Positions 1 to 64,000 of a DNA stretch of 64,000 bases are shown in pieces. Where the stretch lies: positions 204,875 through 268,874 of the forward strand of contig JAJEJD010000019.1 in NCBI GenBank assembly GCA_022828125.1. The letters are read 5' to 3'. How positions within the stretch are numbered: the first letter of the stretch is position 1; each line of letters begins with the position of its first letter. The translations under genes were made by a program, and so were the position numbers. Origin of the DNA: a bacterium. GTDB taxonomy: Bacteria > UBA8248. Under the pieces are notes generated by a model, which was given only the letters and a program-made list of their open reading frames with translations, made no database searches and had not been told where the DNA came from.

Positions 1-116
1 CCAACCCCCCCTACCCCCCCTTGTCAGGGGGGTATAAAAAGGCGATGCGCTCCCACCGGGCTGAGGGAGCTTTGCTTTTTCTTGCCCCCCTGACAAGGGG
101 GGGTAGGGGGGGTTGC
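1..116. repeat. Palindromic repeat, family A copy 1
   Basis: The window opens in a short element bounded by G/C-run inverted arms: positions 2-32 (C-run, TACC, C-run, TTGTCAGGGGGG) are matched by their reverse complement at 85-115. The about 50 bp between the arms contains an AT-rich strip on each side (TATAAAAA and CTTTTTCTT). Closely related copies lie at 25038-25150 and 26076-26257. Non-coding; a MITE-like or REP-like element is an inference from the arms and the dispersal. Confidence 0.75.
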
Positions 117-209
117 CTTTCTATCCGAGAGGGGCTTCTCCTCTGCCCCTGAAATTTGGCCTTTTTCAACTGCCCCCCCATAGTCGCGACCTGTGGGACA
201 GCCACTCCC

Positions 210-1499
210 CTACAACCTGTACCCCGCGTCGCGAACGAATCTCGCGAGACTCTCCTTCGTCTCCTCCCCAAAACCCTCGAACATCTCGAGCGTCGTCTGC
301 TTGCTCCCCTCCACCGCCGGCTGATCGAACGGGTTCACCCCGCGCAGCAGGCCGCCGTAGACCGCCGCCCACTGCCAGAGCGCGATGAGGCCGCACACAT
401 CGGCGACTGCCAGGGAATCGAGGGTGAGGACCATGTGGGGCGTCCCCCTGCTCTCGGCTTCCGCGGCGACGCCCGCGTGCTCCAAGTGCAAAAACTCCGT
501 GCAGGTGACTCCGCCCGCGAGAGCCTCATCCTCCTGAAATCTGCCGACGCACAGCGACAGCCCCACTACGTTATCCCGCCCCCCGAAATATCTCTGGTTC
601 GTATGGTGCTGGCTCTCGGGCGCGCCCGCCCAGAGAATCGTCTGCCCGTGCCCGCCCTTGCAGTAGCTCTCATGCACCAGTTGCACGATGAGCTCGCCCG
701 CGCCTGAGAGCGCATGGGCGTAAATCGGCATGAAGACCTCCGTGTAGCCGGCCTGCTCCGCCCGCCACATTTCCAGAGCGAGATGCTTCGCCATGTTCTC
801 ATTCAATGGCGAGGAGACCTTGAGCTTTTCGTGGGCGTCGGCGAAAGCGGCGTCAATCTCTCCGGCCAGCTTCGTATCCCCCTCCAGCATCGCCAGGGGC
901 AGGAGCGCGTTGTTCTGCGCGGCGGTGAAGCGCCCGCCCACCTCATCGGGATGCGGGAAGGCCTCGAGATTCGCCTCGGCGACCATCGCAGCCAGCTTGC
1001 TGGGGCCGGATGAGGTAATCGCCAGCGCCGGATAGCCGCGCTCCATCAGGAGAGCCGTCTCCTGAATCACGTTTTCCGTCTCGCCGGATTTGCTCACGGG
1101 AACGATGAGCGTGTTCTCGGGATTGAACGCGCCGCCTTCGCGCAGCAACTCTCCGAGCAGTCCGCTCATGTCCGTGCCGTCGAGCAGGTGCAGCTTTCGG
1201 GCAAACCCCTGTTCTGAAAGCGCCAGATAGAGCGCCCACACGTTTCGTATCGACCCGCCGTTTCCGATAACGACAACGTGTTCTTTCCCCTCCGCCGCCT
1301 TGAGTTTGGCTTCCATCCCCGCAACGTCCGCCCGCTCGGCCGCGAAATACGGCTCTCCCGACCCGTCCTGGTACTCCGCTATCAGTTCGGCGCACTGTGC
1401 TGCGTCATCGAGCAAGTCTCTCTTCTCGCGCCAGAGGCCGTCCTTTCCCCTCTCCCCGAGCGGGGTCTCGAAACTTTTCACATACAGGTGCAGGCTCAA
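210..1499 (-). CDS. pgi: Glucose-6-phosphate isomerase family protein
   Basis: Predicted cytoplasmic aldose-ketose isomerase interconverting glucose-6-phosphate and fructose-6-phosphate. The 429-residue protein shows SIS-type sugar-phosphate binding: GNGGS near residue 79 and the phosphate-binding serine/threonine stretch SKSGETEN near 135. Later come a Q-H-x-T-N-Q stretch (residues ~290-300) corresponding to the family's SQHSTNQ motif and the C-terminal NPFDQPAVE motif. The length suits the shorter pgi forms of about 430-450 residues. The start is TTG at 1499, seven bases after GGAG-type Shine-Dalgarno sequence. It lies 42 bp downstream of the MBL hydrolase gene on the same strand, so the two are probably co-transcribed. 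No odd features. Confidence 0.9.
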   Translation of the reverse strand: MSLHLYVKSFETPLGERGKDGLWREKRDLLDDAAQCAELIAEYQDGSGEPYFAAERADVAGMEAKLKAAEGKEHVVVIGNGGSIRNVWALYLALSEQGFARKLHLLDGTDMSGLLGELLREGGAFNPENTLIVPVSKSGETENVIQETALLMERGYPALAITSSGPSKLAAMVAEANLEAFPHPDEVGGRFTAAQNNALLPLAMLEGDTKLAGEIDAAFADAHEKLKVSSPLNENMAKHLALEMWRAEQAGYTEVFMPIYAHALSGAGELIVQLVHESYCKGGHGQTILWAGAPESQHHTNQRYFGGRDNVVGLSLCVGRFQEDEALAGGVTCTEFLHLEHAGVAAEAESRGTPHMVLTLDSLAVADVCGLIALWQWAAVYGGLLRGVNPFDQPAVEGSKQTTLEMFEGFGEETKESLARFVRDAGYRL

Positions 1500-1541
1500 A
1501 CCTTAGCTCCTCGTTCGCAAGGTGGCGGAAAACGCATCGTA

Positions 1542-2399
1542 TTAAATCGGCCCCTCATCGAGATGGGCTTTCATGCTGCGCAAGACGATGGGGATGAGAC
1601 CTGCGCGCGGCAGGCCCAGACGCTCGAAAACGAACTCCGCCGCCTCCCCGGGCGAAACGTCATCTCCCTTTTGAGACAAAACCTCCTGAACCAGCCCGTC
1701 AATTTCTCTCATATAACCCTGCCCGCTCTCGATATGGCTTGCGACCGCCTCATCCCGCGATACCTTTCGGCTCATGGCGGAGAGCAGGACTTTCACTCTC
1801 TCCAAGGTCTTCAACTTCTCCAGGCTCGCCAGCGTGTCGGCCACGCTCTCATAGATCGGCAGCGTGCCCGGTTCGGGCAGCACGTCGCCTGAGATGAGCG
1901 CGCCCTCCTCAGGCATGAAGAAAGAGAGGCTCCCCGCCGAATGCCCCGGCGTGTGTAGCACCCGCACGGCGACGCTGCCCGGCGAAATCTCATCGCCTTC
2001 TGCGATAAAACCTGCGAGCTTCACGGGACCCGATACCGCATCGCGCATTCTTCCCACGGGGCGGACGCCGTGCTGATAGTCCAGATCCTCAATCATCCGC
2101 CGCTCAGCTTCGGGTCCCAGGAACTCCGGCCCCGCCCGCTCCGCGATCAGGCCGTTTCCGCCGATGTGATCGAAATGAGAATGCGTGAGCAGGACGTGCG
2201 TTATCTCTTGAGGACTCCTGCCGATGGATTCGATGTAGCCGAAGATATCCGGCGCGGTGGAGGCGACGCCCGTATCGATCAGGGTGAGCGTATCGCCCGC
2301 GAGGATATAGGACGTGACGAACCGGGGAATCCGCTCGCCCGCGGGCGTCTTGATCTCGAATTCCAGCCAGAGGCAATGCACGTGCGGCGTGATCTGCAT
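1542..2399 (-). CDS. MBL-fold metallo-hydrolase
   Basis: A 285-residue metallo-beta-lactamase-fold hydrolase. The metal motif THSHFDHIGGN lies near residues 91-101, and a further metal histidine (HTPGHS, ~150) and the bridging aspartate (ISGDV, ~170) follow in the right order. The C-terminal ~85 residues form the alpha-helical extension seen in glyoxalase II-like and hydrolase/thioesterase-type members (often annotated LACTB2-like). Substrate cannot be read from sequence. ATG at 2399 is preceded by AAGGATG. It heads a two-gene minus-strand unit with pgi. Confidence 0.85.
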   Translation of the reverse strand: MQITPHVHCLWLEFEIKTPAGERIPRFVTSYILAGDTLTLIDTGVASTAPDIFGYIESIGRSPQEITHVLLTHSHFDHIGGNGLIAERAGPEFLGPEAERRMIEDLDYQHGVRPVGRMRDAVSGPVKLAGFIAEGDEISPGSVAVRVLHTPGHSAGSLSFFMPEEGALISGDVLPEPGTLPIYESVADTLASLEKLKTLERVKVLLSAMSRKVSRDEAVASHIESGQGYMREIDGLVQEVLSQKGDDVSPGEAAEFVFERLGLPRAGLIPIVLRSMKAHLDEGPI

Positions 2400-2483
2400 G
2401 GAATCATCCTTGACGATGGTGGAAAATAAGCCGGTTCATCATTCAACGGGAATCTATCAAAACCGCAAGCCGCGCGAAACGCG

Positions 2484-2692
2484 GTTGTTGAAAAAGTCCG
2501 AAAGAAACAAATCACTCCCCCCTTGAGGGGCTTGTTGATAAACCCCGAGAGGAAAATTTGTTTGTGTGTAGGGGTCGCATATATGCGACCCTGATTTTTT
2601 TGCCCACTACAAGGGTCGCATATATGCGACCCCTACAATCCCTTCGGCAAGGCGGTATCCCATTGCCGGCATTGCAGGGTTTTTCAACAACC
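2484..2692. repeat. Repeat element with two perfect palindromes
   Basis: This stretch begins with TTGTTGAAAAAG and ends with TTTTTCAACAA, the same terminal inverted motif found on the family B elements, but the interior differs. Inside, a perfect 20-bp palindrome (GGGTCGCATATATGCGACCC) occurs twice, at 2572-2591 and 2613-2632. The two copies and their flanks (GTAGG / CCTAC) form a larger inverted repeat around 22 bp of spacer. No ORF is supported here. Confidence 0.7.
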
Positions 2693-2702
2693 CCTTGAGA
2701 GG

Positions 2703-2911
2703 GTCGTTGAAAAAGCCTGGTCTGCTCCTCCGCAAACCGCCAACGCCTCTTTCCTCACCCTGAGTAGCCGCCGAAGGCGGCGTATCGAAGGGCGCAGGGA
2801 GTCGAACGCCTCGCGCCGGGCGAGAGCAAACACTCATTCATCAATCGCGTTTGGCCTTCGATACGCGGCTCCGCCGCTACTCAGGATGAGGCGGAGAGGG
2901 GGTTTTTCAAC
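2703..2911. repeat. Dispersed repeat, family B copy 1
   Basis: About 209 bp bounded by GTTGAAAAAGCC and its complement GGTTTTTCAAC. Inside are two facing arms, CTGAGTAGCCGCCGAAGG at 2760-2777 and CGGCTCCGCCGCTACTCAGG near 2866-2885, each a small hairpin, plus TATCGAAGG / CCTTCGATA arms. A nearly identical copy is at 37199-37408 and a diverged one at 42530-42786. The remaining sequence to 3133 (2912-3133) contains no recognisable gene. Confidence 0.75.
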
Positions 2912-3133
2912 AGCCCCTTGAGGGAGTGGTTGGTTCACGCTCTGCAAGCGAGTAGTAAAGTTTCATCCCTCCATGACCGGCTCCATAAGTGGAATCACAA
3001 AATCACGAAATCCTCATCTTTTCCTCGCCCTTAACTTGCTGTATAAAGCCGCTTTGCGGCGCGTCCGCCGGAAAATCGCCCGTTTGGCTGATGCGGCCCG
3101 CCGCGCGCGGAGAACATTTTTCTGGAGAAGACG

Positions 3134-3556
3134 ATGAATACGACCGCCTTGAGCCTCACCCTGCTCGCCGTCGTGTGCTTCGGCGTCTGGGGATTCTTTA
3201 TGAAGATGGGGCAGGAGCGCCTGGGCGCGATGCCCCACCTCATGGGCATGGGCGTCACGACCGCGGTCGTCGTCATCATCGCCGTCTTGAGCAGGCAGTT
3301 CCCGCTTCCGGCGATGCGCATGGAGGTCATGTGGCTGCCGATAGTCGCCACGGTGGCCACCCTGCTGGCGATGCTCTTTCTGGTGCTGGCCCTGTCGAAG
3401 GCGGAAGGCCAGACGGCGGGCGTGGTGGCACTCTCGGCGCTTTATCCGGGCGTCACGGCGGTGCTGGCGGCGATGTTCCTGGGCGAGGGCTTTACGCCCG
3501 CCAAGGTGGGCGGGCTCGTCTGCGCCGCCCTGGCCGCATTCCTGTTCACGCGCTAG
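3134..3556 (+). CDS. EamA/DMT-family small transporter
   Basis: A 140-residue, strongly hydrophobic protein with about five membrane segments, the size of one EamA domain. The C-terminal part (AEGQTAGVVALSALYPGVTA then FLGEG near residue 115) matches the conserved end of the drug/metabolite transporter repeat. Single-domain members are thought to act as dimers. ATG at 3134 follows GGAGAAGACG. It sits 17 bp upstream of hyuA and may be co-transcribed, which would fit uptake of a hydantoin- or oxoproline-like substrate; that link is inference. Confidence 0.8.
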   Translation: MNTTALSLTLLAVVCFGVWGFFMKMGQERLGAMPHLMGMGVTTAVVVIIAVLSRQFPLPAMRMEVMWLPIVATVATLLAMLFLVLALSKAEGQTAGVVALSALYPGVTAVLAAMFLGEGFTPAKVGGLVCAALAAFLFTR

Positions 3557-3573
3557 GTGGATACGCTTAAACC

Positions 3574-5721
3574 ATGACGACCAAACGCGGACTTCGCATC
3601 GGCATCGACACGGGCGGCACGTTCACCGACGTGGTCGGCGTGCGTTCCGACACCGGCGAGGTCTTCACCACCAAGACGCCGACGACGCCCGCCGATTTCA
3701 GCGAAGGACTTATCCAGGGCATCCGGAAAATTCTCTCCGAGACCAAGATCCGCCCCGCCATGGTGAACGGCGTTTTCCACGGCACGACGGTGGCGACGAA
3801 CGCCATCCTGGAGCGCCGCTTCGAGGACCTGGGCTTCATCGTCACGGGCGGGTTCCGCCACCTGCTCGAAATCGGCGGCGCGAACGGCGCGGGGAAGACC
3901 AATTACGCCGCTCCCCTGCTCGCAAAACCCCGCGACGCGCTGGTCCGCCCCGAACGGGTCCGGGAAGCCAAAGAGAGAGTCTCCGCATCGGGCGAAGTTC
4001 TCGAATCCCTGAATGAACAGGACGCCCTCAAGCTCGCCAGGTGGTTCAAGGGGCAGCGAATCGGCTCCGTGGGCGTCTGCCTGCTCCACGCCTACGCCAA
4101 CCCGGCGCACGAGGAGTTGATTCTCGAGGCCTTCGAGCGCGAATACCCGGAATGCTTCGTGAGCATATCGAGCGAGGTGATCCCAGAGCCCGGCGAGTAC
4201 GAGCGCGCCATCACAACGCTTCTCGATGCGTGCATCAAGCCGCGCATCAAGGCGTATGTCGAGAACGCTTCCAGGAAAATCGAGGATACGCTCGGCGGCG
4301 CGCCCTTCATGATCATGAAGAGCAACGGCGGGGTCTCCACCGCGCGCGAGATCGCGAAACGGCCGATAGGCACCGTGCTCTCGGGGCCGGCCGCGGGCGC
4401 GCTCTCAGCCGCGTTTCTGGGGAAACTCTCGGGCCATGAGCAACTCATCACCCTGGACGGGGGCGGCACCTCGACTGACATCGCCGTGGTCGAGGGCGGC
4501 GAGGCCAAGCGCGCCACGCGGCATCAGCTCGATGAGTTTTATTTGAGGATGCCGATGATCGACGTCGTCACCATCGGCACCGGCGGCGGCTCTGTCGCGT
4601 GGCGAAGCCCGGAGGGGCGGCTGCGCGTCGGCCCCCGGAGCGCGGGCGCGGACCCGGGCCCCATCTGCTACGGAAAGGGCGGGGAGGAACCCACCCTCAC
4701 CGACGCGAACCTGCTCCTCGCGCGCAGCCCGCTCCATCTGGCGGGCGGCGAGGTGAAGCTCAACAAGGCGCTCGCCATGAAGGCCATGCGCGGTCTGGCG
4801 CGGGAGTTCGACATGAACCCCCACGAGATGGCCTCGGGCGTGGTCGAGATCGCCGCCTGGAACCAGACCCACGCCGTGCGCCGCGCGACGGTGCAACGCG
4901 GCATTTCGCCCAAGAACTTCGCCTTGATGGCATTCGGCGGCTCGGGTCCGCTAACAGCCGGTCTCGTGGCCGAACTGCTCGAGATCGACACCGTCATCGT
5001 CCCCCCCTTCGCGGGCATGACGAGCGCGTTCGGGCTCGAAGTCGTCGATCTGGTGAACGACCACGCGGCGGCGCACTATCAATCCGAAGAAAACGTCCAG
5101 CCCGATGCCCTGGGCGACGCGTACGAGAACCTCGAAGCCCAGGCGGCGGCGGGCCTCGAAAGCGAGGGGGTCCCAGCCCACAGGCGGATGATGCGTCGCA
5201 CCGCCGAGATGCGCTACCAGGGGGAGGCCACCGAGATCGAAGTCGACGTGCCCGGCGGCTACATCACCCCGCCCGTGCTGGCGGAGGCCTTCGAGCGCTT
5301 CCACACCCTCTACCAGCGCCGCTACACCTACAATCATAAAGGCAGCCGCCCGGTCGAGATCGTGCACCTGCGCGTCACGGGAATCGGCATGACGGAGCCG
5401 CCGAACCTGCCCCTCATCCCCGCGGGCGACGACAGCCCCGAGGAGGCCTACAAGGGCGCGCGGCTCGTCTGGTTCAAGGAGCTTGGCGGGTTTCACGACA
5501 CGCCGGTCTACTACCGGGAAAGGCTGCTGGAGGGCAACTACATCCCCGGACCGGCCATCGTGGAGAGTTTCGGCAGCACGACGGCCATCTTCCCCCGGCA
5601 GGAAGCCCGGGTGGACAGATACGGAAACCTGGTGATGCGCTTCCGATCGGAAGTCTTGGAGCGCGACGAGCGCGCAGGCAGGCCGACGGGCGATCACGGC
5701 GTGGGAGCGGCCTGGGGATGA
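3574..5721 (+). CDS. hyuA: Hydantoinase/oxoprolinase subunit A
   Basis: A 715-residue ATP-dependent amidohydrolase subunit of the HyuA/5-oxoprolinase/acetone carboxylase family. ATP-binding motifs of the actin-like fold are clear: GIDTGGTFTDVVG at residues ~10-22, LSGPAAGA near 270, and LDGGGTSTDIAV near 292. The G-rich GTGGGSVAW region near 334 and the ADPGP motif near 358 are also typical. The protein pairs with HyuB, whose ATG overlaps this stop by four bases (ATGA), giving translational coupling. The real substrate (hydantoin, 5-oxoproline, N-methylhydantoin or a ketone) cannot be assigned. Confidence 0.9.
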   Translation: MTTKRGLRIGIDTGGTFTDVVGVRSDTGEVFTTKTPTTPADFSEGLIQGIRKILSETKIRPAMVNGVFHGTTVATNAILERRFEDLGFIVTGGFRHLLEIGGANGAGKTNYAAPLLAKPRDALVRPERVREAKERVSASGEVLESLNEQDALKLARWFKGQRIGSVGVCLLHAYANPAHEELILEAFEREYPECFVSISSEVIPEPGEYERAITTLLDACIKPRIKAYVENASRKIEDTLGGAPFMIMKSNGGVSTAREIAKRPIGTVLSGPAAGALSAAFLGKLSGHEQLITLDGGGTSTDIAVVEGGEAKRATRHQLDEFYLRMPMIDVVTIGTGGGSVAWRSPEGRLRVGPRSAGADPGPICYGKGGEEPTLTDANLLLARSPLHLAGGEVKLNKALAMKAMRGLAREFDMNPHEMASGVVEIAAWNQTHAVRRATVQRGISPKNFALMAFGGSGPLTAGLVAELLEIDTVIVPPFAGMTSAFGLEVVDLVNDHAAAHYQSEENVQPDALGDAYENLEAQAAAGLESEGVPAHRRMMRRTAEMRYQGEATEIEVDVPGGYITPPVLAEAFERFHTLYQRRYTYNHKGSRPVEIVHLRVTGIGMTEPPNLPLIPAGDDSPEEAYKGARLVWFKELGGFHDTPVYYRERLLEGNYIPGPAIVESFGSTTAIFPRQEARVDRYGNLVMRFRSEVLERDERAGRPTGDHGVGAAWG

Positions 5722-7430
5722 ACGCGAACCCGATAGTGAGCGAAATTCTGGCGGGCGCGCTTCGCGCCATCGAAGAAGAGGTGGAGGACCTCCTCGCGCG
5801 CATCTGGCGAAGCCCATCCCTGCGCGACGCGGGCGATTTCTCGGTCTGCCTGTTCGACCGTTTCGGGCGCGCGCTCACCGGGCGGGTGCTCGCCACCGGC
5901 CCCGCGCCCGTCATCCGCGCATATCCCGAGATGGACGAGGGCGACGTCTTTCTCCACAACGACCCCTACATGCCCCCCGCGGGCCTGGGCGAAGCCGCTG
6001 AGCTCTGCCTCACACGCCCCCTCTTCGCGGACGGCGCGCTCATCGCCTTTTTGCAGATCAGGGGGCGCCACGACGACCTGGGCGGCGCGCTGCCCGGCGG
6101 GGCCAGCGTCGGCTCGAGCGAGAGCTATCACGAGGGCGTCCTCATCCCGCCGGTTCGGATAGCGTGTGGGGATGAGACGATCGAGGACATCAAGACCCTG
6201 CTCCTCAGGAACAGCCGCCAGGCCCATCTGTTGGGAGATGACATCGACGCTCAGCTCGGCGCGCTCCGCGTCGGCGCGGCGCGGCTGAAAGAACTGACGA
6301 GGCGCTACGGGGCGGAGAACCTGACGGCGTGCTTCGCCGACTTGCTCAGAGAGTGCGAACTCGCGTTCCGCGGCCATCTCATCCCGCAACTCCCCGAAAA
6401 AAGCTGGACGGCGCACACCGCCGTCGAAACGGACGGCTTGAACGGCCCCCACGAGCTCGCGCTCACGCTCACGCGGCAAAAGGACGCCCTGCACGTCGAA
6501 CTGGACGCGGCCCCCCAGGCGCGCGGCCCCATCAACTGCCCCCTGGAAGGAGAAGGCGCGCAGTTCCTGACCCGCCTCTTGGCTCCCATGCTGCTCCATC
6601 TTCAGGACGATATGAATGAGACTCCCCTGAACGACGGGGCCTTGCGGGCATTTCAGATGAAATTGCCGGAACCCGGCACGATTCTCACTCCCCGCTTCCC
6701 CTCCCCGACGGGCCTGAGGGCGCTCACGCTCGGAAAGCTGCTCTCGGCGTTCGGCGAGGCGCTCTTCGAAGCCTCGGGCGGGCGCACGCCCACCGGTTTC
6801 GACAACCTGAGGACGCTCAGCTTCTGGGGACACGACGAGAAAGGCGGTTTCCACCTGTTGAGAGAAGCCCTGGGCGCAGGCGCGGGTGCACACATGACGG
6901 GGGACGGGGCATCCGCCGTTCCTCCGCTCGGTGCGACCGGCGGCATGCCCGTCGAGGTGATGGAGGCGCGCTATCCGGTGCGGGTCGAATCGATGGGACT
7001 GGCGCAGGACTCGGGCGGCGCGGGCGCGCGACGCGGCGGCCTGGGCGTGTTCCGGGAATACCGGATGCTCATCGACGGCGTATCGGCAAGTGCTGCGGGA
7101 AGCGCCGAAGCCGGCCCCGCGGGCGGCCCGGGCGCATCGCCCGGAAAGCCCTACGAGATGCGCCGGCGCTCCGGCAAAAAGAGCGCGCAGGCCCCCGCCG
7201 TCGGCGCGTCAACGGCGTTTGTGAGCGGCGATTCGATTCGCGTCTCCACCCCCGGCGGCGGCGGGTGGGGCGACCCCAGGGAACGCGACCCCGAGGAAGT
7301 GCGCGCCGACGTTCTGCGCGGATTCGTCTCGCCCAAGGCGGCGGAGGTAGCCTACGGCGTGGTTCTGGGAGGCGCGCCGGGCTTTCAAATCGATGCGGAT
7401 GCGACCCGAAAACGCAGGCATGGAAAATAA
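5718..7430 (+). CDS. hyuB: Hydantoinase/oxoprolinase subunit B
   Basis: A 570-residue HyuB-family subunit, partner of the preceding HyuA in ATP-dependent ring opening. Family hallmarks are the NDPY motif (~residue 76), the G-R-H-D-D-L-G-G segment near 115, and the C-terminal GGGGWGDP motif (near residue 513) followed by the short helical tail E-V-R-A-D-V. The usual NDPYxGGTHLPD is altered to NDPYMPPAGLGEA, so metal or substrate contacts may differ from characterised enzymes. Transcription probably ends before the gap promoter at 7497. Confidence 0.88.
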   Translation: MNANPIVSEILAGALRAIEEEVEDLLARIWRSPSLRDAGDFSVCLFDRFGRALTGRVLATGPAPVIRAYPEMDEGDVFLHNDPYMPPAGLGEAAELCLTRPLFADGALIAFLQIRGRHDDLGGALPGGASVGSSESYHEGVLIPPVRIACGDETIEDIKTLLLRNSRQAHLLGDDIDAQLGALRVGAARLKELTRRYGAENLTACFADLLRECELAFRGHLIPQLPEKSWTAHTAVETDGLNGPHELALTLTRQKDALHVELDAAPQARGPINCPLEGEGAQFLTRLLAPMLLHLQDDMNETPLNDGALRAFQMKLPEPGTILTPRFPSPTGLRALTLGKLLSAFGEALFEASGGRTPTGFDNLRTLSFWGHDEKGGFHLLREALGAGAGAHMTGDGASAVPPLGATGGMPVEVMEARYPVRVESMGLAQDSGGAGARRGGLGVFREYRMLIDGVSASAAGSAEAGPAGGPGASPGKPYEMRRRSGKKSAQAPAVGASTAFVSGDSIRVSTPGGGGWGDPRERDPEEVRADVLRGFVSPKAAEVAYGVVLGGAPGFQIDADATRKRRHGK

Positions 7431-7496
7431 TTTCGTGCTTTTTCCCCGATGCAGCGGATTCAAGGCGCAAAGAGAGACAAAAAACAACGAGTGCAC

Positions 7497-7525
7497 TTGG
7501 AGCCGCCCATCGTATCGGGTAGAAT
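7497..7525 (+). promoter_or_regulatory. Sigma70-type promoter for gap operon
   Basis: TTGGAG at 7497-7502 and TAGAAT at 7520-7525 are 17 bases apart. This gives a leader of about 80 nt before gap (7613), which carries AAAGGAGAG before its start codon. Prediction only. Confidence 0.55.
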
Positions 7526-7585
7526 CCGCCCGCGCAGGAGTCGATGAACGCCCGTAACGCCTGAGCGTACATTTTTATCCCCTAA

Positions 7586-8617
<1,032 letters not shown>

Positions 8618-8629
8618 GAGGCTTCGGCA

Positions 8630-9853
8630 ATGGCGACGATCACGAGCACGATTGAGAACGGCGACCCCAAACTCGGCGTCGAGGACGTCGACGTCGCGGG
8701 CAAGCGCGTTTTCCTGCGCGTCGATTTCAACGTGCCGCTCGACGACCAGGGACACATCACGGACGACGCCCGCATCCGGGCGGCCCTGCCCACCATCAAC
8801 TATCTGCTGGACGAGGGCGCGCGGGTCGTCATCGGCTCCCACATCGGCCGGCCCAAGGGAAAGCCCGACCTCAGAAATTCCCTCGGCCCCGTCGCAAAGC
8901 GGCTGGCCCGGCTTCTCGAGAAGGAATGCCCCCTCGCCCCCGCCCCCACGGGAGCGGAGACCCGGAGCATGGCGGAGGAGATGCGGCCAGGCCAGGTGCT
9001 CCTGCTGGAGAACCTCCGGTTTCATCCGGGCGAGGAGAAAAACGACGATAAATTCGCCCGCGAACTCGCCTCCCTGGCCGACATCTACATCGGCGACGCG
9101 TTCGGCAACGCCCACCGCAACCACGCCTCGATGTCGGCGATCACGAAATTTTTGAACCCCGCCGTCGCCGGTTTCCTGATGATCAAGGAGGTCAGCTACC
9201 TGAGCGGCGCGGTGAACAACCCGATGCGCCCCGTGGTGGCGATCGTCGGGGGTGCCAAGGCGAGCGCGAAAATCGGCATCGTCGAGCGGATTCTCCCCAA
9301 GATGGACAAGATCGTCATCGGGGGCGGCATGGCGGGCACCTTCCACCGCGCGCTGGGCTACGAGATGGGAAACAGCCTCGTCGAGGAGCACATGGTGGAC
9401 ACGGCGCGATCCATCATGAACAAGGCGCAGGAGCTGGAAGTGAAGTTCTATCTCCCCAGCGACTACGTGATCGCGGACAAGTTCGAGGCCTCGGCGGAGA
9501 CCAAGGTGGTGCCGGCCCAGGAAGTGCCCGAGGAGTGGTACGCGCTCGACATCGGACCGGCGAGCACCACCTTGTTCGGCGAGGTGCTCCAGGACGCGAA
9601 GACCATCATCTGGAACGGGCCGATGGGCGTGTTCGAGGTGGACGCCTTCTCGCGCGGCACCTACGCGATGGTGAACCACGTGGCGAACTCCTACGCGCTG
9701 ACCATCGTGGGCGGCGGCGACACGGACGTGGCCGTTCACGCGGCGGGCGAATCGCGCCGCATCTCCTACATCAGCACGGGCGGCGGCGCCTTCCTGGAAC
9801 TGCTCGAGGGGAAAGAACTCCCCGGCCTAGCCTGTCTCACGGACAAAACCTGA
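8630..9853 (+). CDS. pgk: Phosphoglycerate kinase
   Basis: A 407-residue cytoplasmic kinase transferring phosphate from 1,3-bisphosphoglycerate to ADP. RVDFNVPLD (residues ~27-35), SHIGRPKG (~68-75) and LLENLRFHPGEEKND (~125-139) are the classic substrate-binding stretches. The nucleotide-binding GGAKASAKIG and the C-terminal GGGDT are present. It starts 12 bp after gap and is clearly in the same operon. Length and motifs are ordinary. Confidence 0.97.
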   Translation: MATITSTIENGDPKLGVEDVDVAGKRVFLRVDFNVPLDDQGHITDDARIRAALPTINYLLDEGARVVIGSHIGRPKGKPDLRNSLGPVAKRLARLLEKECPLAPAPTGAETRSMAEEMRPGQVLLLENLRFHPGEEKNDDKFARELASLADIYIGDAFGNAHRNHASMSAITKFLNPAVAGFLMIKEVSYLSGAVNNPMRPVVAIVGGAKASAKIGIVERILPKMDKIVIGGGMAGTFHRALGYEMGNSLVEEHMVDTARSIMNKAQELEVKFYLPSDYVIADKFEASAETKVVPAQEVPEEWYALDIGPASTTLFGEVLQDAKTIIWNGPMGVFEVDAFSRGTYAMVNHVANSYALTIVGGGDTDVAVHAAGESRRISYISTGGGAFLELLEGKELPGLACLTDKT

Positions 9854-9883
9854 AAACTCCACAAAGATAAAGAGGAACTCGCG

Positions 9884-10666
9884 ATGCGGCGCGCCCTCGT
9901 GGCCGGCAACTGGAAGATGAACAAGACGATTGAGGAGGCGCGAACCCTCGCGCGCGAGGTGGCCGGGGGCGTCGCGGAGGATGGACTCACAGGCGTGGAC
10001 GTCCTGCTCGGCCCCCCGTTTCTTGCCCTTTCGGCGGTCGTGGAGGCGGTCTCGGGGAGCGCCGTCGGCGTCGCGGGTCAGAACTGCTCCCATCATCCGG
10101 ACGGCGCACATACCGGCGAGGTGAGCGTCTCGATGCTCAGGGATGCGGGCGCCACCCACGTCATCCTCGGGCACAGCGAGAGGCGCGAATTGATGGGAGA
10201 AGGTGACGGCCTCATCGCCCGAAAGGCGCAGGCGGCGAGCGCGGGCGGCCTCACGCCCATCATCTGCCTTGGAGAACCGTTTACGACGAGAAAAGCCGGA
10301 AAGACGCTCGAGCGCCTCGCCCACCAGATAGAGCATTCGATTCAGGGCGCGTTCGCCTCCCCTCCTCCGGGGGGTTTCATCGTCGCGTACGAACCCGTGT
10401 GGGCCATCGGCACGGGCCTCACGGCCACGCCCGAACAGGCCCAGGAGGCGCACGCGTTCATCCGCGAGCGGCTCGAAGACATTTTTGGCTTGGAATGCGC
10501 GCAGGAAACGCGTATCTTATACGGAGGCAGCGTAAAACCGGATAACGCCGCGGATTTGTTTGCACAACCCGACATCGACGGCGGCCTCATCGGCGGGGCG
10601 AGCCTGAACGGCGCAGATTTTCTGGAAATCATCCGTTCCGCGGGGCCGGATTCCGCACAGACATGA
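9884..10666 (+). CDS. tpiA: Triosephosphate isomerase
   Basis: A 260-residue TIM-barrel enzyme interconverting dihydroxyacetone phosphate and glyceraldehyde-3-phosphate. GNWKMNKT at residues 7-14 holds the active-site lysine. LGHSERRELMGE near 97-108 has the electrophilic histidine, and AYEPVWAIGTG near 168-178 has the catalytic glutamate and the loop-6 hinge. The phosphate-binding YGGSVKPDN and LIGGASLN motifs close the barrel. It follows pgk by 30 bp, with AAGAGGAA before its ATG. Confidence 0.97.
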   Translation: MRRALVAGNWKMNKTIEEARTLAREVAGGVAEDGLTGVDVLLGPPFLALSAVVEAVSGSAVGVAGQNCSHHPDGAHTGEVSVSMLRDAGATHVILGHSERRELMGEGDGLIARKAQAASAGGLTPIICLGEPFTTRKAGKTLERLAHQIEHSIQGAFASPPPGGFIVAYEPVWAIGTGLTATPEQAQEAHAFIRERLEDIFGLECAQETRILYGGSVKPDNAADLFAQPDIDGGLIGGASLNGADFLEIIRSAGPDSAQT

Positions 10667-10679
10667 GAAGAGTGAGAAA

Positions 10680-10988
10680 ATGACGATAGTTTTGACCGTT
10701 TTGCATGTAGCCGTTGCGATTTGCCTGATCCTCTCCGTACTTCTACAGGCGGGCAAGGCCGGCGGCATGGGCGCCGCCTTCGGCGGATCGAGCGACACGA
10801 TGTTCGGCACGCGGGGACCGGTGAACTTCCTGAGCAAGGTTACGACCGGCGCCGCCGTTCTCTTCATGGTGACCTCGCTTCTGCTCACCTACATCGGCTC
10901 GCATAACGCCAACCAGGGCGGTTCGATAGTTCCCGCCGCACCTGTGCAGACCGCACCGACCACACCTGCCGCCCCGGAAAAGAAATAG
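10680..10988 (+). CDS. secG: Preprotein translocase subunit SecG
   Basis: A 102-residue inner-membrane accessory subunit of the SecYEG channel. It has two membrane helices (about residues 3-22 and 53-74) joined by the conserved cytoplasmic loop ending G-G-S-S-D-T-M-F-G-T-R-G, and a short Pro/Ala-rich tail. It lies 13 bp after tpiA, the very common tpiA-secG order. RBS-like GAGAAAA precedes the ATG. Confidence 0.93.
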   Translation: MTIVLTVLHVAVAICLILSVLLQAGKAGGMGAAFGGSSDTMFGTRGPVNFLSKVTTGAAVLFMVTSLLLTYIGSHNANQGGSIVPAAPVQTAPTTPAAPEKK

Positions 10989-11030
10989 AGCGAGGCCGAC
11001 TCCTCTATTCAAGCGTTCTAAGGGCCGACG

Positions 11031-13109
11031 ATGCTGATCAAGCGCATCCTGCTGCTGCTCCCCATTCTCATCGCGGCCGCGTTGTTCCAGTCCTATTTCT
11101 GGGTGCCGACGTTCTCCGACCAGACCAAGGGCGGCAGCGACGAGCGCCTTCGCCAGTTCATCACCGGCTCCATCGGCGACGCGCAAATCCTGAACCCCAT
11201 CCTTCACGCCGACACGGCGAGCGGGGCCATCGTCGATCAGATATTCGAGGGCCTCATCGACAGGGACCGCGACCTCTCCTACCGGGGCCGTCTGGCCGCC
11301 TCGTGGAAAATCTACGAGGAGGCGTTCTTCGTGCCCCATCCCGAGGGGCCCGGCGCGAAGGCCCTGGCGGCGCGCATCGAGCGGGCGCGCGCCGAAGGCG
11401 GGGCGCAGTGGCTGAAAAACGTCGAAAAAATCGAAGCCGTCGCTCCCGCCGAGCAGAAAACGACGATTCGCACACCCCCGCCCAAGGGAGAGAAACAACC
11501 CGGCAAAAAAGAGGTCGTCATCGCCTATCCCGAGCGGGTGAAGGTGACACTCAAGAGCGTGGATCAGGACCTGTTCAAGCATCTGGAGAAGCTGCTGGGC
11601 GAGAAATGGGCCGCCAAGGACCCCGCTCGCTACATCAAGACCAAGCTGCCCGATAAACTGCTCCCCTTCGCCACTCGGCGCGTCAAGCTCACCGAGCACA
11701 ACCCGATCATCATCTTCAAGCTCAGACGCGGCGCGCGCTTTCACGACGGCCACGAGTTCGACTCCGGCGACGTGCGCTTCACCTACGAAGCCATCATGAA
11801 CCGCAAGAACCTCTCGCCCCGGGTGCCCGACTACGAGCCCGTCAAGCGCGTGGAGACGCCCGACAGGTTCACCGTCAAGATCACCTACAAGCGGCTCTAC
11901 TCCCCCGCTTTCGGCTCATGGGGCATGGGGATGCTGCCCGAACACCTGCTGAACGAGAAAAAGCTCGCCGAAGAAGCGAAGCAAAAGGGCAAGGACCCCA
12001 AGGCGTTCAGCCTGCGCGACAGCGCGTTCAACCGAAAGCCCGTCGGCACGGGGCCGTTCGTCTTCAAGGAATGGCGCTCGGACGAACTCATCCGCCTCGG
12101 GCGGAACGAGCATTATTGGGAGGGGCCGCCCGAGTATCACGAATACGTCTACCGAATCCTGCCGGATCCCCTCACGCAGGAGATCACCTTCTACGCGGGA
12201 ACGGTGGACCGCTACGGGGCGGGCGCGCACCAGGTCGAGCGCCTCAAGAAGGACCCGAGGTTCCAGGTGTTCTCGGGCCTCGGCTTCGGTTACACCTATG
12301 TCGGCTACAACCAGCGGCGCTGGCCGTTTCAGGACGCGCGCGTGCGCCGGGCGCTGGGCATGGCGGTGAACACCGCTCAGATTCACCGCTACGTGCTGAA
12401 CGGCGAGGCCGAGGACATTACCGGCCCGTTCGTGAAACAAAGCCCGCACTACAACAAAAAAATCAAGCCCGTGCCCTACGACCCCGAAGGCGCGGTGCGC
12501 CTGCTGCACGAGGCGGGGTTCAGGAAAAAAGACGGAATCCTGATGAAAGACGGCAAGCCCCTCGCATTCAACCTCATGACGAACCACGGCAACGAGATCA
12601 GGCGCGCCGTCGGCACCGTCGTGCAGGACGCCTGGAAGAAGATCGGCGTCAAGATCACCTTCTCACAGGTCGAGTGGGCGGTGTTCATCCGAAAGCACGT
12701 CAACCAGCTCAATTTCGACGCCGTCGTCCTCGGCTGGAGCATGGGCCTCGACCCCGACCTCTACCAGATCTGGCACTCGAGCCAGACGAACAAGGGCCAG
12801 CTCAACTTCGTGGGCTACAAGAACCCCAAAGCCGACGACCTCATCATCAAGATCCGCCAGGAATACGATCTGGCGAAACAGGTCCGCTACGCGCACGCGC
12901 TCCACAGCATCATCGCGGCGGATCAGCCATACACGTTCCTCTACGTCGGCAAGTGGACAGCGCTGCTCGACAGGAAAATCGCCATCGCCCGGCGTCTCAG
13001 GAGCGGAAAGTTGCGGCCCGAAAAAATCCGTCCCACCATCACGGGGAGCTATTCGTTCGATTTCAACGAGTGGCTGAAATTCCCCAAAATCCCCCGGTTC
13101 GAGAACTAA
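11031..13109 (+). CDS. Family 5 extracellular solute-binding protein, long form
   Basis: Peptide/oligopeptide-type ABC transporter binding protein of 692 residues, longer than the usual 500-600. An N-terminal hydrophobic segment (residues ~4-20) acts as signal or anchor; no lipobox cysteine is seen. The family core is recognisable: I-L-N-P-I-L-H (~53), LRRGARFHDG (~227-236) and the V-R-R-A-L-G-M-A-V-N region (~442). Between residues ~105 and ~220 is an extra Lys/Glu/Pro-rich stretch replacing the short linker normally found before F-x-L-R. Two permease genes follow with 1-bp and overlapping junctions. Confidence 0.88.
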   Translation: MLIKRILLLLPILIAAALFQSYFWVPTFSDQTKGGSDERLRQFITGSIGDAQILNPILHADTASGAIVDQIFEGLIDRDRDLSYRGRLAASWKIYEEAFFVPHPEGPGAKALAARIERARAEGGAQWLKNVEKIEAVAPAEQKTTIRTPPPKGEKQPGKKEVVIAYPERVKVTLKSVDQDLFKHLEKLLGEKWAAKDPARYIKTKLPDKLLPFATRRVKLTEHNPIIIFKLRRGARFHDGHEFDSGDVRFTYEAIMNRKNLSPRVPDYEPVKRVETPDRFTVKITYKRLYSPAFGSWGMGMLPEHLLNEKKLAEEAKQKGKDPKAFSLRDSAFNRKPVGTGPFVFKEWRSDELIRLGRNEHYWEGPPEYHEYVYRILPDPLTQEITFYAGTVDRYGAGAHQVERLKKDPRFQVFSGLGFGYTYVGYNQRRWPFQDARVRRALGMAVNTAQIHRYVLNGEAEDITGPFVKQSPHYNKKIKPVPYDPEGAVRLLHEAGFRKKDGILMKDGKPLAFNLMTNHGNEIRRAVGTVVQDAWKKIGVKITFSQVEWAVFIRKHVNQLNFDAVVLGWSMGLDPDLYQIWHSSQTNKGQLNFVGYKNPKADDLIIKIRQEYDLAKQVRYAHALHSIIAADQPYTFLYVGKWTALLDRKIAIARRLRSGKLRPEKIRPTITGSYSFDFNEWLKFPKIPRFEN

Positions 13110-13110
13110 C

Positions 13111-14106
13111 GTGGGCGCCTACATCATCCGCACGAGCCTGTTCAAGCTGGCGACGCTTTTCATCATCTCGGTCGTGAGCTTCCTCATCATCCATCTCGCG
13201 CCCGGCGAGCCGAGCCAGATCGACCCCCTGAACCCGCGCTTCACCCAGGAAGACCTCGCGCGCTACCGCGCCGCCTTCGACCTCGACAAGCCGCTGCCGG
13301 TGCAATACTGGCTCTTCTACAAGAAATTCTTCACCGGCGAACTCACGAGCTTGAAGGACAACCAGCCGGTTTTCGGGAAGATATGGCGGCGCTTCCTCAT
13401 CAGCCTGCCCCTGTTCGTCGTGGGCACCATCATCACCTGGTGCCTCTCGTTTCCGCTGGGAATCGCGGGCGCGCTGCGGCGCTACAGCGTATTCGACCGC
13501 TCCACCACCTTCATGAGCTATCTCATGATCTCGATGCCGAGCTTCTTCCTGGCCTACATCCTCATCATCGCCGTCGTCCAGGGGTTCACGCTGCCCTTCA
13601 TCGACTACCGCGTGCCGGGCCTGGAAGTTTCCGTGCTGGGCATCGAGACTTTCGGACGGGGCGAGGTCTCTCCCCTGTTCCGGATCAACGACCGCGTCTG
13701 GCATCTGGTGCTGCCGAGCCTCGTGGGCGCGATAGGGGGCATCGCCGTGCTCTCGCGCTACGTGCGCGGCCAGATGATAGAGGTGGTGGATTCGGACTTC
13801 ATCCGCACGGCCCACTCCAAGGGACTGGATGAGGACACCGTGAACTACGTGCACGTCCTGAGAAACGCGGCCCTTCCCTTCGTCACCATGTTCGGCCTCA
13901 TCCTGCCGGGGCTGATCGGCGGCTCGGTCATCATCGAGAACATCTTCGCGTGGCCCGGCATGGGTCGGCTGGGCTTCGAGGCCGTGCTGGCGCGGGATTA
14001 CCCGGTCATCCTGAGCCTGAACTTCATCTCCGCCATTCTGGTCGTCATCGGCACGTTCATCTCGGACGTCCTGCTCGTCGTCGTCGACCCGAGGATCCGC
14101 CTATGA
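13111..14106 (+). CDS. ABC transporter permease, DppB/OppB type
   Basis: A 331-residue inner-membrane permease. The N-terminal L-I-I-H-L-A-P-G-(E)-P motif (~residues 27-36) is typical of OppB/DppB proteins. The EAA loop, with D-F-I-R-T-A-H-S-K-G-L near 229-239, is the contact site for the ATPase, and the C-terminus ends in V-D-P-R-I-R-L. GTG start at 13111, one base after the stop of the binding-protein gene, implies coupling. No ATPase gene is found on either side. Confidence 0.92.
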   Translation: MGAYIIRTSLFKLATLFIISVVSFLIIHLAPGEPSQIDPLNPRFTQEDLARYRAAFDLDKPLPVQYWLFYKKFFTGELTSLKDNQPVFGKIWRRFLISLPLFVVGTIITWCLSFPLGIAGALRRYSVFDRSTTFMSYLMISMPSFFLAYILIIAVVQGFTLPFIDYRVPGLEVSVLGIETFGRGEVSPLFRINDRVWHLVLPSLVGAIGGIAVLSRYVRGQMIEVVDSDFIRTAHSKGLDEDTVNYVHVLRNAALPFVTMFGLILPGLIGGSVIIENIFAWPGMGRLGFEAVLARDYPVILSLNFISAILVVIGTFISDVLLVVVDPRIRL

Positions 14107-15605
14107 ACGAGACGCTCGAAATGCGTGAGATGATCGAGGAGATGGGGGAAGAACTTACCCCCGGCCAGCGCGTTTGGCGGCATCTTCAGAAAAACCGCAT
14201 GGCGATGGCGGGCGGCGTCGTGCTGGTGATCTTCTTCGCCCTGGCGGCGATTGGCTTCGTCAATTCCGCCCTCATGAGCGAGCCGATGTTCGACGCGAAC
14301 GTCGTGCGCCTGCCGGACAAGCTCATGGCCCCCTTCTCCGCCCCGAACGTGGAGCAGGTTCCCAAAGAAAACCTCCCGCGCCTGGGGATATACGTGTTCG
14401 GCACCGACGATCTGGGCCGCGACGTGTTCGCCAGGATGCTCGAGGGCACCTTCATCTCGATGTCGGTGGGCTTCGTGGCTATCGGCATCGCCACCCTGCT
14501 GGGCGTCGCGATAGGCGGAATCGCAGGCTTCTACGGAGAGATCAAGCCGAGCGGCGCGCCGCTCTTCGGCTTCACCGGCGCGGGCCTCACCGGCTACGCC
14601 GTATGGAACGAACTGGGGTTTCTGGCTTTGCTCTTCTGTGCGATAGGCGGGGGCGCAGGATTATCGGTGCGCCGCGACGGGCGCTCCCTGTTCCTGGAGG
14701 GCATGATCTTCGGCGCGCTGCTGGGCCTGGCGTTCGGTCCGTTCGATCCGTTCGGGTTCAGCGGCTTCACCTCCGACTCGGGCCTCCTGGTGCGCACGCC
14801 CTACTGGCGCGAGGGATTCCTGGGCGCGGCCTGCCTCTTGACGCTCGCCGCATTCGGCGGGGCGCAGGGCGCGAACGCGGAGGAAAGCGCGGCGGACGGC
14901 TTCTCCCTGAGCGCCGTGTTCGGCGGAGGCCTCACCTATTTCCTCTTGTTCCTCGCAGGCCTGTATATCGCCTATCCGGGCCAAGCGTCGCACGCCTGGA
15001 CGAGCATCGCGGGGGCGGCGGTTTTCGTGTATCTCTATCAGCGGTTCGACGTCACCGGGCGTCTCGGGCAATTCCGCCTGCCCAAGGTGGACGTCATCTA
15101 CACCACCATTGTGGACGTGCAGCTCTCGTTCCCCTCGTTTTTCGTGCTGCTCACCATCCTCGCCCTCGTGACGCCCAACATCTGGATCATCATGGTGGTC
15201 ATCGGCGTCCTCGGCTGGGTGGGGCCGGCGCGTTTCGTGCGCGCGGAGATCCTCTCGCTCAGGGAGCAGCCCTTCGTGGAGTCCGCGCGCGCCTCGGGCG
15301 GCTCGGACAGGCTCATCATCTTCCGCTACTTGATCCCCAATTCGCTGGCGCCCGTCCTGGTCTCGGCCACCATCGGCATCGCGGGCGCGATCCTCACCGA
15401 AGCGAGCCTGAGCTTCCTGGGCTTCGGCGTTCCGCCGCCCCAGGCGAGCTGGGGGAACATCTTCTCGGACGGCAAGAAATACATCTTCGACGCCCCCTGG
15501 CTCACCTTCATCCCGGGTTCGGCGATACTCATCGTCATGCTCGCCTTCAACCTCTTCGGCGAGGGCCTGCGCGACGCCATGAACCCGAGGGCGAACTCCA
15601 GATAG
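14103..15605 (+). CDS. ABC transporter permease, DppC type, with large membrane insertion
   Basis: A 500-residue partner permease; the ATG at 14103 overlaps the stop of the previous gene (ATGA). The core is DppC/OppC-like: F-G-T-D-D-L-G-R-D-V-F near residue 99-109, an EAA loop with F-V-E-S-A-R-A-S-G near 392, and G-L-R-D-A-M-N-P at the end. Ordinary members have about 280-310 residues. Here about 180 residues (roughly 145-325) are inserted between the G-I-A-G-F-Y-G segment and the K-V-D-V-I-Y region, which are nearly contiguous in relatives. The insert contains about four or five extra hydrophobic helices and a Gly-rich loop. Confidence 0.9.
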   Translation: MNETLEMREMIEEMGEELTPGQRVWRHLQKNRMAMAGGVVLVIFFALAAIGFVNSALMSEPMFDANVVRLPDKLMAPFSAPNVEQVPKENLPRLGIYVFGTDDLGRDVFARMLEGTFISMSVGFVAIGIATLLGVAIGGIAGFYGEIKPSGAPLFGFTGAGLTGYAVWNELGFLALLFCAIGGGAGLSVRRDGRSLFLEGMIFGALLGLAFGPFDPFGFSGFTSDSGLLVRTPYWREGFLGAACLLTLAAFGGAQGANAEESAADGFSLSAVFGGGLTYFLLFLAGLYIAYPGQASHAWTSIAGAAVFVYLYQRFDVTGRLGQFRLPKVDVIYTTIVDVQLSFPSFFVLLTILALVTPNIWIIMVVIGVLGWVGPARFVRAEILSLREQPFVESARASGGSDRLIIFRYLIPNSLAPVLVSATIGIAGAILTEASLSFLGFGVPPPQASWGNIFSDGKKYIFDAPWLTFIPGSAILIVMLAFNLFGEGLRDAMNPRANSR

Positions 15606-15637
15606 TGTCTTGCGACGGGAAAGCGGATCGGGAGGCG

Positions 15638-15667
15638 TTGACAGCGCGGCGCGCGCGACGCTATATA
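15638..15667 (+). promoter_or_regulatory. Promoter of tRNA-Leu
   Basis: A perfect TTGACA (15638-15643) and TATATA (15662-15667) with an 18-base spacer end 47 nt before the tRNA, giving a leader of about 40 nt. The spacer is a GCGC-rich stretch that could act as a stringent-type discriminator region; that is inference. Confidence 0.6.
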
Positions 15668-15714
15668 GCCTCTTGGCCTGAGCGTTGCCCCGGATGAAAA
15701 TTCTCAGGCTTCAT

Positions 15715-15801
15715 GCCCAAGTGGTGGAATTGGTAGACACGCTAGCTTGAGGGGCTAGTGGGGGCAACCCCGTGTCGGTTCGAGTCCGGCCTTGGGCACC
15801 A
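15715..15801 (+). tRNA. tRNA-Leu (anticodon GAG)
   Basis: An 87-nt class II tRNA. Acceptor GCCCAAG pairs with CTTGGGC, followed by discriminator A and an encoded CCA. The anticodon stem CTAGC/GCTAG encloses TTGAGGG, giving GAG, which reads CTC and CTT. The long variable arm (GTGGGGGCAACCCCGT) and T-arm GGTTCGAGTCC are typical for leucine. The gene sits at the left edge of the AT-rich island, a usual integration site, but I found no long copy of its 3' end further right. Confidence 0.97.
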
Positions 15802-15986
15802 ACATACCATTCCTCACGTTTCCGTGAATCGCCTCACATGCATCAAAACCCTTTGAAATACAGGGAGTTATCTTTCGCATGAATTACCACAGCCCCCATG
15901 AATTCCCGGTACGGATGCGAAATTAGAGGGAACGCATAAAGAACTCAACGCAGTGAAGGCAAAATTCAATCAAAATCAGGAGTAAC

Positions 15987-16058
15987 ATGCGGGATTTGTT
16001 TCCAGGCACTCAAGCTGTAGCGTCACCCGAGCGAGCTTCTATAATTATAACTTTCTAA
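15987..16058 (+). other. Possible 23-codon ORF or 5' gene stub
   Basis: AGGAG at 15978-15982 precedes ATG at 15987; the frame reads MRDLFPGTQ then ends at TAA 16056 after 23 codons, overlapping the end of the convergent kinase gene. It could be the 5' end of a gene cut off when the AT-rich island arrived, or a chance ORF. The rest of 15802-15986 shows nothing recognisable. Confidence 0.25.
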
Positions 16059-18823
16059 CCCAATATATCCTGGAGATATCTCGTAAATGTCTTCTCATCA
16101 TTTTCAGATGAGAAGTCGGAATGTTTCATATCTTCTATATTGGTCGTGTTCATCGCAAGCAATTCGTTCCTGTGAATGTCATATAGTTTTGCAATATTGT
16201 CTTCCAGTTCATCCGCAAAATTGAGCAAAAATACGTATAATTTTTCCTCCGCTTGCTCGTCTTGCTCATGGCGACTTTCGGCTTTGATAAGGAGTTGGAG
16301 GTAAATTCTTGTCAATAATGTTTTCACATCCACCACTGTCTTTCTCTCAGGAACGCTGGGATTTACAGAAAAAATATCCAAAAAAGAACCTGTTTTGGGG
16401 GAAGAGGAATGATTGATTTTATCCAGCTTAGGGAATTTTTTCTTAATATTGAATTCGAGAAGAGCAGACCATACGACATCGGGGATGGCCCCGTCATCGT
16501 GTGTCCCGTCGACAAAAAAGAGGTGCTGCATGTAGGTTGCCATGATTGACAAGTAATAGCTCATCGGGACTAGACGCCTGCAAAGAGTACCTCTCGTCCT
16601 TCCCATCTTTTCCAGATCTGAAATAGTATTCATGTCGCTCGGGCTGGCAATTTGCTGACCACTAGGCGTGCCTGGAGATCCTTCGTTAGGAAGAGTGACC
16701 TCTTTTACCTTCATGATTTGAACCATATCAGCGGAATAGATTTCAACTATTTCGCAGAGTTGCGGCCTACCGCGACTATCGATGATCCTAAGCAAATCCC
16801 CTTTGCGATTGCGACGCCAGATTGGCACCGATTCCGTATAACGGACTTTGACATTTAGCATCTTCTCCGTGTTGTTCTTGATTGTTTTCTCGTTCACTTC
16901 CCGGAGCTCTTCCTGGCTCGCTGCAGTGGTCTGTTTATCATTGTTTTTCTGGACTCTATCTACAACTACGTCTACTGACCTCTCGGAAAATTTTTCATAA
17001 ATCGGCGTGTAATTATCCGTGTCAGACCCCCCATTTGCACGCGATGCAGACCCGGAACGAACTGCGCGCAGATAATCCTCCTCCGACCCAAAACGGCTGA
17101 CGACAGGTACAATACCCGTATTGTTAAAACGAAGGTTCTCCGGTCTAATATTATAAAAGAAAGCACCCTGATTACGGTTTCTGCCGACCATCTCCACAAG
17201 TTGGCGAAACCGCAAAGCACCCCAAAGCATGCGCTTACCGATAGGCATCGCTCGTGTTTTCTCAATATCACTCAAAATGCTGGATGTTGTTTCTGTAGTT
17301 TCAATTTTGAACTCTTCACCCTTCCAGATCGGGTTGCTATCTAACATGGTCGCCAAAATCGCCTCTTCATCCACTAAATTGGCCAAGTCTTCGTAGACAG
17401 TTAAGAAGAGTTTCTGGCGATCAACTTCTCCTTTTTTGTTTCTTGCTTTTTCATAATATGAGTCGGATGGTCGGGACAACATGCATCGCAACAAAACAGA
17501 GATAATCTCGGGGGACGGATACCGGTTTTGCACTTCGTCCCGAACCTGCTCGAAAAGAGACGCGAGGTCAGGGGATGTAGAACTGGTATTCGTCGCCGCC
17601 CGATAATCCTCGACGATTTGGTTCACAGTGGGTACTTGCTCACCTTCGAAGTGATCCCTATGCCGCAAGTAGTCATAAAAGCATTCCGGTGACTTGCCAC
17701 CCGTTAAAAGGTCGAACAAAATGGCGCCGACGCCGAATATATCGGTACGAGGCGAGGGCTTCTTGTAAAACATCACCTGGGTCTTATTGTCTTCCGATTC
17801 TTTCTCCCCTGCGGATTGAAGGGTAATTTTTGATCTTTCTTCAGACATGTGTTCGACTTTTTCAACTGTGTATCCTATTTTCCTTGAATCTTTCGAAAAC
17901 TCGGCGATGTCGCCCTTTTCAATAAGTGTATCGCGAAACTTTCTGTCGCTCGTCTTAAGAACAAGAGTCCTTTTATTTTCGCCAAAGCTAACCTTGACTT
18001 CGCATACATCGAAATAGTCTTTCTGCTCTGGAGATCGGTAATGCCTTGTCCCCAATGGCAACCCAGCTTCATAGCCTGATTCTTGCGCACGTAGATTGGT
18101 TTCAAGAAATCCGAAATCGCCCAGTGCCACTTCAACCGTATTGGCAACATTTTTCATCATCACGTTCGCAGGCTTGATATCATGATGGTAGAGATCAGCC
18201 GAGTGGAGTGCGCGCAGACCAATGACGATTTGACCGATAATACAAAGAATCTGACGTTCACGCTCTGCAACGGTGAGGCGCCTGAGTATTTCATAGCCGG
18301 GTCGACCCGGATTTTCCTCGATTTCCCCATTCACTCGGCGTTTGGGTGGGGCACCTATTTCCAGAACATCCTTCAATGTACATTCATAGTAGGGCATCAC
18401 AAGGGCTTTGTTCGAAACGGCAACACCCAGTGTTTTAAATTCTTCTTTAAGGTTATTAAACGCTTTGCTATCCTCAAATTTATCGGTCCAAGCTTCTGAG
18501 AGAACCAGCTTGGATATGAGGCTCACATTATCACCCTCTTCCAACTTTTTCCGTACGTTCATCCCGGAACGCATCTCAGCCCAATTGCGCTTTTCCGTTA
18601 TAGAATCATTATTTTTGACAGGATAAAATAATTTGACAGCACATCTTGTGTTTCCTGGTCCTCTGGCCTCGAAAACTGACCCATAAGTTCCGTCTCCAAG
18701 CTTACGCGGAATTCCTTTATCATCGACGATGAACTTGTAATTCAGTTCTTGTGCGTTATTCTCATCCGATGTCTGGGCCTTAAAACTATATTTTTCGTCC
18801 ATTTTCTTTTCCATCTCATTCAT
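16055..18823 (-). CDS. Eukaryotic-like Ser/Thr protein kinase with inserted domain
   Basis: A 922-residue predicted kinase from AT-rich DNA. The kinase domain (about residues 35-400) has the Gly-loop LGDGTYGSVF (42-51), ATP lysine in AVK (64), catalytic loop HHDIKPANVM (D215, N220), D236 of DFG, and a P-E motif at 265-266. About 95 residues separate that P-E from the subdomain IX aspartate (T-D-I-F-G, ~361), where relatives have about 12-15. The insertion is rich in short beta-like stretches. The C-terminal ~500 residues match nothing I know and lack membrane helices. ATG at 18823 is chosen for GGGAG six bases upstream; it overlaps the stop of the upstream gene by eight bases, so the two are coupled. 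Confidence 0.85.
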   Translation of the reverse strand: MNEMEKKMDEKYSFKAQTSDENNAQELNYKFIVDDKGIPRKLGDGTYGSVFEARGPGNTRCAVKLFYPVKNNDSITEKRNWAEMRSGMNVRKKLEEGDNVSLISKLVLSEAWTDKFEDSKAFNNLKEEFKTLGVAVSNKALVMPYYECTLKDVLEIGAPPKRRVNGEIEENPGRPGYEILRRLTVAERERQILCIIGQIVIGLRALHSADLYHHDIKPANVMMKNVANTVEVALGDFGFLETNLRAQESGYEAGLPLGTRHYRSPEQKDYFDVCEVKVSFGENKRTLVLKTSDRKFRDTLIEKGDIAEFSKDSRKIGYTVEKVEHMSEERSKITLQSAGEKESEDNKTQVMFYKKPSPRTDIFGVGAILFDLLTGGKSPECFYDYLRHRDHFEGEQVPTVNQIVEDYRAATNTSSTSPDLASLFEQVRDEVQNRYPSPEIISVLLRCMLSRPSDSYYEKARNKKGEVDRQKLFLTVYEDLANLVDEEAILATMLDSNPIWKGEEFKIETTETTSSILSDIEKTRAMPIGKRMLWGALRFRQLVEMVGRNRNQGAFFYNIRPENLRFNNTGIVPVVSRFGSEEDYLRAVRSGSASRANGGSDTDNYTPIYEKFSERSVDVVVDRVQKNNDKQTTAASQEELREVNEKTIKNNTEKMLNVKVRYTESVPIWRRNRKGDLLRIIDSRGRPQLCEIVEIYSADMVQIMKVKEVTLPNEGSPGTPSGQQIASPSDMNTISDLEKMGRTRGTLCRRLVPMSYYLSIMATYMQHLFFVDGTHDDGAIPDVVWSALLEFNIKKKFPKLDKINHSSSPKTGSFLDIFSVNPSVPERKTVVDVKTLLTRIYLQLLIKAESRHEQDEQAEEKLYVFLLNFADELEDNIAKLYDIHRNELLAMNTTNIEDMKHSDFSSENDEKTFTRYLQDILG

Positions 18824-19589
18824 TCCCATCTCCCAATGCACGCCTAATCAGCAGCAGGAAGTGCTGTGGATACAGGTCTTCCCTACTTAGATCTTGTCGA
18901 ATCAGCCACCACGCAGCTTCATAGGCATCTTCTTCCACTGTTACCAGAATGGAGTCCGCTGCGGTGTTTTTCTCTCCGATGCGATTTGCGCTACTCAATG
19001 GAAAACGCCGGAACGACCACCGGATCTTCTTATTACTGCCCTGAACAAGACGCCCGCGCGTATTGAAGGGAATGCGTTGTATGCCACTCTCGATTGCAAC
19101 CGGTTTCGAGTTATTCTCAGGATCAATAAATAGTGTTTGCTTTGTACCCATGGCATCGAACAGGGTGAATGCTACGGAGTGGTCTTTCGGCATCACAATG
19201 ACCCTCACCCGAAAGGCAATCTCGAATTCGCCTAATTTTCCACTCCGTGTATCGAAAATAAAATGAGGAGCCAAACGATAGTGCACGGCAACAGCTTCCT
19301 CACTTTCTTGCTCTTTATGGTCTTGACTGTCTACAGTGGCCTCGGTGATGGACAAGTCAACCTCGTTGCCCTTGCTATCCACGAGCGTCAGAGGTAACGG
19401 CGCAGTATTATCCTGTTCATTGAGCACATTTTTGATGTTGATTGAAAAATTCTCGATCTTAAGTAAGCTCGCATCAGAAAAATCAAAGTTGAAATTTGCC
19501 AGGCTCGGCTGTATCGCTAAACCTTGGCCGCCAGCTAGTAAGGAGACAAAGAAGCCTACTATCTTTGAAAATAAAACTTGCTCAGACAT
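18816..19589 (-). CDS. Hypothetical protein, partner of the kinase
   Basis: A 257-residue protein I do not recognise. A hydrophobic stretch at residues ~8-26 could be an N-terminal anchor or a buried helix; the rest alternates short hydrophobic strands with polar turns and looks beta-rich. It ends overlapping the kinase start. ATG at 19589 has GAGAGGCAGTATC upstream; an upstream in-frame start at 19634 is less likely. AT-rich codon use matches the kinase and differs from the chromosome around it, so both genes probably arrived together. The kinase may phosphorylate or be regulated by this protein (inference). Confidence 0.7.
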   Translation of the reverse strand: MSEQVLFSKIVGFFVSLLAGGQGLAIQPSLANFNFDFSDASLLKIENFSINIKNVLNEQDNTAPLPLTLVDSKGNEVDLSITEATVDSQDHKEQESEEAVAVHYRLAPHFIFDTRSGKLGEFEIAFRVRVIVMPKDHSVAFTLFDAMGTKQTLFIDPENNSKPVAIESGIQRIPFNTRGRLVQGSNKKIRWSFRRFPLSSANRIGEKNTAADSILVTVEEDAYEAAWWLIRQDLSREDLYPQHFLLLIRRALGDGNE

Positions 19590-19747
19590 GATACTGCCTC
19601 TCTCGAAGCACCCCTCAAAACATAACGGCACCACACTTGTTCCTACTTTGTAGTTTTAGGCGCCTACGTCATAGATAGTGAAATCGATCGTCACAACTTT
19701 AAGCATCAAATTGCAGGGTCGCGTTGAGGAAATGTCTCTTTTAGGTT

Positions 19748-19801
19748 ATTAAATAGTACATCTAAATAGAAGTCAAGTGATGCGAATCAAATCTATTTGA
19801 T
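19748..19801 (-). promoter_or_regulatory. Promoter and palindrome upstream of the kinase cassette
   Basis: On the minus strand TTGACT (19771-19776) and TTTAAT (19748-19753) are 17 bases apart. Just upstream, 19786-19801 is the palindrome ATCAAA-TCTA-TTTGAT. The promoter leaves a leader of about 150 nt before the first gene. The palindrome is a candidate operator or activator site. Confidence 0.45.
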
Positions 19802-19940
19802 TTAATTCAACACATTTTGCTAGTCGCCGAAAACAACCCGCGCTTTTTCTGTGGCGAAAACATCGCCCTGAGACCTATATTGTGAATACAGGTGAGCGAT
19901 ATCTCTCTCGCGCGAGCCGGAGCCGCCGAAGGAGATCGGC

Positions 19941-20144
19941 ATGAGCCGATACATCTGGATTTGTCCGAAATGCCTGCACCGGTTTCAGGGACACGTGTTC
20001 GATGAGGGCACCTACGAAAGCGGCCCCATCTGCAACGCCTGCTGCGTGGAACTGGAATTCCGGCACGAAGAGGACTCAGGCGCCAAGCCCTCGAACAAGG
20101 AGCCGAACGCCAGCAAGCAGGTCCGCGCGACTCACCCCGCCTAG
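19941..20144 (+). CDS. Small zinc-ribbon protein
   Basis: A 67-residue protein with two cysteine knuckles: CPKC at residues 8-11 and C-N-A-C-C at 31-35, spaced as in a zinc ribbon. The last third is polar and rich in Lys/Ser/Ala, probably disordered. AAGGAGATCGGC directly before the ATG gives a good ribosome site. It is GC-rich, unlike the genes on both sides. Function unknown; FmdB-type regulators have a similar plan but I cannot assign it there. Confidence 0.6.
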   Translation: MSRYIWICPKCLHRFQGHVFDEGTYESGPICNACCVELEFRHEEDSGAKPSNKEPNASKQVRATHPA

Positions 20145-20153
20145 GATTGCCGT

Positions 20154-20346
20154 GCGTGATACCTGCGGCATTCCTCGCCGAAGCAAAGCGTCGGGAAATC
20201 CCCATTTCTGTCGAAAATACGGATAATCCGTCATTCAGCGAGTTTTTTGTAGAGCGGCGCGAACCTTTCATGGCTCGCCTGATAGGCCGCCATGACGCGG
20301 GCGCGCGGCCTGCTCCCCCTGCGTTTCTCGATAAAGTCGGCCAGCG
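20154..20346 (-). pseudogene. Fused remnants of def and of an RHH gene
   Basis: Bases 20154-20216 match the last ~20 codons of def (22734-22796) with scattered substitutions. Directly beside them, 20228-20346 aligns without gaps to 21761-21879, the 3' half of the intact RHH gene; I count 9 mismatches in 119. The reading frame of the RHH part (about 38 codons, ending A-P-L-Y-K-K-L-A-E) is still open but lacks the DNA-binding N-terminus. From 20347 to 20667 I see no gene. Confidence 0.7.
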
Positions 20347-20667
20347 GCGCGGCGGGCTTGATGAATCCGGCGCGGCCTCGATGGGTGGCGGGGAAAGGGA
20401 ACCGACTACGCGGCGGGGAGAATTTTTTTTCCGCTCCCCTTCATCGGGGGAAATCGGCAAAACAGGGCTTCATGCTCCATGCCGAAAGCGGAAAGGGATT
20501 TTTTTATGCGCGCCGTCAATTTCATTACATGGCCGGGCGGGCATGATATGATCTCGCCCGGGTGATAACGGCGCATGGGCCGCTGATGGCACCGCCGCCG
20601 CTTGCCGATAGGGCACACTTCGGAGGGGTGAGTGACGAACTACGCAGACAAATTGGAGGCACAAAAA

Positions 20668-21426
20668 ATGTCGCAATATCTAATAGTTGATGCGGATAGT
20701 TGGCCAACCCATAAAGGAAACGAGAAACCGTGTCTGGATGTTGCAATTCCTTCTGTCTTGGAGTCTGTCTTCTGCGCGCTGGTAGGTGCTTTCGGTAAGT
20801 TACCTGACGAACGAATTGAAGTCTCCTGGTGGAAAGATGTATCCAGAGTCCTTTCAGATTCCCGTCCTTATCAAATCCGTATTAATGCTCAAAATAGGAA
20901 TTGGTGCGAATACGTCTATCAGTTCTCGCACAAACTGTGCCATGTAATGACGAACTACAATCCCAACAAAGTAAATCGCCATACTTGGTTTGAGGAAAGT
21001 CTTTGCGAAATGGCGTCATTGTTCGTTTTGTCTAGATTATCGGAGACTTGGAAAACCAACCCGCCTGTGAATGTCCGTGGAGCTGCCGAATTTGCACCTA
21101 GCCACGCAAAATACTGTGAGGATTTCGCAGACAAACACCAGACACCAGAACGCAAAAACTTACCAAGATGGTTATCATTAAATCTTGAGGATATGCAAAA
21201 CAATCCTTATCTTCGCTGCCGCAATGCAGTTGTAGCCCTTGCCCTTCTTGAAAATTTTCGGAGCGACCCTTCTCTTTGGGCGGACTGCGGATATATCAAT
21301 TATTGGAATGTTGAAAACGACAAAACTTTTGAAGACTATTTGAATTCATGGGAAAAGTGTTTGAAATGCAATGACTCTGATTCGGTTCGAGTACCTGCCC
21401 TCATTAGAAAAATGTTTTACGAGTAG
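20668..21426 (+). CDS. Zincin-like protein with altered HExxH motif
   Basis: A 252-residue AT-rich gene. The segment QFSHKLCHVMTNY (residues ~94-106) followed by W-F-E-E-S-L-C-E-M-A-S (~119-129) has the layout of a gluzincin peptidase: HxxxH, then a downstream E in a helix. Relatives I recall read HELCH; here the catalytic glutamate is lysine (HKLCH), so metal binding may survive without peptidase activity. The start at 20668 is preferred because GGAGG lies eight bases before it; an in-frame GTG at 20632 also has GGAGGGG. It lies between duplicated def/RHH pieces and was probably acquired. Confidence 0.65.
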   Translation: MSQYLIVDADSWPTHKGNEKPCLDVAIPSVLESVFCALVGAFGKLPDERIEVSWWKDVSRVLSDSRPYQIRINAQNRNWCEYVYQFSHKLCHVMTNYNPNKVNRHTWFEESLCEMASLFVLSRLSETWKTNPPVNVRGAAEFAPSHAKYCEDFADKHQTPERKNLPRWLSLNLEDMQNNPYLRCRNAVVALALLENFRSDPSLWADCGYINYWNVENDKTFEDYLNSWEKCLKCNDSDSVRVPALIRKMFYE

Positions 21427-21687
21427 CAAGTCGTGAAGATAAACCAGTTGATCGCAAGTCTTGAATCCGCGCCCGTGGGCGACGGCGATCTTATGGACGA
21501 GCCGTTCCTGTGATAGCCATATTAGCGTCGCCCCCTTCATGCTGCTCTTGCACCCTGGTATTGTGTACGGGCCTTTCCCTTGATGTGATGGCGTGAAGTC
21601 CGGGTTTGGACAAGCCCTGTGCCTAGACATCGTGTGAGCCCGAGCGTGGACCGGGTGCTCTACTCGGCCTCTTCTTTGGGCCGCGGC

Positions 21688-21728
21688 GCGTGATGCCTGC
21701 GGTATGCCTATCCGAAGCAAAGAGAAGT
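21688..21728 (-). pseudogene. Second remnant of def 3' end
   Basis: Bases 21688-21717 (GCGTGATGCCTGCGGTATGCC onward) match the def 3' end at 22734, with similarity reaching left to about 21668; to the right it decays before the RHH gene at 21764. The 260 bases from 21427 to 21687 hold no gene I can support; a plus-strand frame at 21433 reads V-G-D-G-D-L-M-D-E-P-F-L then stops. Confidence 0.6.
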
Positions 21729-21763
21729 GAAATCCCTCATCCAGTCTAAAACCGGATAGGCCG

Positions 21764-21994
21764 TCATTCAGCGAGTTTTTTGTAGAGAGGCGCGAACCTT
21801 TCATGGCTCGCCTGATAGACCGCCATGACGCGGGGGCGCGGCCGACTCCCCTTGCGCTTCTCGATCAGGTCGGCCAGCGCCTCATCGATCAGGGAGTGAA
21901 GCTGCCGTCCCTCGCTGCGCGCAAGTCTGCGGACGGCGGCCAGAATCTCCGAATCCACCCGGGTTGTAAATTTCTCTCGTCGGCGGGTCGCCAT
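21764..21994 (-). CDS. Ribbon-helix-helix DNA-binding protein
   Basis: A 76-residue basic protein. The N-terminal half, F-T-T-R-V-D-S-E-I-L-A-A-V-R-R-L-A, then an E-G-R-Q-L-H-S-L-I-D-E-A-L-A-D-L helix, is the strand-helix-helix plan of CopG/ParD/VapB-like regulators. GGAGG lies six bases before the ATG. No toxin gene is adjacent, so it is either an orphan antitoxin or a stand-alone regulator. A truncated second copy lies at 20228-20346. Confidence 0.75.
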   Translation of the reverse strand: MATRRREKFTTRVDSEILAAVRRLARSEGRQLHSLIDEALADLIEKRKGSRPRPRVMAVYQASHERFAPLYKKLAE

Positions 21995-22055
21995 GTGACG
22001 CCTCCAATCTTGTTTCCCTCACTCCGCATAAAGCCCGAGGGGCCGCTTCAACCGC

Positions 22056-22625
22056 TCAGGGCCGGACTTTCTTGATGCGCCACTGCTTGAACTTCGCATC
22101 GGTGGAGACGCACGGCGCGAGCGCGAGATCGCGCGACATGTACGGCCCGGCCGACCTGCTGGCGGCCCCCGCGACGAGGCAAAGCGTCCGGTCCGCGCCG
22201 GGGCGGAACTCCATCGCCGCAGCGTCGTAATCGAAGAGCTGACCGGGGGCGTTCTTGGCGCAATCCAACAATCCCAGGGTAACCCCGGCGGCGGCCGGCG
22301 CAAGCAGCGCCGCGCATTTCCCGGAAAATGTGGCCGAAGCTACCCGCCGCGCCGCCTCATCGTAGCGGAACTGCACGTCGCCGCCCCTCGGCTTGCACGA
22401 GTGCGTATGCAGCCTGTCGCTGAATCCTCGTCCGCGGGTATCGATGCACCAGCCAAGCCCATCCTGCTCGTCGAGGTTGTCCGCCAGGTAGATGACCGGC
22501 GCGGGCGTCCTAAGGTCGGGCGGTTCCGCATGCGCCGCCGCCGGGAGACCCAGCAGAAGAAGAAACACCAAATGAGCGAGCGCCTTGACGGCCGAGTGGG
22601 CGCCTGTAGCTGCGAGCATCGTCAT
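22056..22625 (-). CDS. Secreted beta-trefoil (ricin-type) protein
   Basis: A 189-residue exported protein. A signal peptide covers residues 1-33, with a hydrophobic core (L-V-F-L-L-L-L-G-L) and an A-H-A cleavage site. The mature part shows three ricin-B type repeats with the Q-x-F/W signature: V-Q-F-R-Y-D, G-Q-L-F-D-Y-D and F-K-Q-W-R-I, and paired cysteines. Such domains usually bind sugars. ATG at 22625 is chosen for AGGAGG nine bases upstream; an in-frame start at 22649 lies before that site. Ligand unknown. Confidence 0.7.
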   Translation of the reverse strand: MTMLAATGAHSAVKALAHLVFLLLLGLPAAAHAEPPDLRTPAPVIYLADNLDEQDGLGWCIDTRGRGFSDRLHTHSCKPRGGDVQFRYDEAARRVASATFSGKCAALLAPAAAGVTLGLLDCAKNAPGQLFDYDAAAMEFRPGADRTLCLVAGAASRSAGPYMSRDLALAPCVSTDAKFKQWRIKKVRP

Positions 22626-22711
22626 TTCCGGATTCCTCCTGCATTCCATGACTCACCGTATCGGCCATGCCGATGCGGGAGAAAACAAGCTGACCTACTC
22701 CGCCAAATCTC

Positions 22712-23239
22712 TCAATCCTCTTTCGGCCTCGGGGCGTGGTATCTGCGGTATTCCTCGCCGAAGCATAGCGTGGAGAAATCGCGCATTCTGTCGATGAATA
22801 TCAACCCATCGAGATGGTCGTATTCATGCTGGCACACGCGCGCGGCGAAGCCTTCAAGCTCCTCGGCATAGGCTTGTCCCTGCGCGTCCAGAGCTTCCAG
22901 GCGCACGCGGTCGTTGCGCGGCACGCGACCGTGAATGTCGGGGATGCTGAGACACCCCTCCCAGTCCTCCCAATCCTCATTGCCCAAGGGCGTGAGCTTC
23001 GGATTCACGACTACGCGCAGCGTCGCCTCATCGTCAGGATCCGTCTGCATGACGAACAGCCGCAGCCCCTCGTGCACCTGCGGGGCGGCCAAGCCTACGC
23101 CCGCGTATTCCTGCATCGTCTCGATCAAGTCGTCGATGAAGCCCGCGAGTTCGGGACTCCCCAACCCCTCGGGCGCAATCTCGCGCGCCTTTCCGCGCAG
23201 GACGGGGTGGCCCATGCGCGCGACCTTTAATATGGGCAT
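22712..23239 (-). CDS. def: Peptide deformylase
   Basis: A 175-residue metalloenzyme removing the formyl group from nascent N-termini. All three motifs are present: G-V-G-L-A-A-P-Q-V (residues ~47-55), E-G-C-L-S-I-P (~94-100) with the metal cysteine, and Q-H-E-Y-D-H-L-D-G (~137-145) with two metal histidines and the catalytic glutamate. The first motif of the family normally ends in Q-I/V, as here. Nine bases upstream ends the HAD gene. Its 3' end is duplicated in part at 20154 and 21688. Confidence 0.95.
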   Translation of the reverse strand: MPILKVARMGHPVLRGKAREIAPEGLGSPELAGFIDDLIETMQEYAGVGLAAPQVHEGLRLFVMQTDPDDEATLRVVVNPKLTPLGNEDWEDWEGCLSIPDIHGRVPRNDRVRLEALDAQGQAYAEELEGFAARVCQHEYDHLDGLIFIDRMRDFSTLCFGEEYRRYHAPRPKED

Positions 23240-23248
23240 CTCCCTCTC

Positions 23249-23965
23249 CTATCCGCTTGGGGACGAGGCCGGCGGCAGGGCGGCGAACCAAGCGGCCAGA
23301 CCGCCGGGATCGACCGTCTCCTCCAGCGAGTCCACGACGCGGTCGGCCTCGGTGAGTTTTTCGGCGGGGTAGCTCGTCGTCACCGCGAGCGTCCTCATGC
23401 CGGCCGCATTGCCCGAGCGCACGCCTGCGACGGAATCCTCCACCACGAGACAGGACGCCGGCGGAATAAGTTCGGCGCGGCTCTCGTTTATCCGCGCAAG
23501 CGCCGTCAGGAAACTCTCCGGATCGGGCTTTCCCCGGCTCACCATCTCCGCCGTCACGATGATCGGGAAACAATCGATCAGCCCCACCCGCTCCAGCACG
23601 GGCCGCACCTCGTGGCCCAGGGCGCCGCTCGCAATGGCGAGGGGCCAGTGCGCGGCCGCCGCGCGAATCATCTCCGCGGCGCCGGGCAGAATCTGCGGCG
23701 CCAGAGCGATTTCCTGATAGCGCGCCTCTTTCATCTCCAGAAGCTGCTCGAATCGGTCGGCCTCGACGGCCACGCCGCGGTCGTTCAGAACGTGGGTGAA
23801 CAGGAGCCTGTCGTCGAACGCGAGGTAGCGCTCGGCGTATTCCTCTTCCGTGAGGTCCAGGTCCAGCTCTTCCGACAGCACCGTCTGGAACGCCGCCAGA
23901 TGGAGCGGCTCGCTGTCCGCGATGGTGCCGTCGAAATCAAAAATGATCGCTTGTAATTCCGGCAT
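23249..23965 (-). CDS. HAD-superfamily phosphatase/phosphomutase
   Basis: A 238-residue HAD hydrolase. Motif I DFDGTIADSEPLH (residues 9-21) has the nucleophile and acid/base aspartates. Motif II is A-S-G-A-L-G (~114), motif III the lysine in G-K-P-D-P-E-S-F (~145) and motif IV V-E-D-S-V-A-G-V (~172). The helical cap after motif I is the beta-phosphoglucomutase/phosphoglycolate phosphatase type. Substrate not assignable. It lies nine bases upstream of def. Confidence 0.88.
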   Translation of the reverse strand: MPELQAIIFDFDGTIADSEPLHLAAFQTVLSEELDLDLTEEEYAERYLAFDDRLLFTHVLNDRGVAVEADRFEQLLEMKEARYQEIALAPQILPGAAEMIRAAAAHWPLAIASGALGHEVRPVLERVGLIDCFPIIVTAEMVSRGKPDPESFLTALARINESRAELIPPASCLVVEDSVAGVRSGNAAGMRTLAVTTSYPAEKLTEADRVVDSLEETVDPGGLAAWFAALPPASSPSG

Positions 23966-24053
23966 TCTCTCTCTCCGTATCCATGGCCGCCACGCCCCGG
24001 TGGAAGCCTCCGCCTCGCCGCCGAACGCTATCCGCCATCAGTTTTACCGGGCC

Positions 24054-24818
24054 TTACAGCCACCCGCCTCCGTCTTCGAATATGCTCTCACCCGTGATGT
24101 AGGCCGATGCGTCTGACGCCAGAAAAACTGCGAGACCCACGATGTCTTCGGGCTCGCCCACACGGCCGAGTATCGTCCTCTCGTTTAAACCCTCTTCCAC
24201 TTCAGGGTCTGCGAGCGCGGGTGCGAGCATGGGCGTTCTGTGCACGCCCGGGCAGATGCAGTTCACGCGAACGCCCCGCCCGCCCCACTCCATCGCAAGC
24301 GATTTCGTCAGGCCCACCACGCCGTATTTGCTCGCGTTATAGGCCGCGCGCGCGGGCCTGTGGCCCCGCTCGCCCAGGAACGTGCCGATGCTCACGATGC
24401 TGCCGTAGCCTCGCTCAAGCATCCCGCGCCCCGCGGCCTGCGCGCAGAGAAAAGCGCCCGTCAGGTTCACGTCGAGGACAAAGCGGAAATCCTCCGGGCT
24501 CACGTCCACGCTCGGGTCGGCGTTGATGACGCCCGCCCCGTTTATCAGGATGTCGACCCCGCCCAGGGTCTCTTCGGCCTGCTCCACGGCGCGCGCCACC
24601 TCATCCGCTTTCGTCACGTCCGCCCCGATAGCGAGCGCGCGGCGTCCCAGAGCCTCGATTCGGCGGGCCGTCTCGGCCACGAGGTGCTCTCTCCTGCCCA
24701 AAACGGCCACGTCCGCGCCCGCCTGGGCCAGACCCAGCGCCATCGCCTCGCCCAGTCCCGTGCCCGCGCCCGTTACCAGGGCCGCCTTTCCGTCCAGACG
24801 AAATTTATCGAGTATCAA
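24054..24818 (-). CDS. Short-chain dehydrogenase/reductase
   Basis: A 254-residue classical SDR. TGAGTGLGEA (residues 16-25) binds NAD(P); the N-G-A-G motif lies near 92, the catalytic serine in V-S-I-G-T near 141, and the Y-x3-K pair in Y-N-A-S-K-Y-G near 159-163. C-terminal I-T-G-E-S-I-F-E-D-G-G-G is characteristic. The arginine after the glycine motif (L-G-R-R) suggests NADPH. Gluconate 5-dehydrogenase-like members are close in style, but the substrate is uncertain. Confidence 0.88.
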   Translation of the reverse strand: MILDKFRLDGKAALVTGAGTGLGEAMALGLAQAGADVAVLGRREHLVAETARRIEALGRRALAIGADVTKADEVARAVEQAEETLGGVDILINGAGVINADPSVDVSPEDFRFVLDVNLTGAFLCAQAAGRGMLERGYGSIVSIGTFLGERGHRPARAAYNASKYGVVGLTKSLAMEWGGRGVRVNCICPGVHRTPMLAPALADPEVEEGLNERTILGRVGEPEDIVGLAVFLASDASAYITGESIFEDGGGWL

Positions 24819-24972
24819 GCCAGAATCCTTTTGTGATGATGAAACATGACGCGATGATTCGCACCGCTCCCGTAAAAGCGCCCCAAGCTAGGGGATGGCA
24901 CATGGGGTGTCAATACGAGGGGCTGATGTTTCGACCCGACGCGAGAGCATGATGGAACGCATCTCGTAGTGG

Positions 24973-25037
24973 GTTAGTTGAAAAAGCCCCCTCCGCCTCA
25001 TCCTGAGTAGCGACGGCACAGGTTCTCGCCTTAAAAA
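24973..25037. repeat. Truncated family B repeat end
   Basis: GTTGAAAAAGCCCCCTCCGC followed by CATCCTGAGTAGCGACGG is one terminal arm of a family B element without its other end. It stops where family A copy 2 begins, suggesting one element disrupted the other. The stretch 24819-24972 shows nothing recognisable. Confidence 0.5.
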
Positions 25038-25150
25038 CCAACCCCCCTACCCCCCCTTGACAGGGGGGTATGAAAAAGAGGCACCCGCCGCCGGTAGAGC
25101 GGCTTTTGTTTTTTCTTGCCCCCCTGTCAAGGGGGGGTAGGGGGGGTTGC
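25038..25150. repeat. Palindromic repeat, family A copy 2
   Basis: Arms (C-run, TACC, C-run, TTGACAGGGGGG) at 25038-25068 and the complement at 25118-25149. The interior carries a GC-rich hairpin (CCGCCGCCGGTAGAGCGG) between AT-rich strips, the plan of copy 1. The right end GGTTGCCTTT is identical with copies 1 and 3. Confidence 0.75.
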
Positions 25151-25281
25151 CTTTATCCCCTGGGGAGGGAGGCTTTTTCACCAACCCCGTTGTTGAGGGC
25201 ATACATAAAGATTACACTTTTCCCGATGCGCCAGCGCTTCACAAAACCGCCCTGCCCTTCATCTCAAACCGGGCTATCCGA

Positions 25282-25965
25282 ATGGCCGCAACCCAACCGG
25301 AACAATCGCTGGACGAGAAGCATGAAACCTGCCCCCTGTGCGGGTCGGGTGAGGCCGCCCTCTATCTGCGCGCCGATGGCAGGGATTACGCGCACTGCCC
25401 GGTATGCCGCCTCATCTTCGTGCCGCCCGGGTTCTGGCCCGCGCCGGATGCGGAAAAAGCGAGATACTTACAACATCAGAATTCAGGCTCCGATGAAGGC
25501 TACGTCGCCTTTCTCAAGCAGTTGAGCGACCCCTTGGCGAAAATGCTGCCCCAGGGCGCGCGGGGGCTTGATTTCGGCGCGGGGCCGGCTTCGGACGGAC
25601 ATCCCGTCTTGTGCGAACTGTTCCGGGCGGAAGGCTTCGAGTGCCTGCCCTACGACCCGTACTTCTTCCCCGAAATGCCGGATGGCCCGTTCGATTTCAT
25701 CGCCGCGAGCGAGACATTCGAGCATTTGAGGCATCCGAGAGAAGAAATCGGGCGGATTTATGAAAACCTCAAAACCGGCGGTCTGCTCGGCGTCATGACG
25801 GCGTTCTGGGAGGAAGCGCTATTCATGAACAACTGGCACTACCGGCGCGACTTCACCCACCTTTGCTTCTACCGGATGGAGAGTTTCGCGTGGATTCAGG
25901 AGCATTTCGGCTTCGCCTGCCGCTGGACGGATGAGCGCCGCGTCATCATTCTGGAGAAACTTTAA
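25282..25965 (+). CDS. Zinc-ribbon class I SAM-dependent methyltransferase
   Basis: A 227-residue methyltransferase. An N-terminal zinc ribbon with C-P-L-C (~15-18) and C-P-V-C (~38-41) precedes the Rossmann-like domain with motif I G-L-D-F-G-A-G-P-A (~94-102). The acidic motif is changed to Y-D-P-Y, and F-D-F-I-A-A-S-E-T-F-E-H-L (~137-149) is the UbiE/BioC-like motif with the E-V/T-x-E-H signature. The ATG at 25282 is used because the frame upstream runs into repeat DNA. It is bracketed by repeats and has no operon partner. Substrate unknown. Confidence 0.8.
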   Translation: MAATQPEQSLDEKHETCPLCGSGEAALYLRADGRDYAHCPVCRLIFVPPGFWPAPDAEKARYLQHQNSGSDEGYVAFLKQLSDPLAKMLPQGARGLDFGAGPASDGHPVLCELFRAEGFECLPYDPYFFPEMPDGPFDFIAASETFEHLRHPREEIGRIYENLKTGGLLGVMTAFWEEALFMNNWHYRRDFTHLCFYRMESFAWIQEHFGFACRWTDERRVIILEKL

Positions 25966-26017
25966 TAGGGCTTGGCTCTCATTGTTCTCTCGTAATCTGG
26001 GGCGGGACGAACGGGGT

Positions 26018-26257
26018 TGTTGAAAAAGTCCCTGAGAGGGTAACGGCAACCCCCTTGAAAGGAAAATTCCATAAAGCAACCCCCCCTACCCCCCCTTGTC
26101 AGGGGGGCAAGAAAAAACAAAAGCCCCTCTACCGGCGGCGAGCGTCGCCTTTTCATACCCCCCTCGTCAGGGGCAAGAAATAACAAAGCCCCCTCATCCC
26201 GGCGGGAACGCATCGCCTTTTTATACCCCCCTGACAAGGGGGGGTAGGGGGGGTTGC
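26018..26257. repeat. Composite of repeat end and family A copy 3
   Basis: 26018-26033 is a GTTGTTGAAAAAGTCC end. Family A arms then lie at 26076-26107 and 26226-26257. The interior is longer than in copies 1 and 2: a second partial arm pair (CCCCCCTCGTCAGGGG near 26158-26173) shows that one element has gone into or recombined with another. The right half reads as the reverse complement of copy 1. Confidence 0.7.
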
Positions 26258-26306
26258 CTTTCAACGAGTGAAGGGGCAATCGAACCGACCGAGCAGGCGT
26301 CGCCCC

Positions 26307-26380
26307 GTAGGGACAGGCCTCCGTGCCTGTCCTGATTCGAACCATCCTGCAAAAGGACAACCACGGAGGGTTGTCCCTAC
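26307..26380. repeat. Inverted GGACAGGC/GTTGTCC repeat
   Basis: GTAGGGACAGGC with CCTCCGTG and GCCTGTCC forms a hairpin (26307-26332). About 20 bp on, GGACAACCACGGAGGGTTGTCCCTAC (26354-26380) is an inverted, base-changed version. No gene is present in 26258-26537. Confidence 0.6.
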
Positions 26381-26537
26381 ACCCACAACACCGTATCCAC
26401 CGCCTGTGACAAAAATTTTAATGCGCTCGCTCGCGTCCCATATTTTTCATATTGCTTGTTCGCGCCCATCCGGTGTGGCATTCTTGCCCGTGGGAAAAAC
26501 CTCTTGATTCATGTGGGGAAACGCTCTCTTGCACACG

Positions 26538-28262
26538 ATGAAAACGGACATCCTCATCCTGGGTTCGGGCGGCGCGGGCCTCCTGGCCGCGCTCGCCGCG
26601 CACACCCGAAACCCCGCCTTGGACGTCACCGTGGCGGTCAAGGGACTTTTTGGGAAAAGCGGCTGCACGCGCATGGTGCAGGGCGGCTACAACGTCGCGC
26701 TCGCAGAATCCGACTCGGTGGAGAACCACTTTCTCGACACCCTGAAGGGCGGGGCCTGGATTAACGATCAGGAACTCGCCTGGACGCTCGTGAGCCGCGC
26801 CCCCGGCTGCGTGGAGCGGCTCGAAACCGTCTGCGGGTGCTTTTTCGACCGCAACGAGGACGGCACGATCCACCAGAAAGCCTTCGCCGGCCAGAGTTTC
26901 GACAGAACGGTGCACAAGGGCGACCTGACGGGCATCGAGATCACCAACCGCGTGGCCGAACAACTCGTAAGGCGCGGTGTGGACGTGCTGGAAGAGACGC
27001 GCGCCGTGGCGCTATTGCCGGCCAGGCGCGAGCCCGAGCGCGTGGCGGGCGCGCTTTTGCTCGACATCCAGACGGGAGAGTTCATCGCCGTGAACGCGAA
27101 GTGCACGCTCCTCGCCACGGGCGGCGGCCCCACGCTCTATAAAATCTCCGCCTGCGCGCAGGAACTCGCCACCGACGGCATGGCAATCGCCTGGGAGGCG
27201 GGGGCATCGTTCTGCGACATGGAGATGGTGCAGTTCCACCCCACGGGCATCCTGACGGGAGACGGCCTGCAGATAACCGGCACGCTGCTCGAAGAAGGCC
27301 TGCGCGGCGCGGGCGGGCATCTGAAAAACGCGGCGGGCGAGCGCTACATGGAGCGCTACGACCCCGAGCGCATGGAGCGCGCCACGCGCGACGTGGTATC
27401 GCGCGCGGGCTACACCGAGATCATCGAGGGCCGGGGCACGGAGCGCGGCGGCGTGTTCATCGACGTGAGTCATCTGGGAAAATCCTTCGTGCGCAAGAAC
27501 TTCAAGGGCATGGTCGAGCGCTGTGCCGATCTGGGCTACGACCTGGTCGGCGGCCCCGTGGAGGTGACGCCCACCGCGCACTACATGATGGGCGGCGTGA
27601 AGATAGACACCGCGTGCCGCACGAATCTGCCGGGGCTTTACGCCGCCGGCGAGGACGCGGGCGGCACGCACGGCGCGAACCGCCTGGGCGGAAACGGGGT
27701 GGCGAACGCCACGGTGTTCGGCGAGATTGCGGGGGAAGCCATGGCCGAAGAAGCGGCTGACTCCCCCCTCCTCCCCTACGACGCGGAGGCGCTCGCAAAT
27801 GCCGAGGAGAAAACGCTGGATGCGCTGGGCGAAGGCGAATCGCCCTACCCTATCCGGGCGGAACTGAAAGAAACCATGTGGAACAAGGTGGGCTTGAGGA
27901 GAAACGGCGCGGACATCCAGAGCGGGGTCCGTATCCTGCACGATTTGAAGAGACGCGCGGCCGAGGCCCGCGCAGGAGGCGGGCGCGCCTACAACCTCGC
28001 CTGGCAGCACGCGCTCGACGTGAGAAACCAGGTCTCGGTCGCGGAACTCATCGCCTTCTCCGCGCTCGAGCGCGACGAGAGCCGGGGCAGCCACTACAGG
28101 GACGATTGCCCCCATACGGGGGATGAGGACCTCTACAACGTCTATATCAAGAGGGAGCGCGATGCGGCGGTCATCGAGCGGAAACCCGTCGCGTTTCCCC
28201 GCCTGCATCCGGCGGCAGAGCCGGCTGCGCAGCTGGAGCCCGACCCTAATTTCATCGACTGA
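26538..28262 (+). CDS. sdhA: Succinate dehydrogenase/fumarate reductase flavoprotein
   Basis: A 574-residue catalytic flavoprotein of respiratory complex II. The FAD motif G-S-G-G-A-G-L-L-A-A is near residue 8. Active-site residues are in place: F-H-P-T-G (~236), E-E-G-L-R-G-A-G-G (~255), the arginine in V-V-S-R-A-G (~292), H-Y-M-M-G-G (~347) and N-R-L-G-G-N (~382). The site of covalent FAD attachment, a histidine in R-S-H-T of classical SdhA, reads K-S-G-C-T here, so FAD may be bound differently. Start at 26538 (M-K-T-D-I-L-I-L); an earlier in-frame ATG is at 26511. Followed by the anchor and iron-sulfur genes. Confidence 0.92.
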   Translation: MKTDILILGSGGAGLLAALAAHTRNPALDVTVAVKGLFGKSGCTRMVQGGYNVALAESDSVENHFLDTLKGGAWINDQELAWTLVSRAPGCVERLETVCGCFFDRNEDGTIHQKAFAGQSFDRTVHKGDLTGIEITNRVAEQLVRRGVDVLEETRAVALLPARREPERVAGALLLDIQTGEFIAVNAKCTLLATGGGPTLYKISACAQELATDGMAIAWEAGASFCDMEMVQFHPTGILTGDGLQITGTLLEEGLRGAGGHLKNAAGERYMERYDPERMERATRDVVSRAGYTEIIEGRGTERGGVFIDVSHLGKSFVRKNFKGMVERCADLGYDLVGGPVEVTPTAHYMMGGVKIDTACRTNLPGLYAAGEDAGGTHGANRLGGNGVANATVFGEIAGEAMAEEAADSPLLPYDAEALANAEEKTLDALGEGESPYPIRAELKETMWNKVGLRRNGADIQSGVRILHDLKRRAAEARAGGGRAYNLAWQHALDVRNQVSVAELIAFSALERDESRGSHYRDDCPHTGDEDLYNVYIKRERDAAVIERKPVAFPRLHPAAEPAAQLEPDPNFID

Positions 28263-28286
28263 CATTTGAGCGGAGTGAAGGGAAAG

Positions 28287-28640
28287 ATGACGAGCGTAAA
28301 AGAACCCCCGGCCACCAACAAGCCACCCGTGTGGAAGATCAGCGCATGGCGCTCGATGTATCCGGGCATGTGGTCCTGGGTGCTGCAAAGGCTCTCCGCA
28401 CTCGCGCTCATCGTCCTGTTCCCGATCCACGTGATGAACCCCTACATCGACTCGGTGCGGATCACGATGCTCCTGCTCGTCGTCTGGCACGCCATGCACG
28501 GGATAAAAGTGATTCTGACCGATTTCGGCTTTCCGGATCGCCACCAGCGGAAACTCTTCTGGGTGCTGTGCGTCTTGGGAATAGCCGCATTCTTCTGGCT
28601 GGCCTACATGCACACCGAATACTGGAGGTTCATGGCGTGA
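28287..28640 (+). CDS. sdhC: Succinate dehydrogenase membrane anchor subunit
   Basis: A 117-residue protein with three membrane helices (about residues 31-48, 57-75 and 91-110). The first holds W-V-L-Q-R-L-S-A and I-H, and the second W-H-A-M-H-G, giving histidines suited to heme b. It belongs to the SdhC/SdhD anchor family and is the only anchor gene in this operon. ATG at 28287 is preceded by AAGGGAAAG. Its stop overlaps the GTG of sdhB (GTGA). Whether it is C or D type is unclear. Confidence 0.8.
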   Translation: MTSVKEPPATNKPPVWKISAWRSMYPGMWSWVLQRLSALALIVLFPIHVMNPYIDSVRITMLLLVVWHAMHGIKVILTDFGFPDRHQRKLFWVLCVLGIAAFFWLAYMHTEYWRFMA

Positions 28641-29506
28641 ACGAAGAAGTTCGAGTGAGCGAAGACGCGCAGTTGAGCGAAGGAACGCCGGAAAGCGGGG
28701 CGCATGAAGAGCCTGTCCCGGAAAAGGAAGAGCCGGAAGAAAAGGCGGAAAAACGCCCCACCGTGCGCGTCAGAATCCGCCGGGGCGGCGCGGCCGGCGA
28801 TCCCGAAGAGCGCTTCGACAGCTTCGAAATAGAGACTGGCCCGCGCATGACGGTTCTCGACGCCCTGGTCGCCGTCCAGAGCGCGCAGGAGCCCGCGCTT
28901 TCATTCCGCTACTCCTGCCGGGTGGGCATGTGCGGCACCTGCGCCCTGAAAGTCAACGGCCGCCCCGCCTGGGCCTGCCGGACGCGGCTCGAAGGCCTGG
29001 GTGATGAAATCACGCTCGAGCCGCTCACCAATTTCCCGGTGCTGCGCGACCTAGCGGTCGACATGTCGCCTTTCTTCGCGAAGATGAAACGCGCGCGCGG
29101 CTGGCTCGAACCCACCAGCGCGGCGGAGAAGGCGCCCGCACTCATCGCACCGGGTTCGCGCGAGCGAAAACGCATCGAGCCGCACATCGAGTGCATCACG
29201 TGCGGAATCTGCTATGCTTCTTGCTCTATTGTAGGGCATGATAGCGACTACCTGGGGCCTGCGGCGCTCAACCGCGCCTACACGCTCGTGAACGACAGCC
29301 GCGACGCCCTGGGACTGGAGAGGCTTCTGGAGGTTTGCACCGAGGACGGCGCCTGGCGCTGCCACTCGCAATACAACTGCACGGAGAGCTGTCCCAAGGG
29401 CATCAGCCCCACGGGCGCCATCAAGGGACTCAAGCGCCGCGCCGTAACCGGCGGCGTCAAACGATTCGCCGCATCCATCTTCCGGGGCCGTGCGCCCGGC
29501 GAGTGA
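28637..29506 (+). CDS. sdhB: Succinate dehydrogenase iron-sulfur subunit
   Basis: A 289-residue iron-sulfur protein carrying electrons from SdhA to quinone. The plant-type [2Fe-2S] site is C-R-V-G-M-C-G-T-C with a fourth Cys in W-A-C (residues ~94-116). The two C-terminal clusters use C-I-T-C-G-I-C-Y-A-S-C (~186-196) and C-T-E-S-C-P-K-G (~249-256). GTG at 28637 overlaps the anchor stop. An unusual acidic, Glu-rich N-terminal extension of about 40 residues precedes the ferredoxin domain. The operon continues into fumarase genes. Confidence 0.92.
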   Translation: MNEEVRVSEDAQLSEGTPESGAHEEPVPEKEEPEEKAEKRPTVRVRIRRGGAAGDPEERFDSFEIETGPRMTVLDALVAVQSAQEPALSFRYSCRVGMCGTCALKVNGRPAWACRTRLEGLGDEITLEPLTNFPVLRDLAVDMSPFFAKMKRARGWLEPTSAAEKAPALIAPGSRERKRIEPHIECITCGICYASCSIVGHDSDYLGPAALNRAYTLVNDSRDALGLERLLEVCTEDGAWRCHSQYNCTESCPKGISPTGAIKGLKRRAVTGGVKRFAASIFRGRAPGE

Positions 29507-29525
29507 GAGCGGGGAGGATAACGAC

Positions 29526-30476
29526 ATGCCGACTTTGGAAACACACGCCATCAGCAGCGAACTCATCCGGGAAGTGGCCTTCGAGCTCAACCGCCGCGCC
29601 GCCATCGGGATACCGAAGGACGTGGGCGATTCCATCGCCGACATGGCCGAGCGCGAGACCCAGAAGCTCTCGAAGTTCGTCTTGCTGGAAATTGTCAACA
29701 ACTACAAGGTCGCCGTGGACGAGCAGCGCCCCATGTGCGCAGACACGGGCCTTCCGCGCTTCTACGCGAAGATCGGGAACGACGCGGCGGTCGAGGGCGG
29801 CTTCGTGGCGCTCGAGCGCTCGGTCCGCCAGGGAACGGCGGACGCCACCGAGCGCGTGCCCCTGCGCCCCAACCGGGTTCACCCCATCACCCGGCACGAC
29901 TACAACAACAACGTCGGCATCCACGCCCCCACGGTGGACTATTCCTGGGAGCCGGACGTCGACTGGATTGAGCTCACGAGCTTCCACAAGGGGGGCCTGT
30001 TCGGCGGAGACTACCGGATGCTCTTCCCCACCGACGGCATCGACGGCATCAAGCGCTTCTTTCTCGACGTGATCAGCGAGTTCTTCAAGCGCGGCCTCTC
30101 GTGCCAGCCCGCCATCGTGGGAATCGGCATCGGCGGAACGAAGGACACCTGCGTGCGTCTCGCCAAGGAGGCGGCCTGCCTGCGCGTGGTGGGGGACAGG
30201 AACCCGGACCCCCAGATCGCGAAACTCGAAGAGGATTTGAACGACCTTGGAAGGAGGACGAGCCTCGGCCCCATGGGCTTCAAGGGCGAGGGCGCGGTGA
30301 TGGACACCCACATCGAGGTGGCCTACACCCACACGGGCGGGATGCCCATATCAATCCACCACCAGTGCTTCGCGCTCAGACGCGCCACCGCGCGGATTCA
30401 TCCCGACGGAGGGGTGGAATACCGCGAAAACCCCCTCTGGTTCACCGACTACTACCGCCGCGACGGCGTCGCCTGA
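29526..30476 (+). CDS. Fumarate hydratase class I, alpha subunit
   Basis: A 316-residue subunit with the TIGR-type fumarase/tartrate dehydratase alpha fold. C-A-D-T-G (~66-70) provides the first cluster cysteine, and N-N-V-G-I-H-A-P and G-I-G-I-G-G-T-K-D are conserved. Together with the beta subunit it forms the oxygen-sensitive [4Fe-4S] enzyme that hydrates fumarate to malate. ATG at 29526 follows GGGAGGATAACGAC. It directly follows sdhB, so succinate-to-malate steps are encoded in one operon. Confidence 0.92.
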   Translation: MPTLETHAISSELIREVAFELNRRAAIGIPKDVGDSIADMAERETQKLSKFVLLEIVNNYKVAVDEQRPMCADTGLPRFYAKIGNDAAVEGGFVALERSVRQGTADATERVPLRPNRVHPITRHDYNNNVGIHAPTVDYSWEPDVDWIELTSFHKGGLFGGDYRMLFPTDGIDGIKRFFLDVISEFFKRGLSCQPAIVGIGIGGTKDTCVRLAKEAACLRVVGDRNPDPQIAKLEEDLNDLGRRTSLGPMGFKGEGAVMDTHIEVAYTHTGGMPISIHHQCFALRRATARIHPDGGVEYRENPLWFTDYYRRDGVA

Positions 30477-30498
30477 GCGGCTTGGGAGACTTTTGGAC

Positions 30499-31182
30499 AT
30501 GAGCGGCACCGCAGACCTGAAGATGAAGGAGCACCACCTCACCACGCCGGCCACGCCGGAGGACCTGGCGAAACTCGAACTGGGTGACGTCGTCTATTTC
30601 GACGGCCTCGTCTTCACCGGCAGAATCGGCCTCTACAAGAAGCTGTTCGATGAGAAAGCGCCCCCGCCGGTGGACATCGCCTCGCTCACGAACGTGACGT
30701 TCCACTGCTCGCCCGCCGTGGGGCAGAACGAATCGGGTGAGTGGGAGGTGGCCGCCGTCACGGCCACGGCGAGTTTCCGCTTCGAAAAACACCTGCCCCT
30801 CCTGATGGACGGGCACGGAATACGCTGCGTCATCGGCAAGGGCGGCATGGCGCAGGAATTCTATGAGAAACACTTCAAGCGCCTGGGCGCGGTGTTCCTG
30901 AACACGGTGGGCTACGGCATCGGCGCGCAGTACGGGCGCGGCATCACGGGCGTCAAGGACGTCTACTGGCTCGATGAACTCGGCATCGCCCAGGCGATGT
31001 GGGTGTTCGAGGTGAAGAATTTCGGGCCGTTTCTCGTGGAATGCGACGCCCGCGGCAACAGCCTCTACCAGATGGCGCTCGCCGAGACGAACGTGGAGCT
31101 GGGCAAGCTCTACGAGGGACTGCCGCTTCCAACGCTCAAGCGCATGGGCGAGGTGCACAACCCCGAGGACGAGGTTTTCTAG
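30499..31182 (+). CDS. Fumarate hydratase class I, beta subunit
   Basis: A 227-residue partner with the swivelling-domain fold. The stretch F-D-G-L-V-F-T-G-R (~32-40), H-C-S-P-A-V (~70-75), I-G-K-G-G-M (~113-118) and the D-E-L-G-I-A-Q-A-M-W-V segment are typical of the beta chain, which binds substrate opposite the cluster. ATG at 30499 follows GGGAG at 30484. Start of the next gene is 46 bp downstream. Confidence 0.92.
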   Translation: MSGTADLKMKEHHLTTPATPEDLAKLELGDVVYFDGLVFTGRIGLYKKLFDEKAPPPVDIASLTNVTFHCSPAVGQNESGEWEVAAVTATASFRFEKHLPLLMDGHGIRCVIGKGGMAQEFYEKHFKRLGAVFLNTVGYGIGAQYGRGITGVKDVYWLDELGIAQAMWVFEVKNFGPFLVECDARGNSLYQMALAETNVELGKLYEGLPLPTLKRMGEVHNPEDEVF

Positions 31183-31228
31183 CAAAACCCCCGGATATTC
31201 GAACCGAACCACCGACGAGAGGATGAAA

Positions 31229-32236
31229 ATGTCGAAAGGAATCGCCTGGGTCACCACGAGCTGGCTGAGCGGCCTCGAAGACCCGATGCGCCACTTCAAG
31301 CGGCTCGAAACCGAGGCGGGCCTCGAAGTCAGAATCGAATCGAACGGCGTGGACAAGACCGAAGATGAACTCATCGCCTCGCTTCCCGGCGTGGTCGTCA
31401 CCTTCCCGAGCAACGACCCCTACAACGAGCGCACCCTGGCGGCGGCGACGCACCTGAAACACGTCGCCAGAACGGGGGTGGGCTTCAACTCCGTCGATCT
31501 CGACGCCGCCACGCGCCACGGGGTGGTCGTCACGAACGCGCCGAGCCAGAACTCCGATTCCGTGGCCGAGCACGCGATAGGCCTCATGCTGTGCATCGCG
31601 CGGAATATCGCCTTATCCGATAAAAAAATGCGCGCGGGCGAGTGGGCGGACTTGCGGGTTCCCATATCCCCGCTCCGGGGCAAGACGCTTGGGATCATCG
31701 GTCTCGGCAACATCGGCAAGCGCGTGGCGAGGCGCGCCGCCGCCTTCGGCATGGAGGTCATCGCCCACGACATCGTGCGCGACGAGCGCTTCGCCGCCGA
31801 GGTGGGCATTTTCTTCGAGGCGCGCGAGGAGGTGACGCGCCGGGCCGACTTCATCACCTGTCACGTGCCCCTGAACGATTCGACGCGCGGGATGGTGGAC
31901 GAGAGATTCCTCTCCGCGATGAAACCGGGCGCCTATCTCGTCAACACCTCGCGCGGCCCGGTGGTGGACCTGGACGCCGCCGCCACAGCCTTGGAGCGCG
32001 GCATCATCCAGGGTGCTGCGCTGGACGTGTTCCCGAACGAGCCTGCGGACCACCGCCACCGAATCTTCTCGCTCGACAACGTCGTCCTCACCCCGCACAT
32101 CGCGGGCCTGGGCGAGGACGCCTGTGAGCAGTCGCTCGAGTTCGCCGTCGCCGCAGCACTCGACGTCATCGCCGGAAAGCGTCCCGCCGGCCTCCTGAAC
32201 CCCGAGGTGCTGGAAAAAGCGGGCATCAAGGACTAG
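31229..32236 (+). CDS. D-isomer 2-hydroxyacid dehydrogenase
   Basis: A 335-residue NAD-dependent dehydrogenase of the SerA/glyoxylate reductase family. The cofactor motif G-L-G-N-I-G (~157-162) and the catalytic triad are present: arginine in N-T-S-R-G-P (~240), glutamate in F-P-N-E-P (~269) and histidine in L-T-P-H-I-A-G (~287). There is no ACT domain, so it is not the long SerA. The second ATG, at 31229, is preferred since GAGAGG lies six bases upstream. Substrate uncertain; it follows the fumarase genes. Confidence 0.85.
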   Translation: MSKGIAWVTTSWLSGLEDPMRHFKRLETEAGLEVRIESNGVDKTEDELIASLPGVVVTFPSNDPYNERTLAAATHLKHVARTGVGFNSVDLDAATRHGVVVTNAPSQNSDSVAEHAIGLMLCIARNIALSDKKMRAGEWADLRVPISPLRGKTLGIIGLGNIGKRVARRAAAFGMEVIAHDIVRDERFAAEVGIFFEAREEVTRRADFITCHVPLNDSTRGMVDERFLSAMKPGAYLVNTSRGPVVDLDAAATALERGIIQGAALDVFPNEPADHRHRIFSLDNVVLTPHIAGLGEDACEQSLEFAVAAALDVIAGKRPAGLLNPEVLEKAGIKD

Positions 32237-32310
32237 AGTAGGTCGTCGCCTTATCGCCGGGCCTTACCCCCGGACCGTTCATCACAAGCCGCCGCCACGA
32301 GGATGGATTC

Positions 32311-33708
32311 ATGCGGAAAACAAACAGACTGCGCGCACTCATGGCCGTTGCCCCCCTCCTCCTTCTATTGGCCGCGCCGCCCCCCGGAGCACGAGCCAAA
32401 ACCGAGGCTCCCCTGCGCGTTCCCTGGAAGGTGACCGAGCACAGGATGAAAAACGGGATGCGCGCCCTGCTCCTGCCCGACAACAGCTCACCCATGGTGG
32501 TCATGAAGGTCTGGTACGCCGTCGGCAGCCGCGACGAGCAGCCCGGCCTCATGGGCATGGCGCACTTTCTCGAACACATGATGTTCCGCGGCACGAAGAA
32601 ATACGGCCCCAAGGTCTTCAGCGAGATCGTCAAGAAAAACGGCGGCTCGCACAACGCGTTCACGAGCTTCGATTACACCGCGTACTACGAGCGCATCGCC
32701 TCGGACAGGCTGGAGCTCATCATCGAGCTCGAAGCCGACCGCATGGTGAACCTGGTGCTCGAAAAGAAAGGCTTCGACGCGGAGAAGAACGTGGTGCACG
32801 AGGAAAGACGCACCTATGACAACCGGCCGGCGCACAAATTCTGGGAACAACTCCGGGCCGTCGCCTTCACGAATCACCCCTACAAGAACCCGATCATCGG
32901 CTGGCCCGAGGACGTGGAGGCCATCACCATGAAGGACATGCAGGCGTTCTACAGGCGCTATTACAGCCCGGAGAACGCCACGGCCGTCCTGGTGGGCGAC
33001 TTCAAGGTAGAAGAGGCCATCGCGCTGCTCGAAAAGCATTTCGGGAAAATCCCCAAATCCCCGACCTTCAAGAAAAGGCCCAAACTCGTAGAGTTCCCCC
33101 AGAGATCGGAGCGCAGGTTATATGTGCGCGAGGAGGCGCAGCTCCCCTACGTGGCTATCGGCTATCACGCGCCCAACTGGAAGAGCGAGGATGCGTCCGC
33201 CCTCGTGATGCTCGAGGCCATCCTGGGCGGTGGGGAGACATCGCGCCTCCACCAGAGGCTGGTGCGCAAGGACACGCTCGCCCTTGGCGCGGGCGCGGAT
33301 TACACCTACATATCGGTGGACCCGATGCTCTTCTACCTCTACGCGAGGGTGGCGCCCGGCAAGAAGGCCGCCGACGCAGAGAAGGCGCTGCTCGAGGAGG
33401 TGAAAAAACTCATCGAAAAAGGCGTCACGGAGGAGGAATTCCGTCGCGCGCTCAAGAACCTCGAGGCGAACACGGTTTTCGCCATGGACTCGCACTATTA
33501 CCGCGCGAGGCTCCTTGGCCAGTCGGCGATCTCGGGCGACTGGCGGCTGCTCGAAGGCTACCTGCCCGCCTTGAGAAAAGTGACGCCCGCTGACGTGGTT
33601 CGCGTCGCGAAAAAATACCTGAGCCACGGCAACAAGACCACCGCCGTACTCGTACCGAGCAGGAAAAGCCGCCGCGCCGGCGCCGTCAAAAGCCGGGGAG
33701 GATACTAG
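32311..33708 (+). CDS. M16 family zinc peptidase, catalytic subunit
   Basis: A 465-residue exported peptidase. A signal peptide covers residues 1-~30 (A-P-L-L-L-L-L-A-A). The inverted zinc motif H-F-L-E-H (~86-90) with the downstream glutamate (E-L-E-A-D-R-M) is intact, followed by the second, non-catalytic half of the M16 fold. It pairs with the adjacent M16 protein lacking the zinc motif. Heterodimers of this PqqL/processing-peptidase-like type degrade peptides in the periplasm. One base separates the two genes. Confidence 0.92.
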   Translation: MRKTNRLRALMAVAPLLLLLAAPPPGARAKTEAPLRVPWKVTEHRMKNGMRALLLPDNSSPMVVMKVWYAVGSRDEQPGLMGMAHFLEHMMFRGTKKYGPKVFSEIVKKNGGSHNAFTSFDYTAYYERIASDRLELIIELEADRMVNLVLEKKGFDAEKNVVHEERRTYDNRPAHKFWEQLRAVAFTNHPYKNPIIGWPEDVEAITMKDMQAFYRRYYSPENATAVLVGDFKVEEAIALLEKHFGKIPKSPTFKKRPKLVEFPQRSERRLYVREEAQLPYVAIGYHAPNWKSEDASALVMLEAILGGGETSRLHQRLVRKDTLALGAGADYTYISVDPMLFYLYARVAPGKKAADAEKALLEEVKKLIEKGVTEEEFRRALKNLEANTVFAMDSHYYRARLLGQSAISGDWRLLEGYLPALRKVTPADVVRVAKKYLSHGNKTTAVLVPSRKSRRAGAVKSRGGY

Positions 33709-33709
33709 C

Positions 33710-35041
33710 ATGAGGCTCCACCGCATTCTCTGGACACTGGCCGTTGCACTCCTTCTGATGCCCGCTCTCGCACGGGCGGGCGTCATTTCCTACGAGCGCG
33801 AAGAACTGCCCGGCGGCGGCGTATTGCTCGTCAAGCAAAACAGGCAACTGCCCATGGTGCGGGTCGCCGTCTCGATTCCGGCGGGCGCGCGCCACGAGGC
33901 GCCCGAGGCGGCGGGACTCGCGAACCTGACCGCCGCCCTCCTCACCCGGGGAACGAAAACGAGAAGCGCATCCGACATCGAGAAGCTGAACGATGCCTTG
34001 GGCGGCGGCGTGGGCATCGAGGCCGGACGCGCGCGCGCAGAAGCCTCCATGCGCGTGCTCACGCGGGATCTGGAAGAGGGCCTATCGCTTCTGAGCGACG
34101 TTCTCAGGAACCCCGTCTTCCCGGCGGAGGAGATCGGAAAGACGAAGCGGCGCATCGTGGGCGGCCTGCGCAGGCAGCGCGAGCGCCCGAGACATCTGGC
34201 GAACAAGGCGCTCAGGAAGAGTCTTTTCGGCGACACGCCCTACGGCCGCCTGGTCGAGGGGGCGGAGGCGTCGCTCAAGAAACTGGACAGGGAGGACATC
34301 GTCCGCTTCCACCGGAAATGGTACGGCATGAAGGGGGCGATCTTCGTCTTCGTGGGCGACGTTTCGATCGAGCGCGCACGAGAGCTCGTTCTGGCCCGCT
34401 TCAAGGGCTGGCGGGCGGAAGGCGGAAAAATCCCCGAGGCGACGCCGCCCGAGACGCCAAAGAAGATGCAGGTGGTCAAGATCGACCGCCCCCTCACCCA
34501 GACCACGGTGATGCTGGGCAACCGCTCGCTCAAGCGCACGCATCCTGATTTCTACGCCGCGCGGGTGATGAACTACATCCTGGGCGGCGGCGGGTTTTCC
34601 AGCAGAATCATGGACAACCTTCGTGAGGAAAAGGGCCTCGTCTACAGCGCCTACAGCTATTTCGCCGCGGGCCGTCATGTGGGCCATTGGCGGCTCGTAC
34701 TGCAGACGAAGAACAAGACCGCGAACGAGGCCATTAAGGAAGCGATCGGAGAGGTGGAGCGCATCAAGGAAAAAGGCGTAAGCGAGGAGGAGCTTAAAGA
34801 CGCCAAGGATTTCATCACCGGGAACTTCGCCACGCGCTTCGGCTCGTCGGGCCGCATCGCGAACTACATCCTGGCGGTGGAGATTCTGGGCTTCTCCCCG
34901 GGCTACGCGGATGAATACCTGAAAAAAATCCGCGCCGTCACGAAGGAGCAAATCCTCGCGGCGGCGAGAAAACACATCAAGCTCGACCAATCCACCCTCG
35001 CCGTGGTGGGGAACCTGGGCGAGGCGAAACTCGCCTTTTGA
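33710..35041 (+). CDS. M16 family peptidase-like, non-catalytic partner
   Basis: A 443-residue exported protein (signal peptide about residues 1-23). The HxxEH zinc motif is absent: the equivalent region reads A-A-G-L-A-N-L. The C-terminal R/Y-type substrate-binding segment is present, with L-V-Y-S-A-Y-S-Y near 305. That is the usual division of labour in two-subunit M16 enzymes, where this chain presents peptide to the catalytic one. ATG two bases after the preceding stop. Confidence 0.9.
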   Translation: MRLHRILWTLAVALLLMPALARAGVISYEREELPGGGVLLVKQNRQLPMVRVAVSIPAGARHEAPEAAGLANLTAALLTRGTKTRSASDIEKLNDALGGGVGIEAGRARAEASMRVLTRDLEEGLSLLSDVLRNPVFPAEEIGKTKRRIVGGLRRQRERPRHLANKALRKSLFGDTPYGRLVEGAEASLKKLDREDIVRFHRKWYGMKGAIFVFVGDVSIERARELVLARFKGWRAEGGKIPEATPPETPKKMQVVKIDRPLTQTTVMLGNRSLKRTHPDFYAARVMNYILGGGGFSSRIMDNLREEKGLVYSAYSYFAAGRHVGHWRLVLQTKNKTANEAIKEAIGEVERIKEKGVSEEELKDAKDFITGNFATRFGSSGRIANYILAVEILGFSPGYADEYLKKIRAVTKEQILAAARKHIKLDQSTLAVVGNLGEAKLAF

Positions 35042-35070
35042 GGCGCGGGGGCGGACGAGGAGGAATCAGT

Positions 35071-35466
35071 ATGAAGCGCGAGACGGTAACGCCCGATGCG
35101 CTGGCCGCGCCTGCCGGGCACTTTTCGCACGGGGTCATCGCCGGGGGCGGGCGCACGCTCTACGTGGCGGGCCAGACGCCGCTCGATGAGGACGGCAACC
35201 TCGTCTGCCCGGGCGACCCGGAGGGACAGGCGCGCCAGTGCTACCGCAACATCCAGAAGGTGGTGGAGGCGGCGGGCGGGCGCATGGCGGACACGGCCAA
35301 GATTCAGGTCTTCGTGACGAGTCTCGATTACAGGGCCGCCGTCGGCAAGGTGCGGGCCGAGTTCTATCCAGATGACCCGCCGGTGAGCACGTTCCTGGTG
35401 ATATCGAGCCTGGCCGAGCCCGGTTTTCTGGTCGAAGTCGAGGCGATCGTCCCCCTGCCCGAATAA
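35071..35466 (+). CDS. RidA/YjgF family protein
   Basis: A 131-residue enamine/imine deaminase-family protein. F-S-H-G-V (~18-22), the Q-x-x-x-C-Y-R-N-I segment (~59) and the V-E-V-E-A-I end are typical. The arginine that binds the carboxylate in archetypal RidA (near residue 105, in P-A-R-x) is not obvious: the stretch reads D-D-P-P-V-S-T-F, so activity may differ. ATG at 35071 follows GAGGAGGAATCAGT. It lies between the M16 pair and a VanZ-like gene. Confidence 0.82.
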   Translation: MKRETVTPDALAAPAGHFSHGVIAGGGRTLYVAGQTPLDEDGNLVCPGDPEGQARQCYRNIQKVVEAAGGRMADTAKIQVFVTSLDYRAAVGKVRAEFYPDDPPVSTFLVISSLAEPGFLVEVEAIVPLPE

Positions 35467-35478
35467 GAGACCAAGGCG

Positions 35479-35871
35479 GTGAGCGGAAAAACCACCCTGC
35501 GCTGGGCGTTCGCGCTGGCATATATGGCGGGGATTCACCTCTGGACGGCGACGGGCGGGCGGAATCCCTCCTCACCCATGCCGTTCGGGGTGGACAAAAT
35601 CGTGCACCTCTGCGAGTTTGGACTCCTCGCCTGGCTGCTCTGGCGGCCCTGCCGGGAAACGCTCCCCCGCTGGGCCGAGGGGAAGACCGCCGCCTTCGTC
35701 TTGCTCCTCACCGTCCTGAACGGCCTGGGCGACGAGTTGCATCAGTTGTTTCTGCCCCACAGGACCGCCACATGGGCAGACCTGGCGGCGGACGCAGCGG
35801 GCGGCGGGGCCGCCGTCATGTGGTGTCTCCACCGCGAGAAGGGGAGGCCCTCCGCGGAGAGGCTGCAATAG
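35479..35871 (+). CDS. VanZ-like family membrane protein
   Basis: A 130-residue protein with about three or four membrane segments. The conserved signature D-K-x-V-H-x-x-E-F-G-L-L (~36-47) and D-E-L-H-Q-L-F-L-P-x-R-x-x-x-W-x-D (~82-98) identify the VanZ-like fold (PF04892). Role outside vancomycin-resistance clusters is unknown. GTG start at 35479, with GGCGGTGAGCG upstream in weak context. Confidence 0.75.
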   Translation: MSGKTTLRWAFALAYMAGIHLWTATGGRNPSSPMPFGVDKIVHLCEFGLLAWLLWRPCRETLPRWAEGKTAAFVLLLTVLNGLGDELHQLFLPHRTATWADLAADAAGGGAAVMWCLHREKGRPSAERLQ

Positions 35872-35881
35872 GAGAACGCAG

Positions 35882-36331
35882 ATGGCCGGCATACGGGACG
35901 CACTCACCGAAGACATGAAAGCCGCCATGCGCGCCAGGGAGACGCTCAGGCTCTCCACCATCCGGATGGTGCGCGCCGAGATATTGAACAAGGACAAGGA
36001 AAGCGGAGAAGAAACTTCGGAAGAAGATCTTCTCAAATTGCTCCAAAGTATGGTAAAGAAACGAGAAGAAGCCGCCGAGCAGTACGCAGCCGCCGGCCGC
36101 GAGGATATGGCCCAACAGGAGAGAGACGAGATACGGATCATCGAGGGCTACCTCCCCGCGCAGATGGGGGATGCGGAAATCGAATCCGCCGCCCGGGCGG
36201 TCATCGAGGAAACCGGGGCCTCCTCGATGAAAGACATGGGCAAGGTAATGGGAATTCTCACAAGTGAACTGGCCGGGCGCGCTACAGGCGCCCGGATCTC
36301 CCAGGCGGTCCGGAATCTCCTGGGCACATAA
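35882..36331 (+). CDS. GatB/YqeY domain-containing protein
   Basis: A 149-residue YqeY-type protein made of one helical GatB-like domain. Motifs L-x-T-I-R-M-V-R-A-E-I (~24-34), the R-x-x-x-x-x-x-Y segment and Y-L-P-A-Q (~89-93) and the final G-R-A-T-G-A-R-I are typical. Such proteins may help tRNA-related amidation, but the function in bacteria is not settled. Ten bases follow the VanZ-like gene. Confidence 0.88.
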   Translation: MAGIRDALTEDMKAAMRARETLRLSTIRMVRAEILNKDKESGEETSEEDLLKLLQSMVKKREEAAEQYAAAGREDMAQQERDEIRIIEGYLPAQMGDAEIESAARAVIEETGASSMKDMGKVMGILTSELAGRATGARISQAVRNLLGT

Positions 36332-36350
36332 GGAAGAAGGAGGTCTCCAA

Positions 36351-36746
36351 ATGAAGAAGCCGACCTATCGCTTAGAAGACGTCGCCACAGCGTACCAATG
36401 CGAACCTGAGCAGGAGGAGATCATCTCCGCACTGGCCGAGCGCGACTACCGCGTATTCGAGGTCGAGCAGCCCGCCGGAGCCTTCGTGCCCTACCACACG
36501 CACGACGAGGAAGAAGCCGTGATCGTCATCGAGGGCCGGATGCAGTTCAACGTGGAGGAAGAACTCGTCCTCGTCCAGCAGGGCGAGGTGATCACCATCC
36601 GGGAAGAAGCCATCCACAGCGCAGCCCAGATTGGAGAGGAGAAGGCGAAGCTCCTGCTCGCCTTCCCGAACGACGGGAGCGACCCGCCGGTCATCGACCT
36701 CGACTGGGAGGGCGATGAGGAGGACGACAACCTCGGCTACGCCTGA
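36351..36746 (+). CDS. Cupin domain-containing protein
   Basis: A 131-residue single cupin. Motif 1, P-Y-H-T-H-D-E-E-E-A-V-I-V-I-E-G (~44-59), has two histidines and a glutamate for metal; motif 2 (V-I-T-I-R-E-E-A-I-H-S) has the second-site histidine. AGGAGG six bases before the ATG. The C-terminus is strongly acidic and overlaps the next gene by 32 bases. Substrate unknown. Confidence 0.82.
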   Translation: MKKPTYRLEDVATAYQCEPEQEEIISALAERDYRVFEVEQPAGAFVPYHTHDEEEAVIVIEGRMQFNVEEELVLVQQGEVITIREEAIHSAAQIGEEKAKLLLAFPNDGSDPPVIDLDWEGDEEDDNLGYA

Positions 36747-37191
36747 GTCCGACTACTTCGCCTACGGGGCGAACCTGCACATCGCGCAAATGAAATCCCT
36801 GTGTCCGAAGAGCGCGCCCGTATGTCCGGCGCGCCTGGTGGATTACCGCCTCACCATCGCCCTGCCCGCAGCGGCTGCCGGGAACCAGCCCGGCTGGGCC
36901 ACCGTAACGCCCGAGAAAGGCGCCGAGACGCCCGGCGCGCTGTTCCGCCTCCACGCCGACGACCTGCCCGCGCTGGACCATTTCGAAGACTACCCCGCGC
37001 TCTACGACCGGCAGGATGTGGAGATCGTCACGGCGGACGGCCCCCTCCGGGCCATGCTCTACATCATGCGGCATCCCATAAGAGCGGCGCGCCCGGCGGC
37101 GCACTACGTCGAGACGCTCCGGCAGGGATACCGCGATTTCGACCTGCCGATGGAGGTGCTGGAGGGCGTTCTGGGGGAGACCTTTTCTTGA
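36715..37191 (+). CDS. Gamma-glutamylcyclotransferase-like protein
   Basis: A 158-residue AIG2/GGCT-fold protein. Y-F-A-Y-G-A-N-L (residues ~15-22) is the substrate-binding loop, and the catalytic glutamate lies in L-D-H-F-E-D-Y-P (~84-91). ATG at 36715 is in the end of the cupin gene (32-base overlap) with GGAGGG three bases ahead; no later start keeps the Y-G-x-N motif. Relatives cleave gamma-glutamyl amino acids to 5-oxoproline. This gene lies far from the hyuA/hyuB pair that may use it. Confidence 0.8.
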   Translation: MRRTTTSATPESDYFAYGANLHIAQMKSLCPKSAPVCPARLVDYRLTIALPAAAAGNQPGWATVTPEKGAETPGALFRLHADDLPALDHFEDYPALYDRQDVEIVTADGPLRAMLYIMRHPIRAARPAAHYVETLRQGYRDFDLPMEVLEGVLGETFS

Positions 37192-37198
37192 TGGGGCT

Positions 37199-37434
37199 GT
37201 TGAAAAAGCCCCGTCTGCGACCCCCGCAAACCGCCAACGCCTCTTTCCTCACCCTGAGTAGCCGCCGAAGGCGGCGTATCGAAGGGCGAGGGGGAGTCGA
37301 ACGCCTCGTGCCAGGCGAGAGCAAACGCTCATTTATCAATCGCGCTTGGCCTTCGATACGCGGCTCCGCCGCTACTCAGGATGAGGGAGATGTGAGGACT
37401 TTTTCAACAGACCCCCACTGGAGGGTTTTTCAAC
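37199..37434. repeat. Dispersed repeat, family B copy 2
   Basis: GTTGAAAAAGCC at 37199 and TTTTTCAAC near 37399-37408 enclose sequence nearly identical with 2705-2911. A second partial end (GGTTTTTCAAC) follows at 37425-37434. It contains the same facing CTGAGTAGCCGCC and GGCGG...CTACTCAGG arms. It starts seven bases after the preceding stop, so it may act as the terminator. Confidence 0.75.
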
Positions 37435-37493
37435 AGACCCTTGATTGCCGTGTTTGGCTCCGGCTTCGAAACGGCCGTTCGAATGGTTGGAAG

Positions 37494-37934
37494 TCAGTCT
37501 GCGGTTCTCTCGAGCAGACGGCGCAAGGCCAGCATCGTCGTCTCGCTTTGCCTCATCGTCATCTCGCTTTGCTTCATCGTGATTTCGCTTTGCTTGAGCA
37601 GCACTTCCGTTCGTTTCGTGGACTCTTCAAGCTGCTTGCTCATGGTATCCGCCATGATCTCCGTCCGCTTCATGGATTCTTCCTGCAGCCTCGTCAGCGC
37701 GTCCGTGCGCTTCATGGACTCCTCATGCTGCTTTGCAAAAGCGTCGGCCATGAGTTCGATCTGCTTCATCATGGCGTCGATCTGCCTGTCCGTCTGTTGC
37801 GCGCGCCTTTCCGAGGCGTCGCTCATTCGCTTGATGCCGTAAAAGAACAAGCCCGATTGCACCATGCCCACGAACAGGGCCACGCCGGCCTGAACCCATC
37901 CCACGAGCAAGGTCGCCTGCTGGAATTCCGTCAT
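37494..37934 (-). CDS. Membrane-anchored coiled-coil protein, MTE family
   Basis: A 146-residue protein of unknown function. One hydrophobic helix near residues 11-33 is followed by a long polar coiled coil with repeats of the type (E-E-S-M-K-R-T-x) and (K-Q-S-E-x-T-M). ATG is preceded by GGGAGAGAGAA. The start (M-T-E-F), the helix and the Met/Gln/Glu heptad tail resemble the gene at 41250-41720. It is followed by a repeat and lies alone. It may act as a cytosol-facing tether or be a small chemoreceptor-like piece; this is inference. Confidence 0.6.
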   Translation of the reverse strand: MTEFQQATLLVGWVQAGVALFVGMVQSGLFFYGIKRMSDASERRAQQTDRQIDAMMKQIELMADAFAKQHEESMKRTDALTRLQEESMKRTEIMADTMSKQLEESTKRTEVLLKQSEITMKQSEMTMRQSETTMLALRRLLERTAD

Positions 37935-38107
37935 TTCTCTCTCCCACGCCTAAGGATAAATCAACATACGAGACGCCATCAACTCGTCCCGTCCCGGGTG
38001 GGTCCTCATTTCTCGTGTGGGTTTTGAAGGAGCATAGCACAAAACGAATAAAATACAAAAACAAATCGCAAAAAATTTTCGCTCAACACAAACGCAATCA
38101 AAGCACG

Positions 38108-38587
38108 CTAAAAATCGCCCTTCTCCTGGAGATACGGCACGAGGCCGCCCGCTTCGATCATGGCCCAGAGGCCGTCGGGAAACGGCGCGAAGGTGATCGT
38201 CTCATCGCCGGCGCGGGCCTCGCCCTTCACCGGGTCGACCTCTATCTCATCGCCCGCGCGGATGGCGCCGGTATCGCACGCGATGACGGGAAGGCCCGAG
38301 TTGATAGCGTTCCGGTAGAACATGTGCCCGAAGCTCCTGGCGAGCACGCAGCTCACGCCGAGTTCCCTGAGCACCACGGCGGCATCCTGCCGGCTGCTGA
38401 CGAGGCCGAAGTTCTCTCCCGCCACCACCACGTCGCCTTGCTGCACTTTCCCCGAGAAATCGGGGTCCAGTTCCCTGAAGGCGTCGCGCTTCAGTTCTTC
38501 GAGCGTCGTGCCCGGCGGCCGGTATTTGACCGACAGATGCACGTCTGTGCTGATGTCGTCGCCGAAGCGGTGGACTTTGCCCCTCAT
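38108..38587 (-). CDS. leuD: 3-isopropylmalate dehydratase small subunit
   Basis: A 159-residue swivel-domain subunit. F-G-D-D-I-S-T-D (residues ~8-15), the G-E-N-F-G-x-x-S-S-R loop (~61-70) with substrate arginine and the R-S-F-G-H-M-F-Y-R-N segment are typical. ATG at 38587 is used; an in-frame TTG at 38593 has the better Shine-Dalgarno spacing (GGAGG, eight bases). It lies 56 bp downstream of leuC. Both the LeuCD and homoaconitase types use this architecture, so leucine or related pathway is likely. Confidence 0.9.
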   Translation of the reverse strand: MRGKVHRFGDDISTDVHLSVKYRPPGTTLEELKRDAFRELDPDFSGKVQQGDVVVAGENFGLVSSRQDAAVVLRELGVSCVLARSFGHMFYRNAINSGLPVIACDTGAIRAGDEIEVDPVKGEARAGDETITFAPFPDGLWAMIEAGGLVPYLQEKGDF

Positions 38588-38643
38588 CGCCAAAATGTCA
38601 TCCTCCTTGCAAAAATCGCCGCACTTACCATAAATGCCGAGCC

Positions 38644-39900
38644 CTATAAAAACTCTCTGGGATCCGTGATGCGGCCCGTCACCGCGCTCGCCGCCACCGT
38701 GGCCGGGGAGCCCAGGTATATCTCGGCCTCCTTGCTGCCGAGCCTCCCCGGGAAATTGCGGTTGGCGGAGGATATGGCGCGCTCCCCGTCGGCGAGGCAG
38801 CCGTTTCCCGTCATCGAGGCGCACGGCCCGCACGCGGCGGTGAGCACGGCGGCCCCCGCTTCGGCCAGGGCCCCGATGGCCCCGCTCGCGGCGGCGGCCT
38901 CGTAGATTCTCTTGCTCGTGGGCGCGACGTAGAAGCGAACGCCGGGCGCTATCTTCTTCCCGCGCACGATTTGCGCCGCGATCTCGATGTCCTCGAGCCT
39001 CCCGTTCGTGCACGTGCCCACGAACGCCTGCTGGACGGGCAGGCCCGCGTAGTCCTCTATGGGGTGCGCGTTCCCCGTGGCGGGCGGCGCGGCCACGACG
39101 GGCGTGAGTTCCGAAACGTCGAGATGGATTCTCCTCGCGTAGACGGCGTCCTCATCCGGCGAGACGGGCGTGTCGAACCGCGCGCCGTGCGCCCGCGCCC
39201 ATTCGAGCGCCACCTCGTCCACCTCCATGATCCCCGTCTTCGCCCCCATGTCGACCGACATGTTCGCGACCGTGAAGCGCGCGTCCATCGAGAGGTCCGC
39301 CAGCGCGTCACCGCCGTATTCCACCGCCATGTAGTTCGCGCCGTTCTCGCCCATCTCGCGCGCGAGGACGAGTTCCATGTCTTTCGAGAAAACGCCGTGC
39401 GCGAGCGCGCCGGTGAACTCCACGCGGATGCTCTCGGGCGTCTTGAACCAGAGTTTCCCGGTGGCGTAGGCGGAGGCTATCTCCACGCTCTCCACGGCCA
39501 CGCCCATCGCGCCCAGCGCACCGTATGTGCACACGTGGCTGTCGCCGCCTACCGCCAGCGCGCCGGGGCCCACGCGGCCCTCCTCCGTCACGACGGTGTG
39601 GCACACGCCGGAGCCTGGTTCAAAGACCTCGACGCCGTGTTCTTCGCCGAAGATTCTCAGCTTCCTGTGATGGTTCGCCCAGAGGACGTCCTGCGCGGGC
39701 ACGAAATGATCGATGACGAAATCGGTCTTTTTCGGGTCCATCCGGAACTCGAAGCCTGCGTCCCTGAAAATGTCGACCGCTTTGGGCCCCTTGGCGTCGC
39801 CCGCCATGACGTAGTCGAGTTCGGCGATCACCAGATCGCCCGCTTTGGCCTCGCACCCAGAGTGTGCGGAGAGAATTTTCTCCGCCATCGTCTGCCCCAC
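38644..39900 (-). CDS. leuC: 3-isopropylmalate/homoaconitate-type dehydratase large subunit
   Basis: A 418-residue aconitase-family subunit with a [4Fe-4S] cluster. Cluster cysteines are in T-C-T-N-G (~299) and G-P-C-A-S-M (~359-364); the third is before V-T-x-x-G-R in the G-x-C-H region near residue 100. The GTG start at 39900 gives V-G-Q-T-M-A-E-K-I, the conserved beginning of the family, six bases after AAGGAG. A later ATG at 39888 has no suitable site. Shorter than enterobacterial LeuC (~466), as in archaeal-type LeuC. Confidence 0.9.
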   Translation of the reverse strand: MGQTMAEKILSAHSGCEAKAGDLVIAELDYVMAGDAKGPKAVDIFRDAGFEFRMDPKKTDFVIDHFVPAQDVLWANHHRKLRIFGEEHGVEVFEPGSGVCHTVVTEEGRVGPGALAVGGDSHVCTYGALGAMGVAVESVEIASAYATGKLWFKTPESIRVEFTGALAHGVFSKDMELVLAREMGENGANYMAVEYGGDALADLSMDARFTVANMSVDMGAKTGIMEVDEVALEWARAHGARFDTPVSPDEDAVYARRIHLDVSELTPVVAAPPATGNAHPIEDYAGLPVQQAFVGTCTNGRLEDIEIAAQIVRGKKIAPGVRFYVAPTSKRIYEAAAASGAIGALAEAGAAVLTAACGPCASMTGNGCLADGERAISSANRNFPGRLGSKEAEIYLGSPATVAASAVTGRITDPREFL

Positions 39901-40045
39901 GGCCTTCTCCTTGCTGAATCTTTCATACCGGGAACGCAAAGCCTCTGTATACACCAAAAACCGGGCGCGCGGAATTGTGAGGAGGCGTGCGCCTCGCGGC
40001 GAACTCAGAGGAACAAGGCGACGAGGAGTCGAACGCGCCTTCGCT

Positions 40046-40238
40046 TTGAATTATCCCCCGCCCTGGGCGAGACTTAAGCCAAGCTACTCCACGAGGACAG
40101 ACCGGAGATAGCCGAATGACGGTATTCGAATCCTCTCCAGAACCAGGACCGATGAAGCCAATCGGCGCCGCTCCCTCTATTGCACCGGCAAATCAGCGTC
40201 ATTCACAAGAAATGGGGCTCGAAACGGGAAATCACTGA
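40046..40238 (+). pseudogene. Broken copy of the coiled-coil gene's promoter and start
   Basis: 40046-40125 resembles 41178-41260: matching stretches include CGCTTTGA-TTATCC, GGGCGAGACT, GCTACTCCACGAG and GAATGACGG. The ATG at 40116 starts M-T-V-F-E and runs 40 codons to TGA at 40236 without the membrane helix or the coiled coil. This looks like an abandoned third member of the family at 37494 and 41250. Nothing else is recognisable in 39901-40275. Confidence 0.55.
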
Positions 40239-40275
40239 TGGGCGCGGTCCGTCATTGAAGACGAACAATCACGTT

Positions 40276-40608
40276 TTATTCGAGGATGGTGGCGAGCCGG
40301 GCAAGCACATCGTCCATAATCAGTTCAGGAACGGTTTCGAGACGCGTCCCGTTGCGGGCAGTGAGATCAAGGGACCTCGGCTGGTCGCAGCGGACGACTC
40401 CGGTTGTTCGGGTGCCCGCGTCCGAGAGAGAAACTGCGAAGCCTGCCCTGCGCGCAAAGTCGCCGCCCGATGTGATCGGCAAGACCACGGGCGTCCCGGT
40501 GAGTCTATTGAACGGGTCCGGGGATACGATCAGTACCGGACGGGCACCCTGTTGTTCATGGCCTGTGGTGGGGTCGAGGCTGACGAGCCAGATTTCACCC
40601 CGCTTCAC
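40276..40608 (-). CDS. mazF: MazF/PemK-family toxin
   Basis: A 110-residue endoribonuclease-type toxin. The N-terminus K-R-G-E-I-W-L-V (~2-9), followed by R-P-V-L-I-V-S (~25-31) and P-V-V-L-P-I-T-S (~42-49), is the PemK/MazF barrel. GTG start at 40608 shares its first G with the TAG stop of the antitoxin gene, giving tight coupling. Expected to cut mRNA in the cytoplasm unless bound by the antitoxin. Confidence 0.88.
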   Translation of the reverse strand: MKRGEIWLVSLDPTTGHEQQGARPVLIVSPDPFNRLTGTPVVLPITSGGDFARRAGFAVSLSDAGTRTTGVVRCDQPRSLDLTARNGTRLETVPELIMDDVLARLATILE

Positions 40609-40865
40609 TACAACAACTCGTTGCCAACCGGTCTGGCCTCCATCCAGGCGCGGTCCTCGGCGGGCTGCGTAGAGGTTTCTTCGCATTGCGCGAGGAGCTC
40701 ATCGAGTGAATAGACGGGACGTGCTTTGGGCTCGACGATCAGGCGACCGTCCTCCACGTCTATTTCCACCTTCGCGCCGACCCCGAGTTTCAGGAGGTCG
40801 AGAAGGGCGGGGGGAACGGCCAGCATGATGGAACCACCGACTTTGCGCAGATTTGTCGTATGCAT
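40608..40865 (-). CDS. mazE: AbrB/MazE-type antitoxin
   Basis: An 85-residue swapped-hairpin AbrB protein. L-R-K-V-G-G-S-I-M-L-A-V-P-P (residues ~5-18) and the V-E-I-D-V-E-D-G-R-L-I-V-E segment form the DNA-binding double-psi-like fold; the C-terminal ~40 residues would wrap the toxin. ATG at 40865 has GGAGGG seven bases upstream; an AT-rich TATATATAAATATAAC stretch at 40880-40895 is a plausible promoter and autorepression site. Confidence 0.85.
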   Translation of the reverse strand: MHTTNLRKVGGSIMLAVPPALLDLLKLGVGAKVEIDVEDGRLIVEPKARPVYSLDELLAQCEETSTQPAEDRAWMEARPVGNELL

Positions 40866-41249
40866 GACACCCTCCAAGTTATATATAAATATAACATGCA
40901 TAAGCCGGCAACGCAAGTTGGAGACATTCTTGAATCGGCTTCGGAAAGTTCCGTGTTCATGTTCAAGCATCTTTGGCCGAAAGGTTGCCGTGCAACCCGG
41001 ACTTTACCCGAAAGGACTCTCCAGATTAGATATGTGAAACGATTACGCCGAGTAGTCCGACTCCCGGACCGACCGGAAAACACCAGATTTCCGTGGTATC
41101 GCTTTTGAATCTCATGTCAATTGCTTGAGGGCCTCTCTCGAGAATCTATCGGCGACACGTCCAGCGGCGCTGCAGGATCGCTTTGACTTATCCTCCGTTC
41201 CGGGCGAGACTGGATGGGCTACTCCACGAGATAAACTGGAGAGAAGCGA

Positions 41250-41720
41250 ATGACGGAATACGAAGCCGCAAACCTCGCCGTGCAGCAAGACATGCTCGCA
41301 CTGCAACAGGCCACGCTTGCCCTTCAACAAGCATCGCTCGCCGTGCAACGGGCCTCCGTGTGGGTCGCCGCCCTCGTCGGGGCCGCGCAATGCAGTCTCA
41401 TCGGAGTCGGGCTCTACATCATGCGACAGGCCTCGAAGCAACGCGACGCCCAGCACCGGGAAAACATGGCGCAGCACCAGGAAACCATGAAGGTGCTGGA
41501 CAGCCGACATCAAGCAGCCATGGCGCAACATCGAGAAACCATGACGGTGCTTAATCGTCAGCAAGAGGCGCAAAAAGAACAGCACCAGGAAAACATGGCG
41601 GCGCATCAGGAAACCATGAAGGTGCTGGAAGGCCAGAACAAGGCCCTGGGCAATCAACAAACGGCGATGATGGAACTCATCCGCCGCACCTCGGGGACAC
41701 CCGCTCAAGAGGACGGCTGA
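41250..41720 (+). CDS. Membrane-anchored coiled-coil protein, MTE family
   Basis: A 156-residue protein of unknown function. Residues 1-38 are Gln/Ala/Leu heptads (L-A-L-Q-Q-A-x), 39-60 form a hydrophobic helix, and 61-140 are a coiled coil with three copies of A-Q/A-H-Q/R-E-T-M-K/T-V-L. The repeats are also visible in DNA near 41474, 41529 and 41606. Start codon follows GGAGAGAAGCGA. Same plan as 37494-37934; the upstream 80 bp are duplicated at 40046. Confidence 0.6.
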   Translation: MTEYEAANLAVQQDMLALQQATLALQQASLAVQRASVWVAALVGAAQCSLIGVGLYIMRQASKQRDAQHRENMAQHQETMKVLDSRHQAAMAQHRETMTVLNRQQEAQKEQHQENMAAHQETMKVLEGQNKALGNQQTAMMELIRRTSGTPAQEDG

Positions 41721-41798
41721 GCGGGCGGGAGCTTCGCCTCCCCTTCTCTTTTTCTTTCTTGACCTCATTTGGAGCGGCGCGTTTGCGGGCTTCGTCCC

Positions 41799-42347
41799 TC
41801 ACCCGCCGGGGCGGTGGCGCGCCAGGGCGCGGGCGAGGATGTCGCGCGCGGGCTGCGAGCCGTCGAGCGGGCGCAGCTTCCGGCTCTTGATCTTCCAGCC
41901 CCCGGGCGTGCGCGCGAGCTCCCAGCGGTTGGCGAGGACGCGGTGGATGCGGTAGCCGGTCGAGACGCCGTGGTTGGGCAGTTCGCGCTCGTCACCCTGG
42001 TGGTCCGGGTGGATGAGCTGCAAATAGGAGGTGACGAAGGCCGAATCGCCGTCGAGCTCGACGTGCGGCAGCCCGGCGAAGTGGGCGAGGCCGCCGTGGA
42101 TCGCCTCTTGATGTTCGGGCCTTTGAGTGATGGCGGCGATGGCCTCGTTTCCGAGCGTGTAGTCGAGACTCTCGCCGCGGTCGAAGACGCCGTCCTCGGT
42201 GAAGACGGCGCGGGTGTAATCGTCGGCGCCCGTGTCCGCGCTCGGCGGGTGCGAGGCGATCAAGTTGTAGATTTCGAGCCTGTCCTCGATATCGCGCAGC
42301 CGCGCCTCGAGCAACCCGGTCCCCGGCGACCTTTCGTTCTCAGCCAT
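41799..42347 (-). CDS. SnoaL/NTF2-like protein
   Basis: A 182-residue protein with the cone-shaped NTF2-like plan: a first helix with L-R-D-I-E-D-R-L-E-I-Y-N-L-I (~17-30) and the Y-T-R-A-V-F-T-E-D-G-V-F-D (~45-57) strand-turn. Histidines in A-H-F (~88) and N-H-G (~125) line the usual pocket. Matches the SnoaL_4 type of hydroxylating or isomerase-like relatives. ATG at 42347 follows GAGGAGAAACGAC. Substrate unknown. Confidence 0.78.
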   Translation of the reverse strand: MAENERSPGTGLLEARLRDIEDRLEIYNLIASHPPSADTGADDYTRAVFTEDGVFDRGESLDYTLGNEAIAAITQRPEHQEAIHGGLAHFAGLPHVELDGDSAFVTSYLQLIHPDHQGDERELPNHGVSTGYRIHRVLANRWELARTPGGWKIKSRKLRPLDGSQPARDILARALARHRPGG

Positions 42348-42529
42348 GTCGTTTCTCCTCGGTGACGGAATGGGAAACCGGAATATCGCACGTTTGGGGG
42401 CGCGGTTTCTATCGCCCCGGTCGGCTCCGAAGCAAAACATTGGCACCCCGGCGTCATTTCCGACCAAGGCGGGAGGGAGTGCGGAGTCCGGTAAGGAAGA
42501 TTCGCGAACTGTAGAGGGCTGCTGAAAAA

Positions 42530-42791
42530 CCCCCGGCATTTGAACAAATGCATTCTCCTCGCTTTGCATGACGCCGTATCTGCCTCACCCTGAGTAGCCG
42601 CCGAAGATAAAACGCGATTGATGAATGAGCGTTTGTATCGAAGGGGGCTCCCTCGATACGGCGCGCGAGCGCGCCTACTCGGGATGAGGGTGGACTTTCG
42701 TCGTGGACCGACGGAGCGTTTCGGGTTACGGACAAGGGCGGCGGTTGCGCCGCAAGCAATTTCCCCTTAAGAGGGTTTTTCAACAACCCCT
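42530..42791. repeat. Dispersed repeat, family B copy 3 (diverged)
   Basis: Ends read GCTGAAAAAC at 42530 and GGGTTTTTCAACAACCCC at 42774-42791. It keeps the CACCCTGAGTAGCCGCCGAAG and CTCGATACG pieces but the two inner halves are shortened and rearranged compared with copies 1 and 2. Confidence 0.65.
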
Positions 42792-43329
42792 TGAGAGGCG
42801 GACACAGGGGTCCGCCCCCACAAAGAGGCATCTCCCCCTGCCTGCCGTCCCCTCCTTCACCAGTCGGCTTTGATCTCACCGCCCCCGCATTTCCCCGCAA
42901 TTGCGCGTATGGCGCATGGAGCGGGATTCGCTATCCTGGCGCGCAAGGCTCGCCGCCCGGGACGGGCCGCTTCCCGATGCTTGCGGCGGCGGGCGTTTCG
43001 GGAGAGCATCGGGACGGGAGCAGGAGGAAGGGTGATGCGGCGATGATTTCAGGACTTCGAACAGGGCTTCCCGAACGTGGTGCGCAGGCGCAAATACCCC
43101 GCTCGGAATTTCCGAAAAATTCAATAAATTTCGATAAATTCACGGGGTTTTTCGATAAATTGCTATAAATTAAATTCTTAGGCTTTGGCGCCGCGAAATC
43201 CGGGCGCAGGGGAATTCTGCCATGACCCGAGCCTTCCGCGATGACGGCAAATGCGGGGAGTTGCGGGGGCGGATGCGCTTATAGTGAAACATACGATAAT
43301 CATCATAACTATCTGAAAAGGAGAGCGTT
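42792..43329. other. Intergenic region with ATAAATT repeats
   Basis: Over 500 bases with no gene I can support. It contains an inverted G-G-C-G pair near 42947-43020 and an AT-rich strip at 43124-43171 with four copies of ATAAATT, two of them preceded by TCG. The strip is sharply different from its GC-rich surroundings. Confidence 0.4.
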
Positions 43330-43692
43330 TTGGACTGGATAGGGGCGGGACTTCTGGTACTGGGCGCGGTCGTGGGCACCTTGAACGCGGCCACCGGCGT
43401 GGGCTGGGGCATCATCGTGGTGCCGACGCTGTTCCTCATTCCCTCGCTCACGCCCCAGCAGGCCGTGGCGGTCTCTATACTCGCCTACCTGTTCAACTCG
43501 CTGGTCGCCTCGTTCGAGAACGTGCGGAGCGGCCTAATTGTCTGGAATTACGCGGTTTACTTGAGCATCGGGGCGGTCGTGGGCGGCGTCGTGGGCGCCC
43601 ATCTGCTCCAGACCTTCTCGGCCCTGACGCTCAAGAGAATCGTGGGCGTGGCGGTGATAGCAGCGGGTGCGCAACTGCTCATCAACCGCTGA
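43330..43692 (+). CDS. Half-length TauE/SafE-type sulfite exporter
   Basis: A 120-residue membrane protein with about four helices. G-A-G-L-L-V-L-G-A-V-V-G-T-L-N-A-A-T-G-V-G is the first signature of TauE/SafE transporters, followed by the P-x-x-A-V-A-V-S segment near 44-52. The usual protein has two such halves (about 250 residues); this one ends after one and then has a terminator. TTG start at 43330, seven bases after AAGGAG. It may work as a homodimer. Confidence 0.75.
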   Translation: MDWIGAGLLVLGAVVGTLNAATGVGWGIIVVPTLFLIPSLTPQQAVAVSILAYLFNSLVASFENVRSGLIVWNYAVYLSIGAVVGGVVGAHLLQTFSALTLKRIVGVAVIAAGAQLLINR

Positions 43693-43696
43693 AAGA

Positions 43697-43722
43697 AAAC
43701 CCCCCGCTCCGGCGAGGGGTTT
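43697..43722. terminator. Bidirectional hairpin terminator
   Basis: AAACCCC and GGGGTTT arms around an inner CGC-TCC-GCG-like hairpin, just after the TauE stop. It lies between two converging transcription units and has T-tracts short on both sides. Confidence 0.55.
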
Positions 43723-43825
43723 GATACCGCTTGCGCTTCATGAACTCTCGACTGTCTTAACAGAACAGATAAAACACGCGAAATCAACGAATTGCGGGAT
43801 TTACCTCATATAACCCATCGACCGG

Positions 43826-43966
43826 CTATCCCAGCAGTTTCCTCTTCATCCACATGAAAACCCGCGCCACGGCGGAGAATAACCCGCCGACTCAGGTGGG
43901 GCAGGCGTGTTGCTCCGGCGTCATTTCGTGCTTCTCATCCACCGGCTTCGGCGTACGGGTCTCCAA
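43826..43966 (-). CDS. Candidate small CxxU selenoprotein
   Basis: A 46-codon frame with one internal TGA (43894-43892) in the place C-P-T-U (residues 22-25). The sequence after it (V-G-G-L-F-S-A-V-A-R, then a basic M-K-R-K end) is a hydrophobic-then-basic tail like a short membrane helix. TTG start at 43966 lies three bases past the DUF971 stop, with GGAGG eight bases upstream, so it would be the third gene of the operon. A hairpin at 43861-43876 (loop 21-26 nt after TGA with G-U) is possible, although a stronger hairpin nearer the TGA competes. Without Sec it would be a 24-residue peptide. Confidence 0.4.
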
Positions 43967-43969
43967 GGT

Positions 43970-44323
43970 TCAGCCCTCCCCTTCCCCCGAGTTTCCGGCG
44001 CGCCCGGGAGCGATATCGTAAAGATAATCAAACGAATAGATGCCCGCTCCGCATCCTCCCCGCCAGATGAAATTGATGGCGTAGCGCCCCACCATCTCGA
44101 CGTTCTCAAGCTCCGCGGGCCCGCTCGGCCCCGAGAGAACCGCGAGGGGGTTTTTCTCGCGCGCCTTGCGCTCCTCCTTGCAGTTCGCGCACGGGCAAAG
44201 GGCAGCGAGGTAATCGAAGCCGTAGGCGCTCTTCTCCCCGCTCGCCCACTCGACGCGAAATTCGCGGGCGGGCTTGTCCACCGTGAGGTCGACGGGGTGG
44301 GCCTTGTCGACAGGCGCGCTCAT
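43970..44323 (-). CDS. DUF971 (gamma-butyrobetaine hydroxylase N-terminal-like) protein
   Basis: A 117-residue protein with the DUF971 pattern: V-E-W-A-S-G (~24-29), Y-L-A-A-L-C-P-C-A-N-C (~38-48) with three cysteines, and the C-terminal W-R-G-G-C-G-A-G-I-Y-S-F-D-Y-L segment. In gamma-butyrobetaine hydroxylase this domain binds zinc and precedes the oxygenase; stand-alone forms are of uncertain function and occur beside iron-sulfur or redox genes. It follows the DsbA-like gene by 29 bp. Confidence 0.82.
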   Translation of the reverse strand: MSAPVDKAHPVDLTVDKPAREFRVEWASGEKSAYGFDYLAALCPCANCKEERKAREKNPLAVLSGPSGPAELENVEMVGRYAINFIWRGGCGAGIYSFDYLYDIAPGRAGNSGEGEG

Positions 44324-44352
44324 AAGCCGGTAACCCCTTGTTGTATCGGCGA

Positions 44353-45012
44353 TTATCTCGCCTTCATCCCGTATTTCTCATACTTCTTCGACGAGGCGGT
44401 GCTGAGCTTGGCGGATTGGGGCGTCTTGAGCTCGAGCAGCCAGGGCCGCTCGGCCGAAGTGGCCCGCACGGCGTCCAGGAGACCCTGCTCGTCGCCCTCG
44501 TTCTCCCAATCGCCCTCTTCGAGCTTCACGAAAACGGGTTTGCCCTCCCCGAAATCGAGCGTGGGAACGCCGAAAATACCCTGCTCGGCCGCGTCCTCAT
44601 GCTCCTGCGCGATGAGGGGGATGGTGGCGCCGCTTTTCATGTCCTCCTCCCAGCGATCGACGTCGAGGCCCACTTCCACGGCGATATCGCGCAGAACCAG
44701 CTCACTGGTGATGTCCTTGCCGTCCTGGTGTTTCGCCCGGTGGAGCGCCACGTGGTACTTGTCGAACTGCGTCTCGCCCTGCAAGGCAGCGCATTTGGCC
44801 GCCTGATGCGGGGGGAGATCCCTGCTCGGGAAGGTCTTGTCCTCCCAGGCCTTCCAGTCCTCGCCCCGCGCCGGGCCGAAATTCGCCTGCTCGAGCACGA
44901 AGGCCTTGTAATCCACTTTCAGATCGCTTCTTTTCTCCTGAAGACGAACGAGCCACTCCATGGCCCTGTAGGCGTAGGGTCAGACGTAGCAGTTCCACAT
45001 GGTGACGTTCAT
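44353..45012 (-). CDS. DsbA/FrnE-like oxidoreductase, probable selenoprotein
   Basis: A 219-residue thioredoxin-fold protein (2-hydroxychromene-2-carboxylate isomerase/DsbA family) with an internal TGA at 44982-44980. Reading through gives M-N-V-T-M-W-N-C-Y-V-U-P-Y-A-Y-R; relatives have Cys at the U position, the catalytic residue of the C-P-Y motif. AAGGAG lies six bases before ATG 45012, which only makes sense if the TGA is read through, since the next in-frame ATG (44961) has no such site. G-I-F-G-V-P-T-L, the cis-proline motif, is at ~164-171. First gene of a three-gene minus-strand run with DUF971 and a CxxU ORF. Confidence 0.85.
44950..44966 (-). promoter_or_regulatory. Candidate bacterial SECIS in DsbA-like gene
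   Basis: GGGCCA pairs with UGGCUC (one G-U) around the five-base loop UGGAG. The loop begins 20 nt after the TGA and contains G at its second and third positions, within the 16-37 nt range known for bacterial SECIS loops. Pairing by eye only. Confidence 0.5.
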
Positions 45013-45120
45013 GATTTTCTCCTTAAGATAAGCCATAAAGAAACATTTCGCGCCAATCATACACCACAAGAACGCAGATGAAAAAGCAGAGCGAAGTCTT
45101 TTGAAAATAGCCCTTTTCCG

Positions 45121-45720
45121 CTAATTTTCAGGCGTGAGCGCCTTGTTCAGCAATGCTTCCGCGCCCGCATTCAGGGAAAGCTCCCTGGCGGCCTCCTGCC
45201 CGCGCGCGGACATTTTCACCCAGGTTTTCCGCAAGATGCCGATGATTTTCTCCTCGTCATGCAGACGGGAGAAATCCCAGAAATAGCTCTCCAGAAACAC
45301 CAGACAGGCGACATCCTCGAGCGTCTGGGTTTCCGGGTTGGATCTCAATCCCTTTTTTTTCAGCAACTTGCGTACTCGTGCTATCGTTTCCTCATCGTAA
45401 CCCACCTTCTTGAGAATCTCGGCTGCTTTCTCCCCATGATAGTCATAAAGGCGGGTCCGCCATTGGTGATATCCCTTCCGACCCAGCGGATATTCCGAGC
45501 GGGGAATCTCCCATCTGCGTATATGTTGGCTGTGAACCGCCAGACAAAGGGCCTCTGAGGCTTGCGGCTCGATGGTTTCGAGCCATTTCGTCATTCTCAT
45601 CGAATACAAAAGCTCTTTGGGATAATCTTCGCCCTCGAAACTCTCGGTGTTCGGATCCTCGGAATTCGCCTCATCGATGAGACGCAAAGCATCTTCAAAA
45701 CGTTTGGGGTTTTCATTCAT
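45121..45720 (-). CDS. DUF4202 domain-containing protein
   Basis: A 199-residue cytosolic protein of the DUF4202 family. F-E-D-A-L-R-L-I-D-E-A-N-S-E-D-P, then Q-H-I-R-R-W-E-I-P-R-S-x-Y-P-x-G-R-x-G-Y-H-x-W-R and the E-D-V-A-C-L-V-F-L-E-S-Y motif are typical, with histidines set like an HD-type metal site. The family often neighbours sulfite reductase genes, as here. It is divergent from cobA across a shared 170-bp control region. Start at 45720, not the in-frame 45768, because of AAGGTG upstream. Confidence 0.85.
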   Translation of the reverse strand: MNENPKRFEDALRLIDEANSEDPNTESFEGEDYPKELLYSMRMTKWLETIEPQASEALCLAVHSQHIRRWEIPRSEYPLGRKGYHQWRTRLYDYHGEKAAEILKKVGYDEETIARVRKLLKKKGLRSNPETQTLEDVACLVFLESYFWDFSRLHDEEKIIGILRKTWVKMSARGQEAARELSLNAGAEALLNKALTPEN

Positions 45721-45797
45721 GATGAGCACCTTTGTAGTGATTAGCATCAAAATATCTATTCCAGACAAAACAACTTAAGAATAAACGCTTGCTCGGG

Positions 45798-45854
45798 TTG
45801 ACAAAAGCGGAAAAGTGAAATATTTTCCGGAAAAAGTTAAGTGTTTTACTTAAC
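45798..45854 (+). promoter_or_regulatory. Promoter and operator of the siroheme/sulfite operon
   Basis: TTGACA (45798-45803), 17-base spacer, TATTTT (45821-45826). Overlapping it is the inverted repeat GGAAAA-N8-TTTTCC (45809-45828). Just downstream, near the expected start of transcription, is the palindrome GTTAAGT-GTTTT-ACTTAAC (45836-45854). This arrangement suits a repressor site (such as CymR- or CysB-like control); the regulator is not known. Confidence 0.6.
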
Positions 45855-45892
45855 AATAAAAAGAAAAGTTGATTTTTATACGGGAATCTCTT

Positions 45893-46702
45893 ATGTATCA
45901 AGGAAAAGTGCAGATTGTGGGAGCAGGTCCCGGGGACCCGGACTTGCTTACACTCAAGGCGGCAAAAGCTCTCTCAAGCGCAGACTTGGTGGTTTACGAC
46001 CGTCTCGTGAACCCTGAGGTTCTTGAGCTTTGCCCGGAAAACTGCCAACTCATCAATGCGGGAAAATCCAGCGGTCGACACACCATGAGCCAAGATAACA
46101 TCAACGAAGCTCTCATCCATTTCGCTCATCGCGGTTATCAAGTGGTGCGTCTAAAAGGCGGGGACCCTTTCGTGTTCGGTCGTGGCGGCGAGGAAGCGCA
46201 AGCACTGGCAGAAGCCGGTATTGATTTTGAAATCATACCAGGGGTCAGTTCCGCCCTGGCCGTGCCCGCCTATGCCGGAATACCCGTCACACACCGAAAG
46301 CTCGCCTCGTCGTTCACGGTCGTAACTGCACATGAAGACCCCGGAAAACCGGAAACACAAGTGGATTACGCGCACCTGGCGAAGAACAGGGGGACGCTCG
46401 TTTTCCTCATGGGCGCGCGCTCCATTGGACGCATATCAGCCGCTCTAATCGAAAACGGCATGTCGAAAGACACGCCCGCCGCCATCATCGAAAATGGAAC
46501 CACAAACAGGCAATTGGCCTACCGCTGCTCTTTGGGAGAAGCATCGAGTCTCGCGCAACGCGAAGAAATATCCCCCCCTGCCGTTTTTCTCGTCGGACCC
46601 GTCGCCGGCCTTGAAGACCTCGTCTGGTTCGAGGCCGATGAAAGCCAGGAAATCTCCTGGCGCTGTCCCACGGAAGAAACCCTGAGCAAAGTCATTTCGT
46701 AA
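45893..46702 (+). CDS. cobA: Uroporphyrinogen-III C-methyltransferase
   Basis: A 269-residue SAM-dependent methylase making precorrin-2, the first step to siroheme. V-G-A-G-P-G-D-P-D-L-L-T (residues ~9-20), the R-L-K-G-G-D-P-F-V-F-G-R-G-G-E-E-A segment (~85-101) and the G-I-P-V-T-H-R motif are the classic SUMT signatures. It has no oxidase/ferrochelatase domain; the CbiX-like gene downstream may do the metal insertion. Start at 45893 by homology (M-Y-Q-G-K-V-Q-I-V-G). Confidence 0.95.
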   Translation: MYQGKVQIVGAGPGDPDLLTLKAAKALSSADLVVYDRLVNPEVLELCPENCQLINAGKSSGRHTMSQDNINEALIHFAHRGYQVVRLKGGDPFVFGRGGEEAQALAEAGIDFEIIPGVSSALAVPAYAGIPVTHRKLASSFTVVTAHEDPGKPETQVDYAHLAKNRGTLVFLMGARSIGRISAALIENGMSKDTPAAIIENGTTNRQLAYRCSLGEASSLAQREEISPPAVFLVGPVAGLEDLVWFEADESQEISWRCPTEETLSKVIS

Positions 46703-46775
46703 ATGCCGGGCATTAGCCCGGACCATATAATTCATCATCAAATATGTAAGTAGTTCTCCACGTAAGGAGCAAGTG

Positions 46776-48578
46776 ATGCACGAAGAATCACGAAAACCAC
46801 TGCCTCGGGAAACATTGGGCGTCATTCCGGTGATTCCCGAAGAATTCGATGATTTTGAAACACAAGCCACCAGATTCCGAAACGGGGAACTCGATAACGG
46901 CGAGTTTCTCCCCTATCGCCTAAGGCGCGGCGTATATGGCCAGCGTCAGGCGGACGTACAGATGGTGCGCGTGAAAATTCCTTTCGGCGGTCTGAGCGCT
47001 TCCCAACTCGAAGCCCTGGGGCGCGTATCGCGTGATTACGCGCCGTTGGGAAAAGGCCATGTGACGACACGGGAAAACGTGCAGTTTCATTTCGTCCCTC
47101 TCGACCAGTCCGCCGATGTCTTGAGGCTTCTGGGCGAAGTAGGACTGACCACGCGGGAAGCATGTGGAAATTGCGTGAGAAACGTCACCGGTTGTCCCTA
47201 TGCGGGCGTTTGTAAGGATCAGGTTTTCGACGCTACGCCCTACGCAGGCGCGTTTGCGCGTTACTTCGTCCGCAAGGATTTCACCCAAGACCTGCCGCGC
47301 AAATTCAAGGTGGCGTTCTCGAGTTGCGCTTCGGACTGCGTGGTCGGCGGAATTCATGACATCGGTTTCATCCCCGTTATCAAGGAGATGGAAGGAACTC
47401 CCGTGCATGGATTCAAGATGCTCGTCGGCGGCGGGCTGGCTACCTTCGCGCGTACCGCCGAGGTGCTTTACGAGTTTGTTCCGGTATCCGATTTCCTAAG
47501 GGTGAGTGAAGCCCTCATCCGGGTTTTCGACCAGGCGACTGAACTCCGCAAATCCCGCTTCAAGGCGCGTATCAAGTTCCTCGTAAGCTGGATAGGGATA
47601 GACGGGCTCCGCGAACGCGTCGAGGAAGAACTCAAAAAAGATTGGGCGAAAGAACCTGTCAGTCCTGAACCCTATCTTTGGAATGACGACGAAGAAACCG
47701 ACGCTCCACCCGTCTTGAATACCCTGAACGGGGCGGGGGCCAGCCCGAATGGCGACTCGGCGGATTATTACGCCTGGAGAAAAACGAACGTCACCGCGCA
47801 AAGGCAAGAAGGTTATTTCGCCGTCGATGTGAAACTTCCATTGGGGAACATCCATACGGATCAGTTCTTCTCGCTGGCCGACCTCACCCGACGTTTCGCG
47901 AGAGGGCGCGCCAGAACGAGTTTCGAGCAAAACCTTGTCCTGAGATGGGTGCGCGAAGGAGAGCTTTACCCCCTCTGGAAAGAACTCCAACGCATCGGGC
48001 TCGCCGAAAAAGGCGCTCGTGAGATTTCCGACGTGGTTTCCTGCCCGGGAACGGATTCATGCAAACTCGGCATCACCTCTTCCATGGGTCTGGCCAACGC
48101 TATTCGTGAAACACTTCATGAGATTGATCAGGATCCTCTCACGCGGGAGATGCACATCAAGATGAGCGGTTGCCCGAATTCTTGCGGGCAACATCACATC
48201 GCCAACATCGGCTTTCACGGGGGGACGCTCAGGGCGAACGGCGCGATGCTGCCCGCTTATGAAATTTTCCTCGGCGGTCAATACGATAGTACCGATGGAG
48301 AAATCCGCATCGGCAACCGTATCCAGGTTCGGATTCCGGCAAAACGCGTCCCTGCTGCACTCAAGAAAATGTTGTCCCACTACCAGGAAAACAGAAGCGA
48401 AGACGAGCGATTCAACGAGTTTTTGGATCGTGTGGGGAGCGCGTCCTTTGAAGACTTGCTGCAGGAGTTTCACCTTGCCGGCCAGTTCAACGACGAGCCC
48501 GATTCCGATTTGTTCATCGACTGGAGTCAGAACAGGCAATACGTACTGGAAAGAGGAGAAGGCGAATGCCTAGCCTAG
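46776..48578 (+). CDS. Ferredoxin-type sulfite/nitrite reductase
   Basis: A 600-residue siroheme enzyme with the two-repeat fold. The [4Fe-4S]-siroheme cysteines are in C-P-G-T-D-S-C (residues ~423-429) and S-G-C-P-N-S-C-G (~464-471). The N-terminal repeat has a vestigial C-G-N-C-V-R-N-V-T-G-C. R-x-x-x-N-V-Q-F-H near 86-94 is the substrate-binding side. ATG at 46776 with AAGGAG six bases upstream. Operon with cobA before and CbiX-like after suggests sulfite rather than nitrite, though the family covers both. Confidence 0.9.
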   Translation: MHEESRKPLPRETLGVIPVIPEEFDDFETQATRFRNGELDNGEFLPYRLRRGVYGQRQADVQMVRVKIPFGGLSASQLEALGRVSRDYAPLGKGHVTTRENVQFHFVPLDQSADVLRLLGEVGLTTREACGNCVRNVTGCPYAGVCKDQVFDATPYAGAFARYFVRKDFTQDLPRKFKVAFSSCASDCVVGGIHDIGFIPVIKEMEGTPVHGFKMLVGGGLATFARTAEVLYEFVPVSDFLRVSEALIRVFDQATELRKSRFKARIKFLVSWIGIDGLRERVEEELKKDWAKEPVSPEPYLWNDDEETDAPPVLNTLNGAGASPNGDSADYYAWRKTNVTAQRQEGYFAVDVKLPLGNIHTDQFFSLADLTRRFARGRARTSFEQNLVLRWVREGELYPLWKELQRIGLAEKGAREISDVVSCPGTDSCKLGITSSMGLANAIRETLHEIDQDPLTREMHIKMSGCPNSCGQHHIANIGFHGGTLRANGAMLPAYEIFLGGQYDSTDGEIRIGNRIQVRIPAKRVPAALKKMLSHYQENRSEDERFNEFLDRVGSASFEDLLQEFHLAGQFNDEPDSDLFIDWSQNRQYVLERGEGECLA

Positions 48579-49018
48579 AAAAACAATTGGAATTTCTGGA
48601 CGATAAGCCCGAGGACCAGGTAAAAACTGCTGTCTTGCTCATCGGCCACGGCAGTCGCGCACAAAACGCCAACGAAGCGCTGTTCCTCGTCGTGGACCAT
48701 TTTCAAAAAGCATGGCCGCATCGCATATTGAAAGCCGCTTTCCTGGAGATCAGTTACCCCTCCATTCCAGAGGGAATCGACTTGTGCGTAGCGAAAGGGG
48801 CGGAGAGAATCATCGTCATCCCTTACTTTCTTTTCAGGGGCAATCACGTGAAAGTGGACTTGCCCGTCTTCATCAATGAAGGCCGGAGGAAATATCCGGA
48901 TATCGACGTCATTTTGGGCCCGCATCTCGGCTTCCATCCCAAGATGATCGAGATCGTCGATGAACGAATCCAGCAAGTACTCGATACCCTAAAATTCGAG
49001 GAGAATGTGCTCTCATGA
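48566..49018 (+). CDS. CbiX/SirB-like sirohydrochlorin chelatase
   Basis: A 150-residue single-domain chelatase. L-L-I-G-H-G-S-R (~24-31) holds the metal histidine; I-P-Y-F-L-F-x-G-x-H-V-x-x-D-L-P (~87-102) provides the second histidine. Small CbiX^S-type proteins act as homodimers. Overlaps the reductase by 13 bases and the ATP-grasp gene by four. It may insert iron for siroheme; cobalt is possible. Confidence 0.88.
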   Translation: MPSLEKQLEFLDDKPEDQVKTAVLLIGHGSRAQNANEALFLVVDHFQKAWPHRILKAAFLEISYPSIPEGIDLCVAKGAERIIVIPYFLFRGNHVKVDLPVFINEGRRKYPDIDVILGPHLGFHPKMIEIVDERIQQVLDTLKFEENVLS

Positions 49019-49989
49019 GTGGCCAAAACGGATCTGCCCGCCCCATCGCCATTTATTATGAACACCCCGAGTGGTTCAAAAAGCTCTTTGATGAACTCGA
49101 CAGGCGAGATGTGGCATATGAAAAAATAGAAGCCCACAACCATCGCTTCGACCCTGCGGAAACCGAATCGCCTTATTCTGTGATTGTGAACCGCATGAGT
49201 CCATCCGCATGGGCGCGCGGGCATACACATGCGATTCCCTACACGCTGGAATATTGCGCGCACCTCAAAGCGATTGGCGCCAACGTGATCAACGGTTATG
49301 AGGCCTATCTCCATGAATTCTCAAAAGTGCGGCAAACCCGTTTGCTCAAGAGTTTGGGCGTCAATCATCCGAGGTCACGGGTGATCAATCATCCCTCACA
49401 AGCTCCTGCAGCAGCTCAGGGATTGAGTTTCCCTGTTATTACGAAGGCGAACATTGGCGGAAGCGGCGCTGGTATACAAAAGTACGATACGCCTGAAGAA
49501 CTCCAGAGAGCGGCGGATGAAGCGGGTATTGACTTTGGCATCGACAATGTAGTGCTCGTGCAAGAATACATCCCGCCCCGTGGAGAGCAAATTGTCCGCG
49601 TCGAAGTGCTGAACAGCAAGTTTCTTTACGCGATTCAACTGGCTTTGGTCGACCCGAATTCCTTTAATCTCTGTCCGGGCAGTTACTGTCGCCGCAACGA
49701 GGAGGTCGCATGCGGGGTGAACGGCAGAAACGCCTTGATTGAGAAGGTCACGCCACCGCGAGAGGTAATCGATACAGTCGAGAAAATCATGCAAACAGCC
49801 GGGATAGAAGTCGGCGGCATCGAATATCTGGTCAGCGATAAAGATGGAGAAATCTATTATTACGACATCAATGCGCTTTCCAATTTCGTGGACGATGCGC
49901 AAAATATGATCGGCTTCGACCCCTGGCCGCTGATGGCCGACTTCATCCTCGAGCGCGCACAGCACCGTGCTCCTGTAGTGAGTATATAA
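49015..49989 (+). CDS. ATP-grasp protein, RimK-like
   Basis: A 324-residue ligase-type protein. The first domain carries M-S-P-S-A-W-A-R-G-H; the ATP-binding part shows P-V-I-T-K-A-N-I-G-G-S-G-A-G-I (~140-154), L-V-Q-E-Y-I-P (~181-187) and the metal motif Y-Y-Y-D-I-N-A-L-S (~281-289). RimK-like enzymes link a carboxylate to an amine. Its ATG overlaps the chelatase stop (ATGA), so it belongs to the sulfite/siroheme operon; the substrate is not known. Confidence 0.82.
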   Translation: MSGQNGSARPIAIYYEHPEWFKKLFDELDRRDVAYEKIEAHNHRFDPAETESPYSVIVNRMSPSAWARGHTHAIPYTLEYCAHLKAIGANVINGYEAYLHEFSKVRQTRLLKSLGVNHPRSRVINHPSQAPAAAQGLSFPVITKANIGGSGAGIQKYDTPEELQRAADEAGIDFGIDNVVLVQEYIPPRGEQIVRVEVLNSKFLYAIQLALVDPNSFNLCPGSYCRRNEEVACGVNGRNALIEKVTPPREVIDTVEKIMQTAGIEVGGIEYLVSDKDGEIYYYDINALSNFVDDAQNMIGFDPWPLMADFILERAQHRAPVVSI

Positions 49990-50042
49990 AGCTCAAACCC
50001 AAAGCACTTTGATGGGCCAAGATACTTACCTATAATGGGGAT

Positions 50043-50939
50043 GTGTTAGAGACAGCCGCCGTATACGCCCTCATATCTGCAATTTTGCTTGCGCTAAGGG
50101 ATATCTTCGGACGCTTTGCAGTTCGTGGCATAGACCCCATCACCGGAACGGCCTTTACCGCCATCATCGGCCTACCCGTTCTCTGGGTTATTTCAGCTGC
50201 GCGGGGAGATTTTTCAGACCCCTGGCCGGGCCTGGGCTGGCCTCTTCTCTTCATTGCCATCGCGGGAATTTTTAGAGTCTGCTTTGCGCGCACCATGCTC
50301 TTCGCCGCGACGCAATACATCGGGTCTGCGCGCACGAGCACCATCGTCGCGACGAATCTGATTTTCGCCGTATTCTTCGGCGTCGCCTTGCTGGGAGAAG
50401 CGCTTACATACACAATCGGGATAGGCGCCCTCCTGGTATTTGCCGGATATATTTTCATCGCCAGAAGTCATCCCAATCATCAAAGTGGTGAATCTCGTAA
50501 CAGCCGATATATCGGAATGGGATTGGCTCTCGGCTGCGCGCTGGCCTTCGGAGCGGCCGCAGTGCTTGTGCGACCGGCAGTGGGGTTCTTCAGCTCCGCT
50601 AACGAGGCGAATTTCTATTCCAACATTTTCGCGGTAGCGGCTTTTTTGCCTTTCCTTTTCCGCAAAGGAAAAGCTAGCGAAATCAAAAACTGGACTCCAA
50701 GCAACTGGGGGTTTCTCGTGCTAGCCGGTCTATCCGCTAGCCTCGGCGTTACGTTTCTATATCTCGCGTTGGCGAACGCTCCCGTCGTCTACGCATTCCC
50801 CATCTCGCAATCAAGGCCTTTGTTCGCCATCGCTATTTCATGGGCTTTTCTTCAGTCGGAAGAGAAAATGAACTGGCGCGTCGTGGCGGGCGCGCTCGCA
50901 ATTTTCACGGGCACGGTTACCCTGATTTTCAACGGATAA
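50043..50939 (+). CDS. EamA/DMT-family transporter, two-domain
   Basis: A 298-residue membrane protein with about ten helices in two EamA repeats (~residues 6-136 and 156-298). Each repeat ends in the usual L-G-E-A or L-Q-S-E-E glutamate region. GTG start at 50043. It is 53 bp downstream of the ATP-grasp gene on the same strand, so it may export a product of that operon, though this is inference. Substrate unknown. Confidence 0.85.
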   Translation: MLETAAVYALISAILLALRDIFGRFAVRGIDPITGTAFTAIIGLPVLWVISAARGDFSDPWPGLGWPLLFIAIAGIFRVCFARTMLFAATQYIGSARTSTIVATNLIFAVFFGVALLGEALTYTIGIGALLVFAGYIFIARSHPNHQSGESRNSRYIGMGLALGCALAFGAAAVLVRPAVGFFSSANEANFYSNIFAVAAFLPFLFRKGKASEIKNWTPSNWGFLVLAGLSASLGVTFLYLALANAPVVYAFPISQSRPLFAIAISWAFLQSEEKMNWRVVAGALAIFTGTVTLIFNG

Positions 50940-51107
50940 GGCATTGGGGGCAGTTCCACAAAACCGCTGGAATCAACTCTTCATTTCCATGCAAAAAATT
51001 ACGCACGGGGCTGGCAAGAGGAAAAAACAAGTTGCGGAAGGTCAGGCCTTGGGCTAAAGTTGTATAAAAATACTGGATATTCACTCCATCAAGGAGAATT
51101 CCACGAC

Positions 51108-51446
51108 ATGATGAACATCGGGGAAGAAAAGCTAGATTCTGTTGTCATCGTTGCGATTGAGGGGCGTGTAGACGGTACCACCGCCCCGGAGTTGGAAAAC
51201 CGGATTTCGGAAATCGTCAATCGTGGTGATGCGCATGTCTTGTTCGATTGCGCAGGAATGACATATGTCAGCAGTGCCGGGCTGCGCATATTTCTCACGA
51301 GCGCCAGAAAATGCCAGCAAAACGGGGGCAAGTTGATGATCTGCGCGCTACAGCCCGATTGCAAGTCAGTGATAGAAACCAGCGGTTTTCATACTGTCAT
51401 CGATTGCCACGATACTCGTGAGGCAGCCCTAGCGGCGGCTTCATAA
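51108..51446 (+). CDS. STAS-domain anti-sigma factor antagonist
   Basis: A 112-residue SpoIIAA-like protein. V-V-I-V-A-I-E-G-R-V-D-G-T-T-A-P (~11-26) and D-C-A-G-M-T-Y-V-S-S-A-G-L (~45-57) are the STAS signatures; the second S of S-S-A-G-L is the expected phosphorylation site. ATG at 51108 follows AAGGAGAATTCC. Eleven bases upstream of the GPP34 gene, with which it forms a two-gene unit. Confidence 0.88.
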   Translation: MMNIGEEKLDSVVIVAIEGRVDGTTAPELENRISEIVNRGDAHVLFDCAGMTYVSSAGLRIFLTSARKCQQNGGKLMICALQPDCKSVIETSGFHTVIDCHDTREAALAAAS

Positions 51447-51457
51447 AGGAGCGCTCC

Positions 51458-52111
51458 ATGCTGACATTTGTCGATGAAATCTTATTGCTGATGCTCGATG
51501 ACGAGAAAGGTTCGTTTCTTCCCATTCGCGAAAGCACGATGGGATATGTGCTAGCGGGCGCCGTTCTCATGGATCTGGCGTTTGCAAACCGCATCGACAC
51601 CGACCCCAACCAGTTGATGGTTCTGGACAAAACCCCGATCGGCCACTCGCCGCATGATCGGATTCTCGAAAACATAGCGGCTTCCGACGAAACCAGGGAT
51701 GCCAAGGCCTGGATTGAAACGATTTCCCGAGAGGCCCCAGAAATCCGCGAGCAATCCCTGTCCGGTCTGGTCGATAACGGTATTTTGGAATCCCAGGAAG
51801 AAAAGTTCTTATGGGTCTTTCGGGCGCGGAGATACCCGACAATCGACGGTCGCGCCGAGCGCGAAGTGAAGCTGCGCATCACCGGCGTGTTACTTTCGGA
51901 TGAAACTCCCGATCCCAAAGATGTCGCTCTAATCTGTCTTGCCGATGCATGCAACATTCTGCGTGACGTATTTTCCGACCGGGAAATTAGTCGGATACGT
52001 CCCCGTATCGATCAGATCCGTAAGCTGGATCTCATCGGACGTGAAGTTAGTGGAGCGATTCAGGAAATCGAACAGGCGATCATGGCGGCGATGACGCATG
52101 CCCACCATTAA
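51458..52111 (+). CDS. GPP34/GOLPH3-family protein
   Basis: A 217-residue helical protein of the GPP34 family. L-L-L-M-L-D-D-E-K-G-S-F (~9-20), Y-V-L-A-G-A-V-L-M-D-L-A (~30-41), and the K-L-R-I-T-G-V-L-L end-strand are the family landmarks. Eukaryotic GOLPH3 binds PI4P on Golgi membranes; bacterial versions probably bind anionic lipid. AAGGAG lies seven bases before ATG. The pairing with a STAS gene suggests a regulatory complex at the membrane (inference). Confidence 0.82.
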   Translation: MLTFVDEILLLMLDDEKGSFLPIRESTMGYVLAGAVLMDLAFANRIDTDPNQLMVLDKTPIGHSPHDRILENIAASDETRDAKAWIETISREAPEIREQSLSGLVDNGILESQEEKFLWVFRARRYPTIDGRAEREVKLRITGVLLSDETPDPKDVALICLADACNILRDVFSDREISRIRPRIDQIRKLDLIGREVSGAIQEIEQAIMAAMTHAHH

Positions 52112-52219
52112 TAATCGCGGATTTTGGGCACCCCTGTTACGATGGGTAAAATCATCTTCCATTCGTAGTAGGTGAAGCGACGAGCAAAACACTTCCTTCT
52201 CTAGTTGAAACAGCAAGCT

Positions 52220-52678
52220 TCACATTTTTCCGCTATCTCGTCTGCGTACCAAATTCACGGATCGCATCGAAAGCACCATTTCGCTTTTCTGGTTGAATGT
52301 CCTGAATTCCATGAGGACAATCCCGCGTCCAGGCTCCGAGCGGGACGCTCTTGCCTCGATGACTTCGGCCTCGACGCGCAAGGTGTCTCCGGGACGAACG
52401 GGCTTTATCCAGCGGATGGAATCCATGCCGGGCGAACCCATCCCCGTGGACCCGATAACACCCGTATCGATGAACAAGCGAAACGAGGTTCCGATCGTAT
52501 GGAACCCACTGGCAATAATTCCACCGTATGGAGATTCAGCCGCCGCTTTCTCATCAATATGGAACGGCTGCGGGTCGTATAACGTTCCAAATTCTATGAT
52601 TTCTTCCGAGGAAAGCGTTTTTTCTTTCGTATGAATCTTCTCGCCAACCCTGAAATCCTCAAAATATTTTTCTTTCAT
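52220..52678 (-). CDS. MaoC-type dehydratase
   Basis: A 152-residue hotdog-fold enoyl hydratase. Y-D-P-Q-P-F-H-I-D-E (~35-44) has the catalytic D and H, and the G-I-I-A-S-G-F-H-T (~54-62) segment is typical. It hydrates 2-enoyl thioesters. ATG at 52678 rather than the adjacent TTG 52681. Last gene of the minus-strand cluster 58546-52220. Confidence 0.88.
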   Translation of the reverse strand: MKEKYFEDFRVGEKIHTKEKTLSSEEIIEFGTLYDPQPFHIDEKAAAESPYGGIIASGFHTIGTSFRLFIDTGVIGSTGMGSPGMDSIRWIKPVRPGDTLRVEAEVIEARASRSEPGRGIVLMEFRTFNQKSEMVLSMRSVNLVRRRDSGKM

Positions 52679-52702
52679 CAAAAACCACCTTGAAATTCCA
52701 TG

Positions 52703-53101
52703 TTATGCCGAGGTGCCGGGATATTTCTTTTCTGCTTCCTCGGCTCCTTGCGCCATGTTGTAATCTTCATCCAGCTCCCCCGTTCCGGCCGGAAACTTCA
52801 CGGTGAAGAAAGTGGCTTCTCCATCGATGGCCCGGCTCCTGTGGTCCGTATACCTGGGGATGTGAATCAAGTCTCCACGCTCAACAATCTTGTCTTCTTC
52901 ACCGAGAATATAGTGCAGCTTGCCATCCAGAATGAGCGTGAACTGCTCTTCGTTCGGGTGCATGTGTAGGGGAGGACCCTCTCCCTCCGGCTTCGTGACT
53001 ATACCGACCTTCATGAATTCACCCGCAACGCTTTTCGCCCTGACTTTGGGGTTCGTCTTGCTGTTGCTCTCCTTCATTCCTTCGATTTCATAAAAAGGCA
53101 T
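52703..53101 (-). CDS. Cupin domain-containing protein
   Basis: A 132-residue cupin. P-L-H-M-H-P-N-E-E-Q-F-T-L-I-L-D-G (~41-57) and the R-Y-T-D-H-R-S histidine (~84-90) give a complete metal site. GAGAGG lies seven bases before ATG. Between the Gfo/Idh/MocA oxidoreductase and MaoC genes; likely an isomerase or dioxygenase-type step in the same catabolic pathway. Confidence 0.82.
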   Translation of the reverse strand: MPFYEIEGMKESNSKTNPKVRAKSVAGEFMKVGIVTKPEGEGPPLHMHPNEEQFTLILDGKLHYILGEEDKIVERGDLIHIPRYTDHRSRAIDGEATFFTVKFPAGTGELDEDYNMAQGAEEAEKKYPGTSA

Positions 53102-53130
53102 GCGTATTCCTCTCCGTTCGTTGGAAAAAC

Positions 53131-54252
53131 CTATAATTCCTCATACTCACTGATAGGCATGGGCAATGGGACCGGCTCTTTTCGTTTCGCGGAAACGTCC
53201 ATCGCCATGGTGAGCAGGAGATTTCTGTGTCCGTCTTGCACGGTGGCATGCGGTGTTTCCAGGCCTGTATGCACACGCCCGAACCACGCGTTTGTTTCTT
53301 CTCGCATCGGACCCCAGAGTTGCTCGAAAGCGATGTCTCCCGGTGGATAACTCGTCAGAAAATCGACGTTTCGTTTCACATCGGGCGTGTAACCTGCAGG
53401 TTGCGCATTTTCACTGGCCAGGACCAGATCTCTATGGGTGTCGTCGATGGTGAGAACGCCCTCGGTACCCACGATGCCGATTTCCAGACTATAGACGGAG
53501 CCGGGCCAGACCGTAGGCAGTGCCCACGAGATATTCATGCTCCATATCGTGCCGTCATCAAAGGTGAAGATGCCCAGGGTCGCGTCCTTGGTGCCATAGG
53601 ACGCGCCGAGCGCCTTATCCATCGAGCGCGCATAGATTTCTACGGGCGTTTTCCCGTCCATCAACCACATGCAGATATCGAGGCTGTGCGTCCCCGAGAC
53701 GACCATCGGCGTGAGGATGCCGCGGTATTCCGTTTTCGCCACCGTGGCGATGGGCACCAGCCGGTTCATGAAGGCTCTAGTAACTACCGTGGTGACGTCA
53801 CCCAGCTGACCGGTGCGAATTTTTTCCTTGGCGACCAGAAACCGCCTCCTGAAACGCTGGGTATAGCCAATAACCGCATCCAGGCCTGCGTCTTCGATGG
53901 CTTTGAGAACCCGGGCCGAATCGGCTGCATTCGTCGCCAGCGGCTTTTCGATGAACATATCGTGGCCCCCATCCACAGAGGCCAGTATGGGACCTACGTG
54001 CTCGTTTTCCTCTGTGGCGATAATGGAAGCGGTCACCTCCGGTCGGGCCAACAGCTCTTTGTAGTCCGTAGTGAAAAAATCGGCATTCGTTTCATCGGCA
54101 AGTTTTTTCCCCACTTTCTCGTTGATGTCACAAAGGCCCAGCCATTCGACGCCCGGATAATCACGGGCGAATTCAGCACGAATTTTACCGATCGTTCCAC
54201 AACCTATGATGGCCAAGCCGATGGGTGCTCTTTTTCCATTTTCGGTGTTCAT
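53131..54252 (-). CDS. Gfo/Idh/MocA family oxidoreductase
   Basis: A 373-residue NAD(P)-dependent dehydrogenase. The Rossmann motif A-I-I-G-C-G-T-I-G-K-I-R (~14-25), the F-I-E-K-P-L-A motif with catalytic lysine (~99-105) and the G-T-H-S-L-D-I-C-M-W-L (~187-197) segment with the active-site histidine are present. Inositol- or sugar-type oxidoreductases share this plan. GGGAG precedes ATG. Sits between two cupins. Confidence 0.88.
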   Translation of the reverse strand: MNTENGKRAPIGLAIIGCGTIGKIRAEFARDYPGVEWLGLCDINEKVGKKLADETNADFFTTDYKELLARPEVTASIIATEENEHVGPILASVDGGHDMFIEKPLATNAADSARVLKAIEDAGLDAVIGYTQRFRRRFLVAKEKIRTGQLGDVTTVVTRAFMNRLVPIATVAKTEYRGILTPMVVSGTHSLDICMWLMDGKTPVEIYARSMDKALGASYGTKDATLGIFTFDDGTIWSMNISWALPTVWPGSVYSLEIGIVGTEGVLTIDDTHRDLVLASENAQPAGYTPDVKRNVDFLTSYPPGDIAFEQLWGPMREETNAWFGRVHTGLETPHATVQDGHRNLLLTMAMDVSAKRKEPVPLPMPISEYEEL

Positions 54253-54362
54253 TCATTACTCCCTAGTAATTACGATGAAATTCTCAAGAGACGCGTTCCA
54301 GGCTTACTTTCCTTTTCAGCGGGAAAACATTCCAGGCGCGTAAAATCGCCAAGTACTCAAAA

Positions 54363-54725
54363 CTAGTCTTTAATCTCGACGCGAATTGCTTTCAAGGGTT
54401 TATCTCCATGATTCTCCACAGCATGCAGGCCCTCCCTCCCCAGCCAGAAAGGAACGCCTTCTTTGCGGTCTTCGCTGATGGCGCAAGCCTCGCCCTTCTC
54501 GTTGTAGTATGTGAGTTTCGGAAAACTCATGATGGTGAACACGCTCTCCCATTTATGCGTGTGCTCTTTTTCCAGTTCACCCGGCTGAATCGTCACCCGC
54601 AAAACGCGAACCCGATCGTTTTCAAAAATTATTTCATGGTTGTCGGGGGCTGCGATTACGGCATCCAACTCATCAGGCGTTCCGGGAATGTATGGAGGCC
54701 TGCTTCCTGTAGCATTTTCGCTCAT
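54363..54725 (-). CDS. Cupin-like protein
   Basis: A 120-residue protein. V-T-I-Q-P-G-E-L-E-K-E-H-T-H-K-W-E-S-V-F (~45-64) carries a cupin 1 motif with two histidines and a glutamate; the second motif is changed (W-L-G-R-E-G-L-H-A-V-E-N). ATG follows GGAG at nine bases. Next to acetamidase genes; substrate unknown. Confidence 0.7.
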   Translation of the reverse strand: MSENATGSRPPYIPGTPDELDAVIAAPDNHEIIFENDRVRVLRVTIQPGELEKEHTHKWESVFTIMSFPKLTYYNEKGEACAISEDRKEGVPFWLGREGLHAVENHGDKPLKAIRVEIKD

Positions 54726-54759
54726 TTTCTAACACTCCTATGAGATAAAAACACGTAAA

Positions 54760-55695
54760 TCACGAAAATAAGGATTTCGGCAGCATGGCGTGAACCCCTT
54801 TTACCCCATTTACGATTTGAGTCACTCGCAGATCCACGGCAAGACTGCAAAGCGTATATGCGTCATCTCTGTTCATGCCGCGCAACTCTCCCAGAAATTG
54901 AATCGTCTCGCGCAGCGCCATTTTGGCTGCATTATCGAGAATAGGGTCAAAGCCCATCAGGATATAATGCGTTTCGGTCTCCCCCCGGGGGTTTTCAAGT
55001 TGCATATCCTTTCTAACGATGATTTCCATCGTCCCCGAAAGACCCGTTTCAATGGCCGTCAAACAGGCTTCCCCGTCTCCTTGGCAGCCGTGCCCATCGC
55101 CTACGGAGAACAACGCGCCCTCGTTGAAAATCGGGAAATAAGCAACTGAACCCGATATGAGTTCCTTGTTGTCCAGATTCCCGCCCCAGGCGCTTGGGGG
55201 ATAGCTCCCCACACGGCCTACGGCAGGCGGGGGCGCCACGCCGAAGTTTCCGAAATAAGGCCTGAGAGGCACCCTGACGCCCGCGCCCCAGTCCCCCGTT
55301 TGCGCTCCCAGGTCCAAGTCCACGATGACGGCGCGCGTATACGGGAAATCCTCCGGCAATCCCCCCATCATCGGCCTGATGGCGTTATATCCCCAGTCAT
55401 AGCGCGTCTTGACCTCGTGGATGCGGACTTCCAGCACATCTCCGGGTTGCGCGTCTTCTACGGCAACAGGACCCGTCATGATATGGGGGCCAAGTTCCTG
55501 GGGAACCTGTGCGATGATGTCTCTTAAATTCTGGGACGCCCGGTCTCCGAGTTCCGCCAGATATTCCTCCCGGCCCGATTCCGTATGAACCTCCAGCGTG
55601 TCGCCAGAGCGAATCCGCATCACCGGCTCCAGGGAGGCGTCATAAAAACCCCAATGGACAGTATCCGGATTCGCAATCAATTTATGAGTCGCCAT
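54760..55695 (-). CDS. Acetamidase/formamidase family protein, copy 3
   Basis: A 311-residue FmdA/AmdA-type amidase. W-G-F-Y-D (~13-17), the H-I-M-T-G-P (~72-77) and G-D-G-H-G-C-Q-G-D-G-E motif (~201-211), and I-L-M-G-F-D-P-I-L-D-N-A-A near 248-260 are shared with the next two genes. Start overlaps the end of copy 2 by 14 bases. FmdA enzymes hydrolyse short amides to acid and ammonia; the substrate is not known. Confidence 0.85.
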   Translation of the reverse strand: MATHKLIANPDTVHWGFYDASLEPVMRIRSGDTLEVHTESGREEYLAELGDRASQNLRDIIAQVPQELGPHIMTGPVAVEDAQPGDVLEVRIHEVKTRYDWGYNAIRPMMGGLPEDFPYTRAVIVDLDLGAQTGDWGAGVRVPLRPYFGNFGVAPPPAVGRVGSYPPSAWGGNLDNKELISGSVAYFPIFNEGALFSVGDGHGCQGDGEACLTAIETGLSGTMEIIVRKDMQLENPRGETETHYILMGFDPILDNAAKMALRETIQFLGELRGMNRDDAYTLCSLAVDLRVTQIVNGVKGVHAMLPKSLFS

Positions 55696-56650
55696 CAACA
55701 CTCTCCTCCATCAAAATTTCTTTGGGCAGCATCGCATGAACCCCTTTGACCCCGTTCACAATCTGCGTGATGCGCAAATCCACCGCCAGGCTACACAGCG
55801 TATAGGCATCATCTTTGCTCATGCCGCGCAACTCTCCCAAAAATTGAATCGTCTCCCTGAGCGCCATTTTGGCTGCATTGTCGAGAATTGGATCGAACCC
55901 CATGAGGATATGATGAGTCGGCGTCTCGGCACGGGGCATTTTCAAACTCAAATCCTTTCGGATGATGAGTTCAATTTTCGCGGACATGCCGCATTCCAGG
56001 GCTGAGAGACAGCTTTCCCCGTCTCCCTGACATCCGTGCCCATCACCTATGGCGAACAAAGCGCCATCGCGAAAGACGGGAAGATAGACGCGAGAACCTG
56101 CGATAAATTCCTTGTTGTCCATGTTTCCGCCCCAGATTCCCGGCGGAGTGGATGGAACACGGCCAAAATCGCTGGGCGGAGCTACGCCGAAGTTGCCGAA
56201 ATAAGGCCTGAGCGGCACTTTCACGCCGGCGTTCCAATCCCCCGTATTCGCCTCTTTGTCTATTTCCACGATTACCGTTCTCGAATACGGAAAATCCTCG
56301 GGCAAGCCACCCGCCAGGGGCCGGATGACGTTGAAGCCCCAGTCATAGCGCGGCCAGATATCCAGAAATCGCACCTCCAGGACATCTCCTGCAACGGCCT
56401 CTTGCACCGCGATGGGGCCAGTCAGGATATGACCACCCAAATCCCTCTTGCCGCGCTCGGCGATTTCTCGCAGATTTTCAGAAGCTCTTTCCCGTATCGG
56501 AGATTCAAGAGTCCGGATCCCCGGCTCGGTGTGAATTTCGAGCACATCGCCCGAAGCGACGGTGAGAACCGGAGAAAGATCGGCGTCATAATAACCCCAC
56601 TGGATGTTGTCGGGGTTTTGCGCAATCACATGTTCGGCCAAGGATGACAC
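55682..56650 (-). CDS. Acetamidase/formamidase family protein, copy 2
   Basis: A 322-residue member, same motifs as copy 3 (W-G-Y-Y-D, H-I-L-T-G-P, G-D-G-H-G-C-Q-G-D-G-E). It carries a 7-residue acidic tail, E-E-S-V-D-G-D-S, lacking in the others. GTG start at 56650; no convincing Shine-Dalgarno, and the gene follows copy 1 by 16 bases, so it likely depends on upstream translation. Divergent N-terminal half, near-identical C-terminal segment. Confidence 0.85.
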   Translation of the reverse strand: MSSLAEHVIAQNPDNIQWGYYDADLSPVLTVASGDVLEIHTEPGIRTLESPIRERASENLREIAERGKRDLGGHILTGPIAVQEAVAGDVLEVRFLDIWPRYDWGFNVIRPLAGGLPEDFPYSRTVIVEIDKEANTGDWNAGVKVPLRPYFGNFGVAPPSDFGRVPSTPPGIWGGNMDNKEFIAGSRVYLPVFRDGALFAIGDGHGCQGDGESCLSALECGMSAKIELIIRKDLSLKMPRAETPTHHILMGFDPILDNAAKMALRETIQFLGELRGMSKDDAYTLCSLAVDLRITQIVNGVKGVHAMLPKEILMEESVDGDS

Positions 56651-56666
56651 CTTATAAATATGAAAC

Positions 56667-57608
56667 TTATTCGAACAAAGATTTGGGCACCATGGCGTGG
56701 ACGCCCTTGGTGCCGTTCACGATTTGAGTCACGCGCAGGTCGACCGCCAAACTGCACAACCTGTACGCATCATCACGGCTCATGCCGCGAAGCTCACCCA
56801 AGAACTGAATCGTCTCCCGCAAGGCCATCTTCGCCGCATTGTCGAGAATCGGGTCAAAGCCCATCAGAATGTAGTGCGATTCCGTCTCCGCGCGCGGGGT
56901 CTTGATGTTCATGTCCTTTCGGACGGTCATCTCGAAAGTGCCGATGAGGCCCATCTCGATTCCGTTGATGTTCGCCTCGCCATCCCCCTGACAGCCATGA
57001 CCATCGCCCACGGAGAACAAAGCGCCTTCGTTGAAAACAGGCAAATAAATCGTCGAGCCGGCCGTGAATTCCTTACAATCCGTATTGCCACCCCACTCTC
57101 CCGGAGGAGACGACGACACGCGCCCGAGCGCCGGAGCGGGTGCTACCCCGAAATTTCCGAAAAAAGGCCCGAGCGGCACCTTGACTCCCGCGCCCCAGTC
57201 GCCCGTTCCACTCTCCTCGTCCACCTCGACAATCACAACCCTCGTATAAGGGAAATCCTCCGGCAGACCACCCATCAGGGGTCTGAAGCCGTTGTAGCCC
57301 CAATCATACCGGGGTCTGATATCACGAATCTTGATCTCCAGAACATCGCCGGGTTCGGCGCCTTCGACCGCCACCGGACCCGTCATGATGTGCGCACCGG
57401 GCCCCTGTTCCATCGTCTCCAGGATTCGCCTCAGATTATCCGAGACTCTCTCGGGATGTTTTTGCAGGAAATCCTTGCGCCCAGACTCGGTTTTCACGAC
57501 AAGCGTATCGCCGGAAGCAACCGCCATGACGGGAGCAAGAGCTGAGTCATAAAAGCCCCAATGGCAGGTATCGACGGTGGTATCCAGTTCATGCGTGGCC
57601 AAAGGCAT
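56667..57608 (-). CDS. Acetamidase/formamidase family protein, copy 1
   Basis: A 313-residue member, first of the tandem triplet. W-G-F-Y-D (~17-21), G-D-G-H-G-C-Q-G-D-G-E-A (~204-215) and the C-terminal D-P-I-L-D-N-A-A-K-M-A segment are intact. AGGAGGA immediately before the ATG. All three are in the same direction and probably one transcript with the downstream cupins and oxidoreductase. No regulator gene is visible nearby. Confidence 0.87.
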   Translation of the reverse strand: MPLATHELDTTVDTCHWGFYDSALAPVMAVASGDTLVVKTESGRKDFLQKHPERVSDNLRRILETMEQGPGAHIMTGPVAVEGAEPGDVLEIKIRDIRPRYDWGYNGFRPLMGGLPEDFPYTRVVIVEVDEESGTGDWGAGVKVPLGPFFGNFGVAPAPALGRVSSSPPGEWGGNTDCKEFTAGSTIYLPVFNEGALFSVGDGHGCQGDGEANINGIEMGLIGTFEMTVRKDMNIKTPRAETESHYILMGFDPILDNAAKMALRETIQFLGELRGMSRDDAYRLCSLAVDLRVTQIVNGTKGVHAMVPKSLFE

Positions 57609-57772
57609 TCCTCCTCTTGACTGTTATAGCCACAGAATATCCCTCAGGGACATCATCGGCATCTATTGAACCTTTGGAAGAGAGAACCTGGTAATAGATT
57701 GCGGATTCGCAATGGACTTTATCACCCGTAGGTTCGAAGATCAAAAATACGCCTGTTGCCTGTTGAATAAGT

Positions 57773-58546
57773 TCAAGTAAGAACCACATCGACGAGCGCG
57801 GGCAACACATCGCCCGTTTTCCCTTGAATCCGCATGTCCGCTCTGGCGTCAAAACGGGTGGGGCCTTCGTTCACGATGATGAGGCGCGCCCCCGCTCTTC
57901 GAGCGCGCTCGGGCAAGCCACCTGCCGGCCTGACCGCCAATGAGGAGCCGGCGACCAGGAAAACACCGGCTTCTTTTGATGCTTCAACGGCCCGGGACAA
58001 CTTCTCCGGGGATAACCCTTCCCCGAAGAAAACGGCATCCGGCTTCAGCAGGCATCCGCAATCCTCACACATTGGAATCACCTCACCTCCCTGAACCCGC
58101 GCGTGCACCTCGGAGCGAGGCAATTTGCTCCCACAACCCACACAAACGCATACATGACTCGTTCCGTGCAACTCCACGATCTTGTCTGGGTCATGGCCCG
58201 CTTTTTGGTGAAGCCCATCCGTATTTTGCGTGACGAGCAATTTCAGGTGACCGTGAAGGGACAATTGCGCCAAAGCGAAATGTCCTCTGGAAGGAGTGGC
58301 GTTTCGCACCAGATCGTACCCGTCTTGAGCCACTTCCCAGTAACGCCTTTGTATGTCCTCCGAAGCGAGCCACCGACGAATTTCAAAATCCTTCGGGTCG
58401 AACCGATCCCAGATTCCGCCTTTGGACCTGAAATCGGGAATGCCGCTCTCGGTACTTATGCCGGCGCCGGTAAGGCATACCGTAGAGCGAGATTCCAAAA
58501 CCCATGCCGCTGCTTGCTCGATGAGTTTTTGCTGGGAATCACTCAA
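57773..58546 (-). CDS. Sir2-family NAD-dependent protein deacylase
   Basis: A 257-residue sirtuin. T-G-A-G-I-S-T-E-S-G-I-P-D-F-R (~26-40), T-Q-N-T-D-G-L-H (~110-117) and the catalytic histidine in L-H-G-T (~126-129) are complete, and two pairs of zinc cysteines (C-V-G-C and C-E-D-C-G-C) follow. Removes acyl groups from lysine using NAD. TTG start at 58546. The interval to copy 1 (57609-57772) shows nothing convincing. Confidence 0.9.
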   Translation of the reverse strand: MSDSQQKLIEQAAAWVLESRSTVCLTGAGISTESGIPDFRSKGGIWDRFDPKDFEIRRWLASEDIQRRYWEVAQDGYDLVRNATPSRGHFALAQLSLHGHLKLLVTQNTDGLHQKAGHDPDKIVELHGTSHVCVCVGCGSKLPRSEVHARVQGGEVIPMCEDCGCLLKPDAVFFGEGLSPEKLSRAVEASKEAGVFLVAGSSLAVRPAGGLPERARRAGARLIIVNEGPTRFDARADMRIQGKTGDVLPALVDVVLT

Positions 58547-58679
58547 TCTTCATCCCCGGGTTAAAATATATAATGGCAATAACAACAATGAGATGTGAAA
58601 TTCAGCCGCCAATTGATGTATGGTACGTAAGAATGGAGCGCGTGCAAACAATAAGTGATGACTCGTGAGGATATGACAA

Positions 58680-59930
58680 TTGTCTGACGCGAAAACGCAC
58701 TTGTTCAAATTCATATCGCTCTCCGCCCTGTTCGCCTTCGGGATAAGCATGTCCGGCTGCGCTGATTCCCTGCTCCCCAAGGTGAAAGAAAGTTCCGTCA
58801 AAATCCTGAAAAACGCCATTGAAGTAGAATTCACCCAACTGACCCGCGAATTCGATCGGCTCGACCAAAAGGGCGACCTGGGACTTTGCGCTCCCCTACT
58901 CTTCGGGGTGGCGCGTTATGCCGTTTACCAGACGGTGGAGGAGAAGAGAACCGCCACCATGGCGCAACTGACCCGGTTCATCATGAGGGCGCGCGCGGCC
59001 ATCAAGCGCGCGGAAGAGAAGATGCAAAGAAAACAATGCGTCGATACGGATGCCGACGGCCTCACCGATATAGCGGAATTCCGCAAGTACAAAACAAAAC
59101 CAGACAATCCTGATACAGATGGGGACAAAGTATCCGACTCTTTGGAAGTCCGCCGGTACCGGACCAATCCGCTCAAGGCGGATACGGACAGCGATTTACT
59201 TGACGATGGGGATGAAATATCGCGCGGCTTGAATCCGCTCCTTGCCGACAGTGATGGGGACGGATTCATCGACGGCATAGAAATCGCCCATCGCTCGAAC
59301 GCGCGCGATCCGTGTTCTCAGCCCCTGGATGCGCAAAACCTCGACCGCATGCGTAAATGCGGACCGAACCAGATTCACGCCAAGCCGGCGCAAGTTCAAT
59401 CACCGCAAAAACGAACTTCGGCGCCCGAGCCAAAGACAAAACGATTCGCGAGGGAAAAAAGAAGACCCAAGGCCATAAAGCCAAAAACGAGGCCCTCTCC
59501 CAAGCCGCCGGAAGAAAGAATCCGAAACATCGAAAAAGCGAATTTCGAGAAGAAAAAATCGAAACCGGCGCTTAATCGAAACGGCTCGCATCCTGCAAAA
59601 AAAAACCAGGCGATTCGAACCCGCCAGGCAAGCGTGGTCACTACTACAGCCAAAGAGCCTCAAAAAGAAATCACCTATAAGAAAAGAAATCATCTCCCCT
59701 CGAAACCGCAGGATGTAAATCGTCACATCGCGAAGAAATCGAACCCTGTGGGAGCACAAACAAAAACGAACTCCAAAGAACCGCCAATACAAGCGCCCGT
59801 CGCGGCTTTTCTCATGGAAAACCACGCCACAGCTCCCTCGACACTTAAATCTCCAAGGCCAGCTAAGAAAAAATCTTTTCCCGCTGCCTCTGAGAACTTC
59901 CCCTCCGCGATTTTCCTTAGGTTGTGGTAG
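58680..59930 (+). CDS. Lipoprotein with TSP3-type calcium repeats and basic tail
   Basis: A 416-residue secreted protein. A signal peptide ends at a lipobox-like S-M-S-G-C (~C27), so it should be lipid-anchored. Residues ~30-115 are helical. Residues ~122-200 hold four D-x-D-x-D-G-type thrombospondin type 3 calcium repeats (D-T-D-A-D-G-L, D-T-D-G-D-K, D-T-D-S-D-L, D-S-D-G-D-G). The last ~190 residues are Lys/Arg/Pro-rich with low complexity and ends hydrophobic (I-F-L-R-L-W). TTG start at 58680, which lacks a strong Shine-Dalgarno. Unknown role; perhaps binds the envelope or nucleic acid. Confidence 0.72.
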   Translation: MSDAKTHLFKFISLSALFAFGISMSGCADSLLPKVKESSVKILKNAIEVEFTQLTREFDRLDQKGDLGLCAPLLFGVARYAVYQTVEEKRTATMAQLTRFIMRARAAIKRAEEKMQRKQCVDTDADGLTDIAEFRKYKTKPDNPDTDGDKVSDSLEVRRYRTNPLKADTDSDLLDDGDEISRGLNPLLADSDGDGFIDGIEIAHRSNARDPCSQPLDAQNLDRMRKCGPNQIHAKPAQVQSPQKRTSAPEPKTKRFAREKRRPKAIKPKTRPSPKPPEERIRNIEKANFEKKKSKPALNRNGSHPAKKNQAIRTRQASVVTTTAKEPQKEITYKKRNHLPSKPQDVNRHIAKKSNPVGAQTKTNSKEPPIQAPVAAFLMENHATAPSTLKSPRPAKKKSFPAASENFPSAIFLRLW

Positions 59931-60082
59931 AGTCATTCATGATGGGCCTGAATTATAGATACCCCGGAATCTTAGCGGCCATTAAATGATGTTTCCGCCA
60001 TATATACTGAAAATTATCGCACCGCGATTTGTATCATTTTCATAAGTATAAGCAGGAGAAGAAGAGAATAGGAGAAAAGAAC

Positions 60083-61774
60083 ATGACGGAGCAGAAAACA
60101 GCCCTGAATCGATTTAGCCGGCGCATCACCCAACCGCCCTCACAGGCCGCCTCACAGGCCATGCTCTACGGCGCGGGGCTGGATGAAATCGACATGAAAA
60201 ATCCCCAGGTCGGCATCGCCAGCATGTGGTGGGAGGGAAATTCCTGCAATTTTCACCTCAACCGGCTGGCCGAATACATCAAGCAAAGCGTGAACGACGA
60301 GAAGAAAATGGTCGGCCTCATTTTCAACACGATCGGCGTGAGCGACGGTATCTCAATGGGCACGGAGGGCATGAAATACTCCCTGCAATCCCGGGATCTC
60401 ATCGCCGATTCGATCGAGACCGTCGTCGGCGCGCAATGGTATGACGCACTGGTCACGCTTCCCGGATGCGACAAGAACATGCCCGGCTCCATCATGGCTA
60501 TGGCACGGCTCAACCGGCCCAGCCTGATGGTTTATGGCGGCACTATCAGCCCAGGGTTTCTGAATGGAGACAAGCTGGACGTGGTTTCCGCCTTCCAGGC
60601 CTACGGCGAATATTTCTCGGATAAAATCGACGAAGAACGCTTTCAGTCGGTCATCCGGCATGCCTGCCCGAGCGGCGGCGCCTGCGGGGGTATGTACACG
60701 GCGAATACGATGTCTTCATCCATCGAAACGCTGGGCATGAGCCTGCCTTACAGTTCATCGAATCCCGCCATGAGCGAGGATAAGAAAAACGAGTGTCTCG
60801 ACGTGGGGAAAGCCGTCTATCACCTGCTCGAAAACGACATCAAACCCAGCGACATCATGACGAGAGAAGCGTTCGAGAACGCGATCACCATCATCATGGC
60901 ACTCGGAGGCTCCACCAACGCCGTCCTCCACTACATCGCCATCGCCAAGGCTGTCGGGGTCGAACTCACAATCGACGATTTTCAGGAAATCAGCGACAAA
61001 ACGCCTTACATCGCGGATCTGAAGCCCAGCGGCAAATTCGTCATGGAAGATCTCCACGACGTGGGCGGTGTGCCGGCCGTTCAAAAACTTCTCTTGAAAG
61101 AAGGTCTGCTCCATGGCGATTGCCTCACCGTCACGGGCAAGACGCTCGGAGAGAACATCGAGGCCTTGCCCGACCTCCATGCCGGCCAAAAAGTCATCGT
61201 GCCGCTCGCGTCTCCCATCAAGAAAACGGGACACCTCCAGATCCTCTACGGAAACCTCGCGAGCGAGGGCGCCGTCGCCAAGATCACGGGAAAAGAAGGA
61301 GAACGTTTCGAAGGCCCTGCGCGATGCTTCGATTCCGAGGAAGACGCCCTAAAAGGACTGGAGGAAAACAGAATTCAAAAAGGAGACGTCGTCATCATCC
61401 GCTACGAAGGTCCCAAGGGAGGCCCCGGGATGCGGGAGATGCTGACGGTTACTTCCGCAATCATGGGCGCCGGCCTCGGGAATGACCTTGCCCTCATCAC
61501 GGACGGCAGATTCTCGGGTGGCACGCATGGGTTCGTCGTCGGACACGTTACGCCTGAAGCCCAAAGCGGCGGTCTCCTCGCGCTCATCGAAGACGATGAC
61601 ACCGTTTTGATCGATGCCCAAAAACGCGTCATGGAACTCAAAGTACCCGAGGAAGAGATAGAGCGACGGCGGCAGAACTGGAGCGCGCCCGCGCTCAAAT
61701 TCACAAAAGGTACGCTCTACAAGTACGCCAAGTGCGTATCTTCGGCGTCTGAAGGATGCGTGACGGACGAATAA
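60083..61774 (+). CDS. ilvD: Dihydroxy-acid dehydratase
   Basis: A 563-residue iron-sulfur enzyme of valine/isoleucine synthesis. P-G-C-D-K-N-M-P-G (~127-135) and [17 protein letters not shown] (~195-211) hold the cluster ligands; [11 protein letters not shown] (~473-483) is the substrate motif. ATG at 60083 follows AGGAGAAAAGAAC. Ends with a strong terminator. The 5' leader (59931-60082) shows no attenuator I can recognise. Confidence 0.96.
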
Positions 61775-61785
61775 AGGTTAGCTAC

Positions 61786-61821
61786 AAAAAAAGAGGGGAG
61801 AAAACGACTCCCCTCTTTTTT
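61786..61821. terminator. Rho-independent terminator
   Basis: AAAGAGGGGAG pairs with CTCCCCTCTTT around AAAACGA, with A/T tracts on both flanks, so it can stop ilvD and the convergent phosphatase-like gene. Confidence 0.85.
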
Positions 61822-61838
61822 ATGGCGACAATGCCTGT

Positions 61839-62303
61839 TTACGATGTGTTCGTTCTTTTCCTTTGGTTGGCGAACTCCTCGAAATATCCTCCGATGGAAG
61901 AAGCCGCCCAGTCAAAACCAATCTCTTGTGCTTTTTGCAGCACTTCGTCCCCGCTTAGGCCTTCTTCTTCGGCCAGATGAACAAGCGAGCAAATCCCGGC
62001 CCGCCCCACGCCTTTTCAATGAACGTATACCGGACCGTCTTTCCTGGCCTCACGGAGCGCTTCATGGATTTGTCCCGATAACGCATCGTCTATCGTAGCG
62101 GCGTTCACGGGAATATTCACAAAGTCCATTCCCAGTTCCCTTGCCGCCTCTCGTTCTGCATCGGGTGGTAACTCCGGTTCTTCCTCATCGGCGAAACGCA
62201 AATTGACCAGGGTTTTAATTCCCTTATTCGCCAGAGATTCCATATCCTTCCGGCCCGGCTGACTCCCGAATGCCAGATTTTCGGCCAATTCAAAGTAGTT
62301 CAT
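61839..62303 (-). CDS. Tyrosine-phosphatase-like protein, probable selenoprotein
   Basis: A 154-residue DUF442/BLH-type dual-specificity phosphatase fold. The N-terminus A-E-N-L-A-F-G-S-Q-P (~7-16) and I-K-T-L-V-N-L-R (~29-36) are typical. At residue 96 the frame has TGA (62018-62016), in V-Y-V-H-U-K-G-V-G-R-A-G: the P-loop H-C-x5-R with the catalytic cysteine replaced. The 58 residues after it continue the fold (H-L-A-E-E-E-G-L-S-G-D-E-V-L-Q-K-A), so the TGA is not the true end. ATG with GAGGGAAAATTGT upstream; 22 bp after the SirB1 gene. Confidence 0.82.
61983..62006 (-). promoter_or_regulatory. Candidate bacterial SECIS in phosphatase-like gene
   Basis: GGGCGGGC pairs with GCUCGCUU (three G-U pairs) around an eight-base loop, CGGGAUUU, which begins 18 nt after the TGA and has G at position two. 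Placement fits bacterial SECIS. Predicted by eye. Confidence 0.5.
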
Positions 62304-62325
62304 ACAATTTTCCCTCTAAGTGATC

Positions 62326-63168
62326 TTACACTCGCTGCACCAGCTCCCGACAGCGAAGCAGGCAGGTTACTTTTTCATCTTCTCCATCACGCTTATAAAT
62401 TCCAAGCAGATTGTTGAGCATTCTCTCCACGATACGGCGAGGAGGGGTTTCCTGTAAGAACCGCATATCGAAATGATACCCGAGTCCACGCAGAATCGCC
62501 GCGCAATCCCCCACGCTCAGGCGTTTCCCCCTGTCGAAGGGGTCCAGAAAAATGGGCTCCTCATCACCTTGGTATTTGACGATAAAATGTCCCGGCATTC
62601 CGACTCCGTGAAACGGAAGTCCCAACCGTGCGCCAAGAATCAAATACAAAGCGGAAAGTGATATTGGAATGCCCCGTCTGCGCTCCAGCACACGATCCAT
62701 AAAGCTGTTCTGCGCATCATAGTAATTGTCCCGTTCGCCATCGAAGCGAAGCTCCCCGTGGAGATATTCGACGATTTCGGTGACAATGGCGTCGGCTTTA
62801 TTTATACCCACCAAACGTCCACGCAAATGATTCTCCATCTTCAGCAAATCGTCTTTTTTCGTCTCCATGTTTTCGAGAGGATGGCCGAAAGACGCCAGCA
62901 AGAAGCAAGCATCCTCCAGATCTACATCTTCAACCGAAGAAAGAGACCAGTCCGAAAAAGCAACCTCTATTTGACTGTAGTGAAATTCCCGAAGCGAAGG
63001 CGGCAAAATCAGTTCGCTCGCCTCGTGCTTCTTCATCATGCCCAACAGTCTTTTCTGCTCTTCAGTCGAAAATACTGAAACCTGGCGGTCCAATGCCGCC
63101 GTCACACGCGGTGAACCATCATTCAATAAATGATAGACAGCCTCTAATTGCGAATCGCTTAATGACAA
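62326..63168 (-). CDS. SirB1/transglutaminase-like family protein
   Basis: A 280-residue SirB1/YchA-type protein with Transglut_core2 in the middle: Y-D-A-Q-N-S-F-M-D-R-V-L-E-R-R-R-G-I-P-I-S-L (~146-167), H-G-V-G-M-P-G-H-F-I-V (~185-195) and F-L-D-P-F-D-R-G (~206-213). The usual transglutaminase cysteine is not visible. TTG start at 63168. Upstream of and probably co-transcribed with the Sec phosphatase-like gene. Function not known. Confidence 0.8.
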   Translation of the reverse strand: MSLSDSQLEAVYHLLNDGSPRVTAALDRQVSVFSTEEQKRLLGMMKKHEASELILPPSLREFHYSQIEVAFSDWSLSSVEDVDLEDACFLLASFGHPLENMETKKDDLLKMENHLRGRLVGINKADAIVTEIVEYLHGELRFDGERDNYYDAQNSFMDRVLERRRGIPISLSALYLILGARLGLPFHGVGMPGHFIVKYQGDEEPIFLDPFDRGKRLSVGDCAAILRGLGYHFDMRFLQETPPRRIVERMLNNLLGIYKRDGEDEKVTCLLRCRELVQRV

Positions 63169-63274
63169 AATGGCGTCCTTCGTTTGCGCGGTTACCTCCC
63201 CACCTACCCCTGCTTTTGAAATATGTTATTATCATTCGAAATTATCCACAATTCGCGCTCGATCGGAGAAACGC

Positions 63275-64000
63275 ATGTCCACGTATGCCGATGTGGTGGC
63301 GGAGGTTCTTCAAGACGCGGGCATCGAATTCATTTTCGGGGTTCCTGGCAGTTTAAGTTCCGTCGAACTTATTGAAGCCGCGAGAAAGCGGAACATTCGC
63401 TACATCCTTTGCAGCAACGAAAGCAGTGCGGCCGTGAAGGCGGGAACGTACGGCATCATGACAGGACGACCGGGAGTCGTGAGTACGGGTGTCGGCCCGG
63501 GGGCGGCTGCAGTCCTCCACGGCGTGGCAAACAACTATCTCGAGCGTGCCCCCTGTCTCATTTTGACAGACCGCTTTTCTGATGAGCAATTCCGCCGACA
63601 GGGCCGGCAAAGACTTGACCAGGATCGTTTGCTGCGCCCCATTACGAAAGCCACCATTCCACTAGCAAAAGATAACGCCGCGGTCGCTATCAGGCGCGCA
63701 CTGGCCTTGGCAGTAGAGGGAAGGCCGGGTCCTGTACATGTGGACCTCCCCTACGACGTCATGCTGGCGAGCGCTTCAGAAGACGATTCCCCCCCCAAGG
63801 AGACCCCTAAAAAATTTATCGGCCGCACCGGGTCGGCACACCCTGGCATCGGTGCAACTCTCAACGCAATCTCGGAGTCGAAAAACCCGATAGTGATAGC
63901 AGGACTCCAGATAAACCGCTCGGGACGAGAAACGGAAAAAGAATTTGTGTCTTTCGCCGAAAAACTCGGAGCGCCCGTTCTCGCGGCACCTTCGGCGAAA
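63275..64000 (+). CDS. Thiamine diphosphate-binding protein, partial
   Basis: The first 242 codons of a ThDP enzyme; the frame is open at the window end. F-G-V-P-G-S (~24-29), the glutamate in S-N-E-S-S-A (~51-56) that activates the cofactor, and G-P-G-A-A (~79-83) mark the PYR domain. V-H-V-D-L-P-Y-D-V (~161-169) ends it and starts the central domain. Acetolactate synthase, benzoylformate decarboxylase and oxalyl-CoA decarboxylase share it, so the specific role is open. GGAGAAACGC precedes the ATG. Confidence 0.85.
   Translation, partial: MSTYADVVAEVLQDAGIEFIFGVPGSLSSVELIEAARKRNIRYILCSNESSAAVKAGTYGIMTGRPGVVSTGVGPGAAAVLHGVANNYLERAPCLILTDRFSDEQFRRQGRQRLDQDRLLRPITKATIPLAKDNAAVAIRRALALAVEGRPGPVHVDLPYDVMLASASEDDSPPKETPKKFIGRTGSAHPGIGATLNAISESKNPIVIAGLQINRSGRETEKEFVSFAEKLGAPVLAAPSAK

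Follow-up and report, generated by a model that had tools for sequence, protein, structure and literature searches.

A DsbA-like gene with a conserved in-frame UGA, encoding a probable cytosolic selenoprotein with a CxxU-PxA active-site motif

We analysed a bacterial DNA stretch of 64,000 nucleotides, referred to here as the window, and found on its minus strand a gene for a DsbA-like protein with an in-frame TGA at codon 11 (Table 1). The start signals reported in a preliminary description, made from the sequence alone, were all present: AAGGAG, the ATG, ten codons for MNVTMWNCYV, the TGA and then PYAYR, in a frame open to the TAA. When the TGA was read as selenocysteine (Sec), the product was a single 219-residue protein beginning MNVTMWNCYVUPYAYRAMEW, and the PF01323 DSBA profile matched residues 3–154, spanning the TGA, with 67.3 bits against a cut-off of 25.6. 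The same ATG upstream of the TGA was preceded by a Shine-Dalgarno-like stretch in the relatives that share the motif. A mechanical list of open reading frames instead begins the gene at the internal ATG (44961), as had been predicted; going by that list, gene callers would lose the active site. The active-site motif of the Sec protein is CYV-U-PYA (CxxU-PxA), with no downstream resolving Cys. The TGA does lie at the nucleophilic (CP) Cys, as described earlier, but the wording needs correction: there is no resolving Cys (CR) in the motif CxxU-P-Y-A, and Cys8 stands three residues before the Sec.

Table 1 Features at the candidate selenoprotein locus (window coordinates)
Feature	Position	Strand	Remarks
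Complete CDS with in-frame TGA read as Sec, 219 aa, DsbA-like (PF01323)	44353..45012	-	AlphaFold mean pLDDT 91.6
Shine-Dalgarno AAGGAG, 6 nt 5' of ATG	45019..45024	-	Purine stretch SD-like in relatives too
Start ATG of Sec gene	45012-45010	-	
Cys8 codon, 3 residues N-terminal of Sec	44989..44991	-	20/20 CxxU genes; Asp in 27 parsed Cys homologues
TGA, codon 11, predicted Sec at nucleophilic (CP) position, helix 1 N-terminus	44980..44982	-	
Ala14 codon, equivalent to resolving-Cys position of CXXC enzymes	44971..44973	-	
bSECIS-like hairpin GGGCCAU-GGA-GUGGCUC, 7-bp stem, loop beginning 20 nt 3' of UGA	44950..44966	-	
Internal ATG, codon 18, likely ORF-caller start	44959..44961	-	Not conserved
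TAA closing Sec gene	44355-44353	-	
Downstream gene, GBBH-like_N / DUF971, CPCANC motif	43970..44323	-	
Upstream DUF4202 gene	45121..45768	-	Neighbour in some relatives
Divergent siroheme-type cluster	45869..49018	+	Pfam
Tetrapyrrole methylase	45869-46702	+	
Nitrite/sulfite reductase	46773-48578	+	
CbiX chelatase	48566-49018	+	

The TGA had been placed where relatives carry the catalytic Cys, and the homologues bear this out. Among the TGA-free homologues, a Cys occupied the TGA column in 27 of 27 parsed loci, which were drawn from a 390-genome search, from the search that added genome G386, and from one Deinococcus plasmid (locus L110 was left out). All 27 had Asp three residues before this Cys, the residue at +3 being Ala (26) or Ser (1), and locus L108 likewise reads DYLCPVA. 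The tree placed the 15 CxxU rows in one group with support of 99/97, and a branch of modest support (89/77) had the 27 Cys rows together on one side of it, the Sec clade being beside the Cys group and not within it. A diverged Sec form, L058 in genome G049, carries its TGA in DYL-U-PFV, the residues at -3 and +3 being Asp and Val. It fell outside the CxxU group, suggesting from the branching order that more than one gain or loss of Sec may have occurred at the active-site column.

The AlphaFold model, a confident one, revealed a strand at residues 2–7, a loop formed by C8-Y9-V10-U11 and a helix at residues 12–27, a topology that puts the Sec at the classical nucleophile position. As the first strand of the model runs from residue 2 and leaves no export leader, the protein is predicted to be cytosolic.

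We then asked how widely the TGA is conserved. When one genome per species was scanned, 11 of 11 other loci had a TGA at codon 11, nearly all of them from Nitrospinota or Nitrospinae and one from Candidatus Tectomicrobia. The gene was present in 15 of the 18 genomes of the window's phylum, with exactly one TGA each, and the wider search added G065, G112, G250, G379 and then G386, from two other phyla, all reading CYV-U-PYA. Altogether, the TGA, the Cys before it and the Ala after it were found in 20 of 20 genomes with close relatives, covering three GTDB phyla and proteins of about 44–100% identity to that of the window, and by this comparison the conservation of the TGA is well beyond chance. 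A tblastn search against plasmids returned distant relatives only, in Deinococcus and Caballeronia.

The hairpin described earlier, with its loop 20 nt past the TGA, was present as stated, just 3' of the UGA and with a G in its apical loop, in agreement with the bacterial SECIS (bSECIS) criterion. All 19 CxxU genes that were folded shared an identical 7-bp stem core and GGA loop, three of them having a stem of 8 bp; the 27 Cys genes had no common structure, and the hairpin occurred in none of them. The codons that form it were also constrained, with Ala17 being GCC in 18/18 genes, Glu19 GAG in 17/18 and Leu21 CTC in 17/18; these three were the least synonymously variable codons of their kind in the gene, and none of 702 combinations was as low. 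Taken alone, the window's sequence did not fold exceptionally (z +0.7 in 61 nt, z -2.4 in 26 nt), and its hairpin was no stronger than synonymous re-codings (0.32), so the significance of the hairpin lies in its conservation and not in single-sequence folding energy. Covariation was weak, with one double change and a score reached by shuffles in 98 of 500 cases, and was therefore not used as main support. No SECIS family was matched by an Rfam search or by a permissive search of the region.

A profile search of the window's genome for the Sel machinery found SelA (576 bits), SelB (385) and SelD (335), all above their family cut-offs, together with a tRNA-Sec of 76 bits, also above cut-off, with anticodon TCA (UCA). 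The gene for SelD (L033; G000 C30:4116-5078) itself has an in-frame TGA, in GGUGSK, which is the known Sec form of SelD. In a tRNA search of the window's phylum, tRNA-Sec was above cut-off in 15 of 15 carriers of the gene; two genomes without tRNA-Sec (67% and 70% complete) also had no Sec gene, and one genome, G011, had the tRNA and not the gene. On the sequence comparisons described here, the UGA at codon 11 is almost certainly inserted as selenocysteine.

We propose that this UGA would be decoded by the genome's own SelA, SelB, SelD and tRNA-Sec, with insertion directed by the bSECIS hairpin in the coding sequence directly 3' of it. Where DR2335-type DsbA-like proteins have their one catalytic Cys, at the start of helix 1, this protein would have the Sec, whose selenolate would attack a disulfide, peroxide or persulfide. 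The selenium adduct may then be resolved by Cys8, giving a Cys8–Sec11 selenenylsulfide. This last step was proposed because Ala stands at the usual resolving position, and because the residue at position 8 is Cys throughout the CxxU genes and Asp in the Cys genes; from these residue patterns, the chances that Cys8 is the resolving residue appear evenly balanced. The association of Cys8 with Sec11 is a single evolutionary event in the tree and so provides no independent support for this role. Overall, a cytosolic thioredoxin-fold selenoprotein, with Sec11 as nucleophile and with resolution perhaps by Cys8, is the reading that we consider very probable.

The main rival mechanism is a mono-selenol enzyme in the style of monothiol glutaredoxins, GST-kappa or bacilliredoxins, in which Sec11 would form a selenium–sulfur adduct with a low-molecular-weight thiol and Cys8 would be structural or metal-binding; we regard it as a serious possibility of somewhat less than even probability. 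The weaker fold matches of the model were Rv2466c, FrnE, HCCA isomerase and DsbM (solved with GSH), and of these Rv2466c, DsbM and HCCA isomerase use small thiols. Moreover, the Cys homologues have Ala at the resolving position, and DR_2335, a predicted cytoplasmic DsbA-like protein for which a review gives no functional data, has one conserved Cys (PMC8945050), indicating that no resolving Cys is needed for this fold to work. Against a mono-selenol enzyme, however, Cys8 was present in 20/20 CxxU genes from three phyla and in 0/27 of the Cys genes that were parsed, a pattern that may point to a partner specific to Sec.

A true stop at the UGA is highly improbable, whether the locus is taken as a pseudogene, as misread in sequencing, or as a short upstream ORF with a truncated protein translated after it from the internal ATG. 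An internal ATG does exist, and 22 of the window's 54 long, non-overlapping open frames end in TGA, but the interruption is a single codon kept in 20 genomes of three phyla, and the active-site Cys of the homologues falls exactly at its column. We found that dN/dS was about 0.1–0.2 on the 3' side of the TGA and that changes in the ten codons on its 5' side were mainly synonymous, a pattern by which purifying selection is seen to act on both sides. At codon 18, ATG was confined to the window's genus, all other CxxU genes having ACG or GCG; there is thus no conserved internal start, and the homologues do not begin at a shared Met there. Both the pseudogene and the internal start were rejected, being contradicted by the TGA conservation, the selection and the Cys column. 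Decoding of the UGA by a different tRNA, for Trp or Cys, or under a changed genetic code has a negligible probability and the changed code was rejected, since UGA is a common terminator in the window and the genome holds a complete Sec system and a SelD with UGA at the usual Sec site.

The surroundings of the gene give some indication of its role. The DUF971 gene adjoined 18 of the 20 CxxU loci and lay about 1.4 kb off in one more; it was not found near the G065 locus and was absent at all 24 Cys loci examined. The CxCxxC motif of DUF971, which occurs in the Fe–S scaffold HCF101, has been suggested to be metal-binding (PMC7980591). Similar neighbours, siroheme-type and DUF4202, were seen by eye in some relatives. 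The linkage with DUF971, joined in the window's family by linkage with siroheme-type reductase genes, points to a possible role in handling sulfur, metal or Fe–S in the cytosol. Only tentatively do we suggest that such selenoenzymes would make up a subfamily of their own, with the Sec resolved by the Cys three residues upstream and the enzyme acting together with the metal- or Fe–S-binding DUF971 partner encoded beside it. Elsewhere in the window, at 43330–43692, there is a short TauE/SafE-like ORF of 120 residues that matches positions 1–110 of a 237-position profile and is possibly a half-size transporter gene.

By standard gene finding, what would be a real enzyme would be called without its catalytic residue. 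No NCBIfam model covers the Sec protein, so database entries for the genes of this Sec subfamily are probably truncated; with it, the selenoproteome would gain a Sec subfamily. A literature search found no paper that combines Nitrospinota with selenocysteine, and within the portions of the literature consulted we did not find the CxxU-PxA variant described. That Asp(-3) gives way to Cys where Sec is present is relevant to the way in which active sites with Sec are resolved. Since wild-type and active-site mutant structures exist for the Cys counterpart DR2335, whose function is unreported, a direct comparison of Sec and Cys is possible.

That Sec-containing DsbA-like proteins occur in bacteria had been noted at the outset and is borne out by those parts of two papers that list such forms, namely form 1 with UxxC, form 2 with DxxUP, and GOS DsbA 1–3 with UxxC and UxxV (PMC13188914, PMC2398784). 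The window protein shares with them PF01323 and Sec in the active-site motif, but the motifs given in those parts do not include CxxU-PxA, and the window protein has Cys in place of Asp at -3. As far as those accounts extend, CxxU-PxA would be a variant of the known DsbA-like selenoproteins, set apart from form 2 by the reported motif, while DYL-U-PFV of L058 fits the DxxUP/UxxV forms listed there. Two further DsbA-like genes with TGA were observed in the genome, outside this comparison. One, L002 on G000 contig C10 at about 34.6–35.2 kb (TGA at locus position 1992, minus strand), reads YSDFL-U-PWC, has its TGA also in relatives and in other phyla, and fits the known UxxC form. The other, L003 on G000 contig C23 at about 300.0–300.5 kb (TGA at locus position 2022, minus strand), lies outside the window and reads HEYH-TGA-PWAY (UxxA), with further matches in G003 and G005 of one TGA each.

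Three other assignments were considered and rejected. The preliminary label of DsbA/FrnE-like holds for DsbA-like, through PF01323, but not for FrnE proper, which is defined by a CXXC active site with or without a C-terminal CX4C (PMC8945050). FrnE (DR_0659) and other CXXC DsbA/FrnE proteins are cytoplasmic and share the DsbA-like fold; however, the window protein has UPYA in place of CXXC and no C-terminal CX4C, and the fold match is weaker. A periplasmic DsbA does not agree with the lack of a leader, the first strand at residues 2–7 or the Ala at the second site. The thioredoxin-like (seleno)lipoprotein family NF041057 (Rcas_1661) showed weak similarity in the middle of the protein only, at 29.5 bits against a 190-bit cut-off, and the window protein has no lipoprotein leader. 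The best match in both sequence and fold was DR2335 of Deinococcus (PDB 7dk9; C24S mutant 7dka), with 8.8e-14 and a TM of 0.78. Its CPYA aligned to UPYA, it likewise has Ala at the resolving site, and it is predicted to be cytoplasmic, whereas it is 26% identical and has Cys where the window protein would have Sec. The Cys relatives in the tree further differ in having Asp and not Cys at -3 and in the DUF971 gene adjoining 0 of 24 Cys loci. Compared with the DR2335 type, a cytosolic protein with one Cys in CP[FY]A, the window protein agrees in fold and motif, with Sec in place of Cys, but in the tree it belongs to the clade beside the Cys group.

Follow-up and report, generated by a model that had tools for sequence, protein, structure and literature searches.

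A DUF442-like gene with an in-frame TGA

The DNA analysed here (the window, 64,000 nucleotides) carries on its minus strand, at 61839..62303, a putative selenocysteine (Sec)-containing gene of the DUF442/BLH type, assigned from its translation, its matches to PF04273 and PF22741 and its place in a set of 22 genes with a TGA. The gene starts with ATG at 62303, ends with TAA at 61841-61839 and is interrupted at codon 96 by an in-frame TGA (62018-62016, minus strand). If this TGA were a stop, the frame would encode 95 amino acids only. Read as Sec, it is followed by 58 further codons before the TAA, and the product has 154 amino acids with U at position 96. The active-site stretch then reads VYVHUKGVGRAGICSL, in which U is the nucleophile of the P-loop V-Y-V-H-U-K-G-V-G-R-A-G and stands where the TGA-less homologues have Cys. 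An earlier note on this DNA gave the loop spacing as H-C-x5-R, which is a miscount, as U-K-G-V-G-R corresponds to U-x4-R.

A possible ribosome-binding site, AGAGGG (62312..62317, minus strand), lies 8 nt 5' of the ATG and is inferred from the sequence only. On the 3' side, a consensus scan placed a weak terminator-like hairpin at 61797..61813 (minus strand); as shuffled sequence gave 1.9 such sites on average and the stretch itself three, support for these is weak. A Transglut_core2 gene (62326..63168, minus strand; PF13369, 145.8 bits) is located 22 nt upstream of the Sec gene on the same strand, and ilvD, encoding dihydroxy-acid dehydratase (60029..61774, plus strand; PF00920/PF24877), converges on it from the other side.

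The TGA is conserved within the phylum

Our search took in all 18 genomes of the window's phylum at hand, which belong to one family. Homologues with TGA were found in 16 of these genomes, 22 genes altogether, and the TGA column is identical in 22/22. The 21 genes other than that of the window share 37-87% identity with it. As for the last two genomes, G011 has a remote Cys relative only and this search found no copy in G012. As loci L038-L043 and the copies of G004-G009 come from identical contigs, they were counted once. The window's own genome holds two Sec copies (L015 and L035), which are 45% alike. The second of them, L035 (G000:C31:198387-198830), sits in another neighbourhood, and four other genomes of this genus contain a counterpart (L033, L034, L036 and L037).

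Within this group the mean pairwise differences at codon positions 1, 2 and 3 were 0.35, 0.27 and 0.55 before the TGA and 0.38, 0.37 and 0.53 after the hairpin described below. Judged from these substitutions, the sequence past the hairpin is evolving as protein-coding DNA. The earlier note had placed the TGA at the P-loop nucleophile and had the frame continue beyond it; both statements were borne out, the first by the invariant column and by Cys in the TGA-less homologues, the second by the translation and by the coding constraint past the TGA.

Several Sec genes (L032, L033, L034, L107, L109 and L110) also end in TGA as an ordinary terminal stop. Because TGA serves these genes as Sec codon and as terminator alike, the codon has not simply been reassigned. 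An error or a general reassignment as the origin of the in-frame TGA was rejected in view of the 22 conserved genes, the Cys/Sec exchange among homologues and this double use.

A conserved hairpin follows the TGA

A bacterial SECIS-like hairpin with a 7-bp stem and an 8-nt loop (CGGGAUUU; 61984..62005, minus strand) is predicted just downstream of the TGA on the basis of conservation, RNAalifold and a freeze of synonymous codons. Its apical loop comprises nt 18-25 after the TGA (61998-61991). All seven pairs are kept in all 22 phylum homologues, and across 17 distinct rows 119/119 cells of the stem (14-20/29-35, counted from the T of TGA) are paired. Two stem pairs show G-U/A-U changes, no double compensatory change was found in the 17 distinct rows of the window's group, and RNAalifold recovered the same helix. 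Codon usage is restricted as well. Within the hairpin, G100 is GGG in 20/20 rows, and A102 (GCC), G103 (GGG), C105 (TGC) and S106 (TCG) use a single codon in 22/22 rows each, whereas the 13 residues outside the hairpin that are identical in the 22 rows (without Met and Trp) use two to five codons each. D131 and F144, which are outside the hairpin and less conserved, have a single codon too. The mean Simpson diversity was 0.17 for eight hairpin columns (97-108) versus 0.46 for the 42 others (nominal p 0.003; the rows are related).

When folded on its own, the window's hairpin did not stand out from shuffles (z 0.04), so that support for the hairpin comes from conservation and not from energy. 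The proposal that a hairpin with its loop 18 nt past the TGA can be drawn held for the position and for the pairs, which are kept in 22 homologues; the energy of the single hairpin is uninformative. The scan also flagged the hairpin as terminator-like (62006-61987). We rejected an intrinsic terminator here, as the frame stays coding beyond it and the counterpart in a second group of genes is kept with the TGA and decays in Cys forms.

A second group of Sec genes

Of 386 genomes sampled across the domain, 45 had a match, and 28 of these do not belong to the window's phylum. No in-frame stop was present in 29/30 places outside the phylum; the exception, G280, has a TGA at the same residue. The active site was read in 23/31 places that do not belong to the window's group, giving Cys in 22 and Sec in one (L093). 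The order of G280 (103 genomes) yielded 22 copies in 21 genomes, of which 17 carry TGA (16 intact, one broken) and five Cys. Intact copies share the motif H-U/C-x-[GA]-[GA]-T-R. A wider search of the second group's phylum (149 genomes, E up to 1e-8) listed no further TGA copies. The search for Cys homologues opposite U that the earlier note had called for thus met with Cys in the TGA-less relatives and with both residues within one order, and the lack of Cys that would have refuted the proposal was not encountered. The broken copy (L124, G478:C164) has the TGA in place and soon loses the frame; the same genome contains an intact one, L108.

The hairpin of the second group is unlike that of the window, with six pairs and a GGUC loop that spans nt 21-24 past the TGA. 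It is paired in 97.9% of cells and was recovered by RNAalifold unaided. Both-sided changes occur in four of the six pairs, a count reached by 1/500 shuffles, and the 12 doubly changed cells were reached by 0/500; further standard pair types were not above shuffles (454/500 as high). The GGUC loop is present in 16/16 intact Sec forms versus 0/5 Cys forms, and in the latter only 76.7% of the stem is paired.

Selenocysteine machinery

The window's genome (3.9 Mb, 32 contigs) encodes selA (575.9 bits), selB (384.5 bits), selD (334.9 bits) and tRNA-Sec (75.9 bits, in agreement with ARAGORN). The genes whose absence the earlier note would have taken as a refutation (selA, selB and selC) are therefore present, as is selD, for which it also called. 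The Sec gene lies apart from the sel genes, on contig 23 versus contig 30. The selD gene (L013) has an in-frame TGA of its own at KAGG-U-GSK and so probably encodes a selenoprotein itself. By eye, it seemed to have a hairpin like that of the Sec gene; the computed fold differs and no such likeness is claimed.

Among the 16 TGA-carrying genomes of the phylum, tRNA-Sec was over the cut-off in 14 (not found in G002 and G013) and selB in 12. The search gave no selB above the cut-off for G001, G002, G009 and G013, the last of which has a fragment at a contig end. Completeness is 67-79% for G002, G009 and G013 and 91% for G001. In the second group, tRNA-Sec was detected in 13/16 TGA carriers and 2/5 Cys-only genomes, so that over both groups it was not found in 5/32 TGA carriers. 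In the family of G280, selB was over the cut-off (threshold 1e-60) in 10/12 TGA carriers and 4/5 Cys carriers; at this threshold it was not found in the TGA carriers G280 and G478. SelB and tRNA-Sec occur together in two Cys-only genomes, G447 and G459.

In two genomes of the second group (G483 and G485; loci L136 and L139), selA-selB precede the Sec gene by about 2.3 kb, and tRNA-Sec follows it at a distance of 5.7-7.0 kb (L136, about 2314-14050; L139, about 2016-15009). In L139, a ModC-like ABC ATPase gene and a ribonuclease D-like gene, both matched below cut-off, lie between selB and the Sec gene.

Judged from the DNA, with no protein data at hand and Sec insertion itself inferred, we regard it as nearly certain that codon 96 is read as Sec.

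Origin of Sec

A tree of 75 rows was drawn with a midpoint root, for drawing only. It includes 13 of the 16 intact Sec rows and all five Cys rows of the second group (L104, L108, L117 and the broken L124 were left out). A branch (96/89) separates both Sec groups, along with twelve Cys rows (five from the second group and seven others), from the remaining rows. The seven include stand-alone 'sulfur transferase domain' proteins (Rubrobacter, Azospirillum plasmids) encoded near MBL-fold and TauE/SafE genes, a Blh, and L172, which is annotated as a tyrosine phosphatase. The window's group is recovered as a single set (100/99), as is the second group together with its Cys forms (100/100), and the tree requires a minimum of four Sec/Cys changes. 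As the hairpins of the two groups are unlike, we suggest two gains of Sec; a single gain with several losses is not excluded.

Family, loop and fold

With the TGA read as Cys, the protein scored 35.4 bits against PF04273 (DUF442, BLH_phosphatase; gathering 26.1), which places it in this Pfam family, and 37.8 bits against PF22741 (gathering 27). The Pfam families over gathering comprise BLH_phosphatase and three PTP-type families (PTP-NADK, PTP-SAK and Tc-R-P). Rhodanese (PF00581) reached 12.6 bits only (gathering 22.2). The NCBIfam matches are to sulfur transferases, namely TIGR01244 (53.1 bits, curated cut-off 85.85) and NF040641, the Blh bifunctional transferase/dioxygenase (65.1 bits, cut-off 625), which is covered at profile positions 3-131 of 423 only. 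Since both scores are under the NCBIfam cut-offs, we treat the Sec protein as a relative and not as a certified member of either family. No Sec-specific NCBIfam model was matched by the seven proteins scanned.

The predicted structure is a PTP fold of moderate confidence (pLDDT 72.5, pTM 0.69; nine-row alignment). The majority of its fold matches are dual-specificity or tyrosine phosphatases. NMA1982 (2f46) and a Shewanella DUF442 protein (3gxg, 3gxh), both titled putative phosphatases, are among the best fold matches and are the closest solved structures by sequence, but they are Cys proteins. The PTP fold is common to phosphatases and DUF442 transferases. Phosphatases such as TpbA and VHR share the overall fold and the nucleophile and Arg of the loop.

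C-x5-R is the signature of protein tyrosine and dual-specificity phosphatases. In contrast, a C/U-x4-R loop, with six residues and a closing Arg, was present in 43/43 sequences compared, and in the alignment the loop of TpbA is one residue longer than that of the Sec protein (x5 versus x4). R36, E40, U/C96 and R101 are invariant in 30 aligned rows. No conserved acid is seen in the column of TpbA D105, which we take to be the general acid. This column holds A, E, D, K, Q, S or V in the 22 phylum rows (D or E in four); in the second group, 13 rows gave D, Q, A, R or G, five of them D. Identity in the alignment is low, and an acid elsewhere is possible.

The DUF442 sulfur transferases offer a precedent. 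According to the accessible parts of the respective papers, in Cupriavidus SQR the loop Cys of the DUF442 domain bears the sulfane sulfur, and transfer requires both this Cys and the loop Arg (PMC6441731, PMC8533005), the loop CRTGTR has six residues including the Cys, as have rhodanese loops (PMC8533005), and Blh transfers sulfur from thiosulfate to cyanide through its DUF442 domain and to GSH through its ST domain (PMC5823870). The transferases of the TIGR01244/PF04273 type (Blh N-terminal domain, Cupriavidus SQR DUF442) resemble the Sec protein in their PTP-like fold, their six-residue C-x4-R loop and a similar length. The Sec protein differs from them in having Sec for Cys and a SECIS-like hairpin and in standing alone, without a fused dioxygenase.

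A putative Sec-dependent sulfur transferase

The UGA at the catalytic column, the SECIS-type constraint, the Sec machinery, the Sec/Cys exchange and the class of fold and loop can all be read from the sequences, as far as such data reach. The chemistry is inferred, and we consider it probable, without being assured, that the protein is a Sec-containing stand-alone relative of the DUF442 (TIGR01244/Blh) sulfur transferases. The earlier suggestion of a phosphatase or a sulfur/selenium transferase was right in scope. Pfam labels the family phosphatase; the evidence favors the sulfur-transferase branch because of the NCBIfam matches, the six-residue loop and the D105 column, in which no conserved Asp was seen. 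From the DUF442 precedent, this unconserved column and the invariant R36, E40, U/C96 and R101, we prefer a Sec-dependent sulfane sulfur transferase. The tree adds support, since both Sec groups lie on the same side of the 96/89 branch as Blh and the stand-alone 'sulfur transferase domain' proteins. Counting against it, the best Pfam matches are named phosphatases, L172, which is among the nearest Cys relatives, is annotated as a tyrosine phosphatase, and the neighbours Transglut_core2 and ilvD are no pointer to sulfur metabolism. With no activity data, we see sulfur transfer as the function to be expected, by a reasonable measure, once Sec is granted.

In the mechanism that we propose, SelB and tRNA-Sec, guided by the hairpin just past the UGA, would insert Sec at position 96. 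The selenolate would sit at the base of the six-residue U-x4-R loop in the pocket of the PTP fold and could take sulfane sulfur, or possibly selenium, from a donor such as a persulfide or thiosulfate, forming an Se-S(H) that stays bound to the enzyme. This intermediate would be activated by Arg101, and the sulfur might then be handed on to a thiol, sulfite or a protein acceptor. Donor and acceptor are inferred, as is any role for selenium.

Sec96 might instead be the active residue of a redox enzyme, where it would reduce peroxides or disulfides and be regenerated by a thiol such as Cys105. The accessible part of PMC13188914 expects redox roles for most uncharacterised selenoproteins, and C105 is invariant in 22/22 phylum rows and could act as resolving thiol. 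However, its TGC codon sits in the hairpin stem, so that the invariance may be an RNA constraint; 18 rows of the second group (13 Sec, five Cys) have A, V or M at this position, and the Sec protein sequence contains no CxxU/UxxC motif. We regard a redox enzyme as unlikely, though it cannot be set aside.

A true Sec-dependent phosphatase, whose pocket would bind a phosphomonoester and whose selenolate would form a seleno-phosphoryl intermediate, could draw on the PTP/DSP fold model, with 2f46, 3gxg/h and many DSP matches, and on the four phosphatase-type families over Pfam gathering. The x4 spacing in all sequences compared, the variation of the D105 column in both groups and the sulfur transferase identity of the NCBIfam matches argue against this. 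Loop spacing and NCBIfam matches in particular led us to reject a plain phosphatase; it is kept as a rival that we think decidedly unlikely.

Rhodanese-type proteins are under discussion as selenium carriers, and the Sec residue might likewise carry selenium as perselenide or selenosulfide towards SelD. The position of the gene between selA-selB and tRNA-Sec in two genomes fits such a delivery role, but these genomes are from one family only, and the window's own copy and its sel genes are on different contigs (23 versus 30). Moreover, G447 and G459 combine selB and tRNA-Sec with Cys forms, and G012 with no copy at all. Selenium delivery as the main function therefore appears very improbable.

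That the TGA is a real stop, in a pseudogene or through an assembly error, would suit the 95-residue frame and the unremarkable single-sequence fold and is scarcely credible in view of the TGA column kept in 21 other genes and in the second group, the coding constraint beyond it, the compensatory hairpin changes of the second group and the full Sec machinery of the own genome.

Returning to the Sec-dependent sulfane sulfur transferase, the most comprehensive form of our proposal is that this is the first PTP-fold protein with Sec in its P-loop, that Sec was gained at least twice, and that the protein is a sulfane sulfur/selenium transferase, which may be connected with selenium supply in genomes where the gene is linked to selA-selB-selC. 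For all of this to hold together, we find the arguments evenly balanced.

Relation to known selenoproteins

A 2026 inventory (PMC13188914) comprises 119 prokaryotic selenoprotein families, including rhodanese-like and arsenate-reductase families, and in its accessible part no DUF442, BLH or PTP type is found among the 119. The statement of the earlier note that no PTP-family selenoprotein has been described is consistent with Table 1 of this inventory, as far as that source was available. A literature search that included PMC12013277, PMC9312934, PMC2398784 and PMC1088965, likewise available in part, revealed no such selenoprotein recognised. The rhodanese-like selenoproteins (forms 1-5, mostly PF00581, in the available Table 1 of PMC13188914) also have a predicted Sec in a rhodanese-type protein, but the fold family of the Sec protein differs, as its model matches the PTP fold. 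Apparently, the genes represent a new selenoprotein family that occurs in two distinct groups of bacteria and has an enzyme type already known as its parent. The family may have remained unlisted because reading UGA as a stop cuts the genes at about 95 residues. It would extend selenocysteine to a fold with textbook reactive-thiolate catalysis, and its natural Sec/Cys pairs offer a way to ask what selenium gains in sulfane sulfur transfer.

Genomic neighbourhood

The order Transglut_core2, Sec gene, ilvD is found in the window and in 15 other loci of its group. In these loci Transglut_core2 is upstream on the same strand and close to the Sec gene, except in L068 with its gap of 1.2 kb. All three genes point the same way in L071-L076 (genera g3 and g6), perhaps as an operon. 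Other neighbourhoods surround copies L062-L067 and those of the second group; none of the neighbours of the window's group was found in 20 second-group loci, four of which were viewed gene by gene. As a guide to function, genomic context was discarded, since the conserved order yields no mechanism.

Elsewhere in the window, two adjoining similar minus-strand genes occupy 55682-57608 and presumably belong, by their look, to the acetamidase/formamidase type; L077 has three matches in a row. Between 58680 and 59930, the window encodes a predicted protein of 416 amino acids with TSP3-like repeats (23.9 bits, gathering 25) and a long K/P-rich tail.
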